DNA of 64,000 bases from assembly GCA_026388095.1 (NCBI GenBank), contig JAPLKL010000044.1, positions 129,993-193,992 of the forward strand. Direction: 5' to 3'. Source of the DNA: Elusimicrobiota bacterium (GTDB lineage: Bacteria; Elusimicrobiota; Elusimicrobia; UBA1565; UBA9628). The notes beneath the pieces are model-generated. The model was not told where the DNA came from and searched no databases. It worked only from the letters and a program-made list of their open reading frames with translations. Of the stretch, positions 1-64,000 are shown one piece after another; position 1 is the stretch's first letter, and each line of letters opens with the position of its first letter. Made by a program: the position numbers and the translations under genes.

Positions 1-3
1 AAC

Positions 4-1230
4 GTGGAGCCGGGCGGAGGCCGGGTCATGATATGTCTCGACGGGCACGAATCCGAGCTCTCCGCCGCCTGCCGCAGCGCGAGGACAGTGCCCGGCGCAA
101 GCCACATCCACCCGGCTCCCGCAGCCCCGCCCGCTGCGGAGCAGCCGCCGGCAGCACCCGCCGCCAAATCGGCCGCCGTCGTCTCCGGGCCGATGGCCGC
201 TCGCCGCGCCCAGGTCCTGGCCTATATCGCCGGCCTGCCCAAGAGGGCGAATAAGAAGGTCCTCTCAGGACAGCATGCCGGGGATTCTCAGCCGGCTCAA
301 AATCCATTCTGCGCGCAGTCCGGTTACGCGAAATTCATCGACGCCCTGGCGGCCTCCACGGGCAAGCGCGTCGCCATAGCGGGAGGAGCCTATGACGCGC
401 TCATGCCTTCTCCGGCGCCGCTGCGCCGCCTGCTCGCGGTCAATGCGGTCATGAAGGCGCACTGGGACCGGGGCGGCTTGGTGGAGCTAGGCGTCGCCGC
501 CCACAATCCCTGGACCGGGGGGCCGGCCAACGACCCCAAGTTGAACGGACATCGCCTCGTCGAGGCGGTCACACCCGGCACTGCCGCCAACAAGGCCTGG
601 ATGCGGCAGCTCGACGACTTCGCGGCCGCTCTGGCCGATCTGCAGGACTCCGGCGTCGTCGTGCTTTGGCGTCCCTTCCCTGAGTTCAACGGCGACTGGT
701 TCTGGTGGGGGGCCGCGCCGGACGGCGCAGATTACGTCGCCCTGTGGCGGCATATGCACGACTACCTCGTCGGAACCAAGAAGCTCGACAACCTGATCTG
801 GGTCTGGGCCGCCACGCGCGAAGCGGGCCCCTGGGTCCAGCCGATCGACAAATATTATCCGGGCGACGCCTATGTCGACATCGTGGGCATCGACATCTAC
901 AACGACACGCTCGACGGAGCCGCCGTCAAGGCCTACCGGGAGCTGTCGCGCCATGGCAAGCCCTTCGCCCTGGCCGAATACGGCCCCGACAACAAGACGA
1001 CGACCAAGACCGGCGCGCTGGACCTGACCACGCTGATAAGCCAGATCAAGGCGGTCATGCCGGATGTGGTCTACTTCAAGACCTGGGCCGACTATACAGG
1101 CCCCGCCGGGAACATGTACTGGTCGCTCCTATCGAACCAGAAGGCGGCAGAGTTGTTGTCGGATCCCTGGGTGGCCAACGCGGACGATCTGCCGAGATTC
1201 GGACGAGCTCTCCAGCGGCCCGGTCCCTGA
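4..1230 (+). CDS. GH26-type glycoside hydrolase (beta-mannanase-like), start possibly outside window
   Basis: This predicted secreted enzyme would cleave beta-1,4-mannan or a related beta-glycan. The region around residues 222-233 reads RPFPEFNGDWFWWG, the GH26 signature that carries the acid/base Glu (E227). A second conserved Glu in LAEYG (E325) fits the nucleophile. Most GH26 enzymes have His directly before the acid/base segment (RPFHE); here it is Pro. The reading frame is open to the window edge, so the GTG at position 4 may not be the true start, and no signal peptide is visible within the window. The first 65 residues are low-complexity Ala/Pro-rich, which fits a linker after a missing signal sequence. 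A terminator-like hairpin follows the stop. Family assignment is firm; the substrate is inferred. Confidence 0.8.
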   Translation: MEPGGGRVMICLDGHESELSAACRSARTVPGASHIHPAPAAPPAAEQPPAAPAAKSAAVVSGPMAARRAQVLAYIAGLPKRANKKVLSGQHAGDSQPAQNPFCAQSGYAKFIDALAASTGKRVAIAGGAYDALMPSPAPLRRLLAVNAVMKAHWDRGGLVELGVAAHNPWTGGPANDPKLNGHRLVEAVTPGTAANKAWMRQLDDFAAALADLQDSGVVVLWRPFPEFNGDWFWWGAAPDGADYVALWRHMHDYLVGTKKLDNLIWVWAATREAGPWVQPIDKYYPGDAYVDIVGIDIYNDTLDGAAVKAYRELSRHGKPFALAEYGPDNKTTTKTGALDLTTLISQIKAVMPDVVYFKTWADYTGPAGNMYWSLLSNQKAAELLSDPWVANADDLPRFGRALQRPGP

Positions 1231-1237
1231 AAGAAAG

Positions 1238-1270
1238 AACCGGAAGCGCGGGCGTCGCGATTCCGGTTTT
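1238..1270 (+). terminator. Intrinsic terminator after the GH26 gene
   Basis: An AACCGGAA arm pairs with TTCCGGTT, with an inner GCG/CGC pair, and a short T run follows. It begins 8 bases after the GH26 stop. Its core matches the terminator at 3017-3064. Confidence 0.6.
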
Positions 1271-1431
1271 GCTATGCGGTCTTGTCTTCGAAGCTGGCGG
1301 CCCAGTCTGGTCAAAAAATGGAACTCACCGGGCGGCCTTCACCTGGGCGGAATGAATTCCACAACGCGCTATTCCCAGCAGAAACGCAGCAAGTGCGTTT
1401 TTTGGAGGTGGAATATAATGTCGTTGCAGAT

Positions 1432-1719
1432 TCACATTCGGCATGATCCGGATTGCTTCAGATGCCACCTGGCGCCGCGGGCGTAGCCTTGGCAGGCCAT
1501 TAGTCCGAGCCGGCGAAGGTGGTTAAGGTCATCTCTGAGGGCTCTTGCAGTGGCAGCCGATTCTAAGAGGGGTAGGAACGAGTATCTATTCGCAGACCGG
1601 GATTTGGCCGGCATTCTGCTCAGGAAGAATGGGCACAAGCGCGCTCTTGGAGTGAGGCCATGCCGACCCCGATCTGCCGGGCGCCTGGGAGGTCTCGCGG
1701 GTGCGACACCCAATGCCAT
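1432..1719 (-). pseudogene. Possible remnant of a winged-helix DNA-binding protein
   Basis: The reverse strand encodes 95 residues. The last third (LRDDLNHLRRLGLM, then GYARGARWHL) resembles the recognition helix and wing of winged-helix domains found at the ends of RecG-like or AlbA-type ATP-binding proteins, where a pattern like L..L...GL......RG..Y.L is usual. The N-terminal part is Arg/Pro-rich and looks like out-of-frame noise, and no ribosome binding site is seen. I read it as a degraded fragment in a gene-poor stretch; it could equally be a chance reading frame. Confidence 0.2.
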
Positions 1720-1763
1720 CGCTCAGGCCTGATTACAATTTGGTAGGACAGCCTACTAATCTG

Positions 1764-1792
1764 TTGAAAGGAATCGGTTTTTCTGTTAAACT
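1764..1792 (+). promoter_or_regulatory. Candidate promoter of the AAA ATPase gene
   Basis: TTGAAA at 1764-1769 and TAAACT at 1787-1792 are separated by 17 bases, and the start codon lies 12 bases further on. There is no Shine-Dalgarno, so the leader would be very short. Confidence 0.35.
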
Positions 1793-1804
1793 AACTGGAA
1801 CCCC

Positions 1805-2998
1805 ATGAAACTATTCCTGAGGCCGATGACCCAGCTGCTTTTGCACCGCCTGCGGGAGCCGCAGAAGCTCTTGCAGATCCTTATCGGTCCCCGCCAGGTA
1901 GGTAAGACGACAGCTATCGATCAAGTGACCAAGTCGCTGCGCCGCAAGGGCTTTGCAACGATTTCGGTCAATGCTGATGCGCTCGCCTCGCCGCCCAAGG
2001 CCTGGATTGCCGAGCATTGGGCAAAGGCGAATGCCCTGGCGAAGTCCGACAAGCCTGTCGTGTTGGCCTTTGACGAGCTCCAGAAGATCCCTGGCTGGAG
2101 CGAGATCGTTAAGAAGGAGTTTGATGCGAATCAGAAATCGAAGCCGGCAAGAAGGCCGCGGGTCGTGATTTCGGGTTCGTCGGCACTCATGGTGGAGCGG
2201 GGTCTGACCGAGAGCCTGGCCGGGCGGTTCGAGCTAATCCGCTTCCCCCATTGGGGGCTCGATGAGGAATCGCGCGCTTTTAAAGTCGGCCTGGATCGGT
2301 ATATTGCGCTCGGCGGTTATCCCCGATTGAGAGAATTTGCTGGCGACAGCGACCGGTTCCTCGAGTACGTCCGCGATTCAATCATCGAATCGGTGATCAG
2401 CAAGGACATTCTCTTGCTGCATCCTGTCGAGAAGCCGGTTCTGCTGCGGCGGCTCTTCGAATTCGCCTGCCATCATCCGGCAGAGATCGTTTCGCTTCAG
2501 AAAATGTTGGGCCAGTTGACCGACCAAGGCAACGTCACGACGATTGCGAGCTACTTGGATTTGCTGGCGAAGGCCTTCTTGATCGTCCCGCTCCAAAAGT
2601 ACAGCCCGGAAATCCTGCGCGTGAGATCCTCGAGCCCGAAGTTGATCGTCTCGGCGCAGGCGCTCATCGCCGCCGTGCAAGGGCCGACGCCCCAAGAGCT
2701 GATCAAGAACCGAGCGCTCTATGGCCGGTGGGCAGAGAACGCGGTCGGCGCGCACCTGTTGCAGGCGGGCTTTGAAGTCTTCTATTGGCGAGAAAGAGAC
2801 GAGGAAATCGATTTTGTCACCAGGCGCCGCGGCGTCATCTGCGCCATCGAGGTGACTGCATCTCAAAAGAAGCGATCAGGCCGAGCGCTGCAGCAATTGG
2901 CGAAGAAGATCGGCGTGTCGAAGACCTTGGTCATAGGGCCAGGCGGGATTGAGCTCGGCGATTTTCTTAAGACAGATCCTGCCGGCATCCTCATCTGA
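1805..2998 (+). CDS. AAA_14/DUF4143-type ATPase
   Basis: This 397-residue protein belongs to the widespread AAA_14 plus DUF4143 family of poorly understood ATPases. Walker A is GPRQVGKTT (residues about 28-36) and Walker B is VVLAFDELQK (about 88-97). A GSSAL sensor-like segment follows near residue 123. The C-terminal half contains E-N-A-V-G and FYWRERDEEIDFV, then AIEVTAS, the degenerate PD-(D/E)XK-like core typical of DUF4143. Biological roles in this family are mostly unknown; some members are suspected DNA-linked or defence proteins. GC content (about 50 percent in places) is well below the surroundings, and similar terminator hairpins lie on both sides, which suggests acquisition by transfer. 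Confidence 0.85.
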   Translation: MKLFLRPMTQLLLHRLREPQKLLQILIGPRQVGKTTAIDQVTKSLRRKGFATISVNADALASPPKAWIAEHWAKANALAKSDKPVVLAFDELQKIPGWSEIVKKEFDANQKSKPARRPRVVISGSSALMVERGLTESLAGRFELIRFPHWGLDEESRAFKVGLDRYIALGGYPRLREFAGDSDRFLEYVRDSIIESVISKDILLLHPVEKPVLLRRLFEFACHHPAEIVSLQKMLGQLTDQGNVTTIASYLDLLAKAFLIVPLQKYSPEILRVRSSSPKLIVSAQALIAAVQGPTPQELIKNRALYGRWAENAVGAHLLQAGFEVFYWRERDEEIDFVTRRRGVICAIEVTASQKKRSGRALQQLAKKIGVSKTLVIGPGGIELGDFLKTDPAGILI

Positions 2999-3016
2999 TA
3001 AGGCACCAAGCCACGG

Positions 3017-3064
3017 GAACGAAAAAACCGGAAGCGCTTTTCAGCGCTTCCGGTTTTTTCGTTC
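3017..3064. terminator. Strong bidirectional terminator
   Basis: A near-perfect hairpin with GAACGAAAAAACCGGAAGCGCT pairing across a TTTC loop, having A and T runs on the two arms. It lies between the ATPase gene (+) and tRNA-Asp (-) and can serve both strands. Confidence 0.85.
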
Positions 3065-3087
3065 TGAGTATATTCCGCGGAAGATAA

Positions 3088-3166
3088 TGGCGGGGTCGAC
3101 GGGATTTGAACCCGCGGTCTCTGCCTTGACAGGGCAGCGTGTTAAACCAGGCTACACCACGACCCC
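3088..3166 (-). tRNA. tRNA-Asp (GTC), CCA encoded
   Basis: The reverse strand folds into a cloverleaf with acceptor GGGGTCG/CGACCCC, anticodon stem CTGCC/GGCAG and loop CTGTCAA (anticodon GTC). The T arm contains GGTTCAAATCC, and the discriminator G is followed by a genomic CCA (3088-3090). Confidence 0.95.
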
Positions 3167-3257
3167 AGAAATCCGAGCCACAACTATATCAAAATTCGGC
3201 GGGCTTGGGAAAAGGCCCTCGCGGATGCTAAGATAGTCGGGTCCTATGGGAGGGAAC

Positions 3258-3956
3258 ATGAAGAGGTCCATGCTGCTGGCTTCAGCCTTCGTCTTCGCCG
3301 CTGTCCTGTGCCGCGCTCAGGCCCCCGCGGAGGGCACGGCGGCGCTGGCGCCCGTCAACAAGCGCTTCACGGACGAGTTCAAGGGCGGCAAGCTCTCCGA
3401 CCGGTGGGAGCCTCTGCAGGCCGTGGGCGGCAGCTACAAGCGCTTCGTGCGCATCGACCCCGGCAAGCTCGCCGTGTCCGTGCCCGCGGGGAACTCCTGG
3501 GGCAAGACCGGCATCATGAGCCGCGAGCCTCTCTTCACCGTGACCGAGGCCATGGCCAAGACCCCGCTCACCCTCGACTTCGCCCTCGGCAACGACCAGA
3601 GCACCGGCTTCTGCATCGCGCTCTCCGCGGTCAAGGACGCGGATGTCTGGCGCCAGTCCAACGTCTGGCTGCACTGGGCCCGCAAGTCCGACGAGGAGGG
3701 GGTCTTCTATTTCACCAACACCCAGGACCGGGACGAGGACTACGGCGCCGCCAAGACCGACGCCAAGCCCTCGCGCATGGTCACCTTGTCGGTGTCTCCC
3801 GAGACCGTCAAGGTCGACACCGCGCAGGGCCAGCACCTGACCGGCGCCTTCTCCTGGCTCAAGCCCGGGACCGCGGTCTACCTCTACGTCTTCAGCCATC
3901 CGGCGCGAGAGGGCGGCGCGGCGGACCTGGTCCTGCATTCCATCCGGATGCGCTAG
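3258..3956 (+). CDS. Secreted protein of unknown function, beta-sandwich-like
   Basis: The start at 3258 is chosen because GGGAGGG lies just before it; the upstream in-frame ATG (3246) overlaps that site. The 232-residue product begins MKRSMLLASAFVFAA followed by CRAQA, a clear signal peptide, so it is exported. The mature part begins RFTDEFKGGKLSDRWEP, a pattern seen at the start of concanavalin-like carbohydrate-binding or DUF1080/DUF1349-type sandwiches, with many alternating hydrophobic strands and no obvious catalytic motif. It sits alone between two reverse-strand tRNA genes. Function is unknown; a polysaccharide-binding role is only a guess. Confidence 0.75.
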   Translation: MKRSMLLASAFVFAAVLCRAQAPAEGTAALAPVNKRFTDEFKGGKLSDRWEPLQAVGGSYKRFVRIDPGKLAVSVPAGNSWGKTGIMSREPLFTVTEAMAKTPLTLDFALGNDQSTGFCIALSAVKDADVWRQSNVWLHWARKSDEEGVFYFTNTQDRDEDYGAAKTDAKPSRMVTLSVSPETVKVDTAQGQHLTGAFSWLKPGTAVYLYVFSHPAREGGAADLVLHSIRMR

Positions 3957-3965
3957 GCGGGGAAG

Positions 3966-4040
3966 TGGTGGGTCGTGCAGGATTCGAACCTGCGACCCTT
4001 CGCGTGTAAGGCGAATGCTCTACCGCTGAGCTAACGACCC
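3966..4040 (-). tRNA. tRNA-Val (TAC), CCA encoded
   Basis: The reverse strand gives acceptor GGGTCGT/ACGACCC, D arm TAGCTCAGCGGTAGAGC, anticodon stem TTCGC/GCGAA with loop CTTACAC (anticodon TAC) and T arm GGTTCGAATCC. Discriminator A is followed by an encoded CCA. It lies 25 bases downstream of the reverse-strand gene at 4066 and may be cotranscribed with it. Confidence 0.95.
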
Positions 4041-4065
4041 ACTGCGGTCATCTTACCACACTATG

Positions 4066-4437
4066 TCAGGGCAGGAAAGCGATCTTGCCGACGAAGTAGT
4101 CCACGCCCAGGTTGACCCGGTCGGCCGCCAAGTGCAGGGCCTTGCGCAGGGTCTTCAGCGGCAGGGAGTGGTTGAGCTTGATCGTCAGGATCATCGTCTC
4201 CTTATCGAAATCCACTTTGGCTGACTCGACCTGCGGCAGCAGCATCAACTCGATCTCGATGCCTCGAGCGCAGGTCGTCGTCAGCATCCCGATGACTTTG
4301 ACGGAGTAGCGCCCCGAGGGCAGCTCCTTGTACGCCACGGCCTCTTCCGCGGGCGGAGTGAAGCCCGGCGCGCCCCAGGCGGACGGGCCCGCCAAAACGG
4401 CCATGACCAGGATGCCGGCAGTCGCCCAACCCCGCAT
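4066..4437 (-). CDS. Periplasmic HMA-like (heavy-metal-associated fold) protein with degenerate metal site
   Basis: A small exported protein of about 123 residues, with the ATG at 4437 preferred over a GTG two codons upstream. A signal peptide (hydrophobic TAGILVMAVLAGPSAWG) is followed by a domain with the beta-alpha-beta pattern of heavy-metal-associated domains: VKVIGMLTTTCARGIEIEL, then V.SAKVDFDKETMILTI. Functional HMA domains carry C-x-x-C after GM; here only one Cys remains, so metal transfer by the usual route is doubtful. No strong Shine-Dalgarno is visible. It is transcribed away from bioY and toward tRNA-Val. A mercury/copper-chaperone-like fold is likely; the role is unknown. Confidence 0.65.
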   Translation of the reverse strand: MRGWATAGILVMAVLAGPSAWGAPGFTPPAEEAVAYKELPSGRYSVKVIGMLTTTCARGIEIELMLLPQVESAKVDFDKETMILTIKLNHSLPLKTLRKALHLAADRVNLGVDYFVGKIAFLP

Positions 4438-4531
4438 AAGCACAAATTAGCATATTCTCTCGACGATTTAGTAGACTCACCGCTTGAGGGGATCACCCTG
4501 CGACACCGCTCTTTTCGAACCGGAGGCATGA

Positions 4532-5212
4532 ATGGCTTACGCCCAGACGCTGCCGATGCACCAAACAGTCTTCTATGACGCGGCCGGAGGCCGGGACTCG
4601 GTCCTGGGCGACGCGGCGGCCGTCGTAGCCATGAGCTGGGCCATCGCCGTCTGCGCCCGGCTTTGCGTGCCCCTGCCCTTCACCCCGGTGCCCCTGACCG
4701 GCAGCACGCTGGGGGTCCTCTACGCCGGGGCCCTCCTGGGACCCCGCCGCGGCAGCGCCGCGGCCGCGCTTTACCTTCTCCAAGGCGGCTGCGGCCTGCC
4801 CTTCTTCGCGGGCGGGGCCGCGGGCTGGGCCTGCCTGCTCGGGCCCACGGGCGGCTATCTGCTGGGGTTCCTGCCCGGCGCCTGGCTGGCGGGCTTGCTG
4901 GCCGCGCGGGGCTGGGACCGCCGGTTGGGCTCCAACCTGGCCCTGCTGCTGGCCGGGTCCGCCGTCATCCTGGCCTGCGGCTTGGCCGGACTGGCCCGTT
5001 TCGTTCCCGCCGGCCGCCTCTTGTCCGTCGGGCTTTATCCCTTCCTGGTGGGGGACTTGCTCAAATCCGCGGTCTGCTGCGCCCTCCTGCCTTGGGGCTG
5101 GAGGCGGCTCGGCCGCAATTCGGACCAGGGAGGACAGAATAGAGCGCAACAGTTACACTTTGCCGACTTATCTCGGGTGCGCGGGCGCCCGAGTATAAGT
5201 GCGCGAAGATGA
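4532..5212 (+). CDS. bioY: BioY-family biotin transporter substrate-binding subunit
   Basis: BioY is the membrane S-component that captures biotin, alone or with an ECF energy-coupling module. The protein (226 residues) shows the BioY hallmarks: PFTPVPLTGSTLGVL (about residues 48-62), then LLGPTGGYLLGFLPGAW and PFLVGDLLKSA near the C-terminal third, with about six membrane segments. GGAGG at 4522-4526 sits 5 bases before the ATG. The last 30 residues are hydrophilic and unusual for BioY; they may just be a tail formed where the gene runs into the next one. Its stop overlaps the start of the CHASE2 kinase gene (ATGA), so the two are translationally coupled. No other biotin or ECF genes are nearby. 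Confidence 0.88.
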   Translation: MAYAQTLPMHQTVFYDAAGGRDSVLGDAAAVVAMSWAIAVCARLCVPLPFTPVPLTGSTLGVLYAGALLGPRRGSAAAALYLLQGGCGLPFFAGGAAGWACLLGPTGGYLLGFLPGAWLAGLLAARGWDRRLGSNLALLLAGSAVILACGLAGLARFVPAGRLLSVGLYPFLVGDLLKSAVCCALLPWGWRRLGRNSDQGGQNRAQQLHFADLSRVRGRPSISARR

Positions 5213-7785
5213 AGAGAACGACGGTCTGGGACATCGTCACCGGACTCGCGCTCACGCTCTGCGTCCTCGCGGCCTATCTCCTGAACTGGTCCGTCTGCGA
5301 GGGCGTCGAACTCAAGTTCTATGACTTGCGCTCCAAGCTCCGGCAGAGCCTCACCGCGGCCGACGAGGTCGTGCTCGTCTCGATAGACGACGACTCTTTG
5401 GCCGCCATCGGCCGCTGGCCGTGGCCGCGCTGGCGCCTGGCGGCCTTGGTCGACAGGCTCTCCTCGGCGGGGGCCAAGGTCGTGGGCCTCGGCTTCGTGC
5501 TCTCCGACGATGAATACAACCCGGGCCTGGCCGAGATCCAGCGCCTGCAGGAGCGCTACGCGGGGCTCGTCACCGCCCGCGCCGTCACGGACAAGAAGAA
5601 GGTCTTCGAGTTGGAATTCTCATCCGCCATGGTCCATCTGGACTCGGACTCCAAGCTGGAGGCGTCCCTGCGCAAGGCCGGCAACGTGGTCTTGGCCATG
5701 TCATTCTCCCAGAGCGGCAGGTCCGGGGCCAAGCCGGAGGCGCTTGCGGCCGCGGTGTCGAGCTTCACCGTCGCCCGCGAGGCCGCGGCCGGGGTCCCTG
5801 ATCTCCTCAGCCCGGACGGCCTCAAGGCCGCCTTCCCCATCTCGCGGTTCGCCTCGGCTTGCGCCGGCATAGGCGCCGTCAGCCCCGCGCCGGATCCCGA
5901 TGGAGTCCTGCGCCGGGAAACGCCGGTCTTCCGGTACGCGGACTCCTATTTCCCATCCTATGCGTTGGAGCTGGCCCTGGCCTATAGCGGGCTCAGCCCC
6001 CGCGAGGCGGTCTTCAAGCCCGGCCGGGAGGTCCGCGCGGGGAAGATCGCCATCCCCCTCGACGCTGACAGCCGCATGCGCATCTCCTTCGACGGACCGG
6101 AGGGGACCTTCCGGTCCTTCACGTACCAGGACGTGATGAACGACAAGGCCTCCCCGGACGCCTTCGCCGGCAAGATCGTCATCGTCGGCCTTACGGCCTC
6201 CTCGGCGGCGACCCTCTTCACCACGCCCTTGGGCGGCAGCGTCCCGCCCGCCGAGCTGACCGCCAATGTCATCGAGAACATCCTGCACCGCAGGTTCCTC
6301 ACGCGGCCTTCCTGGGCCGCCAATTGCGAGTTGGGCCTCCTGCTGGCCGTCGGGCTGTTCGTCATGTTCGTGCTGCCTCGTCTGAGAGCATTGTCGGGCC
6401 TGGCGATCAGCATCCTGCTCCTGGCGGGCCTGGCCGCCTGCGGCATCTATCCCTTCGTCAGCAGCGGCTACTGGATCAAGGTCGGCTACCCCGCGATCCT
6501 GCTCGTGCTGGCCTATCTGGCCGTCATCTTCAAGCGCTTCTTCGCCCTGGAGAAGGGGACGGGACTCGCGGCCGCCCCGGCCCCGGAGGCCGGGACCGGC
6601 GGCAAGGAGATCCGTCCCGCCGGCGCCGGCGGGACTTCCGATACCGCAGGTGCCGCCAAGCCGACCTTGGGCCGCTATGAGATCGAGAGCGAACTGGGCC
6701 GGGGGGCCATGGGCATCGTGTATCTGGGCCGCGACCCCAAGATCAACCGGCAGGTGGCCATCAAGACCTTGGTCCTCGCCGAGGGCTCGGACGCGGCCGC
6801 GACCAAGGAGATCAAGGAGCGCTTCTTCCGGGAGGCGGAGTCGGCCGGGACCCTCAACCATCCCAACATCGTGCGCATCTTCGACGCCGGCGAGGCGGCC
6901 GACGTGGCCTTCATCGCCATGGAGCTCCTCGAAGGGCACGACTTCACGCGCTACACCCGCAAAGAGGGCCTGCTGCCGGTGGACCGGGCGCTGGAGTCCG
7001 TCGCCGTGGTCGCCGACGCCCTGGACTACGCCCACACCAAGGGGATCGTGCATCGGGACATCAAGCCGGCCAACATCATGCTCCTCAAGGACGGGACGAT
7101 CCGCGTCGCCGACTTCGGCATCGCCCGCATCACCGCTTCGTCCAAGACATCCACGGGCAAGGTCATGGGCACCCCGTCCTACATGAGCCCGGAGCAGGTG
7201 GCGGGCAAGAAGGTGGACGGCCGCTCCGACATCTTCTCGCTGACCGTCGCCCTTTACGAGCTGCTGACGGGGCAGAGGCCTTTCCAGGGCGGCGAGGGCC
7301 TTTGGACCCTCCTGTTCCAGATCGCCAACGACCCTCATCCCGACCCCCGCCTCGCCCGTCCGGACCTGCCGCCTTGCGTGCTCCCCATCCTCGCCAAAGG
7401 CTTGGCCAAGGATCCCGACCAGCGCTACGCGCGCGCGGCGCTCCTGGCCGCCGACCTCCGGGCCTGCTGCGCGGCCGTCAAGTCCGGCGTCTGCGCCCAG
7501 GAGGTCACCCAGCCCCTGCCGGCGGCGCCTGCGGCAGCGGAAGTCCCGCAGGCGTCGCCTGCTCCGGAGGCCGCGGCCGCCATCCGGCTGGAGGCTCCGC
7601 CGCCCATCGCTGCGGAGCCGGTCCCGATCCTGCCCGAGCCGGCGCCGGACCCGCGCGGGGACGTGGCCCTGCCTTCGGCGGCGGCCCCGGCGCCCGCTGG
7701 GGCCATCCGTCTGCCTCCCCCGGGGGAGCAGGCCCCGGATACGGAAACCACGCTGCAACTGCCGCCGGACCAGGAGAAGCCATGA
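5209..7785 (+). CDS. Membrane Ser/Thr protein kinase with extracytoplasmic CHASE2 sensor
   Basis: An 858-residue Hanks-type kinase. One membrane helix (about residues 8-27) precedes an extracytoplasmic CHASE2 sensor (about 30-360, with VLVSIDDDSLAAIGRWPWPR near its start). Three further helices lie between about 370 and 445, the usual CHASE2 layout. The kinase domain follows from about 485: glycine loop ELGRGAMGIVYLG, catalytic Lys K519 in VAIK, HRDIKPAN with D617, DFG with D635, and GTPSYMSPEQ in the activation segment. All catalytic residues are intact. The last 100 residues are Ala/Pro-rich and probably disordered. The gene overlaps bioY by 4 bases at its start and the PP2C gene by 4 bases at its end, so kinase and phosphatase are made together as an antagonistic pair. 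The signal sensed is unknown. Confidence 0.93.
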   Translation: MKRTTVWDIVTGLALTLCVLAAYLLNWSVCEGVELKFYDLRSKLRQSLTAADEVVLVSIDDDSLAAIGRWPWPRWRLAALVDRLSSAGAKVVGLGFVLSDDEYNPGLAEIQRLQERYAGLVTARAVTDKKKVFELEFSSAMVHLDSDSKLEASLRKAGNVVLAMSFSQSGRSGAKPEALAAAVSSFTVAREAAAGVPDLLSPDGLKAAFPISRFASACAGIGAVSPAPDPDGVLRRETPVFRYADSYFPSYALELALAYSGLSPREAVFKPGREVRAGKIAIPLDADSRMRISFDGPEGTFRSFTYQDVMNDKASPDAFAGKIVIVGLTASSAATLFTTPLGGSVPPAELTANVIENILHRRFLTRPSWAANCELGLLLAVGLFVMFVLPRLRALSGLAISILLLAGLAACGIYPFVSSGYWIKVGYPAILLVLAYLAVIFKRFFALEKGTGLAAAPAPEAGTGGKEIRPAGAGGTSDTAGAAKPTLGRYEIESELGRGAMGIVYLGRDPKINRQVAIKTLVLAEGSDAAATKEIKERFFREAESAGTLNHPNIVRIFDAGEAADVAFIAMELLEGHDFTRYTRKEGLLPVDRALESVAVVADALDYAHTKGIVHRDIKPANIMLLKDGTIRVADFGIARITASSKTSTGKVMGTPSYMSPEQVAGKKVDGRSDIFSLTVALYELLTGQRPFQGGEGLWTLLFQIANDPHPDPRLARPDLPPCVLPILAKGLAKDPDQRYARAALLAADLRACCAAVKSGVCAQEVTQPLPAAPAAAEVPQASPAPEAAAAIRLEAPPPIAAEPVPILPEPAPDPRGDVALPSAAAPAPAGAIRLPPPGEQAPDTETTLQLPPDQEKP

Positions 7786-8603
7786 GCCCTGAACGCGTCT
7801 GGGATTTCTTCGGAAGGACGGACGCCGGCTGCGTGCGCGCCAACAACGAGGACAGCTTGGGCATCGACGCGGATCTGGGCCTGCTGATCGTGGCCGACGG
7901 CATGGGCGGGCACAACTCGGGCGAGGTGGCCAGCGACCTGGCCGTGTCGACCATCCGGGACTACGCGCGCCGGATGCTCGGCGGGGAGAAGGTCCTCGTC
8001 CCGGAGGGCGCCGACCCCGACTCGTCGGCGCGCTGCCGGCAGTTGGAGCACTTCATCAAGACCGCCAACACCGTCATCTACGAGAAGGGCCGCGCCCTGC
8101 CCAAGGACGCGGGCATGGGCACCACCGTGGTCGCGGTCCTGGCCGACGAGAGATCCTTGAGCGTGGCGCATGTCGGCGACAGCCGCCTCTATCTGTTCCG
8201 TCGGGGCGTCCTGAGGCAGCTGACCGAGGACCATTCCCTCGTCGGCGACCAAGTGCGGCGGGGCCTCATCACCCCCGAGGCGGCGGCGCACTCCACTTTG
8301 CAGAACATCCTGACCCGCGCCGTGGGCGCCGAGCCGGAGGTCAAGGTCGACGTCGCGGAGCATCCGGTCCTGCCCGGAGACGTGCTCCTCCTGGCGACCG
8401 ACGGCCTCAATAAGATGGTCAGCGATGAGGGGCTCGCTCAGGTGCTGGCCCGGGAGCCGGCACCGGCTCGGGTGGTGGACACCTTGGTGGACATGGCCCG
8501 CCGGGCCGGGGGATTGGACAACATCACGTTGATCTGCGGCCGCCTGGGCGCGGCCCCGGCGCTGGGATTCTGGCGCAAGGTCTCGAAGTTGTGGGAGCAT
8601 TGA
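7782..8603 (+). CDS. PP2C-family Ser/Thr protein phosphatase
   Basis: This 273-residue PPM/PP2C phosphatase would reverse phosphorylation by the upstream kinase. Metal-binding motifs are complete: RANNEDS (E23, D24), VADGMGGH (D39), GMGTTVVAVL, VAHVGDSRLYL, LLATDGLN and GGLDNIT. The start at 7782 is supported by the ATGA overlap with the kinase stop and by homology starting there; the frame is open much further upstream but only as a shadow of the kinase gene. The C-terminus (ALGFWRKVSKLWEH) is a short amphipathic tail that could touch the membrane. The bacterial kinase/PP2C pairing is well known. Confidence 0.93.
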   Translation: MSPERVWDFFGRTDAGCVRANNEDSLGIDADLGLLIVADGMGGHNSGEVASDLAVSTIRDYARRMLGGEKVLVPEGADPDSSARCRQLEHFIKTANTVIYEKGRALPKDAGMGTTVVAVLADERSLSVAHVGDSRLYLFRRGVLRQLTEDHSLVGDQVRRGLITPEAAAHSTLQNILTRAVGAEPEVKVDVAEHPVLPGDVLLLATDGLNKMVSDEGLAQVLAREPAPARVVDTLVDMARRAGGLDNITLICGRLGAAPALGFWRKVSKLWEH

Positions 8604-8712
8604 CGCCGAAGCCGCTGCTGAAGCTCGACGCCGCCGGTTCCTGAGCCGGCGCCGTTCGGGCGGTCCGGCCTACCCTCCGCCGTCATTGATTCCGGGCCGT
8701 ATAATCGGTATA

Positions 8713-8741
8713 TTGTTTTTACCGGGAACACCTTGTATAAG
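8713..8741 (+). promoter_or_regulatory. Candidate promoter of the kor-suc operon
   Basis: TTGTTT at 8713-8718 and TATAAG at 8736-8741 are separated by 17 bases. The first ATG (8750) is only 8 bases after the -10, so the transcript may be leaderless, or translation may begin at the second ATG (8762), which has GGAG before it. Confidence 0.5.
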
Positions 8742-8749
8742 AATCCCTA

Positions 8750-10630
8750 ATGGAGCGCACGATGAACAAGACCAAGACGGCCAAACCCAGGCAGCAGCCC
8801 GCCGAGGAGCTGGAGTCGGTCACCATCCGCTTCGCCGGAGACTCCGGCGACGGCATCCAGCTGACCGGCGCGCAGTTCTCCACCGCCACGGCGCTGGCGG
8901 GCAACGACCTGAGCACCTTCCCCGACTATCCCGCCGACATCCGCGCCCCCCTGGGCAGTCTCTTCGGAGTCAGCGGCTACCAGATCCATTTCAGCTCGAG
9001 CCGCGCCTTCACCCCGGGCGACAGCCCGGACGTCCTGGTGGCCATGAACCCCGCCGCCCTCAAGGTCAACATGAAGGACCTGCGCAAGGGCGGGCTGCTC
9101 ATCGCCAACTCCGACGCTTTCACGCAGCAGAATCTGGGCAAGGCCGGCTACACCGTCAACCCTCTGGAGGACGGCTCGCTCTCGGATTTCCGGCTCATCA
9201 CGGTGGAGCTCTCCCGGCGCACCGGCGAGGCCCTGGCGGGCATGCCTCTGACCAAGCCCCAGGTCGAGCGCTGCAAGAACTTCTACGCCCTGGGCATGAT
9301 GTACTGGCTCTACGACCGGCCCATGGAAGGGACCCTCAAATGGATCGAGGGCAAGTTTAAGAAGACCCCCGCGATGGTGGAGGCCAACAAGAAGGCCCTC
9401 CTGGCGGGCAACGCCTTCGCCGAGACCACCGAGCTCTTCGGCCAGTCCTTCCGGGTCAAGAAGTCTCCGGTCGAGCCCGGGGTCTACCGCAACGTCACGG
9501 GCAACGAGGCCATGGCCTTGGGTCTGCTGACCGGCGCGCACCTCTCCGGGCTGCAGCTCTGGTACGGCTCCTACCCCATCACCCCCGCCTCGGAGATCCT
9601 CCACGAGCTCTCCAAGTACAAGAACCTCGGGGTCAAGACCTTCCAGGCCGAGGATGAGATCGCGGCCATCTGCTCCTCCATCGGCGCCTCTTTCGCCGGC
9701 TCCCTGGGGATGACAGGCACCAGCGGCCCCGGCGTATCGCTCAAGTCCGAGGCCTTGGGCCTGGCCGCCATCGTGGAGCTGCCCCTGGTCATCGTCAACG
9801 TCCAGCGCGGCGGGCCGTCCACCGGCCTGCCCACCAAGACCGAGCAGTCCGACCTGTTCCAGGCCCTCTACGGCCGCCATGGGGAGTGCCCCATGCCGGT
9901 GCTCGCCGCGTCCACCCCCGCGGACTGCTTCCAGGTCGCTATCGAGGCCTGCCGGATCGCCATCAAGTACATGACCCCCGTGCTGGTGCTCTCCGACGGA
10001 TTCCTCGGCTTCGGCTCCGAGCCGTGGCGGGTGCCGGATGTGTCCAAACTCCCGAAATTCCCGCCTGCCAAGCTGCCGGCGCCGGACATGTTCAAGCCCT
10101 ACCTGCGCGACCCGCAGACCTTGGCGCGGCCCTGGGCCCTGCCCGGTATGTCGGGCTACGAGCACCGGGTCGGCGGGCTGGAGAAGGCCGACGTGACGGG
10201 CACGGTCAGCTACGACCCGGAGAACCACGAGCGCATGTGCCGGCTGCGCCAGGCCAAGATCGACAAGGTGGCCTGCGAGATCCCTCCCATCGAGGTGCTG
10301 GGCCCCAAGCGCGGCAAGGTCCTGGTCGTGGGCTGGGGCGGCACCTACGGCGCCATCACCGCCGCGGTCAGCCGCATGCAGGCCAAGGGCGAGTCCGTGG
10401 CCTGCGCGCACCTGCGCTACCTCAACCCCCTGCCGGCCGACCTGGGCCAGGTCCTGTCCCGCTACGAGCACGTGCTCGTCCCGGAGCTCAACTTGGGCCA
10501 GCTGGTGCACATGCTGCGCGACCGATATCTGGTGGACGCCCAAGGCCTGCATAAGGTGAAGGGCATGTCCTTCAAGGTCGCGGAGATCGAGAGCGCCGTC
10601 ACGGCCCTGCTCACGGGTAAAAGGAGCTGA
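8750..10630 (+). CDS. korA: 2-oxoglutarate:ferredoxin oxidoreductase, fused gamma-alpha subunit
   Basis: This enzyme converts 2-oxoglutarate and CoA to succinyl-CoA and CO2 while reducing ferredoxin. The 626-residue protein fuses the gamma domain (about residues 20-200, beginning VTIRFAGDSGDGIQLTG) to the alpha pyrimidine-binding domain (about 215-600, with YGSYPITPASEILHEL and ELPLVIVNVQRGGPSTGLPTK split across it). This fusion is standard for KorA-type enzymes. Translation may start at 8750 or at 8762; the latter has GGAG in front. korB begins 1 base after the stop. Adjacent succinyl-CoA ligase genes support 2-oxoglutarate rather than pyruvate as substrate. Confidence 0.92.
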   Translation: MERTMNKTKTAKPRQQPAEELESVTIRFAGDSGDGIQLTGAQFSTATALAGNDLSTFPDYPADIRAPLGSLFGVSGYQIHFSSSRAFTPGDSPDVLVAMNPAALKVNMKDLRKGGLLIANSDAFTQQNLGKAGYTVNPLEDGSLSDFRLITVELSRRTGEALAGMPLTKPQVERCKNFYALGMMYWLYDRPMEGTLKWIEGKFKKTPAMVEANKKALLAGNAFAETTELFGQSFRVKKSPVEPGVYRNVTGNEAMALGLLTGAHLSGLQLWYGSYPITPASEILHELSKYKNLGVKTFQAEDEIAAICSSIGASFAGSLGMTGTSGPGVSLKSEALGLAAIVELPLVIVNVQRGGPSTGLPTKTEQSDLFQALYGRHGECPMPVLAASTPADCFQVAIEACRIAIKYMTPVLVLSDGFLGFGSEPWRVPDVSKLPKFPPAKLPAPDMFKPYLRDPQTLARPWALPGMSGYEHRVGGLEKADVTGTVSYDPENHERMCRLRQAKIDKVACEIPPIEVLGPKRGKVLVVGWGGTYGAITAAVSRMQAKGESVACAHLRYLNPLPADLGQVLSRYEHVLVPELNLGQLVHMLRDRYLVDAQGLHKVKGMSFKVAEIESAVTALLTGKRS

Positions 10631-10631
10631 T

Positions 10632-11666
10632 ATGCAAGACCATGCGACGGAAAGTCTCCCGGGCTCCGGCCCGCTGCCTGACTCACGGAAGTTCGCGTCC
10701 GACCAGCTGGTCCGCTGGTGCCCGGGCTGCGGCGATTTCGCGGTCCTCGCCGTGGTCCAGAAGGTCCTGGCGTCCATGGACATCCCGAGGAACAAGTACG
10801 CTTTCATCTCGGGCATCGGCTGCTCCTCGCGCTTCCCCTACTACATGAACACCTACGGGTTCCACGGCATCCACGGCCGCGCCCTGCCGGTGGCTACCGG
10901 GGTCAAATGCGCCAATCCCGAGCTCCAGGTGTGGGTGGCCACGGGAGACGGCGATGCCCTCTCCATCGGCGGCAACCACTTCATCCACACCCTGCGCCGC
11001 AACGTGGACCTCAAGGTGATCCTGTTCAACAACCGCATCTACGGCCTGACCAAGGGACAGCTCTCGCCCACCTCGGAGTTCGGCAAGAAGACCAAGTCGA
11101 CCCCCTGGGGCTCCATCGAGTATCCGATCAACCCCATCAACATGGCCCTGGCCTCGGAAGCGACCTTCGTGGCCCGGGGCATGGCGGCCGACGTGCCCGG
11201 CATGACCGAGATCATCTCCCGGGCGGCCAAGCACCATGGCACGGCCTTTGTGGAGGTCCTCCAGAACTGCGTGGTGTTCAACAACGGGGCCTGGAAGGAG
11301 TTGGAGGACAAGGCCACCCGGGAGGAGCGGATCGTGCGCCTGCAGCACGGCAAGCCCCTGATCTTCGGCAAGGAGCAGAACAAGGGCATCCGCCTGCGCG
11401 GCATGGACCCGGAGGTGGTGGAATTCCCGGCGGGGCAGCCCCCCAAGGACCTGATGGTGCACGACGAGAAGGCCGAGTCGCCGCACGGGGCCTACCTCCT
11501 GTCCAAGATGAACGAGACCGAATGCCCCATGCCGGTCGGGGTCTTCCGCGCGGTTCGCCAGCCGGCTTTGCACGAGCTCATGGAGGAGCAGATCATCAAG
11601 GCCAAGCAGGCGGCGCCCACGGACCTGCAGGCGGTCCTCAACGCCTCGGAAGAGGGCGGCTCATGA
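10632..11666 (+). CDS. korB: 2-oxoglutarate:ferredoxin oxidoreductase, beta subunit
   Basis: This is the thiamine-diphosphate and [4Fe-4S] subunit of the Kor complex. Cysteines for the cluster are visible in WCPGCGDF (about residues 33-40) and GIGCSSR. The thiamine-diphosphate/Mg site is GDGDALSIGGNH, with the partner NNRIYGLTKGQ segment following. Length (344) is normal for KorB with a modest C-terminal extension of about 60 residues. AAGGAGC lies before the start, and the stop overlaps the sucC ATG (ATGA). No separate delta ferredoxin subunit is present, so electrons would pass to a free ferredoxin encoded elsewhere. Confidence 0.93.
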   Translation: MQDHATESLPGSGPLPDSRKFASDQLVRWCPGCGDFAVLAVVQKVLASMDIPRNKYAFISGIGCSSRFPYYMNTYGFHGIHGRALPVATGVKCANPELQVWVATGDGDALSIGGNHFIHTLRRNVDLKVILFNNRIYGLTKGQLSPTSEFGKKTKSTPWGSIEYPINPINMALASEATFVARGMAADVPGMTEIISRAAKHHGTAFVEVLQNCVVFNNGAWKELEDKATREERIVRLQHGKPLIFGKEQNKGIRLRGMDPEVVEFPAGQPPKDLMVHDEKAESPHGAYLLSKMNETECPMPVGVFRAVRQPALHELMEEQIIKAKQAAPTDLQAVLNASEEGGS

Positions 11667-12820
11667 AGCTGCTCGAATACGAGTCCAAGGAGCTGTTCCG
11701 GGCCCACGGCATCCCGGTCCCTCCCTCGGGCGGGGTGATCCGCACCCTGGCGCAGCTGCCCGCGGCCCTCAAGCGCGCGGGCAAGGGGCCTTGGGTCATC
11801 AAGGCCCAGGTCCTGGCCGGCGGGCGGGGCAAGGCCGGAGGCATCAAGCTGACCCGCACCCCGGCCGAGGCCCGCGAGGCGGCCAGGTCCATCCTGGGCA
11901 TGACCTTGACGACCCACCAGACCCAGGGCCAGGGACTCAAGGTCCGCGAGGTCCTCATCGAGGGCGGCGCGAAGATCGAGCGGGAGATCTATCTTTCCGT
12001 GGTGATGGACCGCAAGGCCTGCGGGCCCACGATCATCGCCTCCGCCGAGGGCGGCATGGAGATCGAGAAGCTCGCGGCGGAGAAGCCCGGGGCCATCCTG
12101 CGCCAGCCCGTGGATCCCAGCACGGGGCTGCCGGATTTCGCGGCGCGGAGGCTCGCCTTCCAACTGGGCCTGCCGGCCCAGCATGTGGCGGGGTTCTGCC
12201 ATCTGGCTAAGTCCCTCGTTCGGCTTTTCCTGGAGCACGACTGCAGCCTGGTCGAAGTGAACCCCCTGGTCCTCACCCCGAAGGGCCTGCTGGCTTTGGA
12301 CGGCAAGGTGGTGACCGACGACAACGCCCTGTTCCGGCATCCGGACCTGGCCAAGCGCAAGGACCCGGAGCTCTCCAGCCTGGAGCGCGAGGCCAAGAAG
12401 GCCGACCTCTCCTACATCGGCCTCGACGGCTCCATCGGCTGCATGGTCAACGGAGCGGGCTTGGCCATGGGCACCATGGACACCATCGTGCTGGCGGGCG
12501 GCCGGCCGGCCAACTTCCTAGACGTGGGCGGCGCGGCCAACGAGGAGCGGGTGACCAAGGCCTTCCAGCTCATCCTCAAGGACTCCAAGGTGAAGGCGGT
12601 CCTGGTCAATATCTTCGGCGGCATCGTCAAATGCGACATGATCGCCGCGGGCATCCTGGCCGCGCTCAAGAAGGTCAAGCTCCGCGTCCCCCTGGTCGTG
12701 CGCCTGCAAGGGACCAATGTCGACAAGGGCCGCGAGCTGCTCGCGCAGGCCAAGGTCAATATCACCCCGGCGGAGGACCTCTGGGACGCGGCTAAGAAGG
12801 CGGTGGAGGCGGCAAGATGA
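11663..12820 (+). CDS. sucC: Succinyl-CoA ligase (ADP/GDP-forming), beta subunit
   Basis: SucC forms the nucleotide-binding half of the enzyme that makes ATP or GTP from succinyl-CoA. The 385-residue sequence has an ATP-grasp N-terminus ([29 protein letters not shown]), [10 protein letters not shown] in the metal site, and the C-terminal ligase domain with [11 protein letters not shown] and [10 protein letters not shown]. The start overlaps the korB stop (ATGA) and the stop overlaps the sucD ATG, so the four genes are tightly coupled. Order kor-suc points to oxidation of 2-oxoglutarate with substrate-level phosphorylation, although the set is reversible. Confidence 0.95.
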
Positions 12821-13698
12821 GCATCCTTCTCAACAAAGACTCGCGCGTGCTGGTGCAGGGGTTCACCGGCGGGACCGGGACCTTCCACTCCAAGCAGTGC
12901 CTGGAGTACGGCACGAACATCGTGGCCGGCGTCACGCCCGGCCGCGGCGGGACCATGCACCTCGACCGGCCGGTGTTCAACACCGTCTCCGAGGCGGTGC
13001 GCCAGACCGGAGCCGACGTCTCGCTGGTCTTCGTGCCCGCCCCGTTCGCGGCCGACGCGGTGCTCGAAGCCGCGGACGCGGGGGTGGCCGTGGTCATCTG
13101 CATCACGGAGGGCATCCCGGTCCTCGACATGGCGCGGGTCAAGCGGGCCTTGGGCGCGCGCGTGCGCATGGTCGGCCCCAACTGCCCGGGAGTCATCACT
13201 CCTGGGCAGTGCAAGGCGGGCATCATGCCCGGCTACATCCATAAGCCCGGCCGCATCGGGATCATTTCGCGCTCCGGCACGCTCACCTACGAGGCGGTCC
13301 ATCAGACCTCCCAGCAGGGGCTGGGCCAGTCGACCGTGGTCGGCATCGGCGGGGACCCCATCGCGGGCTCCAATTTCGTCGACATCCTGGAGCTTTTTGA
13401 AGCCGACCCGGCCACTGACGCGGTGGTCATGATCGGCGAGATCGGGGGCTCGGCCGAGGAAGATGCGGCGCGCTTCTATCGCGAGCGGATGAGCAAGCCG
13501 GTGTTCGGCTTCATCGCGGGGCGCAGCGCCCCTCCGGGCCGCCGCATGGGCCATGCCGGCGCCATCATCGAGGGCGGCTCCGGGACCCACGCCTCCAAGG
13601 TGAAGGCTCTGCGCGAGGCCGGCGTCACCATAGTCGAGAACCTCAGCGAGATCGGGACCACCGTCGCCAAGGCCCTTCAGCAGAAGACTTCCGTCTAA
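12817..13698 (+). CDS. sucD: Succinyl-CoA ligase, alpha subunit
   Basis: SucD carries the CoA site and the phosphohistidine. The 293-residue protein shows the CoA-binding Rossmann segment [40 protein letters not shown], and the phosphorylated His in GHAGAI (H246). It overlaps sucC by 4 bases and ends the operon; a pair of strong GC hairpins follows. Confidence 0.95.
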
Positions 13699-13702
13699 AC
13701 CA

Positions 13703-13761
13703 GCGCGTCGACGAAGTCGACGCGCAACCGGCGCCCCCCTATGAGGGGGGCGCCGGTTGCG
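13703..13761. terminator. Tandem overlapping hairpins between convergent genes
   Basis: The first perfect stem is GCGCGTCGAC-GAA-GTCGACGCGC (13703-13725). The second is a 17-bp stem, CGCAACCGGCGCCCCCC with a TATGA loop (13723-13761). They share three bases, so only one can form fully at a time. A T run is lacking, but the position between sucD (+) and the gene at 13783 (-) suits a bidirectional terminator. Confidence 0.6.
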
Positions 13762-13782
13762 TTAGGGGTGGCCTTTGACTTC

Positions 13783-14565
13783 CTACTGCGTCGGCGTCGT
13801 GGGAGCCGCGGGCGCCCCCTGCGGCGCGGCCGGCGCGCCTCCGGGGGGCATCATGCCCTGCAGCATCTTGCTCATGTCAGGCATGCCCGCCCCGCCTGCA
13901 GCTCCTGGAGCGCCTGCCCCGCCGGCTCCTCCAGGCATCATGCCCTGCAGCATCTTGCTCATGTCAGGCGCGCCCGCGCCTCCAGGCATCTGAGGCATGC
14001 CCGGAGGCATCTGTCCCTTCTGTCCCATCTGCCCCATCTTCCCCATCTGAGTCCCCTGTGCGCCGCGGCCGGTGCTGCCGAAGCTCGTGCCCTTCAGACG
14101 GGGTTGAACGAAGGGCTTGGCCCCGGCCTTGGTCTTGGCAGCGGGCTCGTTCTTGGCCACCTGCTGTACGGGAGCCGGCGGAGGGGGAGCCTCGGCCTTG
14201 ACGACCGGCGCAGTGGAGGTCGCGGTCTTCTCCGCGGGCAGGAAATCGGAGCCGCCCTTGATGAAGCCCAAAGAGTCGGATACGGATCCCGGCGCAGCGC
14301 TCTGGGCCTGAACCGGCCCCCCGGTGCCGGTCAGTGAGCTCTGGGCTTGCATCGGTGGAGCCGGGGTCTGGGCCGCCTTGATCCGGTCGGCCGCGCTCTG
14401 CCGGGGGGCGAAAGGATGAGCCGCGGCGTTGGCGGCCGATGAGCCTGCCTCAACCGACCGGAGATAGAGGAGATACAGGAGCGGGACCAGGAGGATGGCA
14501 CCGCCCGCGAGTAGAAGATAAAGGGTGGTGCGATTGCGCTTTGTGGCCTCTTCTCTGGGGTCCAT
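13783..14565 (-). CDS. Single-pass membrane protein with Met/Gly-rich repeats
   Basis: A 260-residue protein of unknown function. A short cytoplasmic start rich in charge is followed by one membrane helix (about residues 14-35, TLYLLLAGGAILLVPLLYLL). The rest is low-complexity Ala/Pro/Gln linker. The C-terminal 90 residues are rich in Met and Gly and contain the unit PDMSKMLQGMMPGGA twice, separated by a Gly/Ala spacer, plus GKMGQMGQKGQM. Such Met-rich segments resemble signal-recognition M-domain tails or chaperone tails, but no family is recognised. It faces away from the coiled-coil gene and may share its control region. Confidence 0.6.
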   Translation of the reverse strand: MDPREEATKRNRTTLYLLLAGGAILLVPLLYLLYLRSVEAGSSAANAAAHPFAPRQSAADRIKAAQTPAPPMQAQSSLTGTGGPVQAQSAAPGSVSDSLGFIKGGSDFLPAEKTATSTAPVVKAEAPPPPAPVQQVAKNEPAAKTKAGAKPFVQPRLKGTSFGSTGRGAQGTQMGKMGQMGQKGQMPPGMPQMPGGAGAPDMSKMLQGMMPGGAGGAGAPGAAGGAGMPDMSKMLQGMMPPGGAPAAPQGAPAAPTTPTQ

Positions 14566-14672
14566 GACGCTTCCGCGGGGTGAAGACGTGGGACAATAAA
14601 AGTGTAACAGTGTTGTTGTTATCTTGCAAGGCCTCGGGACTTGGCCGGCATTTCAAGAAAGCCGTATATGTA

Positions 14673-14701
14673 TTGAAAATTTAACATAAAGCCTTTACAC
14701 T
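14673..14701 (+). promoter_or_regulatory. Candidate promoter of the coiled-coil protein gene
   Basis: TTGAAA at 14673-14678 and TACACT at 14696-14701 have a 17-base spacer. A GGAG ribosome site lies shortly before the ATG at 14751. The stretch is notably AT-rich for this genome. Confidence 0.4.
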
Positions 14702-14750
14702 CATACAGCGATGCCCCTTTTGCAGTCGATGAGCCGCAGGAGAATACACC

Positions 14751-16787
14751 ATGGCTGAGGACAACCAGGATCCCATGAGACCCCCGGAGCCGCCGGCCTC
14801 TTCGGTGGCCTCGGAGCCCCCGGCGCCGGCCGCGCCGGAGCGTCCGTACGGTCCGACGAACGAACAGATCGAGTACGAGAAGAAGGTCGCGGAGCTCGAG
14901 GCGCGCCTGGCCCAAGAGCACGAGCAGCTGCTGCTGGCCAATCTCAAGAGCCAGCAGGAGGCCGCCACGTCCGCGCGCGTGGAGATCTCCATCAAGGAGC
15001 TGCAGGACAAGCTGCGCCGCGACCGCCGCGAGGCCGAGACCGAGGAGTCCCGCCGCGTCCAGCAGGTCAAGGTCCAGGAGCTCGAGGCGCGCCTGGCCCA
15101 GGAGCGCGAAACCTGGGTCACCACGCTCAAGAACCAGATGCAGACGCGCGAGACCCAGGAGAAGGAGGTCGAGAGCCACTTCTCCATGCGCCTGCAGGAG
15201 ATGGAGCGCCGCTGGCTGGAGGAGAAGGCCGGCTGGCAGAAGGCGGTCCTGGCCAAGGACGATGAGATCCGCAACTTGCGCTCGCTCGCTGAGAAGCTCA
15301 AGGGCGCCGACGCGGAGCTGGCCCAGACGGTCTCCGAGAAGAAGCAGTTGGAGGCCCGGCTGGCCGAGCTGGTCCAAGAGCGGGCCGAGGCCGTGGCCAA
15401 GGTGGCCAGCGCGACGGAGAAGGAGAAGGAATCCATCCAGATGCGCGCGGACCTGTCCATGTCCCGCCAGCAGCTCGCCATGGTGCAGGAGCGCCTGGAG
15501 CGCGATCTGGCGGCCGTGCGCTCCAGCGCCCGCGAACGGGAGGAGCGCCTGCTGGCGGACCATGAGCGCCTGCAGCGCGACCTGTCCACGCTGGCGGAGC
15601 GCCTGCGCGTGGAGCACGAGGCGGACCTGCGCCGCGTCAAGATGGATGTGGAGTCCGATTCCGCGAAGTATAAGGAGGCCGCCGAGCGTTCGGGCGCCGA
15701 GCTGGCCCGGCTGCGCGCGGTCTGCGGCGCCCTGGAGCGGCAGATGGCCGCGGGCCGGGCCCAGAACGAGGAGCTCAAGCGCGCCGCCGCGGAGTGGGAC
15801 AGGACCCAGGAGCGCTTCAAGGCCGAGTTCGTGGTCCTGCAGCGCAAGTGGGTGGAACGCGAGAAGGAGATCCGCTCCGAGGTCTCGGCCCAGTCCATGC
15901 AGGTGCTGGAGTCCGAGAAAGCCCGCATCAAGCTGGCCGCCCAGGAGGAGATCGGCCAGCGCGCGGCGCGCCTTTCCGAGCAGATGGAGAAGGACTTGGA
16001 GAGCGAGGTGCGCCGGCGCGAGGCGGCTCTGCGCATCGAGATCGAGCGCGGGGCCTTGGATCGCTTCGAGAAGAGCGAGGCTGAGCGCCAGAAGGCCCGT
16101 CTGGCGCTGGAAGCCGAGGTCGAACGCATGCGCGCCGAGATGACGCGCCAGTCGACGGAGTGGGCCCAGAAGATGCTGGCCAAGGAGACCGAGTTGGTCA
16201 ACGCCCAGGGGCAGGCGGCGGACCTCTCCTCGCGCCGGGAACGCGCCGAGGAACTGCGCCGCGACGACGCCGCGCGCAACCTCGAGCTGGACAAGGCTCT
16301 GCAGGCGGCCCGGGAGGAGCTCGGGGGCCTGCGCCGGGAACTCGCCGAGGTGCGGGGGCGCCTTGAGAAGGAGGAAGTCCAGGGCCAGGCCCTGCAGACC
16401 GAGAAGGCGGAGCTCGAGCGCCTGGCCGCCGCCCAGTCCGCCCAGGTGAAGGCTGTGGAGGAGTCTCTCGATCGCCTGCGCGGGGAGGTCGCGCGGGAGG
16501 CCCACCTGGGGCGCATGTACATGGGGGAGCGGGACAAGGCGGCCGCTGTCGTGGCCGCGGCTGAGCAGGCGCGGGAGAGAGCCGAGGCGGAGGTGGCGCG
16601 GCAGGCCCAGGAAATGTCTAAATTGCTGGAGGCTTCAGGCCGGCAGGCTTCGGAGGCCGCGGTTCTGCGCCGGGATCTGGCGGCCAAGCAGGCGGCGCTG
16701 GAGCAGGCCGCGCGCCGGCAAGCCGAGCTGGAGAAGCAGTTGGAGGTCCCGAAGGCTTCCTTCCTGTCCCGGTTGTTCGGGAAATAA
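14751..16787 (+). CDS. Long coiled-coil protein of unknown function
   Basis: The 678-residue product starts with a Pro/Ala-rich head (about 45 residues) and is then an almost unbroken coiled coil of Glu, Lys, Arg, Ala and Leu from about residue 45 to 660. There is no membrane segment and no enzyme motif. It ends with SFLSRLFGK, a short hydrophobic-basic tip that could be a docking signal. GGAG precedes the ATG. A similar architecture occurs in cytoskeletal or polarity scaffolds, but sequence similarity of coiled coils is not informative. The lipoprotein gene follows 23 bases later and may be in the same transcript. Confidence 0.75.
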   Translation: MAEDNQDPMRPPEPPASSVASEPPAPAAPERPYGPTNEQIEYEKKVAELEARLAQEHEQLLLANLKSQQEAATSARVEISIKELQDKLRRDRREAETEESRRVQQVKVQELEARLAQERETWVTTLKNQMQTRETQEKEVESHFSMRLQEMERRWLEEKAGWQKAVLAKDDEIRNLRSLAEKLKGADAELAQTVSEKKQLEARLAELVQERAEAVAKVASATEKEKESIQMRADLSMSRQQLAMVQERLERDLAAVRSSAREREERLLADHERLQRDLSTLAERLRVEHEADLRRVKMDVESDSAKYKEAAERSGAELARLRAVCGALERQMAAGRAQNEELKRAAAEWDRTQERFKAEFVVLQRKWVEREKEIRSEVSAQSMQVLESEKARIKLAAQEEIGQRAARLSEQMEKDLESEVRRREAALRIEIERGALDRFEKSEAERQKARLALEAEVERMRAEMTRQSTEWAQKMLAKETELVNAQGQAADLSSRRERAEELRRDDAARNLELDKALQAAREELGGLRRELAEVRGRLEKEEVQGQALQTEKAELERLAAAQSAQVKAVEESLDRLRGEVAREAHLGRMYMGERDKAAAVVAAAEQARERAEAEVARQAQEMSKLLEASGRQASEAAVLRRDLAAKQAALEQAARRQAELEKQLEVPKASFLSRLFGK

Positions 16788-16810
16788 GAGGCCGTTGCGG
16801 AGGCAGAGGC

Positions 16811-17272
16811 ATGAGGATGTGGAATCTGGGTCTGGCGCTGTTGTTGACTTTGGCTGGTTGCCGCAGTCTGGGCCTGAAGGACGAGTCTTCCGGCGAGTTG
16901 GAACGCAACTTCCAGGAATCCGACCGGCAGGTCGGGGAGACCCGGACCCTCGCGGGCCTGGCCGCGATGGAGACGGCCCTGACCAGCTTCGTCAAGGGCG
17001 AGCGGCGCATCCCGGAGAGGCTCGATGAGCTCGTGCCCAAGTATCTCTCCCAGATCCCGAGCGTCGACATCGTGGTCAGCGGGCACCACGAGACCAACGC
17101 TGTCAGATACTACCCCAGCGACCTGCTCCGCGGCGGCCAGCTGGACGGGACCAAGCTCAAGGACACGGGCAAGTGGGGCTACGTCCATAACGAGCGGCAG
17201 GTCGTCATCTTCGTGGACTGCACCCATCCCTCGAGCCGGGGCAAGCCTTGGTATCAGGAGAGGGGATCTTAA
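16811..17272 (+). CDS. Lipoprotein with pseudopilin-like C-terminal region
   Basis: A 153-residue lipoprotein. A hydrophobic signal is followed by the lipobox LTLAGC with Cys17 as the lipidation site. After a charged stretch, the sequence TLAGLAAMETALTSFVKGE, IPERLDELVPKYLSQIP and the ending W.YVHNERQVVIFVDCTH look like the globular part of type II secretion or type IV pilin-like proteins, which often measure a short peptide and end with a product-like strand. No prepilin peptidase site is seen. It follows the coiled-coil gene and is terminated by a strong hairpin. Function is unknown. Confidence 0.7.
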   Translation: MRMWNLGLALLLTLAGCRSLGLKDESSGELERNFQESDRQVGETRTLAGLAAMETALTSFVKGERRIPERLDELVPKYLSQIPSVDIVVSGHHETNAVRYYPSDLLRGGQLDGTKLKDTGKWGYVHNERQVVIFVDCTHPSSRGKPWYQERGS

Positions 17273-17298
17273 GAACGGCGACGGCTACCCCCACGGAA

Positions 17299-17334
17299 CG
17301 AACGGCCCCCCTGCAAAGGGGGGCCGTTCGGTTT
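17299..17334 (+). terminator. Intrinsic terminator after the lipoprotein gene
   Basis: A perfect 13-bp stem CGAACGGCCCCCC pairs around TGCAAA and is followed by GTTT. It lies 26 bases past the lipoprotein stop. Confidence 0.75.
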
Positions 17335-17360
17335 CCGCATCGCCTACGGCGATGCGGAAA
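17332..17360. promoter_or_regulatory. Second perfect hairpin directly before the PBP1A promoter region
   Basis: TTTCCGCATCGCC pairs perfectly (13 bp) across a 3-base TAC loop. It begins in the tail of the preceding terminator and ends 4 bases before TAAAAT (17365-17370), a likely -10 that sits 7 bases before the PBP start. It may be a backup terminator on either strand or a protein-binding palindrome over the promoter. Confidence 0.45.
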
Positions 17361-17377
17361 GAGATAAAATACCCCAG

Positions 17378-19648
17378 ATGAGGCGTTCCTACTTCTACCT
17401 GGGGGCCCTGCTCCTCCTGCTCTTCGTGGCCGCGGATGCCTATGTGCTGCGGCGCCTGCTGGCCGGTTTGCCGGACATCCACACCTTGGAGGAATACACC
17501 CCGTCCTTGACCAGCCGGGTCTTCGACTGCAAGGGCAACGTGGTGGCCGAGCTCTCCATCGAGAAGCGGGCGCTGCTGAGCCTCAATCATATCCCCGTCG
17601 ACCTGCAGAACGCGGTCATGGCCATCGAGGACGACCGGTTCTTCAAGCATTGGGGCATCTCCCCGCGCGGCATCCTGCGCTCCGCTTTCGCCAACCTCCT
17701 GGCCGGCCGCGTCCGGCAGGGGGGCTCGACCATCACCATGCAGCTCTCCCGGCAGATCTTCCTGACCCGGCAGCGCAAGGTCGTGCGCAAGCTCCGCGAG
17801 ATCCTGCTCGCCATCCAGATCGAGCGCACCTTCTCGAAGCCCGAGATCCTGCAGTTCTATCTCAACCAGGTCTATTTCGGCGAAGGCGCCTACGGCGTCC
17901 AGTCCGCGGCGCGCAACTACTTCGGCAAGGAGGTCGGCGAGCTGTCTTTGGCCGACTGCGCGCTCTTGGCCGGCATCATCCAGGCCCCGCGGGGCAACTC
18001 CCCGTTCTCGCATCCGGACCAGGCCCGCCGGCGCCGCGGCGCGGTCCTCAACCGCATGTTCGAGTCGGGCATGATCACCAAGCCCGAGCTGGAGGCGGCC
18101 CTGCGCGAGCCCATCCCGATTTCCAAGCCCATCGGCCAGGAGACCCAGGCCCCGTTCTTCGTGGAGCATGTGCGCAAGCGCCTGGAGCAGCGCTACGGTT
18201 ACCAAGCGCTCTGGCGCGGGGGCCTCAAGATCTACACGACTTTGGACCTCGACCAGCAGAAGACCGTGGAGACCCTCATGGAGAAGGGGCTCTCCGGCTT
18301 CGACGAGTCGGCGCGCAAGGAGTGGGAGCGCAAGCTAAAGGAGGCGCCGCCCATGCTCGACGCGGCGCCCGAGGTCTCGACCTCGCCGCCGACCAAGATC
18401 CAGGGCGCTTTCGTGCTCATGGACGTCAAGACCGGCGCCATCCGCGCCATGGTGGGGGGGCGCGACTCTATGTTCAACCGCGCGACCCAGGCCCGCCGCC
18501 AGCCCGGCTCCACGTTCAAGCCCTTCGTCTGGGCCGCGGCCCTGGACTCCGGCATGACCGCGGCGTCCTTGGTGGAGGACACGCCGCTGGCCTATTACTA
18601 CGACGGCCGCGACTGGCGGCTGCTGGAGGGGGCCACGGACCAGTACTCCATCAACCTGGCCACCCAGCCCTTCGCCCAGTCCACGGATTTCAAGATCTGG
18701 GTCCCCAACGACTTCGACGGGAAGTTCCTGGGAACCATCACTTTGCGCAAGGCTTTGGCCCTCTCCCGCAACATCGCCTCCATCAATCTCATCACGCACG
18801 TGGGGCCGCCCCTGGTGGTGGATATCGCGCACAAGGCCGGCATCCATTCCGATCTGGAGGCGGTCCCGGCGCTGGGCCTGGGCGCCTCCGCGGTCAGCCC
18901 GCTGGAGATGGTGGACGCCTTCGGCACCTTCGCCAACGGCGGCATCGCCGTGGTCCCCTACACAGTGGAGCGCGTGGAGGACGCCACGGGCAAACAGCTC
19001 GAAAGCCACGTCCCCGTCGAGCATGAGGCCATGTCGCCGGAGCTGGCCTATTTGGTCACCAACCTGCTCAAGGGCGTGGTCAGGAACGGCACCGCGGTCC
19101 ATGCCAGCAAGCTCAACCGGCCCCTGGCGGGCAAGACCGGCACCAGCAACGACAACCGCGACCTCTGGTTCATCGGCTATACCCCCGACCTGGTCGCGGG
19201 CGCCTGGATGGGCTACGACGACTTCGCGTCCTTGGGCCGCAAGGACTGGACCGGCGGCTCCACCGTGGTCCCCTGGTGGACGGACATCATGGAGCAGATC
19301 CTGAAGGACTATCCCAAGCGGGATTTCCCCAAGCCGGCCAAGATCGTGTTCCAGACCATCGACTCGGAGACGGGCCTGCTGGCCTTGCCGACCTGTCCCA
19401 AGAAGCACCGCATCCTGGAGGCCTTCTTGGAGGGTACGGAGCCTAAGGAGTACTGCCAAGTGGACCATTCCAAGCCGCTGGCCGGGCAGACGCCTTCCCA
19501 AGCGCCCGCCGCGGTGATCGGCCCGTCCATCAACGGCATCGGCGCCTCCAGCGCGCCGGCCGCGGCAGCGCCGCCCCCGCCGCTGCCCACGGACGAGGAG
19601 TTGGAGAGCAAGCCGGCGGCCGACGAGGGGCCGGTCATATTGGAGTAA
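17378..19648 (+). CDS. mrcA: Class A penicillin-binding protein (PBP1A-type) peptidoglycan glycosyltransferase/transpeptidase
   Basis: This bifunctional enzyme polymerises lipid II and cross-links peptidoglycan in the periplasm. One N-terminal membrane anchor (about residues 5-27) is followed by a GT51 domain with catalytic E84 in IEDDRFFKHWGI and GGSTITMQLSRQ. The transpeptidase domain has S378 in GSTFKPF, SRN near residue 465 and KTGTS near residue 588. All motifs are intact. Length (756) is typical. The tail after residue 700 is Pro/Ala-rich. No Shine-Dalgarno is seen; TAAAAT lies 7 bases before ATG, suggesting a leaderless message. The glycosyltransferase gene at 19657 follows 8 bases later. 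Confidence 0.95.
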   Translation: MRRSYFYLGALLLLLFVAADAYVLRRLLAGLPDIHTLEEYTPSLTSRVFDCKGNVVAELSIEKRALLSLNHIPVDLQNAVMAIEDDRFFKHWGISPRGILRSAFANLLAGRVRQGGSTITMQLSRQIFLTRQRKVVRKLREILLAIQIERTFSKPEILQFYLNQVYFGEGAYGVQSAARNYFGKEVGELSLADCALLAGIIQAPRGNSPFSHPDQARRRRGAVLNRMFESGMITKPELEAALREPIPISKPIGQETQAPFFVEHVRKRLEQRYGYQALWRGGLKIYTTLDLDQQKTVETLMEKGLSGFDESARKEWERKLKEAPPMLDAAPEVSTSPPTKIQGAFVLMDVKTGAIRAMVGGRDSMFNRATQARRQPGSTFKPFVWAAALDSGMTAASLVEDTPLAYYYDGRDWRLLEGATDQYSINLATQPFAQSTDFKIWVPNDFDGKFLGTITLRKALALSRNIASINLITHVGPPLVVDIAHKAGIHSDLEAVPALGLGASAVSPLEMVDAFGTFANGGIAVVPYTVERVEDATGKQLESHVPVEHEAMSPELAYLVTNLLKGVVRNGTAVHASKLNRPLAGKTGTSNDNRDLWFIGYTPDLVAGAWMGYDDFASLGRKDWTGGSTVVPWWTDIMEQILKDYPKRDFPKPAKIVFQTIDSETGLLALPTCPKKHRILEAFLEGTEPKEYCQVDHSKPLAGQTPSQAPAAVIGPSINGIGASSAPAAAAPPPPLPTDEELESKPAADEGPVILE

Positions 19649-19656
19649 GGCGCCGG

Positions 19657-21228
19657 ATGGCGGAACCCAATCCGAAGGGCCCGGACCGCTGGCTCATCGT
19701 CCTGTTGGCGCTCGGGGCCCTGCTCATCTTCTGGGACCTGGGCGGCCGCGACCTCTGGGAGGACGAGGCGCACACCGCCTTGCTCGCCCGCGGCATACTC
19801 GCCCGCGGCCTGCCTTACGCCTACGACGGCCTCAATTGGGTGACCGCCGAGGCGGGCCGCGACCTGGACCCGCGGCATTTGTGGCGCTGGTCGCCGTGGC
19901 TGCAGTTCTACGCGGCCGCGGGGGCGCTGAAGCTCCTGGGGCCGGGCAACTGGGCCTGCCGCCTGCCTTTCGCCTTGGCGGGCCTGCTGTGCGTCCCGCT
20001 GGCTTACTTGCTGGCCCTGCGCCTTTGGGCCTCGCGGCAGGCCGCGCGCTGGAGCGCCGCGGTCCTGCTGACTTCGGTCCCGTTCCTGCTCCATGCGCGC
20101 CAAGCTCGCTGGTATGCCTTGGCCTACGTCTTCGTCAGCGGGATGCTTTGCGCCTTGCCCGGCCTGGCGCGCGGAGAGAAGAAGGCCGCCGCGCAATGGG
20201 CGCTGTGCGCCGCTCTCTTGTTCTACACCAATCATCTCGTGGCCATGGGCGTGGTGGCGGCCTTCGCGATCGCGGCCTGGGCCGTGGTGCCGGGGCGGGC
20301 GTTCTGGAAGGGCTTCGCCTGGGCCTTGGCCACCGCCTTCCTATTGGCCCTGCCCGGAGCCGTCTATCATGGCGTGCTCCCGCAAAAGGCCGGAGCCCCG
20401 CTCGGATATTTGAGGCAGCTCATCTTCTATGCAGGGGCTTTCGTGACCTTCGTTTTGCCCTTGCCCATGCTGCTTCTAGCGGGGCGGGAGGCGTGGCGCC
20501 CGGGGGCCGGAGAGGCCGGCCGCTGGGCCAGGTTCCTGCTGATCTTCTGCGCCTCGTTCATCCTGGTCCTTTCCGCCGGGTCGTGGGGGATGTTCCGGTA
20601 CCTGAGCGTTCTTCTGCCCGTGGCGGCGGTGCTTTGCGGTCTGGCCTTGTCGGCGCTATGGGAGCGCCGGAACTTGGCTGCCGGGGCCGTATTCCTCCTT
20701 CTGGCCGGCACCGATGTGCTGCACTCGATCCCCTTGCAGCAGCTGAAGGCTCCGGGGACCAAGCTCGCGGACCGGTTCCCGGCTTTGGGTCCGGTGCGCT
20801 TCCCTCTGGCGGGCTTCCTTTACGAGCTCAGCCACCCTCTGCCGAGCTGCGACCGGCCGCTGCGGGAGTACCTGGGCGCGCGGGCGCGGCCCGGGGATGT
20901 GGTCCTCGCGTCCTATGGAGACTTCCCTCTGCAGTACTACACGGGATTGAAAGTGCTCGGAGGCATGCAGGGCCGCCCTCTGGTCCCGGACCCGGACTGG
21001 ATCGTGCTGCGCTCCCAAGTCATCAGCCTGCAGCCGGGCAACGACTACGATGTGGTCCGCTATGTGCTGGGCGGCGGGGTGGACCAGAGCCGTTACGAGA
21101 GGATCGACTTGGTCTGCCCGGACCTGGTGCTGGCTGATTCCGCGGAGCCGTGGCACCATCTCTTCCGGGCGCCGCCGGACGCCAAGCCCCTGGAGCTCCT
21201 GCACCGCCTACCGCCGGGCATCCGTTAA
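19657..21228 (+). CDS. Polytopic glycosyltransferase of the ArnT/PMT (GT39/GT83) type
   Basis: A 523-residue membrane enzyme with about ten helices. DLWEDEAHTALLAR (about residues 32-45) is the first-loop acidic motif of ArnT/protein O-mannosyltransferase-like enzymes, which transfer a sugar from a polyprenyl-phosphate donor on the outer face of the inner membrane. The C-terminal 150 residues are soluble and probably periplasmic. It follows the PBP gene by 8 bases and likely shares its transcript. The acceptor (lipid, protein or envelope glycan) cannot be told. Its stop codon overlaps that of the convergent gene in the shared bases TTAA. Confidence 0.8.
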   Translation: MAEPNPKGPDRWLIVLLALGALLIFWDLGGRDLWEDEAHTALLARGILARGLPYAYDGLNWVTAEAGRDLDPRHLWRWSPWLQFYAAAGALKLLGPGNWACRLPFALAGLLCVPLAYLLALRLWASRQAARWSAAVLLTSVPFLLHARQARWYALAYVFVSGMLCALPGLARGEKKAAAQWALCAALLFYTNHLVAMGVVAAFAIAAWAVVPGRAFWKGFAWALATAFLLALPGAVYHGVLPQKAGAPLGYLRQLIFYAGAFVTFVLPLPMLLLAGREAWRPGAGEAGRWARFLLIFCASFILVLSAGSWGMFRYLSVLLPVAAVLCGLALSALWERRNLAAGAVFLLLAGTDVLHSIPLQQLKAPGTKLADRFPALGPVRFPLAGFLYELSHPLPSCDRPLREYLGARARPGDVVLASYGDFPLQYYTGLKVLGGMQGRPLVPDPDWIVLRSQVISLQPGNDYDVVRYVLGGGVDQSRYERIDLVCPDLVLADSAEPWHHLFRAPPDAKPLELLHRLPPGIR

Positions 21229-23270
21229 GGGCCGAGGCGCCGCACGGCGTCCAGGTCCGCCGCGGCCCCGGCCTGGTCCTGGCAGTGCTGCCGCGCCTCG
21301 GCCCTCTGCAGCAGGACGGCCGCGCGCCGCTGCGGCGCTCCCCGCTCCAATAGGCGCAGCGCGGCCGTGAAGGCCCGCTCCGCATCCAAGAAGTGCTCGT
21401 CGACGGCCATGGCCCGGGCATAGCTGAACATGAAGTCCTGGTCCTCGCGGACCAGGCCCGCGCCGAGGGGGCCGGGAGCATCAAGATCGGCGCCGCGCGT
21501 CTTGCGCATGGCGTCGCGGTATCCGCCGTCGGCAAGGCCGAGCCGAGCGCAATCCGCGCCCAGGCGCGCGCAGGCGATGGACACCAAAGCCGCGTGGCCC
21601 AGGCCGGTCTCCGTTCGAGCCAGGACGTAGAGGTGCTTGGCGAGCTCCACTCGGCCTTCCCGCCACAGGAGCACGGAGGCCGCCAGGGCGGCCTGCGCAT
21701 GGTTGGGGTCCCGGCGTAGGACCTCCTGGAGCGCGGCCAGCGCCTGGCCGGGGTCTCCCCGCGCGATGAAGTCTCGGGCGCGCTCCCAGTCTCGCTGCAC
21801 GAGCACGGCCGAGCGCAGCCGATCCAGGAAGGCCTCGGGCAGGGCCGGATCGAAGAGGGGGTGGAAATCCAGGGCATAGACCGCGTGCCTGACCAATCCC
21901 GCCAGGTCCGGGTCCTCGTAGAGCAGCCCGCTGCCGGAGATGCCGGAGAAAGCGGCGGCGGTCTGCGCCCCATATCGCGCCGAGGCTTCTTCCAGAAGGG
22001 CTTCGTAAGCCCGCGGGTCGGCCGCGCGCACGAAGGGCAACGACAGCAAGCGCGTCATCGGCTGCGCGGGCAGGCCGGACCGGACCGGACGACAGACCCG
22101 CAGGCCGGCGGCGAGTCCCAGCAGGATGAGCAGGCCTTGGGAGGCTCTGCGGGCGATGCCGCCGCGGTCGAGCCCCCGGATCAGGCCCGCCGCCGCCGTC
22201 CAGGAGAAGGCGATGCAAGCCAGCAGGGCGTAGCGGGGCTGGAAATCCTTGGAGGACATGGCGCGGGAGAGCCCTTCGAGCGGGATGAGGTTGAGGTAGG
22301 GGAAGAGGGCGACCAGCGACCAGGCCAGGAAGAAGAGGAACCGCCCGGAGAAAGCGGCGCACAGCAGCAAGGCGGTGCAGAGTCCGAATACCGCCGGCCC
22401 TTGAGGGCGGCCGAGCAGCAGCTCGACGACCTCCTTGATCCTCAGGATGGGATCCTGGATCGTCCAGCCTTTGCTGAAGCCGGCGCTGGTGACGCCCAGG
22501 AGCTGGAGTCCGGGATGGACCCAGTGGAACAGCAAGAAGAATATCCCCGCCGGCAGGAGATAGGGCAGCAGGGCCAGGCTGCCGCGGCGCAGGCGCCGCG
22601 GCCAGGGGTCTGCGTCCCGCGCCCAGAAGAGTTCATGGACCAGGAGCAAAGCGGGGAACACCACTCCGGGCGGCTTGGAGAACATCGCCAGCAGGTAAGA
22701 GCCGCAGGCCAGCGCGGTCCAGGCCGCGCTCCTGCGTCCCGGCTCGCGGCCTTTGAGATGGGCCCAGAAGGCGAGCAGGCCGAAGAGGCTCATCAGGAGG
22801 TGGGACGTCAGCATGAGCTTGCTGGCGTCCCAGAGCAGGGGATGCAGGCAGAAGGCGAGGCCCGCGACGAGGCCGGCCAGGGGCCGGCCGGTCAGGCGGC
22901 GCCCGACCGCGGCCACCAGCCAAGAGTTCACCGTCAAGAGCGCCAGCGCGCCCCCGTTGACCGCCAGAGGACGGGCTCCGCCCAGCCAGCGCTCCAGGAA
23001 GAACCAGACGAAGGTCGCCGGGACCCAGTCGCCCTTGCCGTAACAGAAAGCGACCCAATAGGTGGGTGTGAAGATGGCGCCGAGCCCGCGCCAATCCCGA
23101 AAGCCCCAGGACGCTCCCAGCGGATAAAGGAATTCGCCCCAGCCCGCGGCTGGACGGATCAGGAGCTTGTGGTAGAGCCCCAGCACGGCCAGGGCCAAGA
23201 GCGTTTCGATGAAGCCGGGACGGGCCAGGAGGCGGGGCCAGAACGGCGCGCCGCGCGCGTCTTCGCTCAT
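21225..23270 (-). CDS. Polytopic membrane protein with C-terminal TPR-like region
   Basis: The start at 23270 (MSEDARGAPFWPRLL) is preferred; further upstream the frame overlaps the divergent gene. The 681-residue protein has about ten membrane helices up to residue 410, resembling GT39/PMT-type or O-antigen-ligase-like proteins that carry TPR tails (for example the SKPPGVVFPALLLVHELFW region). Residues 480-680 form helical pairs such as ARGDPGQALAALQEVLRRDPNHAQAALA, a TPR signature. No catalytic acidic motif like that of the neighbouring glycosyltransferase is clear. A role in envelope glycan or glycoprotein assembly is inferred from family and context. Confidence 0.7.
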   Translation of the reverse strand: MSEDARGAPFWPRLLARPGFIETLLALAVLGLYHKLLIRPAAGWGEFLYPLGASWGFRDWRGLGAIFTPTYWVAFCYGKGDWVPATFVWFFLERWLGGARPLAVNGGALALLTVNSWLVAAVGRRLTGRPLAGLVAGLAFCLHPLLWDASKLMLTSHLLMSLFGLLAFWAHLKGREPGRRSAAWTALACGSYLLAMFSKPPGVVFPALLLVHELFWARDADPWPRRLRRGSLALLPYLLPAGIFFLLFHWVHPGLQLLGVTSAGFSKGWTIQDPILRIKEVVELLLGRPQGPAVFGLCTALLLCAAFSGRFLFFLAWSLVALFPYLNLIPLEGLSRAMSSKDFQPRYALLACIAFSWTAAAGLIRGLDRGGIARRASQGLLILLGLAAGLRVCRPVRSGLPAQPMTRLLSLPFVRAADPRAYEALLEEASARYGAQTAAAFSGISGSGLLYEDPDLAGLVRHAVYALDFHPLFDPALPEAFLDRLRSAVLVQRDWERARDFIARGDPGQALAALQEVLRRDPNHAQAALAASVLLWREGRVELAKHLYVLARTETGLGHAALVSIACARLGADCARLGLADGGYRDAMRKTRGADLDAPGPLGAGLVREDQDFMFSYARAMAVDEHFLDAERAFTAALRLLERGAPQRRAAVLLQRAEARQHCQDQAGAAADLDAVRRLGP

Positions 23271-23309
23271 CGTCGGTATTATACCTGATGTGGTAGAATC
23301 TGGCGGCCT

Positions 23310-24554
23310 ATGCTGCGCGAGTTCCGCGACCGCCTGGAGTCCGCCCCGTTGCCCGTGAGGCTTTTGGTCTGCGCGGCGCTGCTCAAGTTCCTCTGCGCCG
23401 GCTTCTATCTCTCCTGGTTCACCAACGGCTCGGATTTCGCCTTGGCCCACGGGGCGGGGGCCAGGGTCCTGGCGGGCCAGGGCGCGCAGGTCTATGCGGA
23501 GTTCATGGCCTACCGGCCGGAGAACGAGAACACCATGTTCTTCATGTATCCGCCGCCGGTGGCGCTCGTCTACGCTCCGTTGGCGGCCATGCCCTTCCGG
23601 GCCGCGCTGACTTTCTTCGAGTTGCTGTCTATGGCCGCCGTGTTCGGGGTCTTCTTGGTCTGGGCCGAGCACCGCCGGCTCCAGCCGTTCTCAGAGACCT
23701 ATTATCTGGCATTCGCGCTCATCCTGCTTTTCTTCCCGCTGGACCTGGCGGCCCAGCTCGGGCAGAATGATGCTTTGGTCCTGTTTCTGGTGGTCCTAGC
23801 CTTGGCTTGGCGGGGAAAGCCTTTGCTCGCCGGCTTGGCTTTGGCCGTGGCGGTCTGGCTGCGGGTCTTCCTCGGCTTCATCCTCCTTTACCTTCTGCTC
23901 AGACGCCGTTGGCGCCAGCTCGGCGGGGTGGTCTTCTGGCTGGCGGTCCTGGCCGGTGCGAGCCTGGTCTTCGTGCCCTGGCCGGCGCAGGTCCAGTATT
24001 ACGCCCAACTGGGCCGGCAGCTGGGCATCGAGTCCTTCTACGACAACCAGTCCCTGACGGGCCTGTTCTATAGAGCTCTCACGGACAGCGGCTATACGAT
24101 GGGGCTCGTCAACGCTCCGAATGCGGCCCGGGCGCTCACGGCGCTGGCTTCCTTGCTCCTGTGCGCGGGCTTCGTCTCGGTCACGCTGAGAGCAGGCGAC
24201 GAAGGGGACTTCGACGAGGGCTTCGGCCTGGCTTTGGTGACGGCTCTGCTGCTCTCTCCGCACAGCGATACGCACCACCAGGCGCTCCTGCTCGTCCCGC
24301 TGCTGCTGCTCCTGGAGCGCCGCCGGGTGCGCACGGCGAGCCTGCTCTACTACGGCTTCTTTGCCGCTTTCGTGCCGGTCATCGCTTTCCGCTTCTTGGC
24401 CCAGGACCGGCTGGTCGCCTTCGCCTCAGGGCTCTGGACCGTGGCCTACTCCATCCCGGTCCTGGTCCTGCTGGGGTTCTGGTTCCACTGCGCCGGGAGC
24501 TTCGGGCGCGAAGGGGTCAGTCCGCCGGGCTGCGCACCGGCACGTACACGTTGA
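23310..24554 (+). CDS. GT87-type (DUF2029) polyprenol-dependent mannosyltransferase-like membrane protein
   Basis: A 414-residue protein with about nine membrane helices. SDFALAHGAGARVLAGQGAQVYAE near residue 40, FMYPPPVALVYAP near 77, LGQNDALVLFLVVLAL near 150 and NQSLTGLFYR near 247 match the GT87/DUF2029 family, whose characterised actinobacterial members add mannose from polyprenyl-phosphate mannose. TGG-TAGAAT lies 10 bases before the ATG and no Shine-Dalgarno is seen. The start is only 39 bases from the divergent gene at 23270. The 3' end overlaps the convergent gene by 38 bases. Confidence 0.82.
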   Translation: MLREFRDRLESAPLPVRLLVCAALLKFLCAGFYLSWFTNGSDFALAHGAGARVLAGQGAQVYAEFMAYRPENENTMFFMYPPPVALVYAPLAAMPFRAALTFFELLSMAAVFGVFLVWAEHRRLQPFSETYYLAFALILLFFPLDLAAQLGQNDALVLFLVVLALAWRGKPLLAGLALAVAVWLRVFLGFILLYLLLRRRWRQLGGVVFWLAVLAGASLVFVPWPAQVQYYAQLGRQLGIESFYDNQSLTGLFYRALTDSGYTMGLVNAPNAARALTALASLLLCAGFVSVTLRAGDEGDFDEGFGLALVTALLLSPHSDTHHQALLLVPLLLLLERRRVRTASLLYYGFFAAFVPVIAFRFLAQDRLVAFASGLWTVAYSIPVLVLLGFWFHCAGSFGREGVSPPGCAPARTR

Positions 24555-25614
24555 CCCAGTTCTTCGGGCTGTTCCGCTCGATGCAGCGCAGGCGGCTCGG
24601 CGGGATGCCTTCACAGCCGTCGCTGCAGGCCTTGGGCGGGTCCACGGATACCACGACCTCGATGTGGCCGTGCTCCGGGCTGAAGCCGCACATGCCCCGG
24701 CCGTAGACGATGATGGCGCCCAGCGGGAGCTTCTTGTCGGGCAAGGTGCTCGGATCGATCTTGCGCAGCTTGAGCTTGTCGAAGAGCTTCGGGTTGCGGT
24801 TTAGGGAAGTGGCGAACTGGTAGGCGCTGGCAGACCCCACCTGGCTGCGCCAGCCCGAAGGCAGTATGGAGTCCAAAGCGCCCTTGACCGCCGCGTAGCA
24901 GTAGCCCGAAAAACCCTTGGCTTTGGCCCAGACCTTCTGGGCGAGCGCCTTGGCCTTGGTTCCGTCGAGGTAGGCCATGATGCCCTCGTCCTTGAGGACC
25001 AGCGGCGCGTCGGCCGCGGGAGGCTGCGCGGTCTTGGGCGCCGCCGGACGGGCCGCGAACTTGGGCTCGGCCTGGGCGGTGGGGAAGACGGTCTGAGGTA
25101 TCGGAGCCGGCCGGGCCAGGCCCGCATTGTCGAAGAGGCGGTCCAGGGACTGCGCGTCGGTCGCCGCGGCCACGCGGGTCCGCAGGCTATCCACGGCCTT
25201 CCTCTGCGCCGGAGACAGCGAGGTCTGCTGGAGCTTGGCCAAGGCCTGGAAAGCCTCGACCTGGGCCTGGGCCAGACGCGTGGACTGGGCGGTCTGGCCC
25301 AAGGCTCCGCCCAAGGAGGGGAAGAGTTCGCTGAGCAGGGCCTTTCTCCAGGCCTCCAGCCTGAGCTCCGCCGGCCTGAGCTCTTCCAGGTCCTTGGCGG
25401 CGCCGATGTCCGCCTTGATCCGGGCCAGCTCCGGGGAGTATTTCTCCTTGGCTTGAGGCGCGACCTTGTCCAGATAATCGGTCCAGTTCTGCGCCGCGTC
25501 CGAGAGCTTGAGCCGGTCCCTCTGCAGGATGGCTTGGGCCGCGTCCGGCTGGCCCTGGGCCGAGGGCGCGCCGGCGGTCGCGAGCAAGAGCAGGCCTGGC
25601 AGGAGGTAGCGCAT
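24517..25614 (-). CDS. Secreted CHAP-like protein (possible cysteine amidase/peptidase)
   Basis: Start 25614 gives a good signal peptide (MRYLLPGLLLLATAGAPSAQG). Residues 25-165 are mostly helical, perhaps coiled. The C-terminal 150 residues contain SGYCYAAVKGAL, GSASAYQFATSLNRN, LPLGAIIVYGRG and EHGHIEVVVS. A Cys near the start of a helix and a His in G-H-I-E-V-V is the spacing of CHAP/NlpC-type cysteine hydrolases acting on peptidoglycan. Four more cysteines near the C-terminus may form disulfides. The match is by pattern only. It overlaps the 3' end of the GT87 gene by 38 bases on the opposite strand. Confidence 0.65.
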   Translation of the reverse strand: MRYLLPGLLLLATAGAPSAQGQPDAAQAILQRDRLKLSDAAQNWTDYLDKVAPQAKEKYSPELARIKADIGAAKDLEELRPAELRLEAWRKALLSELFPSLGGALGQTAQSTRLAQAQVEAFQALAKLQQTSLSPAQRKAVDSLRTRVAAATDAQSLDRLFDNAGLARPAPIPQTVFPTAQAEPKFAARPAAPKTAQPPAADAPLVLKDEGIMAYLDGTKAKALAQKVWAKAKGFSGYCYAAVKGALDSILPSGWRSQVGSASAYQFATSLNRNPKLFDKLKLRKIDPSTLPDKKLPLGAIIVYGRGMCGFSPEHGHIEVVVSVDPPKACSDGCEGIPPSRLRCIERNSPKNWVNVYVPVRSPAD

Positions 25615-25723
25615 GACATGAGTGTAGGCCATTTTGCCCCAGGATGCCAGGGCCCCCAAGGGCCTAGGTGGACTGGGCCGAAAGACCTAGGCGCTTGAGC
25701 GTGAAGCCGGGCCAGCCGCAATT

Positions 25724-25731
25724 GCTAGAAT
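25724..25731 (+). promoter_or_regulatory. Extended -10 element before cysS
   Basis: TGC followed by TAGAAT is an extended -10 pattern. The cysS ATG lies 10 bases later and has no Shine-Dalgarno, so the leader would be only a few bases. Confidence 0.4.
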
Positions 25732-25741
25732 ATCCCCGCAC

Positions 25742-27115
25742 ATGAGGATCTTCAACACCTTGTCGCGCTCTTTGGAGGAGCTGCAGCCTCTGGCTCCGCC
25801 GCGGGTCGGGATCTACACCTGCGGCCCCACGGTCTACAACTATCAGCACGTGGGCAACTACCGCACCTACATCTTCGAGGACGTGCTCGTCCGCACCCTC
25901 CAGACCGCCGGCTTCCAGGTCCGCCGGGTCATGAACATCACGGACGTGGGGCACCTCACCTCGGACTCCGACACCGGCGAGGACAAGCTCGAGGTCGGCG
26001 CCAAGCGCGAGGGCAAGACCGCCTGGGACATCGCGGCTTTCTACACCCAGGCCTTCCTCAAGGACATCGCTTCTTTGGACGTACTCCCCGCGGACGTGCT
26101 CTGCAAGGCCACGGACCATATCCCCGAGCAGATCTCGTTGGTGGCCAAGCTCGCGGAGAAGGGCCTCACCTACAGGATCTCCGACGGCATCTACTTCGAC
26201 ACGGGACGATTCCCGGCCTACGGCAAGCTCGACCCGGCCCGGCTCAAGGGGCAGAAGGCCGGAGCTCGGGTGGACGTCGTGGAAGGCAAGAAGAATCCGG
26301 AGGATTTCGCGCTCTGGAAGTTCACTCCGCCGGGCCAGAAGCGGCACATGGAATGGGACTCGCCCTGGGGCAAGGGCTTCCCGGGCTGGCACATCGAGTG
26401 CAGCGCCATGGCCATGAAGTACCTGGGCGAGAGCTTCGACATCCACTGCGGCGGCGTGGACCACATCTCCATCCACCACACCAACGAGATCGCCCAGGCC
26501 GAAGGGGCCACGGGCAAGCCGTTCGTCCGCTACTGGCTGCACGGCGAGTTCCTGCTCATGAACAGCGCCAAGATGGCCAAGTCCGCGGGGGGCTTCGTGA
26601 CCTTGGCCGACCTCAAGGAGAAGGGCTTCGACCCGCTCGACTACCGCTATCACTGCTACACCGCGCACTACCGCAAGCAGCTCGACTTCACCTGGGAGCT
26701 GCTGGCCTCGGCCCAGACCTCGCGCCGCCGCCTGCGCGAGGCGGCCGCCGCGGTCAAGGGCGGCGAGCCTATGCCGGCCTGCCCGGCAGGCCTGGAGACG
26801 TTCCGGGCTGCGGTCGAGGACGACCTCAACATGCCGGGGGCCGTGGCCGCGGTCTGGGACTGCCTCCACAGCGATGCCCCGGACGGCGCCAAGAAGGCTC
26901 TCGTGGAAGAGGCGGAGAAGGTCCTGGCCTTGGGCCTCTTCAAGGAAGAGGCGCAGGCCGCCCTCTCCGCCGAGGACGCTGAGCTCGTGGACCGGCGCGC
27001 CCAGGCCCGCGCGGCCAAGGACTTCAAGCTCTCCGATGAGCTGCGCAAGCAGCTGGACAGCCGCGGCATACTGGTCGAGGATACCAAGCAGGGCCAGCGC
27101 TGGCGGAGGAAGTAG
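25742..27115 (+). CDS. cysS: Cysteinyl-tRNA synthetase
   Basis: CysS charges tRNA-Cys with cysteine in the cytoplasm. The 457-residue protein has the zinc/HIGH region YTCGPTVYNYQHVGNYR (about residues 25-42), WHIECSAMAMKYLG with zinc ligands, GGVDHISIHHTNEIAQ and the KMSKS loop as KMAKSAGGF. Length and motif order are normal. A TrmH-type methyltransferase follows after 4 bases, a common neighbour (cysS-rlmB). Confidence 0.97.
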   Translation: MRIFNTLSRSLEELQPLAPPRVGIYTCGPTVYNYQHVGNYRTYIFEDVLVRTLQTAGFQVRRVMNITDVGHLTSDSDTGEDKLEVGAKREGKTAWDIAAFYTQAFLKDIASLDVLPADVLCKATDHIPEQISLVAKLAEKGLTYRISDGIYFDTGRFPAYGKLDPARLKGQKAGARVDVVEGKKNPEDFALWKFTPPGQKRHMEWDSPWGKGFPGWHIECSAMAMKYLGESFDIHCGGVDHISIHHTNEIAQAEGATGKPFVRYWLHGEFLLMNSAKMAKSAGGFVTLADLKEKGFDPLDYRYHCYTAHYRKQLDFTWELLASAQTSRRRLREAAAAVKGGEPMPACPAGLETFRAAVEDDLNMPGAVAAVWDCLHSDAPDGAKKALVEEAEKVLALGLFKEEAQAALSAEDAELVDRRAQARAAKDFKLSDELRKQLDSRGILVEDTKQGQRWRRK

Positions 27116-27119
27116 CCGG

Positions 27120-27890
27120 ATGTCCCGCCGGGAGCAGGGGTCCGACGCCCAATGGCTGAGCGGCTTCCATAGCGTGCTCGAGACCTTGCGCGGCAAGCCG
27201 GGCAGCGCCAAGGAGCTCCTAGTGGCCGAGGGCAGCCGGGGCCCGGAGTTCGAGGAGCTCATGCGTCTGGCCCGGGAGGCGGGGGTGCGCCTGCGCTACG
27301 TGGACCGACGGGAACTGGACCGGGTCGCGGGCGGCGCCCGCCATCAGGGCGTGGCCCTGCGCGCCGCTCTGCACGAAGGCGGGTCTTTGAAGGGCTTGCT
27401 GGAACGCTTCCCTGAGGACTCGCGCAAGGGGCTCGTCCTGGTGGCCTTGGACGAGGTCCAGGACCCGCACAACCTGGGCGCCATCGCTCGTTCCGCGGTC
27501 AACCTGGGGGCGAAAGCCCTCATCCTGCCGGAGCGGCGCTCCGCGCCGGTCACCGGGGCCGTGGTGGCGGCCTCGGCGGGCGCCATCCAGAAGCTCCCGG
27601 TGGTCAGCGTGGTCAACCTGGGCCAGGCGCTGGAGCGCCTCAAGGAAGCGGGCTTCTGGGTCTACGGCGCCGACGCGGCGGGCCGTCCGGCCTGGGACGC
27701 GGTCTTCAACACGCCCTTGGTGCTGGTCATCGGCTCCGAGGGCTACGGCATGAGGCCTTTGGTGGCCTCGCTCTGCGACGAGGTGGTCAGCATCCCGCAG
27801 GCGGCCGCCGGCGTCGAGAGCCTCAACGCCTCTTGCGCGGCGAGCGTGCTCCTCTACGAGGTGGCGCGGCAGGTCAGGAAGGGGTCATGA
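27120..27890 (+). CDS. rlmB: SpoU/TrmH-family 2'-O-ribose methyltransferase (RlmB-like)
   Basis: A SAM-dependent enzyme that methylates a ribose in rRNA or tRNA. The start at 27120 has GGAGGA 9 bases upstream. The 256-residue protein has the substrate-binding N-terminal domain (FHSVLETLRG, HQGVALRA) and the knotted SPOUT domain: ALDEVQDPHNLGAIARSA (motif 1), VIGSEGYGMRPLV (motif 2) and ESLNASCAASVLLYE (motif 3). Position after cysS supports the RlmB assignment (23S rRNA G2251 in E. coli), but other TrmH members share these motifs. It overlaps the next gene by ATGA. Confidence 0.9.
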   Translation: MSRREQGSDAQWLSGFHSVLETLRGKPGSAKELLVAEGSRGPEFEELMRLAREAGVRLRYVDRRELDRVAGGARHQGVALRAALHEGGSLKGLLERFPEDSRKGLVLVALDEVQDPHNLGAIARSAVNLGAKALILPERRSAPVTGAVVAASAGAIQKLPVVSVVNLGQALERLKEAGFWVYGADAAGRPAWDAVFNTPLVLVIGSEGYGMRPLVASLCDEVVSIPQAAAGVESLNASCAASVLLYEVARQVRKGS

Positions 27891-28816
27891 GCCACGGCCA
27901 CGAGCACGGGCATTCCCACGGCCACGCGCATCACGGGCTTTCAGCGGTCCAGTCTTTGACCTGGGCCCTGGGCATCACCGCGGTCTTCTTCGTGGTGGAG
28001 TTGGTGGGCGGCTGGTGGACCGGCAGCTTGGCCTTGGTCTCGGACGCCCTGCACATGGGCTTCGATCTCACGGCTTTGGGTCTGGGACTCTTCGCGGCCC
28101 GGATGGCGCGGCGTCCGGCCGATCCCAAGCGGACCTTCGGCTATCAGCGCGTGGAGGTCCTGGTCGCCTTCATCAATGGGGTCACCCTGATCCTCATCAC
28201 CGGCGTCATCCTGCGCGAGGCCTACGTGCGGTTCTTCGCGCCGCAGGATATCAAGGCCAAGGAGATGCTGGTCATCGCGGTCATCGGGCTTTTGAGCAAC
28301 TTGGCCGCCGGAGCCGTGCTCTACCGTTCCAGCCGCTCCAACATCAACCTGCGCGGGGCCTTCCTGCACGTGCTCTCCGACGCCCTGGGTTCGGTGGGCG
28401 CGGTCATCGCCGGCATCGTCATCCTGGAGTTCGGCTGGCGCCAGGCGGACCCCTTGGTGAGCGCCGTCATCTGCGCCGGGATCGTGGTGACCTCGTATTG
28501 GCTGGTGCGCGACTCGGTGCACATCCTGCTTGAGGGCACCCCGTCGCACCTGGAACTGGAGCAGATCCGCGCCGCGCTGAGCGTTTTGCCCGGGGTCAGC
28601 TCGGTCCATGACCTTCATCTGTGGTCCGTCACGCGGGGCACGGAGTCCATGAGCGGGCACGTGGTGGTGGAGTCCGACGCTCACACCGCCGCGACCCTGC
28701 GCGCGGGCGCCAAGCTGCTCAAGGAGCGCTTCGGCATCACGCACGTGACCTTGCAGGTGGAGACCTCGGGGCAGCCCGAGTGCGAGGACACGGTCCCGCC
28801 GCCGACAGAGCCTTGA
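27887..28816 (+). CDS. Cation diffusion facilitator (zinc/cadmium efflux, CzcD/ZitB type)
   Basis: A 309-residue inner-membrane metal:proton antiporter. The N-terminus is a His-rich metal-binding tail (HGHEHGHSHGHAHHG). Six membrane helices carry the transport sites in SLALVSDALHMGFD (helix 2) and AFLHVLSDALGSVG (helix 5), the H-D/H-D pattern of zinc transporters. The soluble C-terminal domain has VHDLHLWSVT. Starts inside the rlmB stop (ATGA) and its stop shares one base with the next start (TGATG). Substrate choice of Zn over other divalent metals is inferred from the H/D sites. Confidence 0.93.
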   Translation: MSHGHEHGHSHGHAHHGLSAVQSLTWALGITAVFFVVELVGGWWTGSLALVSDALHMGFDLTALGLGLFAARMARRPADPKRTFGYQRVEVLVAFINGVTLILITGVILREAYVRFFAPQDIKAKEMLVIAVIGLLSNLAAGAVLYRSSRSNINLRGAFLHVLSDALGSVGAVIAGIVILEFGWRQADPLVSAVICAGIVVTSYWLVRDSVHILLEGTPSHLELEQIRAALSVLPGVSSVHDLHLWSVTRGTESMSGHVVVESDAHTAATLRAGAKLLKERFGITHVTLQVETSGQPECEDTVPPPTEP

Positions 28817-29451
28817 TGAAGCGGGACTCTGCCGCCCTCCTGCTGCTCAACGGGGGGCTTCCCGAGCCGGGTCTGGTGCGCCGCCTGGCGCGGCGCTGCT
28901 CCGTGCTGGTCTGCGCTGACGGGGGGGCGCGCCACGCGGTCCGGCTGGGCCTGCGGCCGGACGTGGTGATCGGGGACATGGACTCGGTGCCCAAGCCTCT
29001 GCCGCGGTCCTGGCGGGGGACCTCGTTCCTGTGCGATTTCGGCGAGGACTCCTCGGACTTCGAGAAGGCGCTGGCTTTTTTGGCGCGCGCCGGCATCTCC
29101 CGGCTTTATGTGGCGGGGATCCTGGGCGGTCGGCTTGACCATTCCTTGGTCAACCTGGCTTTGGCCGAGGCTTGGGGCTGCCGGCGCAGCTTGGTCATGG
29201 TGGACCGGGGGTTGGCCACGCTGTTGGGGCCGGGCCGCTACCGGCTGGGGGTCAAACGAGGGGGGATGCTCTCGCTTTTGGCGGCCACATCACGGGCCAG
29301 GCTGTCGGCGAGCGGGGTGCGCTATCCTCTGCGGCGGGCGGTGCTGTCTCCGGGAGGCCGGGGTCTGAGCAATGTGGCCGAGGGCGCCGTGGCTTTGACG
29401 GTGCATTCGGGCCGGGTGTGGGCCGCGAGTCCCGAGCCTTTCGGGTTCTGA
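28816..29451 (+). CDS. thiN: Thiamine pyrophosphokinase
   Basis: This enzyme converts thiamine to thiamine diphosphate with ATP. The 211-residue protein has CADGGARHAVRLGLRPDVVIGDMDS (two blocks, residues 33-57), the FGEDSSDFEKAL segment and GGRLDHSLVNLAL, all hallmark motifs of the family. The start overlaps the transporter stop. Thiamine diphosphate is the cofactor needed by KorAB in this window. Confidence 0.92.
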   Translation: MKRDSAALLLLNGGLPEPGLVRRLARRCSVLVCADGGARHAVRLGLRPDVVIGDMDSVPKPLPRSWRGTSFLCDFGEDSSDFEKALAFLARAGISRLYVAGILGGRLDHSLVNLALAEAWGCRRSLVMVDRGLATLLGPGRYRLGVKRGGMLSLLAATSRARLSASGVRYPLRRAVLSPGGRGLSNVAEGAVALTVHSGRVWAASPEPFGF

Positions 29452-29476
29452 GGTTTCAGGCCCTGCCGGCTGGGGC

Positions 29477-29740
29477 TCAGCGCGTCAGGCGATGGGATGG
29501 GTCGAGACGCTCGCGTATCCACATCTTGATGATGGCCTGGCGCGAGACGTTGAGCTTGAGGGCCTCTTGGTCGAGGAGTTCGACCATCCAGGACGGGAAA
29601 TCGACGTTGACCCGCCGGACGACGGCGGCTTTCTCGAGGTCGAGGAAGGCGGAGATGTCCTCGCCGCGGTCGAACTTCCTGTCGAATGCGGCGGCGCTAA
29701 TGCTCTTGCGCATCTTCTTCGTCCTGGATGTGGCTTTCAT
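29477..29740 (-). CDS. brnA: BrnA-type antitoxin (ribbon-helix-helix)
   Basis: BrnA neutralises the BrnT ribonuclease and represses the operon. The 87-residue protein has a partly disordered N-terminus with SAAAFDRKFDRGEDIS, typical of BrnA, and a C-terminal ribbon-helix-helix (VRRVNVDFPSWMVELLDQ then LNVSRQAIIKMWI). GGAGAAG stands 5 bases before the start. The gene overlaps brnT by 44 bases and is read after it, the usual toxin-first order of this system. Confidence 0.85.
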   Translation of the reverse strand: MKATSRTKKMRKSISAAAFDRKFDRGEDISAFLDLEKAAVVRRVNVDFPSWMVELLDQEALKLNVSRQAIIKMWIRERLDPSHRLTR

Positions 29741-29993
29741 ATGACTTCTCCAAGCGGCGGTCCGCTCTGTGGCAGCTGATGAGCCGTATGGCTGAGCCTC
29801 GTTTCGTGAAGACGGCAGAATAGCACTTGCCGTCCGCCTTGGCCAGGATCAGGAAGCGGCTTTCGCCGACGACGTCCCTGGCTGGGATGATGACGTGGGG
29901 CTGGTCCCATAGCTCTTGAGCCCAGGAGAGGTCGACTCCGTGGCGCTCTTTGTTGATCCGGTCCTTCTTGGGGTCGAACTCGAAGTGCTCCAT
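29697..29993 (-). CDS. brnT: BrnT-type toxin (RelE-fold ribonuclease)
   Basis: A 98-residue protein of the BrnT family, whose studied members are RelE-like mRNA-cleaving toxins that arrest translation. FEFDPKKDRINKERHGVDLSWA at the start is the family signature, and later strands read RFLILAKADGKCYSAVFTKR and AIRLISCHRADRRLEKSYE. The start at 29993 is chosen because homology begins there; the frame remains open 68 codons upstream without family resemblance. A palindrome overlaps the promoter region just upstream. GC is lower than in nearby core genes. Confidence 0.88.
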   Translation of the reverse strand: MEHFEFDPKKDRINKERHGVDLSWAQELWDQPHVIIPARDVVGESRFLILAKADGKCYSAVFTKRGSAIRLISCHRADRRLEKSYESHIQDEEDAQEH

Positions 29994-29998
29994 AGAGA

Positions 29999-30013
29999 GT
30001 ATAACAGTTATAC
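29999..30013. promoter_or_regulatory. 15-base palindrome over the brnTA promoter, likely BrnA/BrnTA operator
   Basis: GTATAAC-A-GTTATAC is a perfect inverted repeat ending 5 bases before the brnT ATG. On the reverse strand each arm contains a -10-like hexamer (TATAAC, TATACT), so a bound repressor would block transcription. Confidence 0.55.
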
Positions 30014-30157
30014 CTAGAGGGCGCCAGGTGCGGCATCGGGGCCTTACTCTATATACGATTGAGGGCTGGAAAAGTTCCGTGGTGGGATCGTGTCGTGAGG
30101 CAACGCGGAATCGGAGACGAGGAAAGGCGCTGAACGGGCCGTGTATTTGGATTTTTG
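30014..30157. other. Gene-free spacer between brnT and the attC-like site
   Basis: No credible reading frame, tRNA or repeat is visible. Composition is mixed and less GC-rich than the core genes. Confidence 0.4.
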
Positions 30158-30227
30158 GCTCAACGCCGGGCTCGGCGGCGCGCCTCGTGGAGTCCAATAG
30201 CGCGCGCGGCTGAAGCGAATGTTGGGC
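30158..30227 (-). other. Integron attC-like recombination site
   Basis: Read on the reverse strand, the site starts GCCCAAC (fits RYYYAAC) and ends GTTGAGC (fits GTTRRRY), 70 bases in total. Between them lie ATTCG-CTTCAGCC and CCGAGCC-CGGC, in the positions of the L-prime-prime and L-prime boxes, with an inner GCGCGC/GCGCGC pairing. The imperfect inverted repeat can fold as a single-stranded hairpin as attC sites do. The ankyrin gene ends 21 bases before it on the same strand, the normal place for a cassette gene. No integrase or second attC is visible in the window. Confidence 0.45.
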
Positions 30228-30248
30228 GGAGACCGGTAGCGCAAGCTC

Positions 30249-30719
30249 TCATCGCTTCGCCGTTGATAAGATAGCGACAACGCTTTTATGCCCCGCGTCT
30301 TTGGCCAAGTCGATTGCTGTCACGCCATTTTTTGCCTTAATCCGGGTCCTCGCCCCGCGCTTTAGAAGCGCCTTCACTATGTCTTCCTTGCCTAGCTGAG
30401 CTGCGAACATTAGCGCTGTTGCGCCGGCACTGTCCTGTGCGTTTGGATTGGCCTTCCTCCGCAGTAAGGGTTCAGCGGCGGCAAGGGGTCCGTTGGTAAC
30501 CGCGACCATGAGCGCCGTAGTCTTTCCTGGTTCCATCCGGCAATTCGGATCAGCTCCGCCCTTTAATGCGTGTTCGATCCTTGCCGCATTCCCGTCGCGG
30601 GCCGCCTCCATCAGAGGTTTGCATGAATCGGGCAGATGCACTCTGACCATCTGCCCTGCCTGACTCGGCGTCCACGCGAACAGGCATGCGGCCGCGAATG
30701 CACACAGTAGGATGTCCAT
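30249..30719 (-). CDS. Secreted ankyrin-repeat protein
   Basis: A 156-residue exported protein. The signal peptide runs to about residue 21 (LLCAFAAACLFAWTPSQAG). It is followed by three ankyrin repeats: SCKPLMEAARDGNAARIEHALKGGADPN, TALMVAVTNGPLAAAEPLL and TALMFAAQLGKEDIVKALLKRGA, then a partial fourth. Ankyrin domains bind proteins; the partner is unknown. GC is lower than in flanking core genes, and an attC-like site follows the stop, so it may be a mobile gene cassette. Confidence 0.78.
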   Translation of the reverse strand: MDILLCAFAAACLFAWTPSQAGQMVRVHLPDSCKPLMEAARDGNAARIEHALKGGADPNCRMEPGKTTALMVAVTNGPLAAAEPLLRRKANPNAQDSAGATALMFAAQLGKEDIVKALLKRGARTRIKAKNGVTAIDLAKDAGHKSVVAILSTAKR

Positions 30720-30757
30720 TGGCGTCTCCTCTGGCCCGCCGCTTTAAATTCTGCCTC

Positions 30758-31732
30758 CTAGCGCTTGGCCACGCCGGCCAGGTGGTCCAAGGCCTCGCGC
30801 AGGCCCTCGTGCACGGCCTTGACCGCCGCCGGCTTCCAGGAGCCCTGGGCCTCGCGCAAGAACGAGGTCTTGTCCACCCGGTTGTCGAAGCGCGCCACGG
30901 GCAGATGGTAGGTCTTGCCGTGCGCCTTGACCGTGACCGTGCCGGGCCGCTCGGAGTTCTTGAGCAGCCACTCCATGTCGTCCTGGCCGTAGTCGTTGAG
31001 CATGACATCCAGCGGCACGCCGTGGTGCAGGATCGACCCCGGGTCCTTGGGGTTGCTGCGCGCCTGGTTCTTGCGGCGCGATTCCTCGGGGGTCACCCAG
31101 ATGTAGAGGATGGCGGCCTTCTCCAGCAGCTTGGGCGAGAGCCGGGCCAGCGAATAGCGGTAGCCGAACGGCTCGGCTAAAGGCTGTTGGGAGTGCAGCG
31201 GGCCGCCCCGGGCGAACTCGATGACCAAGGTCTTGCCCTCCAAGGTGCTGGGATAGCTCTCCTGCTTCTCCTTGACCATCTTGCGGGCTTCGGTCTCCAG
31301 GGCCTCGGCCAGCTTCATCCGGCAGGACTTATCGAGCTGAACCAGCCGCGCCGGGGCGCCGACCTTGACCGAAGCGCGGTCCAGGCGGTCCAGGAGGTCC
31401 AAGGCCGCGGATTTCGGGATGAGCAGCCTCTTCTGCAGCAGGTCCTCGTGGTCCTCGTTGACCAGCTCGATCAAGGTGCCCCAATCCAAAGGGTTGCGGA
31501 AGGGCTGCTCCGGGGACTGGAAGAACACGCGCTCGTGGCCCAGGCGCACCAGCTCGTCGTCGACGCGCCGCATCATGTGCACGTAGGGGAAATCGTCGAG
31601 CTGGACGCTGGGGCCCATGTGGAAGTCCTGGCGGCGGGGCTCGGCGGGCATGAGCTCCAGATAGCGGCGCACCTCGGATTTGCCCGAGGCGGGCAGGGCG
31701 AGCAGAAGGACGGTGTCGAGGACTTCGTTCAT
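30758..31732 (-). CDS. P-loop nucleotide-binding protein of unknown function
   Basis: A 324-residue cytoplasmic protein. VLLLALPASGKSEVRRYLEL near the N-terminus is a Walker A loop (consensus GxxxxGKS with Ala-Ser-Gly-Lys-Ser). Later segments KTLVIEFARGG and AAILYIWVTPEESRRKNQAR resemble the core strand and lid of adenylate- or gluconate-kinase-like NTPases, the latter with Arg pairs. I do not recognise a specific family. It overlaps the transporter gene upstream (ATGA), which itself overlaps fumarase, so the three form one transcript. Confidence 0.65.
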   Translation of the reverse strand: MNEVLDTVLLLALPASGKSEVRRYLELMPAEPRRQDFHMGPSVQLDDFPYVHMMRRVDDELVRLGHERVFFQSPEQPFRNPLDWGTLIELVNEDHEDLLQKRLLIPKSAALDLLDRLDRASVKVGAPARLVQLDKSCRMKLAEALETEARKMVKEKQESYPSTLEGKTLVIEFARGGPLHSQQPLAEPFGYRYSLARLSPKLLEKAAILYIWVTPEESRRKNQARSNPKDPGSILHHGVPLDVMLNDYGQDDMEWLLKNSERPGTVTVKAHGKTYHLPVARFDNRVDKTSFLREAQGSWKPAAVKAVHEGLREALDHLAGVAKR

Positions 31733-32835
31733 GATTTGACCTCCACGGGTCGTATTGGTATCTCGTTGGCCTTGGCCAGCTCCCAGACGCGCTTCTTCTC
31801 GGCCAGGGACAGGAAGCCTACGGCCACGAGGATGAGAGCCAAGGAGCCCCAGTCAGCCGGACTGGGGAACTTGGCGCCGAAGATGAAGTATGACAGCAAG
31901 GTCGCGGTGGTGCCGGCCACCAAGGAGGTCAGGCGGTTGACCAGGCCGGCGAAGGTGGCCGTGCGGCCCTTGAACATGAAGATGAAGACCGAGAAGAAGG
32001 CCACCATGCCGTAGACCGCGCCGGCCCCGGTCGCGGGCAGCCACTTGGGGTGGATGTTGACCAGGGCCGCGTGGAACTCCAGCACGGGCCGGGCCTGGGA
32101 CGAGCTGGCGAAGACGCCCAGGGCGATCAGCGCCATGGCCACGGAGGCCGAGATCTGCTCGATGGAGAAGAACCACTTGTTGTCGAGCGGCGCGCCCTTG
32201 GGCCGGGTGTTCTTGTAGTAGTTCATGATGTAGATGCGGATGGAGTAGGCGCCGATGTAGGCGGAGAGCACGGCCATCGCCGCCGCGTTGTGCAGGAAGT
32301 CGAAATCCTCGCTGCGGGCCAGGAAGATCTGCGTGGCGGCCGCGGACACGGCGAAGATCATCGCCACGTTCTCCTCCCAGTAGACCTTCTTCCGGAGGAT
32401 GCCCTGGCGGATCTGCGCCTCGTCGATCAGGCGGCTGATCACGATGACGCTGGCGCGCATGATGATCATGGCCACCATCACGGACTTGAGCAGCATGTAC
32501 ATCAAGGTCGTGGTGGGGATGACCACGGCGGTCATGATGCCGGAGGGGATGATGTAGAGGAATTCGGCGGGCAGGCGCACCGGCCCGAGTTCCACGTACC
32601 GGCCGGGCTTGTTCCCGGTCCGCCACCAGCCCGCGACCAGCACCACGACCAGGCAGATGAGCGAGCCGCCGAAGGTGCTCCAGACCAGGAACTCCATGTC
32701 CGTCATGACCGGCGCGACCACGGCGTAGTGGCCGGTGAAGCACTTCGTGGCTACGCCGAAGATGACGTAGAAGAAGTAGTAGGCCAGGCAGAGCTGGACC
32801 AGCCGTCCGGTGGAGCCTTCAGCGGTTTTCCACAT
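31729..32835 (-). CDS. Multi-pass membrane transporter-like protein (drug/metabolite transporter superfamily pattern)
   Basis: A 368-residue protein with about ten hydrophobic helices. The pattern (short loops, two similar halves, an Arg/Lys-rich loop near [25 protein letters not shown] at the end) resembles DMT/EamA-like or nucleotide-sugar-transporter-like proteins, but the family is not certain. It overlaps fumarase by 17 bases at its start and the P-loop gene by 4 bases at its stop. Substrate unknown; its position next to fumarase makes an organic acid possible. Confidence 0.6.
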
Positions 32836-34531
32836 AGCCTTTCAGCGCTTCGGCCGCGCTAGGACGGTGGGGCAGGCTCTTCACCTCGCCGATGAACGAG
32901 AGCTTGTGGTAGAAGTCGTTGCCCTTGTCGTCCACCAGGATGAAGGCCGGGAAGTCATTGACGTCGATGGCGTAGACCGCCTCCATGCCCAGCTCCGGGT
33001 ACTCCAGCAGCTCGACCTTCTTGATGTTGCGCTCCGCCAGGATCGCGGCCGGGCCGCCGATGGTTCCCAGGTAGAAGCCGCCGTGCTTGTGGCAGGCCTC
33101 CGCGACCGCCGCGCTGCGGTTGCCCTTGGCGATCATGACCAAGGACGCGCCTTGCGCCTGGAAGAGGTCCACGTAGGAGTCCATGCGCCCAGCAGTCGTC
33201 GGCCCCAAGGACCCGGAGGGTCTGCCGGGCGGGGTCTTCGCGGGACCGGCGTAGAGCACGGGATGGTCCTTGAGGTATTGCGGCAGGCCCTCCCCGCGGT
33301 CGAGGCGCTCCTTGAACTTGGCGTGGGCGATGTCGCGCGCCACGATGATGCGGCCGGTCAGCGACAGCCGGGTCGCCACCGGATGCTTGGAAAGCTCGGC
33401 CCGGATGTCCGGCATGGGGCGGTCGAGGTCGATGCGGACCGCGTCGTCTACGCCCTTCTTGCGGTACTCGGCCGGGATGAGCTTTTCGGGGCGGCGCTCC
33501 ATCTCCTCGAGCCAGACCCCGGCCGCGTCGATCTTGGCGAGCATGCTGCGGTCCGCCGAGCAGGAGACGGCCATGCCCACGGGGCAGGACGCGCCGTGGC
33601 GGGGCAGGCGGATGACGCGCACGTCGTGGGCGAAGTGCCGGCCTCCGAACTGGGCGCCGAAGCCGGATCTGCGGGCGGCCTCCAGGAGCTCGCCTTCCAG
33701 GGTCGGGTCGCGGAAGGCTCGGCCGTGGCTGTCGCCGCTGGCGGGCAGCGCGTCATAGTAGCCGGTCGAGGCGAGCTTGACGGTCTTGAGACAGGCGTCG
33801 GCCGAGGTCCCGCCGACCACGAAGGCGACGTGATAGGGCGGGCAGGCGGCCGTGCCCAAGGACTTCATCTTCTCGATGAGGAACTTCTTGAGGCTGGCGC
33901 AGTTGAGCAACGCCTTGGTCTCCTGGAAGAGATAGGTCTTGTTGGCGGAGCCGCCGCCCTTGGCGATGAAGAGGAATTTGTATTCCATGCCCGCCGTGGC
34001 GTAGATGTCGATCTGTGCGGGCAAATTATTGCCCGAGTTCTTCTCCTCGTACATGTCCAGGGCCACGGTCTGGGAGTAGCGCAGGTTCTCCTGCGTGTAG
34101 GTCTGCCAGACTCCGCAGGTGAGCCACTGCGCGTCGTCGGCCCCGGTCCAGACCTGCTGGCCCTTCCAGGCCGCGATGGTGGCCGTGCCCGTGTCCTGGC
34201 AGAAGGGGAGCTCGAACTTGGCGGAGATGACGGAGTTCTCCAGCATGGTGAGGGCCACGAACTTGTCGTTGGCCGAGGCCTCGGGGTCCTTGAGGATGTC
34301 GGCCACCTGGCGCTGGTGCGCGGGGCGCAAGAGGAATTGGATGTCGCGCAGGGCCTCCTTGGCCAGCCCAGCCAAGGCTTGGGGCTCCACTTTGAGGATG
34401 GGCTGGCCTTCGAACTTGGAGACGCTGATTCCGGCCTTGGTCAGCAGGCGGTACTTGGTGCGGTCCTTGCCCAGCGGGAACGGGGGATGATACTCGAATC
34501 CTGCCGCGGGCGTGGAGGTGGCGCGTTTCAT
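32819..34531 (-). CDS. fumA: Class I fumarate hydratase (FumA/FumB type)
   Basis: This oxygen-sensitive [4Fe-4S] enzyme interconverts fumarate and malate. The 570-residue single-chain form joins the alpha and beta domains. Cluster cysteines are visible in PFCQDTGTA (about residue 110), [10 protein letters not shown] (about 230) and [11 protein letters not shown] (about 315). The C-terminal domain has [13 protein letters not shown], the substrate loop. TAGAAT lies 6 bases before the ATG, suggesting a leaderless message. It heads an overlapping run with a transporter and a P-loop protein. Together with kor-suc it supplies a partial TCA route. Confidence 0.93.
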
Positions 34532-34622
34532 GATTGGATTCTACAATAAAAACGGGCTCCGGCCAGGTGGGCCGCAAAGCTGCCTGCGGCTTTACGGCGG
34601 GCGGACCAGCCCTGAAGCTGAG

Positions 34623-37600
34623 TCAGGACCTGCGGGTCTTTCCCAATCCTTTGAGGACGGCGACGAGCCCGATGGCGGCCAGGATGCCCACCACGGCGTA
34701 GCCCGCGGCGGCCAAAGTCAGAGAAACGACGAGCGCCTGGACGCCGGCGCCCACGCCGAAGACCCCCGCCAGACCCAGGACCCCGGCCATGATGTCCTTC
34801 CAGAGCGGCTGCCCGCGTCCCGTGCCGATGGTGTTGAACGCCAGTATCGCCGCGGCGGCGAGTGCCGCCAGACCGGCTCCGATGGCCACCGCTCCGAAAA
34901 GCGTCCCCGTCAGCAGCGCGAGGGCCGCATTGACACCGACGCCGGCCAAGAGCGCCAGCCCCAGGGCTGCGAGGGTCCCGAGCAGGGCGGGATTGGCTCT
35001 GCCGCTCTCTGAGCTGCGCTGGCTTGCCGCGAGGGCCTGTGAGGCCGGAGCGGCCGGCGGCTGGGCGGGCGGCTCGCCCTTGAGCGCGTCGCTCACGCCG
35101 CGGGCCGCGCTGAAGAGGGCCATGAGCGGCGTCCCCAGAAGGAGGACGGTCAGCAGGGCCAGCTGCGCCAGGCGCAGGCCCAGGAAACTGGCCGCGGCCG
35201 CAAGCGTTGGCCGGCCGCTAACCGCCGTCTTGTCGCTGGCTCCCTTGAGCAGCGGCTCGGCCAGCGCAAGGAAAGACTCCTTGGTCGCCTTGCCCTCGGT
35301 GTGCTCCTCCCAGGCCTTCAGGAAGCCGGAGAAGAACCGGGCCGCCGCGGACTTCGGGTAAGCCTCATCGATCGCGCCCTTGGCGTAATTGAAGGGGGCG
35401 CGCAGGGTCCCCCAGACCAGGGCCAAGGCCGCGCTCACCGCGAGGTCGGCCAGCATCATCAGCCCCATGGGCACCCAGATGACGGAGAGCCACGAGCCGT
35501 TCCACACGCTCTTGTCCAGCCAGTAGCGGGCGTGATGGCTGAGGTTCCTGTAGAAGTCGGTCTCGCGGTCCCAGACGCTGACGAGGCGGTAGGAGTCCTT
35601 GAAGCTCGTCCAGAGCCCCTCGAAGACGGATGCGAAGCCGCTGAACACCCAGCGCGGCAGGTGCATGAGCAGCAGCGGGCTGGTCAGATACGCCAGGACG
35701 GTCACGGACAAGGGGAGCAGGCCGGCCAGGCCGGTCAGCACGATGCCCACGCCCGCGGCCGCGGCCACGGCGGCGAAGAAGGCGCCGATGTATTCCGGGT
35801 CGTCCACGGAATAGGTGGACTTGCCTTCGGCCAGCGCCTTGCCCAGATAGCGCGTCAGGCCCCAGCCTCCGACGATGGAGAGGGCCGCCATCCAGAACGC
35901 GTTGGTCTTGGCCAGCGCGAGCAAGCCCAGCAGGCTGAAGGGCAGCACCGGCGTGAGATAGAGCATGCCCAGGCCCATCGCGGCCAGCAGGAACCCCGGC
36001 AGCTGGCGCACCAGCTTCGGGGTCTTGGCCGGCACGAAAGGCAAGGCGGCCAGGCTCAAGGTCGCGGCCAGATAGACGCCGCCGACGAGCGGCCCGGCCG
36101 CGGCCAACAGCGGCAGGCCCAGGAAGTAGACCGGCAGCAGCGCCAGCCCGGCCGCTATCAGGCGCGGCATGATGTTGCTCGTGCCCGGCTGTCCCGGCTG
36201 GTCCGGGTCCTGCGGGCCGGGCTGCGTTCCGGGCCGGTCATTGCGGTCCACGTGCATGCGGCGCGGGTCGTGCTTGGCATCGTCATAAGTCTCGGAGAGC
36301 TTGCCGAAAGCGCGGAAGAAGCCGGCGATGCCCAGGACCGGCGTGCCGACCACGGCGTAGGCGAGCCAGGCCCACTGCAGGAGCCGGATCGCGAAGGTCG
36401 CCGGCAGGCTCACGAATTTGTTGCGGGAGTTCGCGTAAGGGATGAGCGGCTCCTCCACGCGGTTGAAGAGCGACTTCTTGGCGCCCTGCACGTTGTCGAA
36501 CATGAAGTGCGCCCAGGCCGCGAGGAACTTGGTCGGCTTGGAATCCGCCTTGAGCTCGTGAGCCGCGCCCCAGAGGAACATGACCGGGGCCTGCGCCGCG
36601 CCCACCACCGCTCCGCCCGCCACGGACAAGGCCCACTGCACGAGCTGTGAGAGCCAGATCGGGACCCAGATGCCGGCCAGCCACACCGCGTTCCATAAGG
36701 ACTGCTTCAGCTGGGCTCGGGTATAGGCGGTCAGGCGCTCATAGGCGTTCGTGTCGCGTCTTAAGGAAGACTCGACCCTGTCCAGGCCGCGGATGCTCTC
36801 GAACATGTTGCTGAAGGCAGAGGTCATGCCGTAGCCGACCCAGGAGGGCAGATGCATCAGCAGCAGGGCCGCGAACGGATAGGACAGGATGCCCAGACCC
36901 GCGGCCAGCCAGCCGGCCGGGGAGAGCAGTGCCAGCCCCGCGCCCGTGATGGCGCCGAGGCCGCCGAAGAAGGCGGAGAGGGACTTGCCGCTGTCATAAT
37001 CGTTGCCGTCCTGGGGGGACTTGCCGTAGCGCATCAGGCCCCAGCCGCCCAAAGCCACGAGCGTGCCGATGCCGTAGGAGCCGAAGGCTATGGCCAGAGC
37101 GCCCAGGCCGAGGAGCGCGGCGCCGGGCAGGACCCGGACCGCCTTAGGGGTCTGGTCGCCCACGAAGGGCAGGACCGCGAGCAGGACGCTGGCCAGGACC
37201 ACGGCTCCGCCGGCCACAAGCGAACCGCCGGCTAGAAGCGGCCAGCCCAGGAGCGCCGCGGGCAGCAGCGCCAGGCCGGAAGCCATGACGCGGGGCCAGA
37301 AGGGGCTGTTTTTCTTGGGGCCCGGGTTCTGGTCCTTCATCTCGGGGATGCCGCTGACCACCTTGGTCTCGCTCTTCCCATAGTAGGCCTGCGCGGCCAG
37401 CGCGATCTCTTCGCCCGCGGGCCGGGCCAGCTGAACGCCCGCAGACAGGTCGCCCATGGACTCCGCCGCGGCCACGAAGCCGCCGTCGGCCCAGGAGGCG
37501 GCCGGGGCGCCGGTCATGATGGATTCGATCCGGGCTCCGACGCCGTTGGCGGCCTCGGCTCCGGCGTGGGAGATGTCTCCCGCGGACTTGAGGGTGACGT

Positions 37601-38036
37601 CGACCTGCTGCGAGAGGCCGGTGATCTTCTGGGCCACGGGCGTGGCGGCTGCAGGCGCCGGAGTCTTGGAGAGAGTCCGAGTCTGGTAGAGAGAAGGGGC
37701 TTGGAGAGGGGCGGCCAAAGACGGGATCTGGCTGATGGGGGAGACCGGCGCGGCGGTCATGCCGACCTTCACGGCCGGAGCGATGCCCGCGGACAGGGAA
37801 CCCGAGAGGCGTAGGTCCTGCGCCGGGGCCAAGGTGGTGTTCAGGTTGGAGCCGATGGCGATGCTGCTCAGAGTCGTGATGGGGGCCACGCCGGTCTGTC
37901 TGGCGACGCCGGCGGCGGAAGTCATCGTCGCGGCCGCGGCTTCATAGGCGGCGAAGCCCGGGGAGAGGGCGACCAAAGCGGCGGACAAGGCGACAGAGAC
38001 GATGCTCTTGAACAAGGAAAGGTGGCGCCAGGGCAT
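34623..38036 (-). CDS. Very large exported multi-membrane protein with internal duplication, unknown family
   Basis: The start at 38036 (MPWRHLSLFK) is preferred because GGAGG lies 6 bases upstream. The 1137-residue product begins with a signal-like helix (SIVSVALSAALVALSPGFAA), then a low-complexity Ala/Ser/Pro region to about residue 240. Two homologous modules of about 360 residues follow (about 243-600 and 625-985). Each has four hydrophobic helices, a GGWGL.RY motif, LLLMHLP.WV and WN..WL..IWVP in the same order. A third incomplete module occupies the C-terminus. No enzymatic motif is seen and no family is recognised. The style is reminiscent of Elusimicrobiota proteins. Neighbouring genes give no functional hint. 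Confidence 0.75.
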   Translation of the reverse strand: MPWRHLSLFKSIVSVALSAALVALSPGFAAYEAAAATMTSAAGVARQTGVAPITTLSSIAIGSNLNTTLAPAQDLRLSGSLSAGIAPAVKVGMTAAPVSPISQIPSLAAPLQAPSLYQTRTLSKTPAPAAATPVAQKITGLSQQVDVTLKSAGDISHAGAEAANGVGARIESIMTGAPAASWADGGFVAAAESMGDLSAGVQLARPAGEEIALAAQAYYGKSETKVVSGIPEMKDQNPGPKKNSPFWPRVMASGLALLPAALLGWPLLAGGSLVAGGAVVLASVLLAVLPFVGDQTPKAVRVLPGAALLGLGALAIAFGSYGIGTLVALGGWGLMRYGKSPQDGNDYDSGKSLSAFFGGLGAITGAGLALLSPAGWLAAGLGILSYPFAALLLMHLPSWVGYGMTSAFSNMFESIRGLDRVESSLRRDTNAYERLTAYTRAQLKQSLWNAVWLAGIWVPIWLSQLVQWALSVAGGAVVGAAQAPVMFLWGAAHELKADSKPTKFLAAWAHFMFDNVQGAKKSLFNRVEEPLIPYANSRNKFVSLPATFAIRLLQWAWLAYAVVGTPVLGIAGFFRAFGKLSETYDDAKHDPRRMHVDRNDRPGTQPGPQDPDQPGQPGTSNIMPRLIAAGLALLPVYFLGLPLLAAAGPLVGGVYLAATLSLAALPFVPAKTPKLVRQLPGFLLAAMGLGMLYLTPVLPFSLLGLLALAKTNAFWMAALSIVGGWGLTRYLGKALAEGKSTYSVDDPEYIGAFFAAVAAAAGVGIVLTGLAGLLPLSVTVLAYLTSPLLLMHLPRWVFSGFASVFEGLWTSFKDSYRLVSVWDRETDFYRNLSHHARYWLDKSVWNGSWLSVIWVPMGLMMLADLAVSAALALVWGTLRAPFNYAKGAIDEAYPKSAAARFFSGFLKAWEEHTEGKATKESFLALAEPLLKGASDKTAVSGRPTLAAAASFLGLRLAQLALLTVLLLGTPLMALFSAARGVSDALKGEPPAQPPAAPASQALAASQRSSESGRANPALLGTLAALGLALLAGVGVNAALALLTGTLFGAVAIGAGLAALAAAAILAFNTIGTGRGQPLWKDIMAGVLGLAGVFGVGAGVQALVVSLTLAAAGYAVVGILAAIGLVAVLKGLGKTRRS

Positions 38037-38201
38037 TGAGATCCTCCGGAACATCAATATAGTATCCCAATTCTACTTATACCCTGCTGCGGCGGGCTTA
38101 GGTCTTCGAGGGCAGGCGGGCGGAGGAAGATGGCCTATGGATATCAGGGCCTGTTGCCGGGCCTGGTCCTAGGCCGGGAAGTCCAGATGGCCTGCTCCGA
38201 C

Positions 38202-39278
38202 TCAGTGCTTCCCGGGGGCCGGGATCTGGCCGTCCACGCCGAAGATGTAGGAGATCAGCGCCGCGCGGACCCACATGCCGTTGCGTTCCTGGCGCCAGAA
38301 CACGGCCCGGTCGTCCTCGTCCACCGAGGTCTCGATCTCTTGGCGGCGGGGCAGGGGATGCATGATGATGGCGGTGGGCTTGATGGCCTTGAGGTGCTCG
38401 GCGCGGAAGTGGAAGCGGCTCAAGTCCAGGGATTTCGACTCCCCGGCGGCGTCGTGCTCGTCCTGGATGCGGGTCATGTAGATGGCGTCCGCCTCGGGCA
38501 GGACCGGGCCGAGGTCGTCGGTCTCGCGGTAGGGGATGGAGTGGCGCCTGAGGAAGTCGAGGATGTCCGCTTCCATGCGCAGCTGGGGCGGGGACACGAA
38601 GACCAGCTTGACGCCCTGGTAGTTCTTCATGAGGTAGGAGAGCGAGCGCACGGTGCGGCCGCGCTTCAAGTCCCCGACCATGACCAGCGTCTTGCCTTCC
38701 GGTCCGCCCGGCAGGCTGCGATGGAGGGTGTAGGCGTCCAGGAGCGCCTGGGTGGGATGCTGGTCCTTGCCCGAGCCGCCGTTGATGACCGGCACCGGCC
38801 GCTTGACCCGGTTCATGAACCAGGCCGTCTTCTCGACGAAGCCCGGCGTCGGGTGGCGCATGATGATGAGGTCCACGTAGCTGGAGAAGGTGCGCACCGT
38901 GTCCTCCGGGGACTCGCCCTTCATCTCCGAGGAGGTGGAGGTGTCGCGGATCTCCGAGGTCTTGAGGCCCATGATGTGGCAGGCGTTGAGGAAAGAGAGG
39001 AATGTGCGCGTCGAAGGCTGGACGAAGTAGAGCATGGCGCGCTTGTGGGCCAGCAGCCGGGACACGGCGTCGGCCCCGGCCTTGGCCTGGGTGGTCGCGC
39101 GCAAGCGGTCGGCCACGGCGAAGAGGTGGTCCAGCAGCGCCCGGTCGAACTGCTGGGAGAAGAGGCAGTCGTAGAGCCGGCCTTCCCGCGAGAAGAACGG
39201 CAGCTTCTGCGACACGTCGCTGGCGTGGAACTCGTCCCAGTTGCGGCCGACCTCGGTCATGAGCGCGGTCCTTTTCAT
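38202..39278 (-). CDS. pyrB: Aspartate carbamoyltransferase catalytic chain
   Basis: PyrB makes carbamoyl-aspartate for pyrimidine synthesis. The 358-residue protein has the carbamoyl-phosphate loop QPSTRTFLSF (S89-T92), SSEMKGESPEDT with the Lys of the 80s loop, HPTQALLD and the HPLPR aspartate loop. An N-terminal extension of about 40 residues is longer than usual. GGAGGG precedes the ATG. No pyrI regulatory chain or other pyr gene is near, and the gene instead lies beside YgeW-type transferases, so a role in that pathway is possible. A terminator separates it from the upstream gene. Confidence 0.85.
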   Translation of the reverse strand: MKRTALMTEVGRNWDEFHASDVSQKLPFFSREGRLYDCLFSQQFDRALLDHLFAVADRLRATTQAKAGADAVSRLLAHKRAMLYFVQPSTRTFLSFLNACHIMGLKTSEIRDTSTSSEMKGESPEDTVRTFSSYVDLIIMRHPTPGFVEKTAWFMNRVKRPVPVINGGSGKDQHPTQALLDAYTLHRSLPGGPEGKTLVMVGDLKRGRTVRSLSYLMKNYQGVKLVFVSPPQLRMEADILDFLRRHSIPYRETDDLGPVLPEADAIYMTRIQDEHDAAGESKSLDLSRFHFRAEHLKAIKPTAIIMHPLPRRQEIETSVDEDDRAVFWRQERNGMWVRAALISYIFGVDGQIPAPGKH

Positions 39279-39334
39279 CAGCCCTCCTGCGTTTTTTTGC
39301 GGCGCTATGATTCTACGATTTTATGCGCGGGGAA

Positions 39335-39370
39335 AAAAGCTCCGCCGCTTCCTTTGGGAAGCGGCGGATG
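39335..39370 (-). terminator. Intrinsic terminator downstream of the YgeW-type gene
   Basis: On the reverse strand CCGCCGCTTCC pairs with GGAAGCGGCGG around a short loop, followed by AGC and a run of six T. It isolates the 39395 gene from pyrB. Confidence 0.85.
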
Positions 39371-39394
39371 ACGCGACAGCCCGTCCGGGAGCCC

Positions 39395-40411
39395 TCAGCG
39401 CATGGTCAGCGACATGATCGCCTTCTGCACGTGGATCCGGTTCTCGGCCTCGTCGTTGACGATGGAGATCGCGGGATCGTCGATGAGCTCGTTGGTGACT
39501 TCCTTGCCGCGCTTGGCCGGCAGGCAGTGCATGTAGTTGGCGCGCGGGTTGGCCTTCTTGAAGTGCTCGTGGCTGATGCACCAGTCCTTGGCGTACTTGG
39601 GGCCGCAGGCCGCGTGCTTCTCGGGGTCGCGGGCCCAGGACTTGGCGTAGATGACGTCGGCGCCCTTGGCCGCCTTCCAGATGTCGTGCTCGATGGTGAG
39701 CTTGCCGCCGGAGACCTTGGCGGCCTTCTTGGCGAACTCGACGTATTCGGGGTCCACGTCGTATACGCCGGGCTCCTTGGGATAGGCCAGGACGATGTTC
39801 ATGCCCAGCACGGCGCCGGCCGCGATCATGGTCTGCGGCACGCCCGCGGACTTGGCCCGGTCGTCGTAGGCCCAGGACATGACGATTTTCTTCTTCTTGT
39901 AGTCCTCCTTGCCGAACTTCTCCATCATGGTCATGATGTCGGCCATGATCTGGCAGGGGTGCTCCTTGTCGTCGAGCATGTTGATGACCGGGATGCTGGC
40001 GTCCTTGGCGATGGCGCGCAGGACCTCGCGGGCGTCGCCGTACTTGTAGCTCTCCGCGCCCATCTGGGCCTTGAGGTTGTAGAGGCGGATGGAGAAGCCG
40101 GCCAGGAACCGGCTGATCATCGCCCCGGTGTCCTTCCAGGATTCCTTGTTCTTGAGCTGGAGCTGCTCCGGGGTGTAGTACTGGCCGTGGCCGCCGAGCT
40201 GGGTGATGCCGGTCTCGAAAGAGATGCGGGTGCGGGTGGAAGGCGAGGCGAAGAGCATCCCCAGGCTCTTGCCGCGCAGGATGTGGCTGTGGTCCTCGCC
40301 GATGGCGACGCGGCGCTTGAGGTCGAAGGCCACGTCGAAGATGGTCTCCAGCTCTTCCTTGCTGAAATCCATGACGCTGATGAAATCCTTGCCCTTCATG
40401 TTGGTGATCAT
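39395..40411 (-). CDS. ygeW: YgeW-type / ornithine-carbamoyltransferase-like carbamoyltransferase
   Basis: A 338-residue enzyme that moves a carbamoyl group between carbamoyl phosphate and an amine. SPSTRTRISFETG carries the phosphate-binding STRTR (58-62). The second loop reads HPCQIMAD instead of the usual HPTQ, and the amino-acid loop is HCLPAKRG. KKIVMSWAYDD, then GVPQTMIAAG and GADVIYAKSWA match E. coli YgeW more closely than anabolic ArgF. YgeW's natural substrate is unsettled; in urate-degrading clusters it is thought to release carbamoyl phosphate from a ureido compound. A YgeY-like hydrolase gene is just upstream on the same strand. Confidence 0.75.
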   Translation of the reverse strand: MITNMKGKDFISVMDFSKEELETIFDVAFDLKRRVAIGEDHSHILRGKSLGMLFASPSTRTRISFETGITQLGGHGQYYTPEQLQLKNKESWKDTGAMISRFLAGFSIRLYNLKAQMGAESYKYGDAREVLRAIAKDASIPVINMLDDKEHPCQIMADIMTMMEKFGKEDYKKKKIVMSWAYDDRAKSAGVPQTMIAAGAVLGMNIVLAYPKEPGVYDVDPEYVEFAKKAAKVSGGKLTIEHDIWKAAKGADVIYAKSWARDPEKHAACGPKYAKDWCISHEHFKKANPRANYMHCLPAKRGKEVTNELIDDPAISIVNDEAENRIHVQKAIMSLTMR

Positions 40412-40489
40412 TCCCTTATCTCCTCCCTGTTATGATGCGCGGCAGAGCCGTACCTTAACATTTCTGCGCGATTTTGCGCAACAGCGAGG

Positions 40490-41758
40490 CTACTTCTTCA
40501 GGAGCTCGGAGACGATGCCGACATAGCCCTGGAAGGCCTTCTTCATCTGCTCGATCTCTATGTATTCGTTGGTGGTGTGAGCCAGGGATTCCAACGAGGG
40601 GCCGAAGCCGACGACCTGGCAGTCCCGGTCGGGGAACAGCCCCCGGTATTTCACCACGGCGCTGCCGTCGGTGCAGAAGCTGTAGGCCCCGATCTCGACC
40701 GGGAGCCCCATCTTCTGCAAGCCCAGCTTGGCCCGCGCCACGATCTCATCGGCCTCGCCGGCCTGCCAGGCGGGGGCGAATTTGGTCTGCTTGATGCGCA
40801 CTCCCGTATAGGTCGTGCACTCGTCCTGCGCGTACTCTATGATGGGGTCCTTGAAGGACGGATAGAGCCGCTTGCCGTGCGAGACCACCGGCTCCATGTT
40901 GTCCCGGACCAGCTTGAGGATGGACTCCTCCGTGTCTCCGGGTAAGGTCCTGACGTCATAGGTGAGCTCCACCTCGTTGGGGACGGTGGAGTTGCCGCCC
41001 CGTCCGTCGATGCCGCCGCCGCCGCCCACCGGGATCTTGATGTCGGTGGGCACGATGTTGCGCTTGCCCAGCAGGCCGACCGCCTCGGAGCGGTACCAGA
41101 CGTGGAAGGCCTCGATGATGAAGGCGACCTGCTCCAGGGGGTTGACCGTGCTCCGGCCCACGGAGGCATGCTTGCCGTGGCCGAACACGCTGATCAAGAT
41201 CTCGCCCCGGCCTCTCTGGGCGATGTTCAGCCGGCATTCGGAGGCCTCGCCGACGATGACGTAGTCCGGCTGGAGCTTCTTCAAGGCCTCCAGGAAGCAG
41301 ACGCCCTCGAAGAGCTCCTCCACGACGGTGCCGACCAGGTAGATCTCCCCGGCGCAGCCCTTGGGGGCGAGGCTCTTGAGGAACGCGGCCGCGCCGAACA
41401 TGGTGGCGAAGGCGCCCTTCATGTCCGAGGCGCCCCGGCCGTAGAGCTTCTGGTCCTTGATGGTCGCAGAATGGGTGCTGGTCTCGGCGTCCCATTTGGA
41501 GGGCTCGGCGTTGACCGTGTCGAGGTGGCCGGTGAGCACCACCTTCTTGCCTTTGCCGTCGCCTATGACCACCTTGCCGATGAAATTGCCCATCCGGTCG
41601 CTGTAGGCCTCGTCGAAGCCCAGCTTCGTGGCTTCCCTGATGCAGAGCTCGACCACGGATTTTTCCTGGTCGGAGAGGCTTTTCTGCTGGATGAGCTTCT
41701 GCGCGAAGCTCACGACGCTGGAGAAGTCATGGTCCTTCAGGGCGGACAGCAGTTTCAT
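40490..41758 (-). CDS. YgeY-type M20 metallohydrolase, canonical metal site
   Basis: A 422-residue M20 family enzyme (relatives: ArgE, DapE, YgeY) that hydrolyses an amide with a two-zinc site. All ligands are present: H78 and D80 in LTGHLDTV, D112 in GRGASDMKG, E147/E148 in TVVEEL, E171 in VGEASE, and a final His in ESLAHTTNE. A lid domain with GRSTVNP lies between. The start at 41758 has GGAGG 9 bases upstream. It likely shares a transcript with the YgeW-type gene downstream and diverges from the second M20 gene at 41826. The substrate is unknown; an N-acyl or ureido amino acid fits the context. Confidence 0.82.
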   Translation of the reverse strand: MKLLSALKDHDFSSVVSFAQKLIQQKSLSDQEKSVVELCIREATKLGFDEAYSDRMGNFIGKVVIGDGKGKKVVLTGHLDTVNAEPSKWDAETSTHSATIKDQKLYGRGASDMKGAFATMFGAAAFLKSLAPKGCAGEIYLVGTVVEELFEGVCFLEALKKLQPDYVIVGEASECRLNIAQRGRGEILISVFGHGKHASVGRSTVNPLEQVAFIIEAFHVWYRSEAVGLLGKRNIVPTDIKIPVGGGGGIDGRGGNSTVPNEVELTYDVRTLPGDTEESILKLVRDNMEPVVSHGKRLYPSFKDPIIEYAQDECTTYTGVRIKQTKFAPAWQAGEADEIVARAKLGLQKMGLPVEIGAYSFCTDGSAVVKYRGLFPDRDCQVVGFGPSLESLAHTTNEYIEIEQMKKAFQGYVGIVSELLKK

Positions 41759-41799
41759 GGGAGCGCCTCCGATCATTCCGGGTCGCGTGGACATAAGGG

Positions 41800-41805
41800 T
41801 ATAAT
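41800..41805 (+). promoter_or_regulatory. -10 element in the divergent control region of the two M20 genes
   Basis: TATAAT at 41800-41805 is a perfect consensus, followed by GGAGG (41814-41818) and the ATG at 41826. No clear -35 is seen (TTCCGG lies 18 bases upstream), so an activator is plausible. Only 67 bases separate the divergent starts. Confidence 0.55.
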
Positions 41806-41825
41806 ACAAATCCAGGAGGCGCAAA

Positions 41826-43019
41826 ATGGACCGAACCAAGGCTTTAGGCCGGATATTGGAGCGCGACCGCGGCCGGATGGTCGAGTTCCTGCGCGACATC
41901 ATCGCTTTGCCCAGCCCCAGCGGGGGCGAAGGCAAGGTGGCGCGGAGGACCGTCCAAGAGATGAAGGCGTGCGGCTTCGCCAAGGCCTTCGTGGACAAGA
42001 TCGGCAACGCGGTGGGCGTGATGGGCTCGGGCAAGCCCGTGATCCTCTTCGATGCGCACATGGACACGGTCGGCATCCACGACCGGAGCCTGTGGAAGTG
42101 CGACCCCTATAAGGGGAAGGTCGACGCCAAGTACGTGTACGGACGCGGCGCGGCCGAGAACAAGGGCGCGCTGGCCTCCATCATCTACGGCGCCAAGGCC
42201 ATGCGCGAGGCCGGTCTGCTGGCCGGGACCGTGATCGTCACGGGCAGCACGCTCGAGGAGGACTGCGACGGCCTGGGCTTGTGGTACGCTTTGGCCAAGA
42301 CGGGCTTGAAGCCCGAGGCGGTGGTGATAGGGAAATTCACGGAGCTCAAGGTCATGCGCGGCCAGCGCGGCCGCATGGAGATCCAGGCCACGGTGCCGGG
42401 GAGATCCTGCCACGCCTCCACCCCGCAAGAAGGGGTCAATCCCATCTACGCGGCCCTGCCGCTCATCGCGGGCATCGAGAAGCTGGATCCGAGGCTCAAG
42501 AGAGACGCGTTCTTGGGCAAGGGCACCATCGCGGTCACGCAGATCAGCGTCAAGAGCCCGGGCTTCAACCGGCTGGGGCACGAGGTGCGGCTGTCCATCG
42601 ACCGTCGGCTGACGGCCGGGGAGACCAAGGAGCTCGCGCTGCGCCAGATCCGCGCTTTGCCGGGCGCGAAAGGCGCCAAGGTGGAGACGCTGTTCTACGA
42701 GAAACCGGCCTCGACGGGGCTGGTGCAGAAGACTGAGAAGTACTTCCCCGGCTGGTCCATGCCCGAGGACTGCCGGGTCGTCCGGGCGGCCAAGCGGGCC
42801 GCGGCGGCGGCTCTGGGCGCCCCGCCCGTGGTGGACAAGTGGACGGTGAGCTCCAACGGTGTCTCCTCCTGCGGCTTGCTGGGCATCCCGAGCGTGGGAT
42901 TCGGCCCGGGGGAGAAGCGGTTCCTGCACAACTATGAGGACCGCATCGCCATAGCGGACCTGGTCAAGGCGGCCAGGTTCTACGCCCTGTATCCTGGGGC
43001 GTACCAGGCCTCCAAATAG
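41826..43019 (+). CDS. ygeY: YgeY homologue of the M20 family with altered metal ligands
   Basis: A 397-residue protein matching E. coli YgeY along its length (RGQRGRMEIQ, AFLGKGTIAV, LSIDRRLTAGET, PPVVDKWTVSSNGV, VGFGPG). H78 and D80 (DAHMDTVG), E144/E145 and H368 are present. But the bridging Asp of GRG.SD.KGG is Glu here (E111 in GRGAAENKGA), and the Glu of the TEPT motif is Lys (K170 in IGKFTE). Losing this ligand should weaken or change two-metal catalysis. It faces a canonical paralogue across a shared promoter region. Role in the pathway is inferred from the ygeW and carbamate kinase neighbours. Confidence 0.82.
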   Translation: MDRTKALGRILERDRGRMVEFLRDIIALPSPSGGEGKVARRTVQEMKACGFAKAFVDKIGNAVGVMGSGKPVILFDAHMDTVGIHDRSLWKCDPYKGKVDAKYVYGRGAAENKGALASIIYGAKAMREAGLLAGTVIVTGSTLEEDCDGLGLWYALAKTGLKPEAVVIGKFTELKVMRGQRGRMEIQATVPGRSCHASTPQEGVNPIYAALPLIAGIEKLDPRLKRDAFLGKGTIAVTQISVKSPGFNRLGHEVRLSIDRRLTAGETKELALRQIRALPGAKGAKVETLFYEKPASTGLVQKTEKYFPGWSMPEDCRVVRAAKRAAAAALGAPPVVDKWTVSSNGVSSCGLLGIPSVGFGPGEKRFLHNYEDRIAIADLVKAARFYALYPGAYQASK

Positions 43020-43034
43020 GGCCGGTCCCGCCCA

Positions 43035-43064
43035 TGGACTTTCCCACCGGAAATGCTCTATAAT
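43035..43064 (+). promoter_or_regulatory. Candidate promoter of the carbamoyltransferase-carbamate kinase pair
   Basis: TGGACT at 43035-43040 and TATAAT at 43059-43064 are separated by 18 bases. AAGGAGAGG precedes the ATG at 43109. This lets the pair be expressed apart from the ygeY gene upstream. Confidence 0.5.
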
Positions 43065-43108
43065 CCGAAGAGCCGGAACAGGCGCAAATATCTAAGGAGA
43101 GGAACCCC

Positions 43109-44170
43109 ATGAATCTATTTGGAAAGCACCTCGTCTGCACGCAGGAGTGGAGCGTGGAAGAGCTGGAGGCCGTGCTGGGACTGGCGGCCGAGATGAAGAA
43201 GGACCGCTTCTCGTCCAAGTACACATCGATCCTGCAGCACAAGACTTTCTTCATGTTCTTCTACAACCCCTCGGTGCGCACCCGCCAATCGTTCGAGTGC
43301 GCGGCCACCGAGCTCGGCGCCCATGCCCAGTTCCTGGAACCTTCCGCCATGCGCCTGAAGACCAGCAAGTCCGCCGGCGAGACCATCGAGGACGCGGCCA
43401 AGGTCATGAGCCGCTACGCCTGCGGCCTGGGCATCCGCATCCTGGAAGACAAGGTCCAGCAATACGGCGACGGGGACAAGTTGCTGCGGGAGTACTGCCA
43501 GCACGGCTCCATCCCGATCGTCAGCATGGCCCACGACAAGTTCCACCCCTGCCAGGGCCTGGCCGACGTGCAGGGCGCGCGCGAGCATCTGGGCAGCATC
43601 AAGGGCAAGAAGCTCCTCATGGTCTGGGGCCACGGCGCCCTGGCCCGCTCCTGGTGCAGCGTGCAGGAGAGCATCCTCATCAACTCGCGCCTGGGCATGA
43701 ACGTGACCTTGGCCAATCCCAAGGGCTACGACCTCGACCCCGAGGTCATCGCCAACGTCAAGAAGAACTGCCAGGCCGCCGGCACCAAGTTCGAGATGAC
43801 CAACGAGCCCGTGGAGTGCTACCGCGGCGCGGACATCGTCTACTCCCGCAACTGGATGAGCCCCCACGCCTACGATCCGGAGAAGGGCTTCCAGAAGCAG
43901 CCGGAGATCGAGGCCGCGCTCAAGTACACGGACTGGATCACCGACTCCAAGAAGATGGCGCTCACCAACAACGCCCTCTACACGCACCCCATGCCGGTGG
44001 ACCGCGGCCATGAGGTTTCGGACGAGGTCTGCAGCGGCCCGCGCTCCATCATCTACGACGTGGCCGAGAACCGCCTGCACGCTCAGAAGGCCATCATGGC
44101 CTTGACCATGAGCAAGTTCGACTACAAGCCGTCGGGCAAGCCCGCCGGCAAGCAGCGCGTGGCGGCATAG
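43109..44170 (+). CDS. Second YgeW/N-acetylornithine-type carbamoyltransferase
   Basis: A 353-residue carbamoyltransferase. The phosphate loop is NPSVRTRQSFE (S55-R59), with Val replacing Thr as in acetyl- or succinyl-ornithine transferases (SLRTR). The next loop is HPCQGLAD, as in the paralogue at 39395, and the C-terminal loop is HPMPVDRGHEV rather than HCLP. KKLLMVWGHG and ADIVYSRNW align with YgeW. These changes say the acceptor is not plain ornithine. Carbamate kinase follows after 8 bases, so the natural direction is probably phosphorolysis yielding carbamoyl phosphate for ATP formation. The exact acyl-amino or ureido substrate cannot be read from sequence. Confidence 0.75.
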   Translation: MNLFGKHLVCTQEWSVEELEAVLGLAAEMKKDRFSSKYTSILQHKTFFMFFYNPSVRTRQSFECAATELGAHAQFLEPSAMRLKTSKSAGETIEDAAKVMSRYACGLGIRILEDKVQQYGDGDKLLREYCQHGSIPIVSMAHDKFHPCQGLADVQGAREHLGSIKGKKLLMVWGHGALARSWCSVQESILINSRLGMNVTLANPKGYDLDPEVIANVKKNCQAAGTKFEMTNEPVECYRGADIVYSRNWMSPHAYDPEKGFQKQPEIEAALKYTDWITDSKKMALTNNALYTHPMPVDRGHEVSDEVCSGPRSIIYDVAENRLHAQKAIMALTMSKFDYKPSGKPAGKQRVAA

Positions 44171-44178
44171 GGGGGCTT

Positions 44179-45282
44179 ATGGCTAAGAAGAACCTGAGGA
44201 TATTCGCGTTCGGCGGCAACGAGGTCTCGCCGGTGGGCTTGAAGGACGCCAAGACCGGCAAGGACCTCATCCCGGACGTCGCCCTGCAGTGGCAGAAGAC
44301 GGCGCAGACCTGCAAGCTGGTGGCGGACATCATCGAGAGGCACCCCGACGACCTCTACGTCATGACCCACGGCAACGGGCCGCAGGTGGGCAACATCCTC
44401 CTGCGCGCCGAGCACTCCCGCTCCATCCTGCCGTCCTTGCCGCTCGACGTCTGCGGCGCGGACAGCCAGGGCGCCATGGGCTACATGCTGGGCCTGCTCG
44501 CCAGCGAACTGCAGACGCGTGGCATAAACAAGCAGGTCGCCGCCTTGGTGACCCAGGTGGTGGTGGACCGCAACGACCCGGACTTCCAGACCCCGTCCAA
44601 GTACGTGGGGCCGACCTACAGCAAGGAAGAGGCCCTGGACCGCAAGGCCAAGGACGGCTGGGCCGTCAAGCTCTACAAGAAGGACGCCTCGGGCCAGGAG
44701 CTCTGGCGCCGCGTGGTCCCGTCCCCGGTCCCGACCGACATCGTGGAGATCGACGCGGTGGAGGCCCTCATCAAGGCCGGCATCATCCCCGTGACGGTCG
44801 GCGGAGGGGGGATCCCGGTATCCGTGGTCGCTCCGACGACGGAAGGGAGCCAGGACGTCTACACCTGCAACTACGACATCAAGTTCAAGAAGGCCAAGGG
44901 CAAGCCGGCGAAGATCTATTCCGGCGTGGAGGCCGTCATCGACAAGGACCTGGCCTCGGCGCTCTTGGGCAACATGCTGCTGAGAAGGGCCAAGGCGCGC
45001 GGCGAGGAATACCTGGTGACGCTCACCATCTTCACGGGTGAGGACGGCGCCAAGCTCAACTACCAGAAGCCGGACCAGGTGGACCTGCGCAAGCTGACCC
45101 TCAAGGAAGCCCAGGAGATCTACAACCGCAAGCCGTGCCCTTTCCCGGCCGGAAGCATGGGGCCGAAGATCAAGGCCGCCATCAAGTTCATCGAGGAGGG
45201 CGGGCAGGCGGCCTACATCAGCAAGACCGAGCTCTTCGACAAGACCTTGGTCGGGACCGCGGGCACGACGATAGTCCCGTAA
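44179..45282 (+). CDS. arcC: Carbamate kinase
   Basis: This enzyme makes ATP from carbamoyl phosphate and ADP, giving ammonia and CO2. The 367-residue protein has IFAFGGNEVSP near the start, THGNGPQVGN, ADSQGAMGYML, PVTVGGGGIPV, AVIDKDLASALL and the closing TLVGTAGTTIV, all characteristic. It is about 55 residues longer than typical carbamate kinases, with extra sequence around residues 270-330. It is placed immediately after a carbamoyltransferase. A terminator-like hairpin lies between it and the following gene. Confidence 0.93.
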   Translation: MAKKNLRIFAFGGNEVSPVGLKDAKTGKDLIPDVALQWQKTAQTCKLVADIIERHPDDLYVMTHGNGPQVGNILLRAEHSRSILPSLPLDVCGADSQGAMGYMLGLLASELQTRGINKQVAALVTQVVVDRNDPDFQTPSKYVGPTYSKEEALDRKAKDGWAVKLYKKDASGQELWRRVVPSPVPTDIVEIDAVEALIKAGIIPVTVGGGGIPVSVVAPTTEGSQDVYTCNYDIKFKKAKGKPAKIYSGVEAVIDKDLASALLGNMLLRRAKARGEEYLVTLTIFTGEDGAKLNYQKPDQVDLRKLTLKEAQEIYNRKPCPFPAGSMGPKIKAAIKFIEEGGQAAYISKTELFDKTLVGTAGTTIVP

Positions 45283-45291
45283 CGGCGATGA

Positions 45292-45346
45292 AAGCCCCCC
45301 GCGTCGGCCCGGCCCTGTGGGCGGGACGGCGCGGGGGCTTCCTTTT
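45292..45346 (+). terminator. Terminator or attenuator between carbamate kinase and threonine synthase genes
   Basis: AAGCCCCCCGC pairs with GCGGGGGCTT across a GC-rich loop and is followed by CCTTTTG. The next gene starts 15 bases later with GAGGAGGG in front, so readthrough would be needed to coexpress the PLP genes unless a promoter is hidden in the hairpin. Confidence 0.6.
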
Positions 45347-45361
45347 GCGAGGAGGGCTCTG

Positions 45362-46609
45362 ATGAAGGTGGAGACCGGCAGCGTGGTGGGATTCAGATGC
45401 GTCCGATGCGGCAAAGATGCCCCGGACGCCAAGGGCTACGTCTGCCCGGCCTGCTCGGGCAACCTGGACGTGGTCTATGACTATAAGGCCGTGAAGGAGA
45501 GGCTCACCCGCAAGAGCCTGGAGCAGAACCCCGACCGGAGCGTCTGGCGCTACAAGGACATCCTGCCCATCGCCCGGTACCAGGGCGTGCCTATCGTCCA
45601 CATCGGCTGGACCCCGCTCTACAAGGCCGAGCGCCTGGGCCGCGACCTGGGGCTGGCGAACCTCTATCTCAAGGACGACGGCCGCAACCCCAGCGCCTCC
45701 TTCAAGGACCGGGCCGGAGCCGTGGCCGTGGCCAAGGCCCTGGAGCTGGGCGAGAGGACCATCACCGGCGCCTCCACCGGCAACGCGGCCTCATCCATGG
45801 CCTGCCTCACGGCCGGGCTGGGCTTGAAGACCATCATATTCCTGCCTGAGAAGGCTCCCGTCGCCAAGATCGCCCAGCTCCTGGTCTTCGGGGCCACGGT
45901 CATCGCGGTCAAGGGCACCTACGACCAGGCCTTCGACCTGTGCCTCAAGGCCACCGAGGAGTTCGGGTGGTACAACCGCAATACGGGCCATAACCCTTTC
46001 ACCCGCGAGGGCAAGAAGACCTGCTCCTTCGAACTCGTCGAGCAGCTGGGCTGGCAGTGCCCGGACAAGGTCTTCGTCCCCGTGGGCGACGGCAACATCA
46101 TCAGCGGCATCTGGAAGGGCTTCAAGGACTTCCACGCGCTCGGCCTCATCGACCGCCTGCCGCAGCTGGTGGCGGTGCAGGCCGCGGGCAGCGACGCGGT
46201 CAAGCGCGCCTTCGAATCCGACGGGGTCATCCGGCCGGTGAGCGGCGACACGCTCGCGGACAGCATCTCCGTGAGCGTGCCGCGCGACGGGGAAGCCGCG
46301 GTCAAGGCCTTGCGGGAATCCAAGGGCTTCGCGGTCTCGGTCACGGACGACGAGATCCTGGCCGCGCTGCGCGACACGGCCCGCCGCGAGAGCGTGTTCG
46401 GCGAGCCCGCGGGCGTGACCTCGGTGGCGGGCTTGCGCAAGGCCGCGGGTCTGGGTCTCGTGAAGCGCGACGAGCGGGTCGTGGCCCTCATCACCGGCAA
46501 TGGCCTCAAGGACGTGGCCAGCGCCATGAAGGCCGTGGGCAAGCCCTACCTCATCGCGCCCGACGCCGGAGAACTCAAGAAGCTGGTCCGATCGCAGAAC
46601 ATCCAATAG
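45362..46609 (+). CDS. thrC: Threonine synthase (or threonine-synthase-like PLP lyase)
   Basis: A 415-residue fold-type II PLP enzyme. The N-terminus has a zinc ribbon (CVRCGK, then CPACSG) typical of one threonine synthase class. The PLP Lys is K115 in PSASFKDRAG, and the phosphate loop is GASTGNAASS. PVGDGNIISGIWKGFKDF is the substrate-side loop. Canonical ThrC converts O-phosphohomoserine to threonine. No hom or thrB gene is nearby, and its partners are carbamate kinase and another PLP enzyme, so a catabolic ammonia-lyase job is an alternative. It is 9 bases from the next gene. Confidence 0.82.
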   Translation: MKVETGSVVGFRCVRCGKDAPDAKGYVCPACSGNLDVVYDYKAVKERLTRKSLEQNPDRSVWRYKDILPIARYQGVPIVHIGWTPLYKAERLGRDLGLANLYLKDDGRNPSASFKDRAGAVAVAKALELGERTITGASTGNAASSMACLTAGLGLKTIIFLPEKAPVAKIAQLLVFGATVIAVKGTYDQAFDLCLKATEEFGWYNRNTGHNPFTREGKKTCSFELVEQLGWQCPDKVFVPVGDGNIISGIWKGFKDFHALGLIDRLPQLVAVQAAGSDAVKRAFESDGVIRPVSGDTLADSISVSVPRDGEAAVKALRESKGFAVSVTDDEILAALRDTARRESVFGEPAGVTSVAGLRKAAGLGLVKRDERVVALITGNGLKDVASAMKAVGKPYLIAPDAGELKKLVRSQNIQ

Positions 46610-46618
46610 GAGAATCCC

Positions 46619-48103
46619 ATGTCCAAGAACGACGCAGTCCTGAAGAAGACCGTGGCCCGCTGCCGCGAGCGCGGCATCGTCATCCCGACTTTCGCGCAGC
46701 TGGCCAATCCCGCCTCGGTGCCGGACAGCGTCAAGAAGAGGCTCAAATCCGTCGGCCTCTGGGACGTGGACCCGGCGAACCTCTTCCGCATCACCTGGAA
46801 GAACGACGTCAAGACCGGCCTCTTCGGCGACGTGAACTACCTGGAGATCCCCAGCGAACTGACCGGGGTGCCGGCCCGCGTCATCGGGCTCGTCGGCAAG
46901 TACTTCCCGACCGGCGCGCACAAGGTGGGCGCCGCCTTCGGCTGCCTGGCGCCGCGCCTGGTGACCGGCGAATTCGACCCGAGCTCCCAGAAGGCGGTCT
47001 GGCCCTCCACCGGCAACTTCTGCCGCGGCGGGGCTTTCGACTGCGCGGTGCTGGCCTGCACGGCCGTGGCCATATTGCCCGAGGAGATGAGCCAGGAGCG
47101 CTTCGCTTGGCTCAAGTCCATCGGCGCCGAGGTCATCGCCACGCCCGGCTGCGAGAGCAACGTCAAGGAGATCTACGACAAGTGCTGGGACATCCGCAAG
47201 AACCGCAAGGACTGCGTGATCTTCAACCAGTTCGAGGAGTTCGGCAACTCGCTGTGGCACTACCACGTCACGGGGCCGGCCATAGAGGAAGTGTTCGCGA
47301 AGGTCAGGGGCAAGAAGGGACGCCTGGCGGGCTACGCCTCGGCCACGGGCTCGGCCGGGACCATCGCGGCGGGTGACCGGCTGAAGAAGGACTTCCCGCT
47401 CGCCAAGGTCGGGGCGGTCGAGGCTCTGCAGTGCCCGACTTTGCTCTTGAACGGCTTCGGCGGGCACCGCATCGAGGGCATCGGCGACAAGCACGTGCCC
47501 TGGATACACAACGTGCGCAACACGGACATGGTGCTGGCCGTCGATGACGAAGACGTGGTGCGCCTGCTGCGGCTCTTCAACGAGCCCGCCGGCAAGAAGA
47601 TGCTCAAGAGCCAGGGGCTCAAGGAGTCCTTCATCGAATCCTTGCCGCTCTTGGGCTTCTCCGGCATCTGCAACATGCTGGCCGCGGTGAAGATGGCCAA
47701 GCACTATGAGCTGGGCAAGGATGACGTCGTGTTCACCATCTTCACGGACTCGGTCGAGCTCTACGGCTCGCGGCTCAAGGAGATGCACCAGGAGCACGGC
47801 GTCTACACCGAGACCCAGGCGGCCGGGGATCTGGAGCGCAGGCTGCGCGGGGTGGGCATCGACCATCTGCGCGAGCTGGGCTACTACGACCGCAAGGCCC
47901 TGCACAACCTCAAGTACTTCACCTGGGTGGAGCAGCAGGGCCGGACCGTGGAGGACCTCAACGCGCTCTGGGCCCCCGAGTTCTGGGACCGGACCTTCGC
48001 GCAGGTGGGCGAATACGACAAGCTGATAACGGAGTTCAACGAGCGGACCGGCCTGCTCAAGGATTCCGGCGCCAAGGCCGTGGGGGCGGGCGGCAAAGCC
48101 TAA
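46619..48103 (+). CDS. Fold-type II PLP-dependent enzyme, large variant (possible ammonia-lyase)
   Basis: A 494-residue PLP enzyme related to cysteine synthase/threonine synthase. The Schiff-base Lys is K102 in PTGAHKVGAAFG, and the phosphate-cofactor loop is PSTGNFCRGGAFD, with Phe-Cys in place of the usual small residues. YASATGSAGTIAAGDRLK is the C-terminal glycine loop. It is longer than typical family members, with a 90-residue C-terminal extension after IFTDSVELYGSR. GGAG precedes its start, 9 bases after thrC. In ygeW/ygeY clusters of other bacteria a diaminopropionate ammonia-lyase takes this place; this protein may do a similar reaction, but it is not a plain YgeX. Confidence 0.75.
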   Translation: MSKNDAVLKKTVARCRERGIVIPTFAQLANPASVPDSVKKRLKSVGLWDVDPANLFRITWKNDVKTGLFGDVNYLEIPSELTGVPARVIGLVGKYFPTGAHKVGAAFGCLAPRLVTGEFDPSSQKAVWPSTGNFCRGGAFDCAVLACTAVAILPEEMSQERFAWLKSIGAEVIATPGCESNVKEIYDKCWDIRKNRKDCVIFNQFEEFGNSLWHYHVTGPAIEEVFAKVRGKKGRLAGYASATGSAGTIAAGDRLKKDFPLAKVGAVEALQCPTLLLNGFGGHRIEGIGDKHVPWIHNVRNTDMVLAVDDEDVVRLLRLFNEPAGKKMLKSQGLKESFIESLPLLGFSGICNMLAAVKMAKHYELGKDDVVFTIFTDSVELYGSRLKEMHQEHGVYTETQAAGDLERRLRGVGIDHLRELGYYDRKALHNLKYFTWVEQQGRTVEDLNALWAPEFWDRTFAQVGEYDKLITEFNERTGLLKDSGAKAVGAGGKA

Positions 48104-48117
48104 GCTCGACTAGAAAG

Positions 48118-48162
48118 CAAGAACCCGGCGGCTCCGCAACGCGGAACCGCCGGGTTTTCTTG
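48118..48162. terminator. Bidirectional terminator between convergent genes
   Basis: CAAGAACCCGGCGG, then TCCGC-AAC-GCGGA, then CCGCCGGGTTTTCTTG forms a long hairpin with A and T ends, between the PLP gene (+) and the nucleotidyltransferase gene (-). Confidence 0.85.
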
Positions 48163-48172
48163 TCGGCGTCTG

Positions 48173-48706
48173 CTACCGCTTGGCCCGCCGCGCCCGCTTG
48201 CGCGGCAGAGCCGTGAACGCCGCCTCGTAGAGCTTCAGGAAAGCCTTGTCCTTCGGGCGAGCCGAGGCCTTCTTAGACGCGACGAGGTTCTCCAAGGCCC
48301 CGCAAGCGATCCGGAAACCCGCCACGCGGAACTCCCGCCGCGTCTGCCACCACTCCGCGAACGAGAATCCCTTCGCCTCCAGCAGCAGCTCCACGGACAG
48401 GGCGTCGGGCCGCTCGCCGCACACGGTCGTCCTGAATCCCAGCAGCCGCTTGAAGACCAAAGCGTCGGGCTTCACCAGCGGCTCGCCTCCGACCTGGAGC
48501 TGGAAACCGCAGCGCGCCAAGGTCCTGACCGCTTTGCGGAAATGCTCCAAATCCGGCCTTACTAGGACATCACAGTCGTAGGTCGAATAGGTCTGGGAGA
48601 GCTCAGGGGCGTAGTGCCCGACCGCGAGGGCGCCCACCAGCAGGAAATCGATTTTCTCCGCCCTGAGACGGCGCAGGAACTCGAGATGCGGGGCTCTGAG
48701 CGTCAC
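48173..48706 (-). CDS. Nucleotidyltransferase-fold protein (AbiEii/MenA-like)
   Basis: A 177-residue protein with a GTG start that overlaps the stop of the upstream 46-residue frame (GTGA). FLLVGALAVGHYA (residues 21-33) and YDCDVLV (D44, D46) form the helix-turn and metal-binding Asp pair of the nucleotidyltransferase superfamily. LENLVASKKASARPKDKAFLKLYE near the end matches the closing helix seen in AbiEii/DUF6036-type proteins, many of which are toxins or antibiotic-resistance relatives. Coupling with a tiny upstream protein makes a toxin-antitoxin-like pair likely. Confidence 0.75.
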   Translation of the reverse strand: MTLRAPHLEFLRRLRAEKIDFLLVGALAVGHYAPELSQTYSTYDCDVLVRPDLEHFRKAVRTLARCGFQLQVGGEPLVKPDALVFKRLLGFRTTVCGERPDALSVELLLEAKGFSFAEWWQTRREFRVAGFRIACGALENLVASKKASARPKDKAFLKLYEAAFTALPRKRARRAKR

Positions 48707-48843
48707 CGGGCGATGGCGCGCATGTGCAGGATGAACGACTGAGCCGCCAGGTGCAGACGGGTCTTATCCGCGCCGGGCCGGTTGGCTGGCAAAGCCGAAA
48801 GACGGCGCGTCAAAGCCCGCAGACGGCGGGATAGGCGCTGCAT
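48703..48843 (-). CDS. 46-residue protein coupled to the nucleotidyltransferase
   Basis: A short frame on the reverse strand. The product is Arg/Leu-rich (SRRLRALTRRLSALP, later LHLAAQSFILHMRAIAR) and likely helical and basic. A consensus TATAAT lies 6 bases before its ATG, and its TGA overlaps the GTG of the next gene by GTGA. This combination of a promoter at the right place, a start and a coupled stop argues that it is a real gene. It could be the antitoxin or a regulatory subunit of the nucleotidyltransferase. No family recognised. Confidence 0.55.
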   Translation of the reverse strand: MQRLSRRLRALTRRLSALPANRPGADKTRLHLAAQSFILHMRAIAR

Positions 48844-48849
48844 GTTCTC

Positions 48850-48855
48850 ATTATA
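48850..48855 (-). promoter_or_regulatory. -10 element for the 46-residue/nucleotidyltransferase pair
   Basis: Perfect TATAAT on the reverse strand, 6 bases before ATG. No good -35 hexamer. The message would start at or next to the ATG (leaderless). Confidence 0.5.
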
Positions 48856-48890
48856 CCTCGTTGGGCGGCAGTTTATGTATCATAAGCGAT

Positions 48891-50714
48891 ATGCGCCGCC
48901 AGGCCGCGCTGATCCTTGTCGCCGCCGTCGCCCTGGCCGCCTGCGCGGCCCCGTCTCCCCGGAGCGCCGTGCCGCCCGCCGAGACCGCCGACGACGGCCT
49001 CGCCTGGGCCCGCGGCAAGATCTGGTATCAGGTCTTCCCTGAGCGTTTCCGCAACGGCGACCCATCCAACGACCCTACAGTGGCTGACGTGCCGGAGACC
49101 GACGGCAAGCACAGATGGCATCTTTCGCCTTGGACCAGCGACTGGTACGAAGAACAGCCCTGGGAGGTCAAGCGCTCCACCGACTTCTACCACATGGGCG
49201 TGGTCTTCGCCCGGCGCTACGGCGGCGACATCCAGGGTGTCATCGACAAGCTCGACTACCTCAAGGACCTCGGCGTGGATGTCATCTACCTCACCCCCGT
49301 CTTCGAGGCCCCCAGCCTGCACAAATACGACGCCTCCAGCCTCCACCACGTGGACCTCCATTTCGGCCCCGACCCCGCCGGCGACAGGCAGCTCCTGGCC
49401 GAAGCCCGCGAGACCGAAGACCCGGACACCTGGATCTGGACCAAGTCGGACATCCTCTTCCTCCGGCTCATCAGGGAAGCGCACGGCCGGGGCATCAGGG
49501 TCGTCATAGACGGCGTCTTCAACCACACGGGCCGGCAGTTCTTCGCCTTCCGGGACCTGCTCAAGAAGGGCAAGAAGTCGCGCTACGCCGACTGGTACAT
49601 GGTGACCAAGTGGGGGGAGAAGCCCGGCGACGAGTTCGAGTACAAGGCTTGGTGGGACGTCAGATCCCTGCCCATCCTCGCCCGGGACAGCCAGGGCCTC
49701 CTGCCCGGGCCCAGGAAATACGTCTTCGCCATCACCAAGAGGTGGCTGGCCCCCAACGGCAGCGCCAAGGACGGCGTGGACGGCTTCCGCCTCGACGTCA
49801 TCGAGGAGGTCCCCGCGCCGTTCTGGAAGGAATGGCGCGCGCACGTGCGCTCCATCAAGCCCCAGGCCCTGACCGTGGGCGAGATCTGGGGCGACGCTTC
49901 GGGCTGGGTCAAGGACGGCCGCATCGACTCCACCATGAACTATCAGTTCGCCCAGGCCGCGGTCGGCTTCTTCGTGGACCGCAAGACCGCGGTCTCGGGC
50001 AGCGCCTTCGCGGCGCGCCTCAAGACGCTCCTGGATTCCTACGCCCCGCAGAAGGCCCAGCTGCTCTTGAACCTCATGGACTCCCATGACACGGACCGCC
50101 TGGCCAGCATGATCGTCAATCCCGACCGCCCCTACGGCCAGCGCCACAGCCCCCGCTCCAACCCGGACTACGACGTGCGCAAGCCCGGCGCCGAGGCCCT
50201 GCAGGTCCAGAAGCAGGTCGCCGCCTTCCAGATGGCCTTCCTGGGCGCGCCCATGGTCTACTACGGCGACGAGGCCGGCATGTGGGGAGCGACCGACCCG
50301 GATGACCGCAAGCCCATGCTCTGGCCGGAGCTGGTCTACGCGCCCGAATCTCGCCATCCGTTGGGAAAGCCCCGGCCCGCGGACCCGGTGCGTTTCGACA
50401 CCGGCTTGTGGGGCTTCTATCGGAGCCTGATGCGCGTGCGCCACGAAAGCCCGGCGCTCTCCGGCGGCGACCTGCGCTTCTTGAAGGCCGCCCTGTCCCA
50501 GAGCACGGTGGGATTCTCCCGCCGCGCCGGGGAGTCCGAGGCTCTGGCCCTCTTCAACCGCGCGGACCAAGTCCACCGCCTGTCCCTGCCCGTCGCCCAT
50601 GCCGGCTACCGCGATGCGCTCGGCAACAAGACCTTGGCCTCGGCCAAGGGGCGTCTGCGCGTCGAGGTCCCGGCGCACGGCTTCCTGATCCTGCTCTCCC
50701 AGCCTGGGCCTTAA
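48891..50714 (+). CDS. GH13-family glucosidase lipoprotein (alpha-amylase/cyclomaltodextrinase type)
   Basis: A 607-residue outer-face lipoprotein that hydrolyses alpha-glucans. Start 48891 gives a lipoprotein signal with lipobox VALAAC. GH13 regions are complete: DVIYLTPVFEAPS, VVIDGVFNHTG, GFRLDVIEE with nucleophile D302, VGEIWGD with acid E331 and LMDSHDTDR with D400. A C-terminal beta domain ends the protein. TATCAT lies 7 bases before ATG, again leaderless-like. A GC hairpin with CCTGGGCC-TTAA-GGCCCAGG covers the stop codon. Substrate (starch, maltooligosaccharides or cyclodextrin) is undetermined. Confidence 0.92.
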   Translation: MRRQAALILVAAVALAACAAPSPRSAVPPAETADDGLAWARGKIWYQVFPERFRNGDPSNDPTVADVPETDGKHRWHLSPWTSDWYEEQPWEVKRSTDFYHMGVVFARRYGGDIQGVIDKLDYLKDLGVDVIYLTPVFEAPSLHKYDASSLHHVDLHFGPDPAGDRQLLAEARETEDPDTWIWTKSDILFLRLIREAHGRGIRVVIDGVFNHTGRQFFAFRDLLKKGKKSRYADWYMVTKWGEKPGDEFEYKAWWDVRSLPILARDSQGLLPGPRKYVFAITKRWLAPNGSAKDGVDGFRLDVIEEVPAPFWKEWRAHVRSIKPQALTVGEIWGDASGWVKDGRIDSTMNYQFAQAAVGFFVDRKTAVSGSAFAARLKTLLDSYAPQKAQLLLNLMDSHDTDRLASMIVNPDRPYGQRHSPRSNPDYDVRKPGAEALQVQKQVAAFQMAFLGAPMVYYGDEAGMWGATDPDDRKPMLWPELVYAPESRHPLGKPRPADPVRFDTGLWGFYRSLMRVRHESPALSGGDLRFLKAALSQSTVGFSRRAGESEALALFNRADQVHRLSLPVAHAGYRDALGNKTLASAKGRLRVEVPAHGFLILLSQPGP

Positions 50715-50750
50715 GGCCCAGGCGCGCGCTGGGTACTCTGGGCTACTCTG

Positions 50751-50759
50751 TGGTATAAT
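50751..50759 (+). promoter_or_regulatory. Extended -10 promoter of the carboxypeptidase gene
   Basis: TGG-TATAAT is an exact extended -10. The ATG is 35 bases downstream and has AAGGAGA in front, so this gene has a normal short leader. Confidence 0.6.
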
Positions 50760-50794
50760 CCAATGGTCCGCTTCTGACCCATAAGGAGACCCCG

Positions 50795-52096
50795 ATGCCG
50801 AGACTGCTCCTCGCCGTGGCTTTCGCCCTCTGCGCCGCCCAGCCCGCCTTTGCCGACCCCGGCATCCGATCCGACGAATCCAACAAGTCCTTGACCGAGC
50901 TCAAGGGGCAGGCCCAAGTCGATGAGCTCCCCGCCGTTCAGGAGCCCTCCGGCGCGGCCGTGGAGCAGCGCTACTGGGTGGTGGTGAAGGTCGCCTCGCG
51001 CTCGGACCGCACGGCCGTCGCCACCGCCGGCATGGCCATCGAGGAGATCCGGCCCGACCGAGTGGCCGGCACCGCGCACATCAAGACCATCCAGGCCCTG
51101 CAGGCGGCCGGCTACGTGATCATGTTCCAACAGTCTTTGGTCCAGTGGTCGAAGGACTTCCCCGCGCAGGACAAGGCCTACCACAATTACGACCGCATGA
51201 AGGCGGCGCTCGACGCCGTGGCCAAGTCCAGCCCCAAGCTGGCCTCGGTCTTCTCCATCGGCAAGGGCTGGCAGGGCCGCGACATCTGGGCCCTGCGCTT
51301 CAACACCACCGAGTCCGGGACCAAGCCCAGCAAGAAGCCCGGCGCGCTCTTCGTGGGCGACCACCACGCCCGCGAGCACCTCAGCGTGGAGATGCCCATC
51401 AAGATCGCCGAGTACCTCGCGGCGCACCAGTCGGACGCGGCGGTCAAGAAACTGCTCGACTCCCGCGACGTCTACGTGGTCCCCATGCTCAACCCGGACG
51501 GGGCCGAGTACGACATCTCCACGGGACAGTACAAGTGGCACCGCAAGAACATGCGGGTCAACTCCGACAAGGAGATCGGGGTGGACCTCAACCGCAACTG
51601 CGACTTCATCTTCGGGGGCGCGGGCTCCTCGGGCTCCACCTACAGCGACACCTACCACGGCCCCAGCGCCTTCTCCGAGCCGGAGACCAAGGCCCTGCGG
51701 GACTTCCTGGACAGCCGGCCCAACGTGCGCACGCTCAACACCTTCCACAGCTACAGCGACCTGATCATGTATCCCTGGGGAGGCAAGGACGGGCCGGTGG
51801 ATGACGCCGCGGACCTCAAGGCCTTCCAGGCCATGGCCGGGGCCATGGGCAAGATGATGGGCTTCGGGGTCGAGCAGTCCAACGAGATGTACGTGGCCAC
51901 GGGCGACTGCGCGGACTGGGCCTACGACAAGCACAAGATATTCGCCTTCACCACGGAGCTGGGCGGCGGCAGCTTCTACCCGGGCGCGGCCGAGATCGCG
52001 ACGGAGGCCCCGGGCCAGATCCAGGCCGCCCTCTACATGGTCGAGTACTCGGACGACCCGCATCGGGCCTCGTCCGCTTTCACCGCCGCGAAGTAG
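50795..52096 (+). CDS. Secreted zinc carboxypeptidase (M14 family)
   Basis: A 433-residue exported metallopeptidase. The signal peptide ends near AFA (residue 20). A propeptide-like domain (about 55-125) precedes the catalytic domain. Zinc ligands are H191 and E194 in DHHAREH plus the His in NTFHSYSDL; the catalytic Glu sits in FTTELGGG. PMLNPDGAEYD and GVDLNRNCDF are further M14 hallmarks. It likely trims C-terminal residues from extracellular peptides, feeding amino-acid catabolism. It stands alone between two reverse/forward neighbours. Confidence 0.93.
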   Translation: MPRLLLAVAFALCAAQPAFADPGIRSDESNKSLTELKGQAQVDELPAVQEPSGAAVEQRYWVVVKVASRSDRTAVATAGMAIEEIRPDRVAGTAHIKTIQALQAAGYVIMFQQSLVQWSKDFPAQDKAYHNYDRMKAALDAVAKSSPKLASVFSIGKGWQGRDIWALRFNTTESGTKPSKKPGALFVGDHHAREHLSVEMPIKIAEYLAAHQSDAAVKKLLDSRDVYVVPMLNPDGAEYDISTGQYKWHRKNMRVNSDKEIGVDLNRNCDFIFGGAGSSGSTYSDTYHGPSAFSEPETKALRDFLDSRPNVRTLNTFHSYSDLIMYPWGGKDGPVDDAADLKAFQAMAGAMGKMMGFGVEQSNEMYVATGDCADWAYDKHKIFAFTTELGGGSFYPGAAEIATEAPGQIQAALYMVEYSDDPHRASSAFTAAK

Positions 52097-52107
52097 GTTT
52101 CGGGCGC

Positions 52108-53409
52108 TCAGCCGGCCGGGTCCGCGGTCAGGCCAGGCTCCTCGGGCACGGCCTTGACCGGCGCCGGGGCCAGGCTCACCCGGCGCAGCGCGGGGAAGAG
52201 CCGGGTCCAGGCCGCCACCACCGCGAGCGTCCCCAGCCCGCCCAGCACCACGGCGGGCACGGTACCGAACGCCTGCGCGGTCAGGCCGGACTCGAATTGT
52301 CCCAGTTCGTTGGAGGCGCCGATGAAGACCATGTTGATGGCGCTGACCCGGCCGCGCATGCGGTCCGGGGTCTCGAGCTGGACCACCGTGCCGCGCACCA
52401 CCACGCTGACCATGTCGCAGGCCCCGGCCAGGAACAGGGCCGCCATAGAGAGGGGCAAGGAGCGCGAGAGGCCGAAGACAATGGTGAAGACGCCGAAACC
52501 GCCCACGCAGCCGAGCATGGCCGCGCCGGCCCGGCGTCCCAGGGGCCGGTGCGCCAGGGCCACGGCGGTCAGGATGGCGCCGATGCCGGGGGCGCTGCGC
52601 AGCAGGCCCAAGCCCCAGGGCCCGGTATGGAGGATCTCGCGGGCGTAGATGGGCAGCAGCGCCACCGCGCCGCCGAGCAGGACCGCGAAGAGGTCCAAGG
52701 ACACCGCCCCCAGCAGGATCTTGGTCTTCCAGACGTAGGTGAAGCCGGCGAGCAAAGAGTCCAGAGTCGGCGGCTCCTGGCGGGCCTGGGAGCTCCTCAG
52801 GCGCATGGCCAGGATGAACAGGGCCGCGGCGATCAGGGCCGCGGCCGAGGCCGCGTAGACCGCATGGGCCCCTCCGGTCCAGCCGTAGATCAGTCCGCCC
52901 ATAGTTGGCCCGAGGATGGTGGCGGCCTGGAACACCGACGAGCTCCAGGCCACGGCGTTGGGGAAATGCTCCTGCGGCACGAGCAGGGGCAGGAAAGCCT
53001 GCCCAGCCGGCCCGTAGAAGGCGCGCACGATGCCGAAGAGGACCAGGACGAGGTAGATGGGCCGGACCGAGGCCGGGCCGTGCAGGGTCAGGCCGAAGAG
53101 CAGCATGGAGCAGAGGGCGAAGCCGGCCAGGCAGCAGAGGATGATCTGGCGGCGGGGGAAGCGGTCGGCGGCGTGGCCGGAGAGGAGGAAGAGCAGGATG
53201 CCGGGCAGGAACTGCACCAGGCCTACCAGGCCCAGGTCGAGGGGGCGGCGGGTGAGCTCGTAGACCTGCCAGCCGATGGCCACGGACTGCATCTCGATGG
53301 CGACGACGCCCAGGAAGCGCGAGGCCTGGTAGAGCCGGAAATCCGGGTAGCGGAAGGCGGCGCGGGAATCGGCGGGAGGCGGCGGATCGTGGGTGATAGG
53401 TGCTATCAT
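52108..53409 (-). CDS. MFS transporter (12 membrane segments, exporter-like)
   Basis: A 433-residue major-facilitator protein. The start at 53409 (MIAPITHDPP) is preferred. RYPDFRLYQASRFLGVVAIEMQSVAIGWQVYELTRRPLDL is split over the first helix, and LSGHAADRFPRRQI is the MFS motif A loop between helices 2 and 3. RMRGRVSAINMVFIGASNELG later resembles the same loop in the second half. This subgroup (often labelled enterobactin or multidrug exporter-like) has broad substrates, so none is assigned. Only 19 bases separate its start from the divergent nitroreductase gene. Confidence 0.88.
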   Translation of the reverse strand: MIAPITHDPPPPADSRAAFRYPDFRLYQASRFLGVVAIEMQSVAIGWQVYELTRRPLDLGLVGLVQFLPGILLFLLSGHAADRFPRRQIILCCLAGFALCSMLLFGLTLHGPASVRPIYLVLVLFGIVRAFYGPAGQAFLPLLVPQEHFPNAVAWSSSVFQAATILGPTMGGLIYGWTGGAHAVYAASAAALIAAALFILAMRLRSSQARQEPPTLDSLLAGFTYVWKTKILLGAVSLDLFAVLLGGAVALLPIYAREILHTGPWGLGLLRSAPGIGAILTAVALAHRPLGRRAGAAMLGCVGGFGVFTIVFGLSRSLPLSMAALFLAGACDMVSVVVRGTVVQLETPDRMRGRVSAINMVFIGASNELGQFESGLTAQAFGTVPAVVLGGLGTLAVVAAWTRLFPALRRVSLAPAPVKAVPEEPGLTADPAG

Positions 53410-53428
53410 TTTATCAAAGCGAGGGCCG

Positions 53429-54301
53429 ATGAGCGACGAGAGGATAACGATCGACGCCGCGAAGTGCACAGACTGCGGCTTGTGCGCCAAGGTCTGTTTT
53501 CTCGACTACGAGGCGGGCCCAGACGGCAAGGTCCGGACGCGGCGGCCTCTGGTCTGCGCGGCCTGCGGGCACTGCCTGGCGGTGTGCCCGGCCGGGGCCA
53601 TAACCCATCCCCGTCTGCCCGGCCCCGGCTGCGAGCCCCTGCGCGAGGCCGACCGGCCGAGCTACGAGCAGTACCTGGGATTCCTGAAGATGCGCCGCTC
53701 CCGGCGCGAGTTCAAGGGCCAGCCCGTCCCGCGCGAGCTCGTCGAGAAGCTCCTCGACGCGGGCGCCCAGGCTCCCAACGGCCTCAACCGGCACAACGTC
53801 CATTACACGGTGATCACGGACCGCGCCGTGCTCCAGGAGCTCAGCGCCCGTGTGACGGCCGGGACCAAGAGGCTCGCCGCGCTGCTGCGCAACCCGGTCG
53901 GCCGGTTCTTCTTCCGGATCCTCAAGCCCAAGGTGTTCCACGAGTTGGAGTTCTTCCTGCCCCTGTTGGAGCTGCTCTCGGCAGGTGAGTTTCAGGGCCG
54001 GGACCTGGTCTGCTACGGCGCGCCCTGCGCCGTCCTCGTGCATACCTCGGAAGCGGACCTGTGCGGCCCCGAGGATGCGGTCTACGCCGCGGCCAACATC
54101 CAGTACGCGGCCGAAACCTTGGGCCTGGGCACCTGCGTCATCGGCTTCATCACCAACCCCGTCAACGAAGACCAGAGCCTGAAGAGATTGGTCCGCTTGC
54201 CGGCCGGGCATAAGGTCCACACCAGCATGGTCGTGGGCTACCCGCAGTTCCGCTACGCCAAGGCCGCGGCCAAGGCGAAGCCCAAGGCGGACTACCTTTA
54301 G
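53429..54301 (+). CDS. Ferredoxin-nitroreductase fusion protein
   Basis: A 290-residue fusion. The first 60 residues hold two [4Fe-4S] motifs (CTDCGLCAKVC and CAACGHCLAVCPAG). The rest is an FMN nitroreductase domain starting RRSRREFKGQPVPRELVEKLLDAGAQAPNG. Such proteins pass electrons from reduced ferredoxin-like centres to flavin and reduce nitro groups, quinones or other acceptors in anaerobes. Start 53429 has GAGG upstream. Its stop overlaps the stop of the convergent TPR gene (TTAG). Confidence 0.9.
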   Translation: MSDERITIDAAKCTDCGLCAKVCFLDYEAGPDGKVRTRRPLVCAACGHCLAVCPAGAITHPRLPGPGCEPLREADRPSYEQYLGFLKMRRSRREFKGQPVPRELVEKLLDAGAQAPNGLNRHNVHYTVITDRAVLQELSARVTAGTKRLAALLRNPVGRFFFRILKPKVFHELEFFLPLLELLSAGEFQGRDLVCYGAPCAVLVHTSEADLCGPEDAVYAAANIQYAAETLGLGTCVIGFITNPVNEDQSLKRLVRLPAGHKVHTSMVVGYPQFRYAKAAAKAKPKADYL

Positions 54302-55644
54302 CGGCTTTCAACGTCTCCGCAGGAGTTTGGAGCGAACGCTCCGAGGAGCCTGCAGGCCTCAAGCCCATCGGCATGGACGTCCGGATCGTCGCTTTCGAGC
54401 GCCGCGGAGACGTACACCCCGATCTTCGCGCTCGCCGTTTGCATACGGTACTGCGGAGTGCGAAGTCCGTCATTCTCGTCTAGGAAAACTGTGTCGGGAG
54501 AATCGACGACCCGCTGGAAGCGCTGCAGACTACGCAATTGCCTGCGAACGGCAGTCAGCATGTTTTTAGAGGCAAAACGTCGTGTCGCGGCATCAGAGGA
54601 TCTCAATTGGTTCATGCCCTGGACCCAGCCCAATGGGAGCGGGTCATTCGTAGGCGCGTTCCCGATCACTGCTGAGTGGGAAGCTCTGGCTTTGAGCCGC
54701 AGCTGCCATTGGGGGGAGTCGATAAGTTCTTGGATCTCCAGTGCCTTGGACCGAGCCTTGACTATCTCTGGATCCTCGGATCCGGTGGATAGTTCATGGA
54801 ATTCGGACAGAAGGCGTAGTGCAAGCGCCGAATCCAGAGTGTATGCATCGTCTGCGAGCTCGAACAAGGGCAGCGCTCTCTCGACGTCATCTGCAGGCAA
54901 GTTATCGACCAGGAATTGGTTGTCTATTTGATTTTCCTTTCGTTGATTAGAGGCCAGGTAATAAGGCATGTTAGAACGGAAGCTCGCAATGATTTGATGA
55001 TGCAGCTCGGGGTCGGTCCGGCGCAAGAGCAGCGGCCGGAACGCGTTCCGGCAAGTCTCCAGGTCAAGTTTGCCCAGGCCGCATGGCTCAGCGACCGAAT
55101 GGAGGAGAACCTTGATGGCTTGGCTGGCCAGGGGGCTTTTCGGGTGCTTGTCGGCGAAGGCTTCCAAGAGGCGTTTACCTTCGGCGCTTGACTGCAGGCT
55201 CTCGGCCTGCTGGAATTCCTCCAAGAGCCCCTTCGGCAGTCTTGCGGCACTTTCGAGCATGCGGATCCGGTCAGATACGGGCATCCCCAGGACCTGCGCG
55301 TATGGCGGCCCGCGGCGATACATCCTCAGGGCCCGAGCCATGTCACCTCTCCTTTCGTACAAATAGCCGAGTTCGTTGGCTCCCGGCAGCTTGCCTTCCG
55401 CGAGCAGGGACTCATAGGCCGCGATCGCTTCGTCGCGCTCGCCCTCTTCGCTAAGGCAGCGGGCGATATACTCGCGCGCATTTTTCTCCAGGAATCCCAG
55501 CCTTTTGGTGGCGATGGCTTTGCGATAATGCTCTTCCGATTCTCCGCACTTGCTCTGCGTGCCCAGGTGGTATTCTGCCTTGGCAAAATCGGCAATGCGG
55601 GGAATGGGTTGAGCCGCGCCAGCCTCGGCTGCTGCCATCGTCAA
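54298..55644 (-). CDS. TPR-like repeat protein, probably exported; true start may be an upstream CTG
   Basis: A protein of about 450 residues made of helical repeats (SEEHYRKAIATKRLGFLEKNAREYIARCL, EGERDEAIAAYESLL, ANELGYLYERRGDMARALRMYR) that bind other proteins. The annotated start is TTG at 55644. However, AGGAGG stands just before an in-frame CTG at 55686; starting there adds a signal peptide (TKGSETLILTFAALTMAAAEA). I think the CTG is the real start. GC is lower than the core genes. Its partner across the gap is the Sel1 protein. Overlaps the convergent nitroreductase by 4 bases. Confidence 0.68.
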   Translation of the reverse strand: MTMAAAEAGAAQPIPRIADFAKAEYHLGTQSKCGESEEHYRKAIATKRLGFLEKNAREYIARCLSEEGERDEAIAAYESLLAEGKLPGANELGYLYERRGDMARALRMYRRGPPYAQVLGMPVSDRIRMLESAARLPKGLLEEFQQAESLQSSAEGKRLLEAFADKHPKSPLASQAIKVLLHSVAEPCGLGKLDLETCRNAFRPLLLRRTDPELHHQIIASFRSNMPYYLASNQRKENQIDNQFLVDNLPADDVERALPLFELADDAYTLDSALALRLLSEFHELSTGSEDPEIVKARSKALEIQELIDSPQWQLRLKARASHSAVIGNAPTNDPLPLGWVQGMNQLRSSDAATRRFASKNMLTAVRRQLRSLQRFQRVVDSPDTVFLDENDGLRTPQYRMQTASAKIGVYVSAALESDDPDVHADGLEACRLLGAFAPNSCGDVESR

Positions 55645-55763
55645 GGCCGCGAACGTGAGAATCAGGGTCTCCGATCCCTTGGTCAGAGCTGCCTCCTAGG
55701 AGCTTGAATGCGCTTTTGTGTATTATAACCTTTATCCGGAGTCGGTCCGCCGGAGGCCCTATT

Positions 55764-57377
55764 TTGAGGATACCGCGACCGAATAGCATCGTGATTTGTT
55801 TGCTATTCTTCGCCGCCAGCTCAGCGGCAGCCAGCGCCCAACAGACGTTCACGATTCCTTGGAACGATAAGGCGCTTAAAGAAGCCACTGCCAAACTTCG
55901 GCCGGGTGATTGGCTCCGATTCCAGGAGCCGGACGGGAGGGTCCTGTTTTCCTGGCAGGCCAGCGCTGATTTCCTGGCCGCGGAGAAGGCCGACAATTTG
56001 AAGACTTATCCCACGGCCGTCCGGCTCATCCGTCCGTTGGCAGAGGGCGGGGATGCCCGCGCCCAGGTCCGCTTGTCGCGTTATCTTCATTACGGATCCG
56101 GGGTGCCACGCGACGATCGTCAAGCTTTCAAGTGGGCCCTTAGCGCGGAAAGCAAGGGCTACGTGTTCGCCGCTTCCGATCTGGGAGTCTATTTCCATAG
56201 GGGATGGGGGGTTGCCCGCGATGACTCGAAGGCATTCGCATGGTATCGGAAAGCCGCTGAGCGCGGCTGCCCTCGGGCCGAGTATGGCTTGGCGGAATTA
56301 TATCTCACGGGCGGCGGCGTAGCACCGGATGTGCCCCAGGCCGTTAGGATGTTCCGCGCCCTGGCGGAGAAAGGCGACGATGCCGCTCAGAATCAAATGG
56401 GTGTTCTCTATTTTAAAGGTGTCGGTGTCGAGCAAGATTTCAACCAGTCCATCGCTTGGTCGCAGAAGGCAGCATCGCAAGGGAATCCTGATGCGGAGAG
56501 AAACTTGGGCTCGATGTACGCGAACGGGAATGGGGTCCAACAGGATTATGGGAAGGCATGCGAGTGGTATAGGCGGGCCGCAGATCATGGCGACCTCAGC
56601 GCGATGCAAAGCCTGGCCATGCACCATTTGAATGGAACAGGCGTAACCAAGGACGTCGCGACTGCTGTGCAACTCCTGCAGTCGGCATCGAAGGCAGGCT
56701 CGGCCGAGGCAGAATATTCTCTAGGTCATCTTTATGCCGATGGGGAATCCACTCCGCCGGATGTGGGGCTGGCGGCGCAATGGTACACCAAGGCGGCCGA
56801 GCATGGTTACGGGCCAGCGCAGCATAATCTCGCCCTCATCTATCATTATGGCAAAGGAGTCTCGGCCGACCCGGAAGAGGCTTTCAAATGGGACTCGAAA
56901 GCTGCCGAACAAGGAATAGCCTTTGCGGAGGAATTCCTCGGAGAGATGTACGAATCAGGTGAGGGTTGTGAGAAGGATCCTGGTAAGTCGGTGGAATGGT
57001 TCCGTCGCGCCGCTGTGCAGGGCTTTGCCGTGGCGCAGGTCCGTTTGGCCTGGGCCTATAACGCCGGCAACGGGGTGGGACGCGACCTCCATGCAGCTTT
57101 CGGCTGGATGCTCATGGCCGCTATGCAGGGCAACGCTGAAGCCCAGCGAGAGGTCGCCGAAAGATACGAGTATGGCGAGGGGGTCGCGGCCGACGCAAAA
57201 AAAGCAGCGGCTTGGAAAGACACCGTGGATGCCAAGGATCCTATCGCGATGGCGAATGCATTGGCTCGCGCTTATGGAAAGGATCCCGGCGCGTTCCCGA
57301 AGAGCCCCGAGGTGCTCGACGCTCTTCGCTTGGTGATGGGCGAGGTCAAGGTCCCCCCGAAGGCTTCGCCTCACTAG
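55764..57377 (+). CDS. Secreted Sel1-repeat protein
   Basis: A 537-residue protein. I place the start at a TTG (55764) that has GGAGG 7 bases upstream and gives a signal peptide (IVICLLFFAASSAAASAQ). After a 90-residue head, eleven Sel1-type repeats follow (for example ASDLGVYFHRGWGVARDD, AERNLGSMYANGNGVQQD, AQHNLALIYHYGKGVSAD). Such solenoids are protein-binding scaffolds, often in the periplasm. Base composition (about 45-55 percent GC in places) is clearly below the neighbours, as in the divergent TPR gene, so the pair may have been acquired together. No catalytic residues seen. Confidence 0.8.
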   Translation: MRIPRPNSIVICLLFFAASSAAASAQQTFTIPWNDKALKEATAKLRPGDWLRFQEPDGRVLFSWQASADFLAAEKADNLKTYPTAVRLIRPLAEGGDARAQVRLSRYLHYGSGVPRDDRQAFKWALSAESKGYVFAASDLGVYFHRGWGVARDDSKAFAWYRKAAERGCPRAEYGLAELYLTGGGVAPDVPQAVRMFRALAEKGDDAAQNQMGVLYFKGVGVEQDFNQSIAWSQKAASQGNPDAERNLGSMYANGNGVQQDYGKACEWYRRAADHGDLSAMQSLAMHHLNGTGVTKDVATAVQLLQSASKAGSAEAEYSLGHLYADGESTPPDVGLAAQWYTKAAEHGYGPAQHNLALIYHYGKGVSADPEEAFKWDSKAAEQGIAFAEEFLGEMYESGEGCEKDPGKSVEWFRRAAVQGFAVAQVRLAWAYNAGNGVGRDLHAAFGWMLMAAMQGNAEAQREVAERYEYGEGVAADAKKAAAWKDTVDAKDPIAMANALARAYGKDPGAFPKSPEVLDALRLVMGEVKVPPKASPH

Positions 57378-57386
57378 CCGATATAT

Positions 57387-58049
57387 TTAACGGGCTGACT
57401 GAGCCCCGGCCTGTTCGGCCAGCGCCTCGGCGTCCTTGACCGCAGACTCGCAGACTCCAGGGGCCAGACGCTCCATTTCCCGGACGTAGCTTTCCCCGTA
57501 CCTGCGCGACAATGCGCCGCGCAGGGCTGTCGAGTCCACCCGGAACGGGCTCTCCACGTAGGATTCGGCGCCCGCCGCCTGGCGGCCCAGCCGGTCCTGG
57601 ACGATTTTGAGGACCTCGCCCCAGGCCTGGTTACGGTATTCCAGGGCGCGCAGGGCCGAGCGGGTCTGTTCAGCCTTCCAGCGCAGCCGCTCCTTGGCCC
57701 GGCGCTTGCGGATGGGATTGATATCGGCGGCATGTTCCGACTTGATCTGGCCCACTGCGGCCTGGAGATCGGTGAGAAAGGTCGCGTCGGCCTTCTCCTC
57801 TTGTCCGCGGGAGAGCTTCTCCTCCGCACGGCTGAGATACTCCTCCGCCTCCTGCCGCTTTCCCGCAGCGAGGAGCTTGAGGGCTTGCCGTTCGTCGACC
57901 TTGGCAGTGTAGACCTTCAGACGCAGATTCCCCTCGCGGTACATGCCGGTATCGGGAGCGAGGGACGAACAGACAGCCATCATCAAGATTACCGCGATGA
58001 CTATGAAGACTAGGATGCATCCGAAATGATCATCCTTGTTCTTGCCCAT
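57387..58049 (-). CDS. Membrane-anchored helical protein of unknown function
   Basis: A 220-residue protein starting MGKNKDDHFG, with one membrane helix (CILVFIVIAVILMMAVC, residues about 11-27). The rest is helical and strongly charged, probably a coiled coil (KRQEAEEYLSRAEEKLSRGQEEK, then RRAKERLRWKAEQTRSALRAL). The Cys at the helix end lacks a lipobox residue before it. It follows the iron-sulfur gene on the same strand by 17 bases and may be in its transcript. No family recognised. Confidence 0.65.
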   Translation of the reverse strand: MGKNKDDHFGCILVFIVIAVILMMAVCSSLAPDTGMYREGNLRLKVYTAKVDERQALKLLAAGKRQEAEEYLSRAEEKLSRGQEEKADATFLTDLQAAVGQIKSEHAADINPIRKRRAKERLRWKAEQTRSALRALEYRNQAWGEVLKIVQDRLGRQAAGAESYVESPFRVDSTALRGALSRRYGESYVREMERLAPGVCESAVKDAEALAEQAGAQSAR

Positions 58050-58066
58050 GGCCCGCGGCCTCCCGT

Positions 58067-59350
58067 CTACAACTCGAGCAGTTCCTTCATCCCCCGCCGC
58101 CGCATCCCGGCCTTCAGCGCATCCAGGAAGACCGAACTCAGCGCGCCCGAGGCCATGGCCCTCCTGACCGGGTCGAGCCGCAGGAAGCCGCCCACGAAGG
58201 CCCGCAGGAACCGGTGCGTAGCGCTCTTCGGGTCGTCGAAGAGCGTGTTGGCCAGCGTCCCCTTCTCCAGGCCCTGCAGGATGACTTTCTCGAACGTGTT
58301 CTCCGGCGGGATGACCCTCTGGGGCCGGCGCTCCATGCGGATGGCCTTGCGTCCGCACTTGATCACGCAGACCCCGCAACCCAGGCAGGCCTCCGCGTCA
58401 ATGCGGGCGCGCTTGTCCTCCAGCCGGATGGCGTTGACCGGGCAGACCTTGGCGCACATCCCGCAGCCGATGCAGAGCTCGCCCGCTGTCTGGGCCAGGA
58501 ACCCCGACGTCACCACCGCATTCGGGTAGCCGTGCCTGGTGATGCCGGAGAGGGCCGAGCAGCAGCATTTGCAGCAGTGGCAGACGAAGGAGACCCGGCG
58601 CTGCACATTGTCCGCGCAGAGCACCAGGCCGTACTCGCGGGAGGCGGCGAAGAGCTCGCGCATCTCGGGCTTGCCGAGCTCCCGGGCCAGGCCGTGGCGG
58701 ATGAGGTAGTCCGCCGCCGAGCCGAAGGAGGTGCAGGTTTCCAGGGGCACCTCGCAGATCTTGGCGCCCAGGTGCTGCTTCTCATGGCGGCAGGCGCAGA
58801 TGCCCACGGCGCAGCGCTTGGCCTTCTCTATGAACGTGGAGGCCTTCTCGTAGTCCAGGATCTCGAGATGCCCTTCAGCCGGGAGGGCCTCTTCCCGGGC
58901 CACGGCGCGCATGATGGAGACCTTCTCGCCGTGGCCGAAGTTCGCATCCCAGAAGGGGCTCGCGTCCATGTACTCGTGGAAGAGCCGAGCCCAATCCTTG
59001 GTGTTCAGCTGGCCGCGGGTGCGCATCATGGTGAACTCGAAGATGCCGATGACGAAGGGCGAGGGCGAGTAGCGGTAGGCGCCTTTGAGGCGCAGGTCCA
59101 GGACCAGGCCCTTACCGGTCGCCGACTCCAGCAGGGCCTTGAGCCTCTCCCGGGGGATGCCGGTGGCCTTCTCCAGGCGCTCCAGATCGGAGAGCCCAGC
59201 GGGCATGCGGCTGACGAGCTCGGCTTCCTCTTCGGTGTAGAGCTCCTTGAGGATGGCTCGGAAGGACTCGTTGTAAGGCACGCGGCAGCTCAGGCTGTCG
59301 AGCTTGGCGCCCAGTTCCCGATACGCGTCTTTGGCCGCGAGATGGCCCAT
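58067..59350 (-). CDS. Iron-sulfur protein with two ferredoxin motifs and a Cys-rich centre
   Basis: A 427-residue cytoplasmic redox protein. The C-terminal third has CIGCGMCAKVCP and CLGCGVCVIKC, two [4Fe-4S] sites. In the middle, CAVGICACRH, LETCTSFG and VCHCCKCCCS supply at least ten further cysteines, more than ferredoxin needs, hinting at an additional cluster. The N-terminal region contains winged-helix-like sequence. Similar proteins occur in anaerobes next to oxidoreductases, but their partners vary. Part of a reverse-strand run with an amino-acid permease 6 bases upstream. Role unknown. Confidence 0.75.
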   Translation of the reverse strand: MGHLAAKDAYRELGAKLDSLSCRVPYNESFRAILKELYTEEEAELVSRMPAGLSDLERLEKATGIPRERLKALLESATGKGLVLDLRLKGAYRYSPSPFVIGIFEFTMMRTRGQLNTKDWARLFHEYMDASPFWDANFGHGEKVSIMRAVAREEALPAEGHLEILDYEKASTFIEKAKRCAVGICACRHEKQHLGAKICEVPLETCTSFGSAADYLIRHGLARELGKPEMRELFAASREYGLVLCADNVQRRVSFVCHCCKCCCSALSGITRHGYPNAVVTSGFLAQTAGELCIGCGMCAKVCPVNAIRLEDKRARIDAEACLGCGVCVIKCGRKAIRMERRPQRVIPPENTFEKVILQGLEKGTLANTLFDDPKSATHRFLRAFVGGFLRLDPVRRAMASGALSSVFLDALKAGMRRRGMKELLEL

Positions 59351-59356
59351 GGCGGG

Positions 59357-60850
59357 TCAGCCGAGGTGCGGCAGGTGCGCCTGGCGCAGCACGGATTTCT
59401 TGGAGCCGTAGAGGAAGTAGATGACCAGGCCGACCACCAGCCAGCCCCCGAAGCGGACCCAGTTCATCCAGCCCAGGCCCAGCATGAGGTAGAGGCAGAA
59501 GGCGATGCCCAGAACGGGCATGGTCGCGCCGCCGGGCACGCGGAAGGGCCGGTGGCGGTGGGGTTCCTTGTAGCGCAGGATGATGACCCCGATGCAGACC
59601 AGCACGAAGGCGAAGAGGGTGCCGATGTTGCAGAGGTTGGCCATCTCGTCTATGTTGCACACCGCGGAGAGCAGGCCCACGATCACGCCGGTCCAGATGG
59701 TGGTGACGTAAGGGGTCTTGAAGCGCGGGTGGACTTTGGCGAAGTATTGGGGCAGCAGGCCGTCGCGGCTCATGGCGAAGAAGATTCGGGGCTGGCCCAT
59801 CTGGAAGACCAGCAGGACCGCGGTGTGCGCGATGACCGAGCCCAGGGAGATGATGCCGATGAGCCAGACCGGGGAGCGGTTGTACTCCAGGGCCGCGACC
59901 AGAGGCTCGGCGATCTTGCTCTTGAGTTCCATGACCGGTATCATCCCGGTCAGGGCCACGGTCACCAGGATATAGACCACGGTGCAGATGGCCAGAGAGC
60001 CGATGATCCCTAAGGGCATGTCGCGCTTGGGGTCCTTGGTCTCCTCGGCCACGGTGGAGACAGCGTCGAAGCCGATGTAGGCGAAGAATACCGTGGCCGC
60101 GCCCACCTGGATGCCCTTCCAGCCGCCGGGTGCGAAGGGCCTCCAGTACTCGGGGTGGAAGTAATGGATTCCCACCCCGATGAAGATGGCCAACACCACC
60201 AGCTTGAGGCCCACCATCACGTTGTTGAAGGCTGTGCTCTCCTTGATGCCGATGACCAGCAGGACCGTCAGGGCCAAGACGATGCATAGGGCGGGCAGGT
60301 TGAAGACCACGGGCAGGCCCAGCACGTGCGGCACCGCAGCCAGGTCCAGGCCCTTCTGCACGAAGGTGCGGTAGTCGATGCGCAGCCAGATGGGGATGTC
60401 CCAGCCGAAGGCGGACTTGACGAAGTCGCAGAAGTAGCCGGCCCAGGAGATGGCCACGGCCACGTTGCCGATGGCGTATTCCAGGATGAGGTCCCAGCCG
60501 ATGATCCAGGCCACCAGCTCGCCCATGGTGGCGTAGGAGTAGGTGTAGGCGCTTCCCGATATGGGGACCATGGCCGCCAGTTCCGCGTAGCACAGGGCCG
60601 TGAACCCGCAGGCGATGGCGGTGATGATGAAGGAGATGATGAGCGCCGGCCCGGCCGGGTAGCCGCTGGAGGCCCCGACCGCGGCCTCGCCCACCATGGC
60701 GAAGATGCCGGCGCCGATGACCGCGCCGATGCCCACCATGGTCACGTCCAACGGGCCCAGCACGCGCGCCAGCTTGTGGCCGCGGACCTCGGACTCGTGG
60801 ATGATGGCGTCGATGGACTTGATACGCCGCAGCCCGCGCCAGCGGTTCAT
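59357..60850 (-). CDS. APC-superfamily amino-acid permease (cationic amino-acid type)
   Basis: A 497-residue inner-membrane transporter with about 12 helices plus two extra. VGIGAVIGAGIFAMVGE (helix 1, the unwound binding site) and FFAYIGFDAVSTVAEETKDPKRDMP are APC hallmarks; the pattern is closest to YfnA/CAT-type carriers of cationic or neutral amino acids. Its start overlaps the stop of the ferredoxin gene upstream (ATGA). It fits an organism feeding on amino acids. The exact substrate cannot be inferred. Confidence 0.9.
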   Translation of the reverse strand: MNRWRGLRRIKSIDAIIHESEVRGHKLARVLGPLDVTMVGIGAVIGAGIFAMVGEAAVGASSGYPAGPALIISFIITAIACGFTALCYAELAAMVPISGSAYTYSYATMGELVAWIIGWDLILEYAIGNVAVAISWAGYFCDFVKSAFGWDIPIWLRIDYRTFVQKGLDLAAVPHVLGLPVVFNLPALCIVLALTVLLVIGIKESTAFNNVMVGLKLVVLAIFIGVGIHYFHPEYWRPFAPGGWKGIQVGAATVFFAYIGFDAVSTVAEETKDPKRDMPLGIIGSLAICTVVYILVTVALTGMIPVMELKSKIAEPLVAALEYNRSPVWLIGIISLGSVIAHTAVLLVFQMGQPRIFFAMSRDGLLPQYFAKVHPRFKTPYVTTIWTGVIVGLLSAVCNIDEMANLCNIGTLFAFVLVCIGVIILRYKEPHRHRPFRVPGGATMPVLGIAFCLYLMLGLGWMNWVRFGGWLVVGLVIYFLYGSKKSVLRQAHLPHLG

Positions 60851-61137
60851 GCCCCGAGCCCCTTCAGAATCTCGGGGACGTCGGCGGCGCCGACGCCGGA
60901 GCGCCACTCCCCTTCCGGATAGATGAGCACGTTGGGCCCGTGCGCGCAGAGGCCCAGGCAGCCGGAGCGCGTCACTCGGACATTTCCCTTGAGCCCGGCT
61001 AGGGCCACGCCTTCCTTGAGCTTGGTCCAGACTTCGTCGCCGCCCCGGCCGGGATTGGCGCAGGCCTGGCGGCCGTCCGTGCGCGCGTTGGTGCACACGC
61101 AGACGAACTTCCGGTAAGGGGCGGGCCTGGCCAGCAT
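60847..61137 (-). CDS. Thioredoxin-like [2Fe-2S] ferredoxin
   Basis: A 96-residue protein. Cysteines in CVCTNARTDGRQAC and GCLGLCAHGPNVL match thioredoxin-fold [2Fe-2S] ferredoxins, such as those associated with formate dehydrogenase or hydrogenase NuoE-like subunits. VLIYPEGEW is a conserved ending. It overlaps the permease gene by 4 bases, so it belongs to that transcript. The electron partner is not visible nearby. Confidence 0.85.
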   Translation of the reverse strand: MLARPAPYRKFVCVCTNARTDGRQACANPGRGGDEVWTKLKEGVALAGLKGNVRVTRSGCLGLCAHGPNVLIYPEGEWRSGVGAADVPEILKGLGA

Positions 61138-61168
61138 CGGGCTATCCTAGCAAATCAATCGAGCGCCG

Positions 61169-61708
61169 CTATTGGCGGACCGCCTGCTTCTGCGGCGCGG
61201 CCTTGAGCGCCCGCTCGATGTCCGTATCATAGATGAAGCTCGGGCTGATCTTGAGCCTGATCTGGCCCTGCGGGTCTATGATGAAGACCTCGGGGATGCC
61301 GGTGACTTTCAAGGCGTGCTGGAGGCCGGAGGCCTCGTCGATGCCGACCCAGCCGGTGATGGGGTGGTCCTTGAGGAAGCGCTCGACTTTCTCGCGCGGC
61401 TCGTTGGTCACGGAGATGAACACCACGGGGCGCTCCTGGAACTTGGCGCGCATCTTGTTCATGTGCGGGATGGTCTCGCGGCAGGTGGGGCACCAGGTGG
61501 CCCAGAACTCCAGGACCACCGCGCGTCCGCGCAGCTCGCTCAAGGAGCCCAGCGCCGCGGCCGGCGCCTGGAGCAGGACGGGTATCCCTGCCTCGGGAGC
61601 GGGGCCCAGGGGCTTGGGCGGCGCCGCGCAGCGTTCGAAGGTCAGCAGGCTCAGGAGCAGGGCGCCCGCCAGGAGAAGGATGAGGATGGCGGCGTCGGAA
61701 CGGTCCAT
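61169..61708 (-). CDS. Membrane-anchored TlpA/ResA-type thioredoxin
   Basis: A 179-residue periplasm-facing thiol oxidoreductase. An N-terminal anchor (ILILLLAGALLLSLL) precedes the thioredoxin domain with active site WCPTC in EFWATWCPTCRET and GIPEVFIIDPQG carrying the cis-Pro. Such proteins keep cytochrome or envelope disulfides reduced. A gap of 9 bases separates it from the isomerase-like gene upstream on the same strand. Confidence 0.9.
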   Translation of the reverse strand: MDRSDAAILILLLAGALLLSLLTFERCAAPPKPLGPAPEAGIPVLLQAPAAALGSLSELRGRAVVLEFWATWCPTCRETIPHMNKMRAKFQERPVVFISVTNEPREKVERFLKDHPITGWVGIDEASGLQHALKVTGIPEVFIIDPQGQIRLKISPSFIYDTDIERALKAAPQKQAVRQ

Positions 61709-61717
61709 GCCCGGGGC

Positions 61718-63055
61718 TCAGTCCCCGCGCGGAGCCGGTATGCCCACCAGCAGCAGCGAGGCCGGTCCGTCCGCGGCCAAGGCGCAGCTTTCCTGCAGGT
61801 CCGCCGGCACGAAGGCCGGGGCCGAGGGTGCCAGCCGCCAGGCGCGGCCGCGGTAGTCCAGCCGGGCCCGGCCCGAGAGGACCACGAGATGCTGGAAGGT
61901 CCGGGCCGCGGGGACGGTCCAGCGGCCCCCTTCCGCCAGGTCCAAGCGGCGGACCGTGAAGAAGGGCCACAGGGCCGGCCGGTCCAGGAGCTTCCAGAGC
62001 CGGCAGCGCCTGGCTCCCGCGCCGGGGTCCAGGGCTTGGGGCCGGCAGCGGATGCCGGACACCGTGGTGACCGAGAAGTCGATGCCTTCCATGCGGCGCC
62101 GCAGGGCGGCGTCGGTCAGGCCGAGAGCGGGATGCCCCTTGCGGAAGCGCGCGCCCTTCAGCCAGACGAAGGGAGTGAAGAAGTCGGCCACGCTGTAAGT
62201 GCAGTCCGAGCTCTGCTGGACCTCGGCCAGGCGCAGGTGCTTGCCCTCCGGCAGGGGCATCCAGACCTCGCTCTTGGGGGCCGCGGCGGCGCAGAGGCCC
62301 TGGCGCGCTTGGCTCAGCTTCTTGACCGCGCGGCCGCCTCCGGCCAGGATGAATTCCTGGAGCGCCTCCTGAGTGGGGTCCTGGGGATGGAACTGCAGGG
62401 AAAGGCCGAAGAGAGCGTGGATGAGGCCGGCCTTGATCATGAGGAGATTGCCCGTCTCCTGGCGCAGGTCCACCTCGTTGAGCACCCGGACCATGCGGTG
62501 GTGGCTGCGGCGCAGGTCCTCGGCCAACTGGGCGAGCTCCTCCCGGTCCATCCGGCAGTAGCGGCCCATGGCCCGGGTGAAGGAGCGGTCGCGGGCGGGC
62601 GCCGCCTCCCAGCCGGCCAAGGCCCGGTCCGAGGCCCAGGCTTCGTAGACCCTCTCGAAGCCGTGGAAGGCCCGCTCGTCGGGGAGGCGCAGGCCGCGGC
62701 GCAGGGCCGCGAGCAGGTCCTGCTCACGGCAGATCCAGGACAGGAACTCCTGGGGCCGCACCAAGGTGGAGAAGCCGATGTGGGCGATGGGGGGGAAATC
62801 CGTGCGGATGAATTTGGCGAAGACGGGCAGGTCGGGGCCGAAGAGGCGGCGCGACCAGGCGCCCAGCAGCTGCGGCCTGCGGCGCAGGACCTGAGCCAGA
62901 GTCCGCTTCTTGGAGACCCCGGCCGGGAACTCGGGCCGGGTCGAGTTGAGCCAGAGCTCCTCGCCCCAGGCCTTGATCGCGCGGCGGGAGATCAGCTTCA
63001 GGGGCGCTGCGGCCTTTGGGTCGGGCATGGTGCGTTCCCATTCTACTTGTTTCAT
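61718..63055 (-). CDS. Divergent phosphomannose-isomerase-like (ManA type I) cupin protein
   Basis: A 445-residue protein. AWGEELWLNSTRPEFPAG near the start, then LSLQFHPQ, KSEVWMPLPEGKHLRLAEVQQSSDCTYSV (two blocks) and the C-terminal cupin (LVVLSGRARLDYRGRAWRL, FVPADLQ) follow the layout of type I phosphomannose isomerase, which interconverts mannose-6-P and fructose-6-P with zinc. The metal motif Q.H is recognisable in LQFHPQ, but other ligands are not clear, so activity may differ. Start 63055 chosen. Linked with the TlpA-like gene. Confidence 0.6.
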   Translation of the reverse strand: MKQVEWERTMPDPKAAAPLKLISRRAIKAWGEELWLNSTRPEFPAGVSKKRTLAQVLRRRPQLLGAWSRRLFGPDLPVFAKFIRTDFPPIAHIGFSTLVRPQEFLSWICREQDLLAALRRGLRLPDERAFHGFERVYEAWASDRALAGWEAAPARDRSFTRAMGRYCRMDREELAQLAEDLRRSHHRMVRVLNEVDLRQETGNLLMIKAGLIHALFGLSLQFHPQDPTQEALQEFILAGGGRAVKKLSQARQGLCAAAAPKSEVWMPLPEGKHLRLAEVQQSSDCTYSVADFFTPFVWLKGARFRKGHPALGLTDAALRRRMEGIDFSVTTVSGIRCRPQALDPGAGARRCRLWKLLDRPALWPFFTVRRLDLAEGGRWTVPAARTFQHLVVLSGRARLDYRGRAWRLAPSAPAFVPADLQESCALAADGPASLLLVGIPAPRGD

Positions 63056-63183
63056 CCTTGGGCCGGAAGGGCCGCAAGGCCTATTTGTCGGGAGCTTGAC
63101 GGGAGTAGGACGCAAGGGCTATAGTGGCGGTGAGGCGTAAGCTCAGGAAGGATCCGGCTCGGGGACTGCGCCTTCAGCATGCC

Positions 63184-63945
63184 ATGAGCAAGATAATGAT
63201 CATTGACGCGGAGGGGCCTCTGGGCGACGTCTTGAAGGCCGCCCTGTCCCAGGCCGGGCACGAGGTGGCGGCCACGACGGACGGGATGGCCGCGGTCGAG
63301 GCTTACAAACACGACCGTCCGGATGTCGTGCTCTTGGACCGGGACATGCCGGAGCTGCTGGGCTCCAGAGTCCTGCGTTCTCTTAAAGGTATCGACCCGC
63401 AGGCCAACGTCCTCATGCTCTACAGGGACATCGATCCCGAGAGCGAGGTCGAATACCGGCGCATAGGAGCCCGCATCTTCTTGTCCAAAGCCGTCGGTAT
63501 CGACACCCTGCTCCATGTGGTCAAGCGCAGCCTGAAGCTGGGATCAGGAGCGAGCGGCTACGACGGTTCCGACCAGATAGGCAAATCGGAGGTCCTGGTC
63601 ATCGATGATGATGTCAACGTCAGGGACACGCTGAAGCCATTCCTGGAAGGCAAGGGCTATGAAGTCAGCACGGCCAAGGACGGAGAAGACGCTCTGCGCA
63701 TCATGAGGAGCAGCCGGCCTCGGATGATCCTATTGGACGTGAAGATGCCGAAGATGAACGGCGTCGAAGCCCTGCAGGCGATCCGGCGGATCAATACGCA
63801 AGTCCCGATCTTGATGATCACGGGCCAGGATGACTTGGAGACGGTGCGCGAATGCATGCGGCTGGGCGCCTTTGACTATATGATCAAGCCTCTCAATTTG
63901 GAATATCTAGAGACGATCGTCTGGGGCAAGCTGCTTTCCATATAG
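63184..63945 (+). CDS. Response regulator with two receiver domains and no output domain
   Basis: A 253-residue signalling protein. The first receiver domain (about residues 3-118) has phospho-acceptor D52 in LLDRDMP but only one acid in the usual pair (IIDAEG). The second (about 136-253) is canonical: VIDDDVN, D185 in LLDVKMP, MITGQDD and YMIKPLN. Without a DNA-binding domain it probably relays phosphate or alters a partner protein, as in stalked-cell or chemotaxis-like circuits. Start 63184 is preferred over an upstream GTG because receiver homology starts there. The partner kinase is not in view. Confidence 0.88.
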   Translation: MSKIMIIDAEGPLGDVLKAALSQAGHEVAATTDGMAAVEAYKHDRPDVVLLDRDMPELLGSRVLRSLKGIDPQANVLMLYRDIDPESEVEYRRIGARIFLSKAVGIDTLLHVVKRSLKLGSGASGYDGSDQIGKSEVLVIDDDVNVRDTLKPFLEGKGYEVSTAKDGEDALRIMRSSRPRMILLDVKMPKMNGVEALQAIRRINTQVPILMITGQDDLETVRECMRLGAFDYMIKPLNLEYLETIVWGKLLSI

Positions 63946-64000
63946 ATCGGGGCGGTTCCTCATCACCCGTCACAACCCTGTCGCTTGGAGGATCCGTTCG

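Follow-up and report, generated by a model that had tools for sequence, protein, structure and literature searches.

The window, a stretch of 64,000 nucleotides, corresponds to C44:129993-193992 of the draft genome of an Elusimicrobiota bacterium (G000; 4.6 Mb, 79 contigs, 97.6% complete). It contains a cluster of eight genes, g1 to g8, arranged in two divergent operons; all eight ORFs were found intact and in the order that the first-pass annotation had given:

38202-39278, minus strand: g1, PyrB, aspartate carbamoyltransferase (TIGR00670, 246.8 bits, cut-off 236.95)
39395-40411, minus strand: g2, transcarbamylase that forms a separate clade within the YgeW/AOTC branch, as placed by family scores, tree and motifs
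40490-41758, minus strand: g3, M20 hydrolase, YgeY-like, below the family cut-off (start taken at MKLL)
41759-41825, no strand: divergent gap of 67 bp between the g3 and g4 operons, from sequence inspection
41826-43019, plus strand: g4, M20 hydrolase, YgeY by score
43109-44170, plus strand: g5, transcarbamylase with HPMP, own clade
44179-45282, plus strand: g6, carbamate kinase
45362-46609, plus strand: g7, threonine-synthase-like PLP enzyme of fold type II
46619-48103, plus strand: g8, PLP enzyme of 494 aa with a cysteine-synthase-like core

The minus-strand operon starts with the M20 hydrolase g3, followed by the transcarbamylase g2 and PyrB; the plus-strand operon comprises the M20 hydrolase g4, the transcarbamylase g5, the carbamate kinase, g7 and g8, with only 8 bp between g5 and g6 and 9 bp between g7 and g8. 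The 67-bp gap includes a TATAAT and an AGGAGG sequence upstream of g4. A genome-wide PF02729 search gave four OTC-fold genes, of which g1 alone is ATCase-like; its copies, 87-93% identical, adjoin YgeY/YgeW in genomes of the same genus; its role is probably pyrimidine synthesis. A close orthologue of g6, in genome G054, has 38% identity with E. coli YqeA. Elsewhere in the window, positions 34623-38057 encode a protein of 1144 aa that begins with a signal-like segment, contains internal repeats and is syntenic in the related genome G001; the segment 54001-58000 has a G+C content of 0.60-0.61, below the rest of the window, and a Sel1-like repeat ORF (55704-57377).

The two transcarbamylases had been described as YgeW/AOTC-like; the placement in this branch was borne out by the phylogenetic analysis, while the identity with YgeW was not. 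Against the YgeW family (TIGR03316, cut-off 500 bits), g2 and g5 score 134 and 115 bits, respectively; with the N-acetylornithine carbamoyltransferase (AOTC) family, g5 reaches 238.7 and g2 215.5 bits (cut-off 288), and both are also under the OTC cut-off, the top NCBIfam score being OTC for g2 and AOTC for g5. In the maximum-likelihood tree, g2, g5, YgeW and AOTC group together (100/97), apart from ArgF/ArgI; inside this group g2 and g5 form separate, fully supported clades, and the AOTC clade is distinct from both (100/99). The carbamoyl-phosphate motifs are intact in the two proteins, with STRTR, HPCQ and HCLP all conserved in g2, whereas g5 carries HPMP in the position where most other transferases have HCLP or HPLP; motif comparison revealed the absence of the SMG ornithine-binding motif from both. 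The AlphaFold2 model of g5 (pLDDT 90.8) has AOTC as the closest solved fold (PDB 3kzk/3kzm, TM 0.83-0.84, 33% identity); however, g5 differs from AOTC in its separate clade, in the score below the cut-off, in having HPMP rather than HCLP and in the 80s and 240s loops. Canonical ArgF adjoins argD elsewhere in the genome, and no YgeW was found among the four OTC-fold proteins in a genome-wide search. On the basis of the tree, the motifs, the g5 model and the separate ArgF, g2 and g5 are classified, as far as sequence can indicate, as transcarbamylases occurring where YgeW would be, and neither of them as YgeW, ArgF or AOTC. g2 is present in G000, G046, G054 and G022. Among the matches listed for plasmid records, only OTC/AOTC proteins were found, at about 37% identity or less. 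A distinct clade of PyrB-like transcarbamylases (100/98) occurs in urate-type clusters of other genomes (L136:11531-12511, L173:6039-6995 and L137:6393-7346), the first of which encodes a classical PyrB in addition.

Of the two M20 hydrolases, both previously assigned to the YgeY type, g4 retains this assignment, since it exceeds the YgeY cut-offs (424.2 against 321 bits for NF009555, 418.5 against 321.5 for TIGR03526) and has 42% identity with E. coli YgeY, whereas g3, with 280 and 149 bits, is below them. The two proteins are only 29% identical, and g2 and g5 39%, therefore a recent duplication was ruled out as the source of the doubled genes. The EPT motif of g4 has a Lys in place of the metal-ligand Glu (GKFT), as in G046 and G054, and a Glu in place of the bridging Asp (GRGAAEN), as in G054, the G046 alignment being without that part; both positions we take to be metal ligands from general knowledge of the M20 family, and g3 retains every one of these ligands. 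Judging from these residues, g3 and g4 are not equivalent: the function of g4 may be altered, or the protein may be metal-poor, and a carboxylated Lys is conceivable. A single Elusimicrobia contig (L111:3752-18521) carries in one run HyuA, SsnA, g8, two YgeY-type M20 hydrolases (36% and 54%), YgeW, carbamate kinase, g7 and OTC; thus, the doubled M20 is not confined to genomes of the g5 type.

The plus-strand operon ends with the two PLP enzymes. g7 has an N-terminal Cys4 zinc-ribbon-like segment and is above the cut-off of one threonine synthase family (TIGR00260, 226 bits, cut-off 167) and just under that of another (NF006050, 301.3 bits, cut-off 303). One conserved loop of g7 reads NTGHNPFTREGKKT, compared with forms such as NSVNPYRLEGQKT in four solved threonine synthases, and the EGKKT form is retained in nearly all the homologues from urate clusters. 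Close homologues of g7 (at least 53% identity) are found only in genomes also having g8; relatives with 50-52% identity are present in five genomes of the same class devoid of SsnA (G064, G072, G077, G082 and G096), and for this reason g7 may still have a threonine-synthase role. g8 contains N- and C-terminal extensions around its core, with K102 as the probable PLP lysine, and exceeds no NCBIfam cut-off. The predicted structure revealed only a generic cysteine-synthase-type fold, and DAPAL was not among the matches listed; the core aligns with cysteine synthase and cystathionine beta-synthase across some 300 residues (Z 31-34), but g8 has only 20-30% identity with them, about 100 extra C-terminal residues and a different gene context.

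A genome scan with g8 returned at least 549 coding loci, of which 80, 63-85% identical in the best segment, were kept; nearly all are MAGs, and their record labels include Elusimicrobia, Planctomycetota, Bacteroidetes, Verrucomicrobia, Acidobacteria, Spirochaetes and Ignavibacteria, among others. In these 80 loci the neighbours include g7-like genes (37 loci), SsnA (30), YgfK (24), YgeW (23), XdhA (21), YgeY (20) and HyuA (8), and the unrelated E. coli control queries ArgI and PyrI were found once each. At least one urate-pathway gene is present in 48 of the 80, the other 32 being without one nearby, and YgeX is in none of the 80. Among 97 related genomes, g8 and SsnA occur together in 26 of the 28 that have g8. 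YgeX encoded elsewhere in the source genome was also ruled out, because no NF006058 match was obtained in G000 at E<=1e-10. These observations suggest that g7 and g8 probably replace YgeX. A literature search returned nothing on point for urate degradation involving an enzyme that resembles threonine synthase, nor for purine degradation in Elusimicrobia.

The first-pass annotation had also claimed that urate genes are lacking; this holds for the window, not for the genome. SsnA is encoded on the same contig (C44:16276-17592; TIGR03314, 496.2 bits, cut-off 455.5), about 150 kb from the cluster, and is directly preceded by a YgfK-like gene of 830 aa with Pyr_redox_2 and Fer4_20 domains, a weak match having 27% identity with YgfK over 414 aa; a second YgfK-like gene, also a weak match (32%), lies on C32. 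A HyuA-type hydantoinase is present on C5 (TIGR02033, 535 bits, cut-off 393; 42% identity with E. coli HyuA), within a family that is broad. C65 encodes a 781-aa protein with 40% identity to E. coli XdhD and a 283-aa protein with 29% identity to YgfM, with an XdhC-like gene between them, and further molybdenum hydroxylases are on C53, C45 and C32. The pathway genes are thus dispersed over C44 (in two places), C65, C5 and C32, instead of forming one cluster. About 2.6 kb upstream of the window, at about 126.2-127.4 kb of C44 (L202:18219-19358), a protein with a PF00860 xanthine/uracil permease domain (174.6 bits) is a candidate purine transporter.

Comparison with relatives indicated what occupies the same site in other genomes. 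In the same-genus genomes G003 and G006, next to an orthologue of PyrB (89 and 87%, respectively) come YgeY, 49-51% identical to its E. coli counterpart, and YgeW, 65-68% identical to that of E. coli; after YgeW lie orthologues of the glycosidase (48861-50714) and the carboxypeptidase (50795-52096) of the window in G003, and of the carboxypeptidase in G006. In G001, one contig carries the left neighbours (32819-34531 and 34623-38057), PyrB, YgeY and YgeW, and another one g7, g8, glycosidase and carboxypeptidase, while G004 has a g6-type kinase (88%), YgeW and YgeY together, with g7-g8 and the glycosidase on a different contig. The set g2-g3-g4-g5 sits in place of the YgeY-YgeW pair of the relatives; the enzyme set has been exchanged at an orthologous site, and the linkage that the earlier reading had proposed to look for is indeed kept in relatives.

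Across the 97 relatives the g5 and YgeW types proved mutually exclusive, with the limit that these are phylogenetically non-independent and incomplete draft MAGs and that the thresholds are our choice. Orthologues of g5 were found in eight genomes and YgeW, or a shorter YgeW-like protein of 337 aa, in 12, with no overlap. All 18 genomes with high-scoring SsnA carry one type or the other and never both; conversely, SsnA was detected in 18 of the 20 genomes with g5 or the YgeW type, the matches in G001 and G063 being partial and below the cut-off, and the exceptions being G051 and G054, drafts that are 85 and 91% complete. High-scoring SsnA is found in none of the 77 relatives without g5 or YgeW type. 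The TIGR03316 cut-off was passed only by G001, G003, G004 and G006, and at 1e-30 this model matched no genome outside those with g5 or the YgeW type. A compact arrangement, g7-g8-molybdenum hydroxylase-SsnA-like (about 280 bits), with nitrilase-family and M20 hydrolases nearby and without carbamate kinase or YgeW in that segment, was observed in some other members of the same family and order, for instance G029 (L188:1300-11954), with similar loci in G017 and G044. It is possibly a purely hydrolytic urate route and suggests that the module for ureido removal is exchangeable.

Taken together, these data make it quite probable that the cluster supplies the lower half of reductive uric acid degradation, the anaerobic yanthine pathway, and that the upper half is encoded elsewhere in the genome. 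In E. coli, YgeW produces albizziin by phosphorolysis of the HyuA product, and YgeY and YgeX then yield pyruvate (PMC12507026). By analogy to these three enzymes, we infer the following sequence. The XdhD/YgfM-like hydroxylase, the YgfK-like reductase, SsnA and HyuA would convert urate to 2,3-diureidopropionate; g5, probably with g2, would phosphorolyse ureido groups in YgeW's stead, with formation of carbamoyl phosphate, from which g6 would generate ATP. g3, and possibly also the altered g4, would hydrolyse the remaining ureido group, and the deamination of 2,3-diaminopropionate would fall to g7 and/or g8 instead of YgeX. Two elements of the first reading are supported: the link to ureido chemistry of the YgeW/YgeY type, and ATP formation that likely proceeds by phosphorolysis coupled to carbamate kinase. 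Neither result that the first reading had named as contrary to it, placement of both transferases within ArgF/AOTC or loss of the linkage in relatives, was obtained. Compared with E. coli, this genome shares SsnA, HyuA, the XdhD/YgfM-like proteins, a YgeY-type hydrolase and carbamate kinase and has the weak YgfK-like matches, but it has two other transcarbamylases for YgeW, probably g7/g8 for YgeX, a second M20 and dispersed genes. YgeW is swapped for a different enzyme also in the uricolytic cluster of C. difficile, which includes UacY/UacX; there, however, a D-aminoacylase-type hydrolase replaces both YgeW and YqeA, whereas here transcarbamylases and carbamate kinase are retained (PMC12507026). 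UacY was ruled out for the same-genus relatives lacking g5, whose loci carry true YgeW. An extension of this scheme, for which we would claim rather little confidence, is that g5 and g2 phosphorolyse both ureido groups of 2,3-diureidopropionate, doubling the ATP per urate with respect to E. coli, and that g7/g8 carry out the ammonia-lyase step and are a set marking anaerobic urate breakdown across many phyla.

A different meaning of the doubled genes, tentative though somewhat better placed than that extension, is stereo- or regio-chemical: g3 and g2 of the minus-strand operon would act on one isomer or ureido position, g4 and g5 of the plus-strand operon on the other. Each operon has indeed one M20 hydrolase and one transcarbamylase, the pairs derive from different subfamilies, and according to a commentary both the order in which the ureido groups are removed and the stereochemistry are open (PMC12990295). 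However, the pairing is not conserved, as G005 has g5 and g3 without g2 and g4, and G054 has g2, g4 and g5 without g3; furthermore, the metal site of g4 is altered.

It is improbable, instead, that the cluster is a stand-alone system degrading another ureido amino acid for ATP and unrelated to purines, as had been proposed from the window. The 10-kb cluster is without any upper-half urate enzyme, and G051 and G054 have g5 or the YgeW type with no SsnA match; however, upper-pathway genes are present in the genome, canonical YgeW and YgeY occupy the orthologous site in same-genus genomes, SsnA follows the two types across the relatives, and g7 and g8 are found inside xdh/ygfK/ssnA/hyuA clusters of other phyla. 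Participation in arginine or N-acetylcitrulline metabolism, with g2 and g5 acting on ornithine or acetylornithine in an anabolic or catabolic role, would agree with their top family scores and with the AOTC structures nearest to g5, but it is very unlikely given the scores below the curated cut-offs, the missing SMG motif, the separate AOTC clade and the ArgF next to argD. Thus, the cluster most likely belongs to a variant of the known reductive urate pathway in which the genes are dispersed. This dispersal, and the fact that YgeW and YgeX were looked for and not found, kept it from being classed with the canonical members.

The reductive urate pathway has been worked out only recently, and the change from YgeW to two distinct transcarbamylases at an orthologous site, together with the probable one from YgeX to g7/g8, provides defined enzymes to probe the order and the stereochemistry of ureido removal. 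A literature search found no description of replacements of YgeW and YgeX such as those observed here. In the published survey, PF00185 served to count YgeW and PF00291 to count YgeX (PMC12507026), and therefore g2/g5 and g7/g8 would not have been separated there from the enzymes that they replace; neighbourhood counts at the level of these Pfam domains merge different enzymes. If g8 is an enzyme of the pathway, the likely reach of anaerobic uricolysis would extend well beyond the gut.
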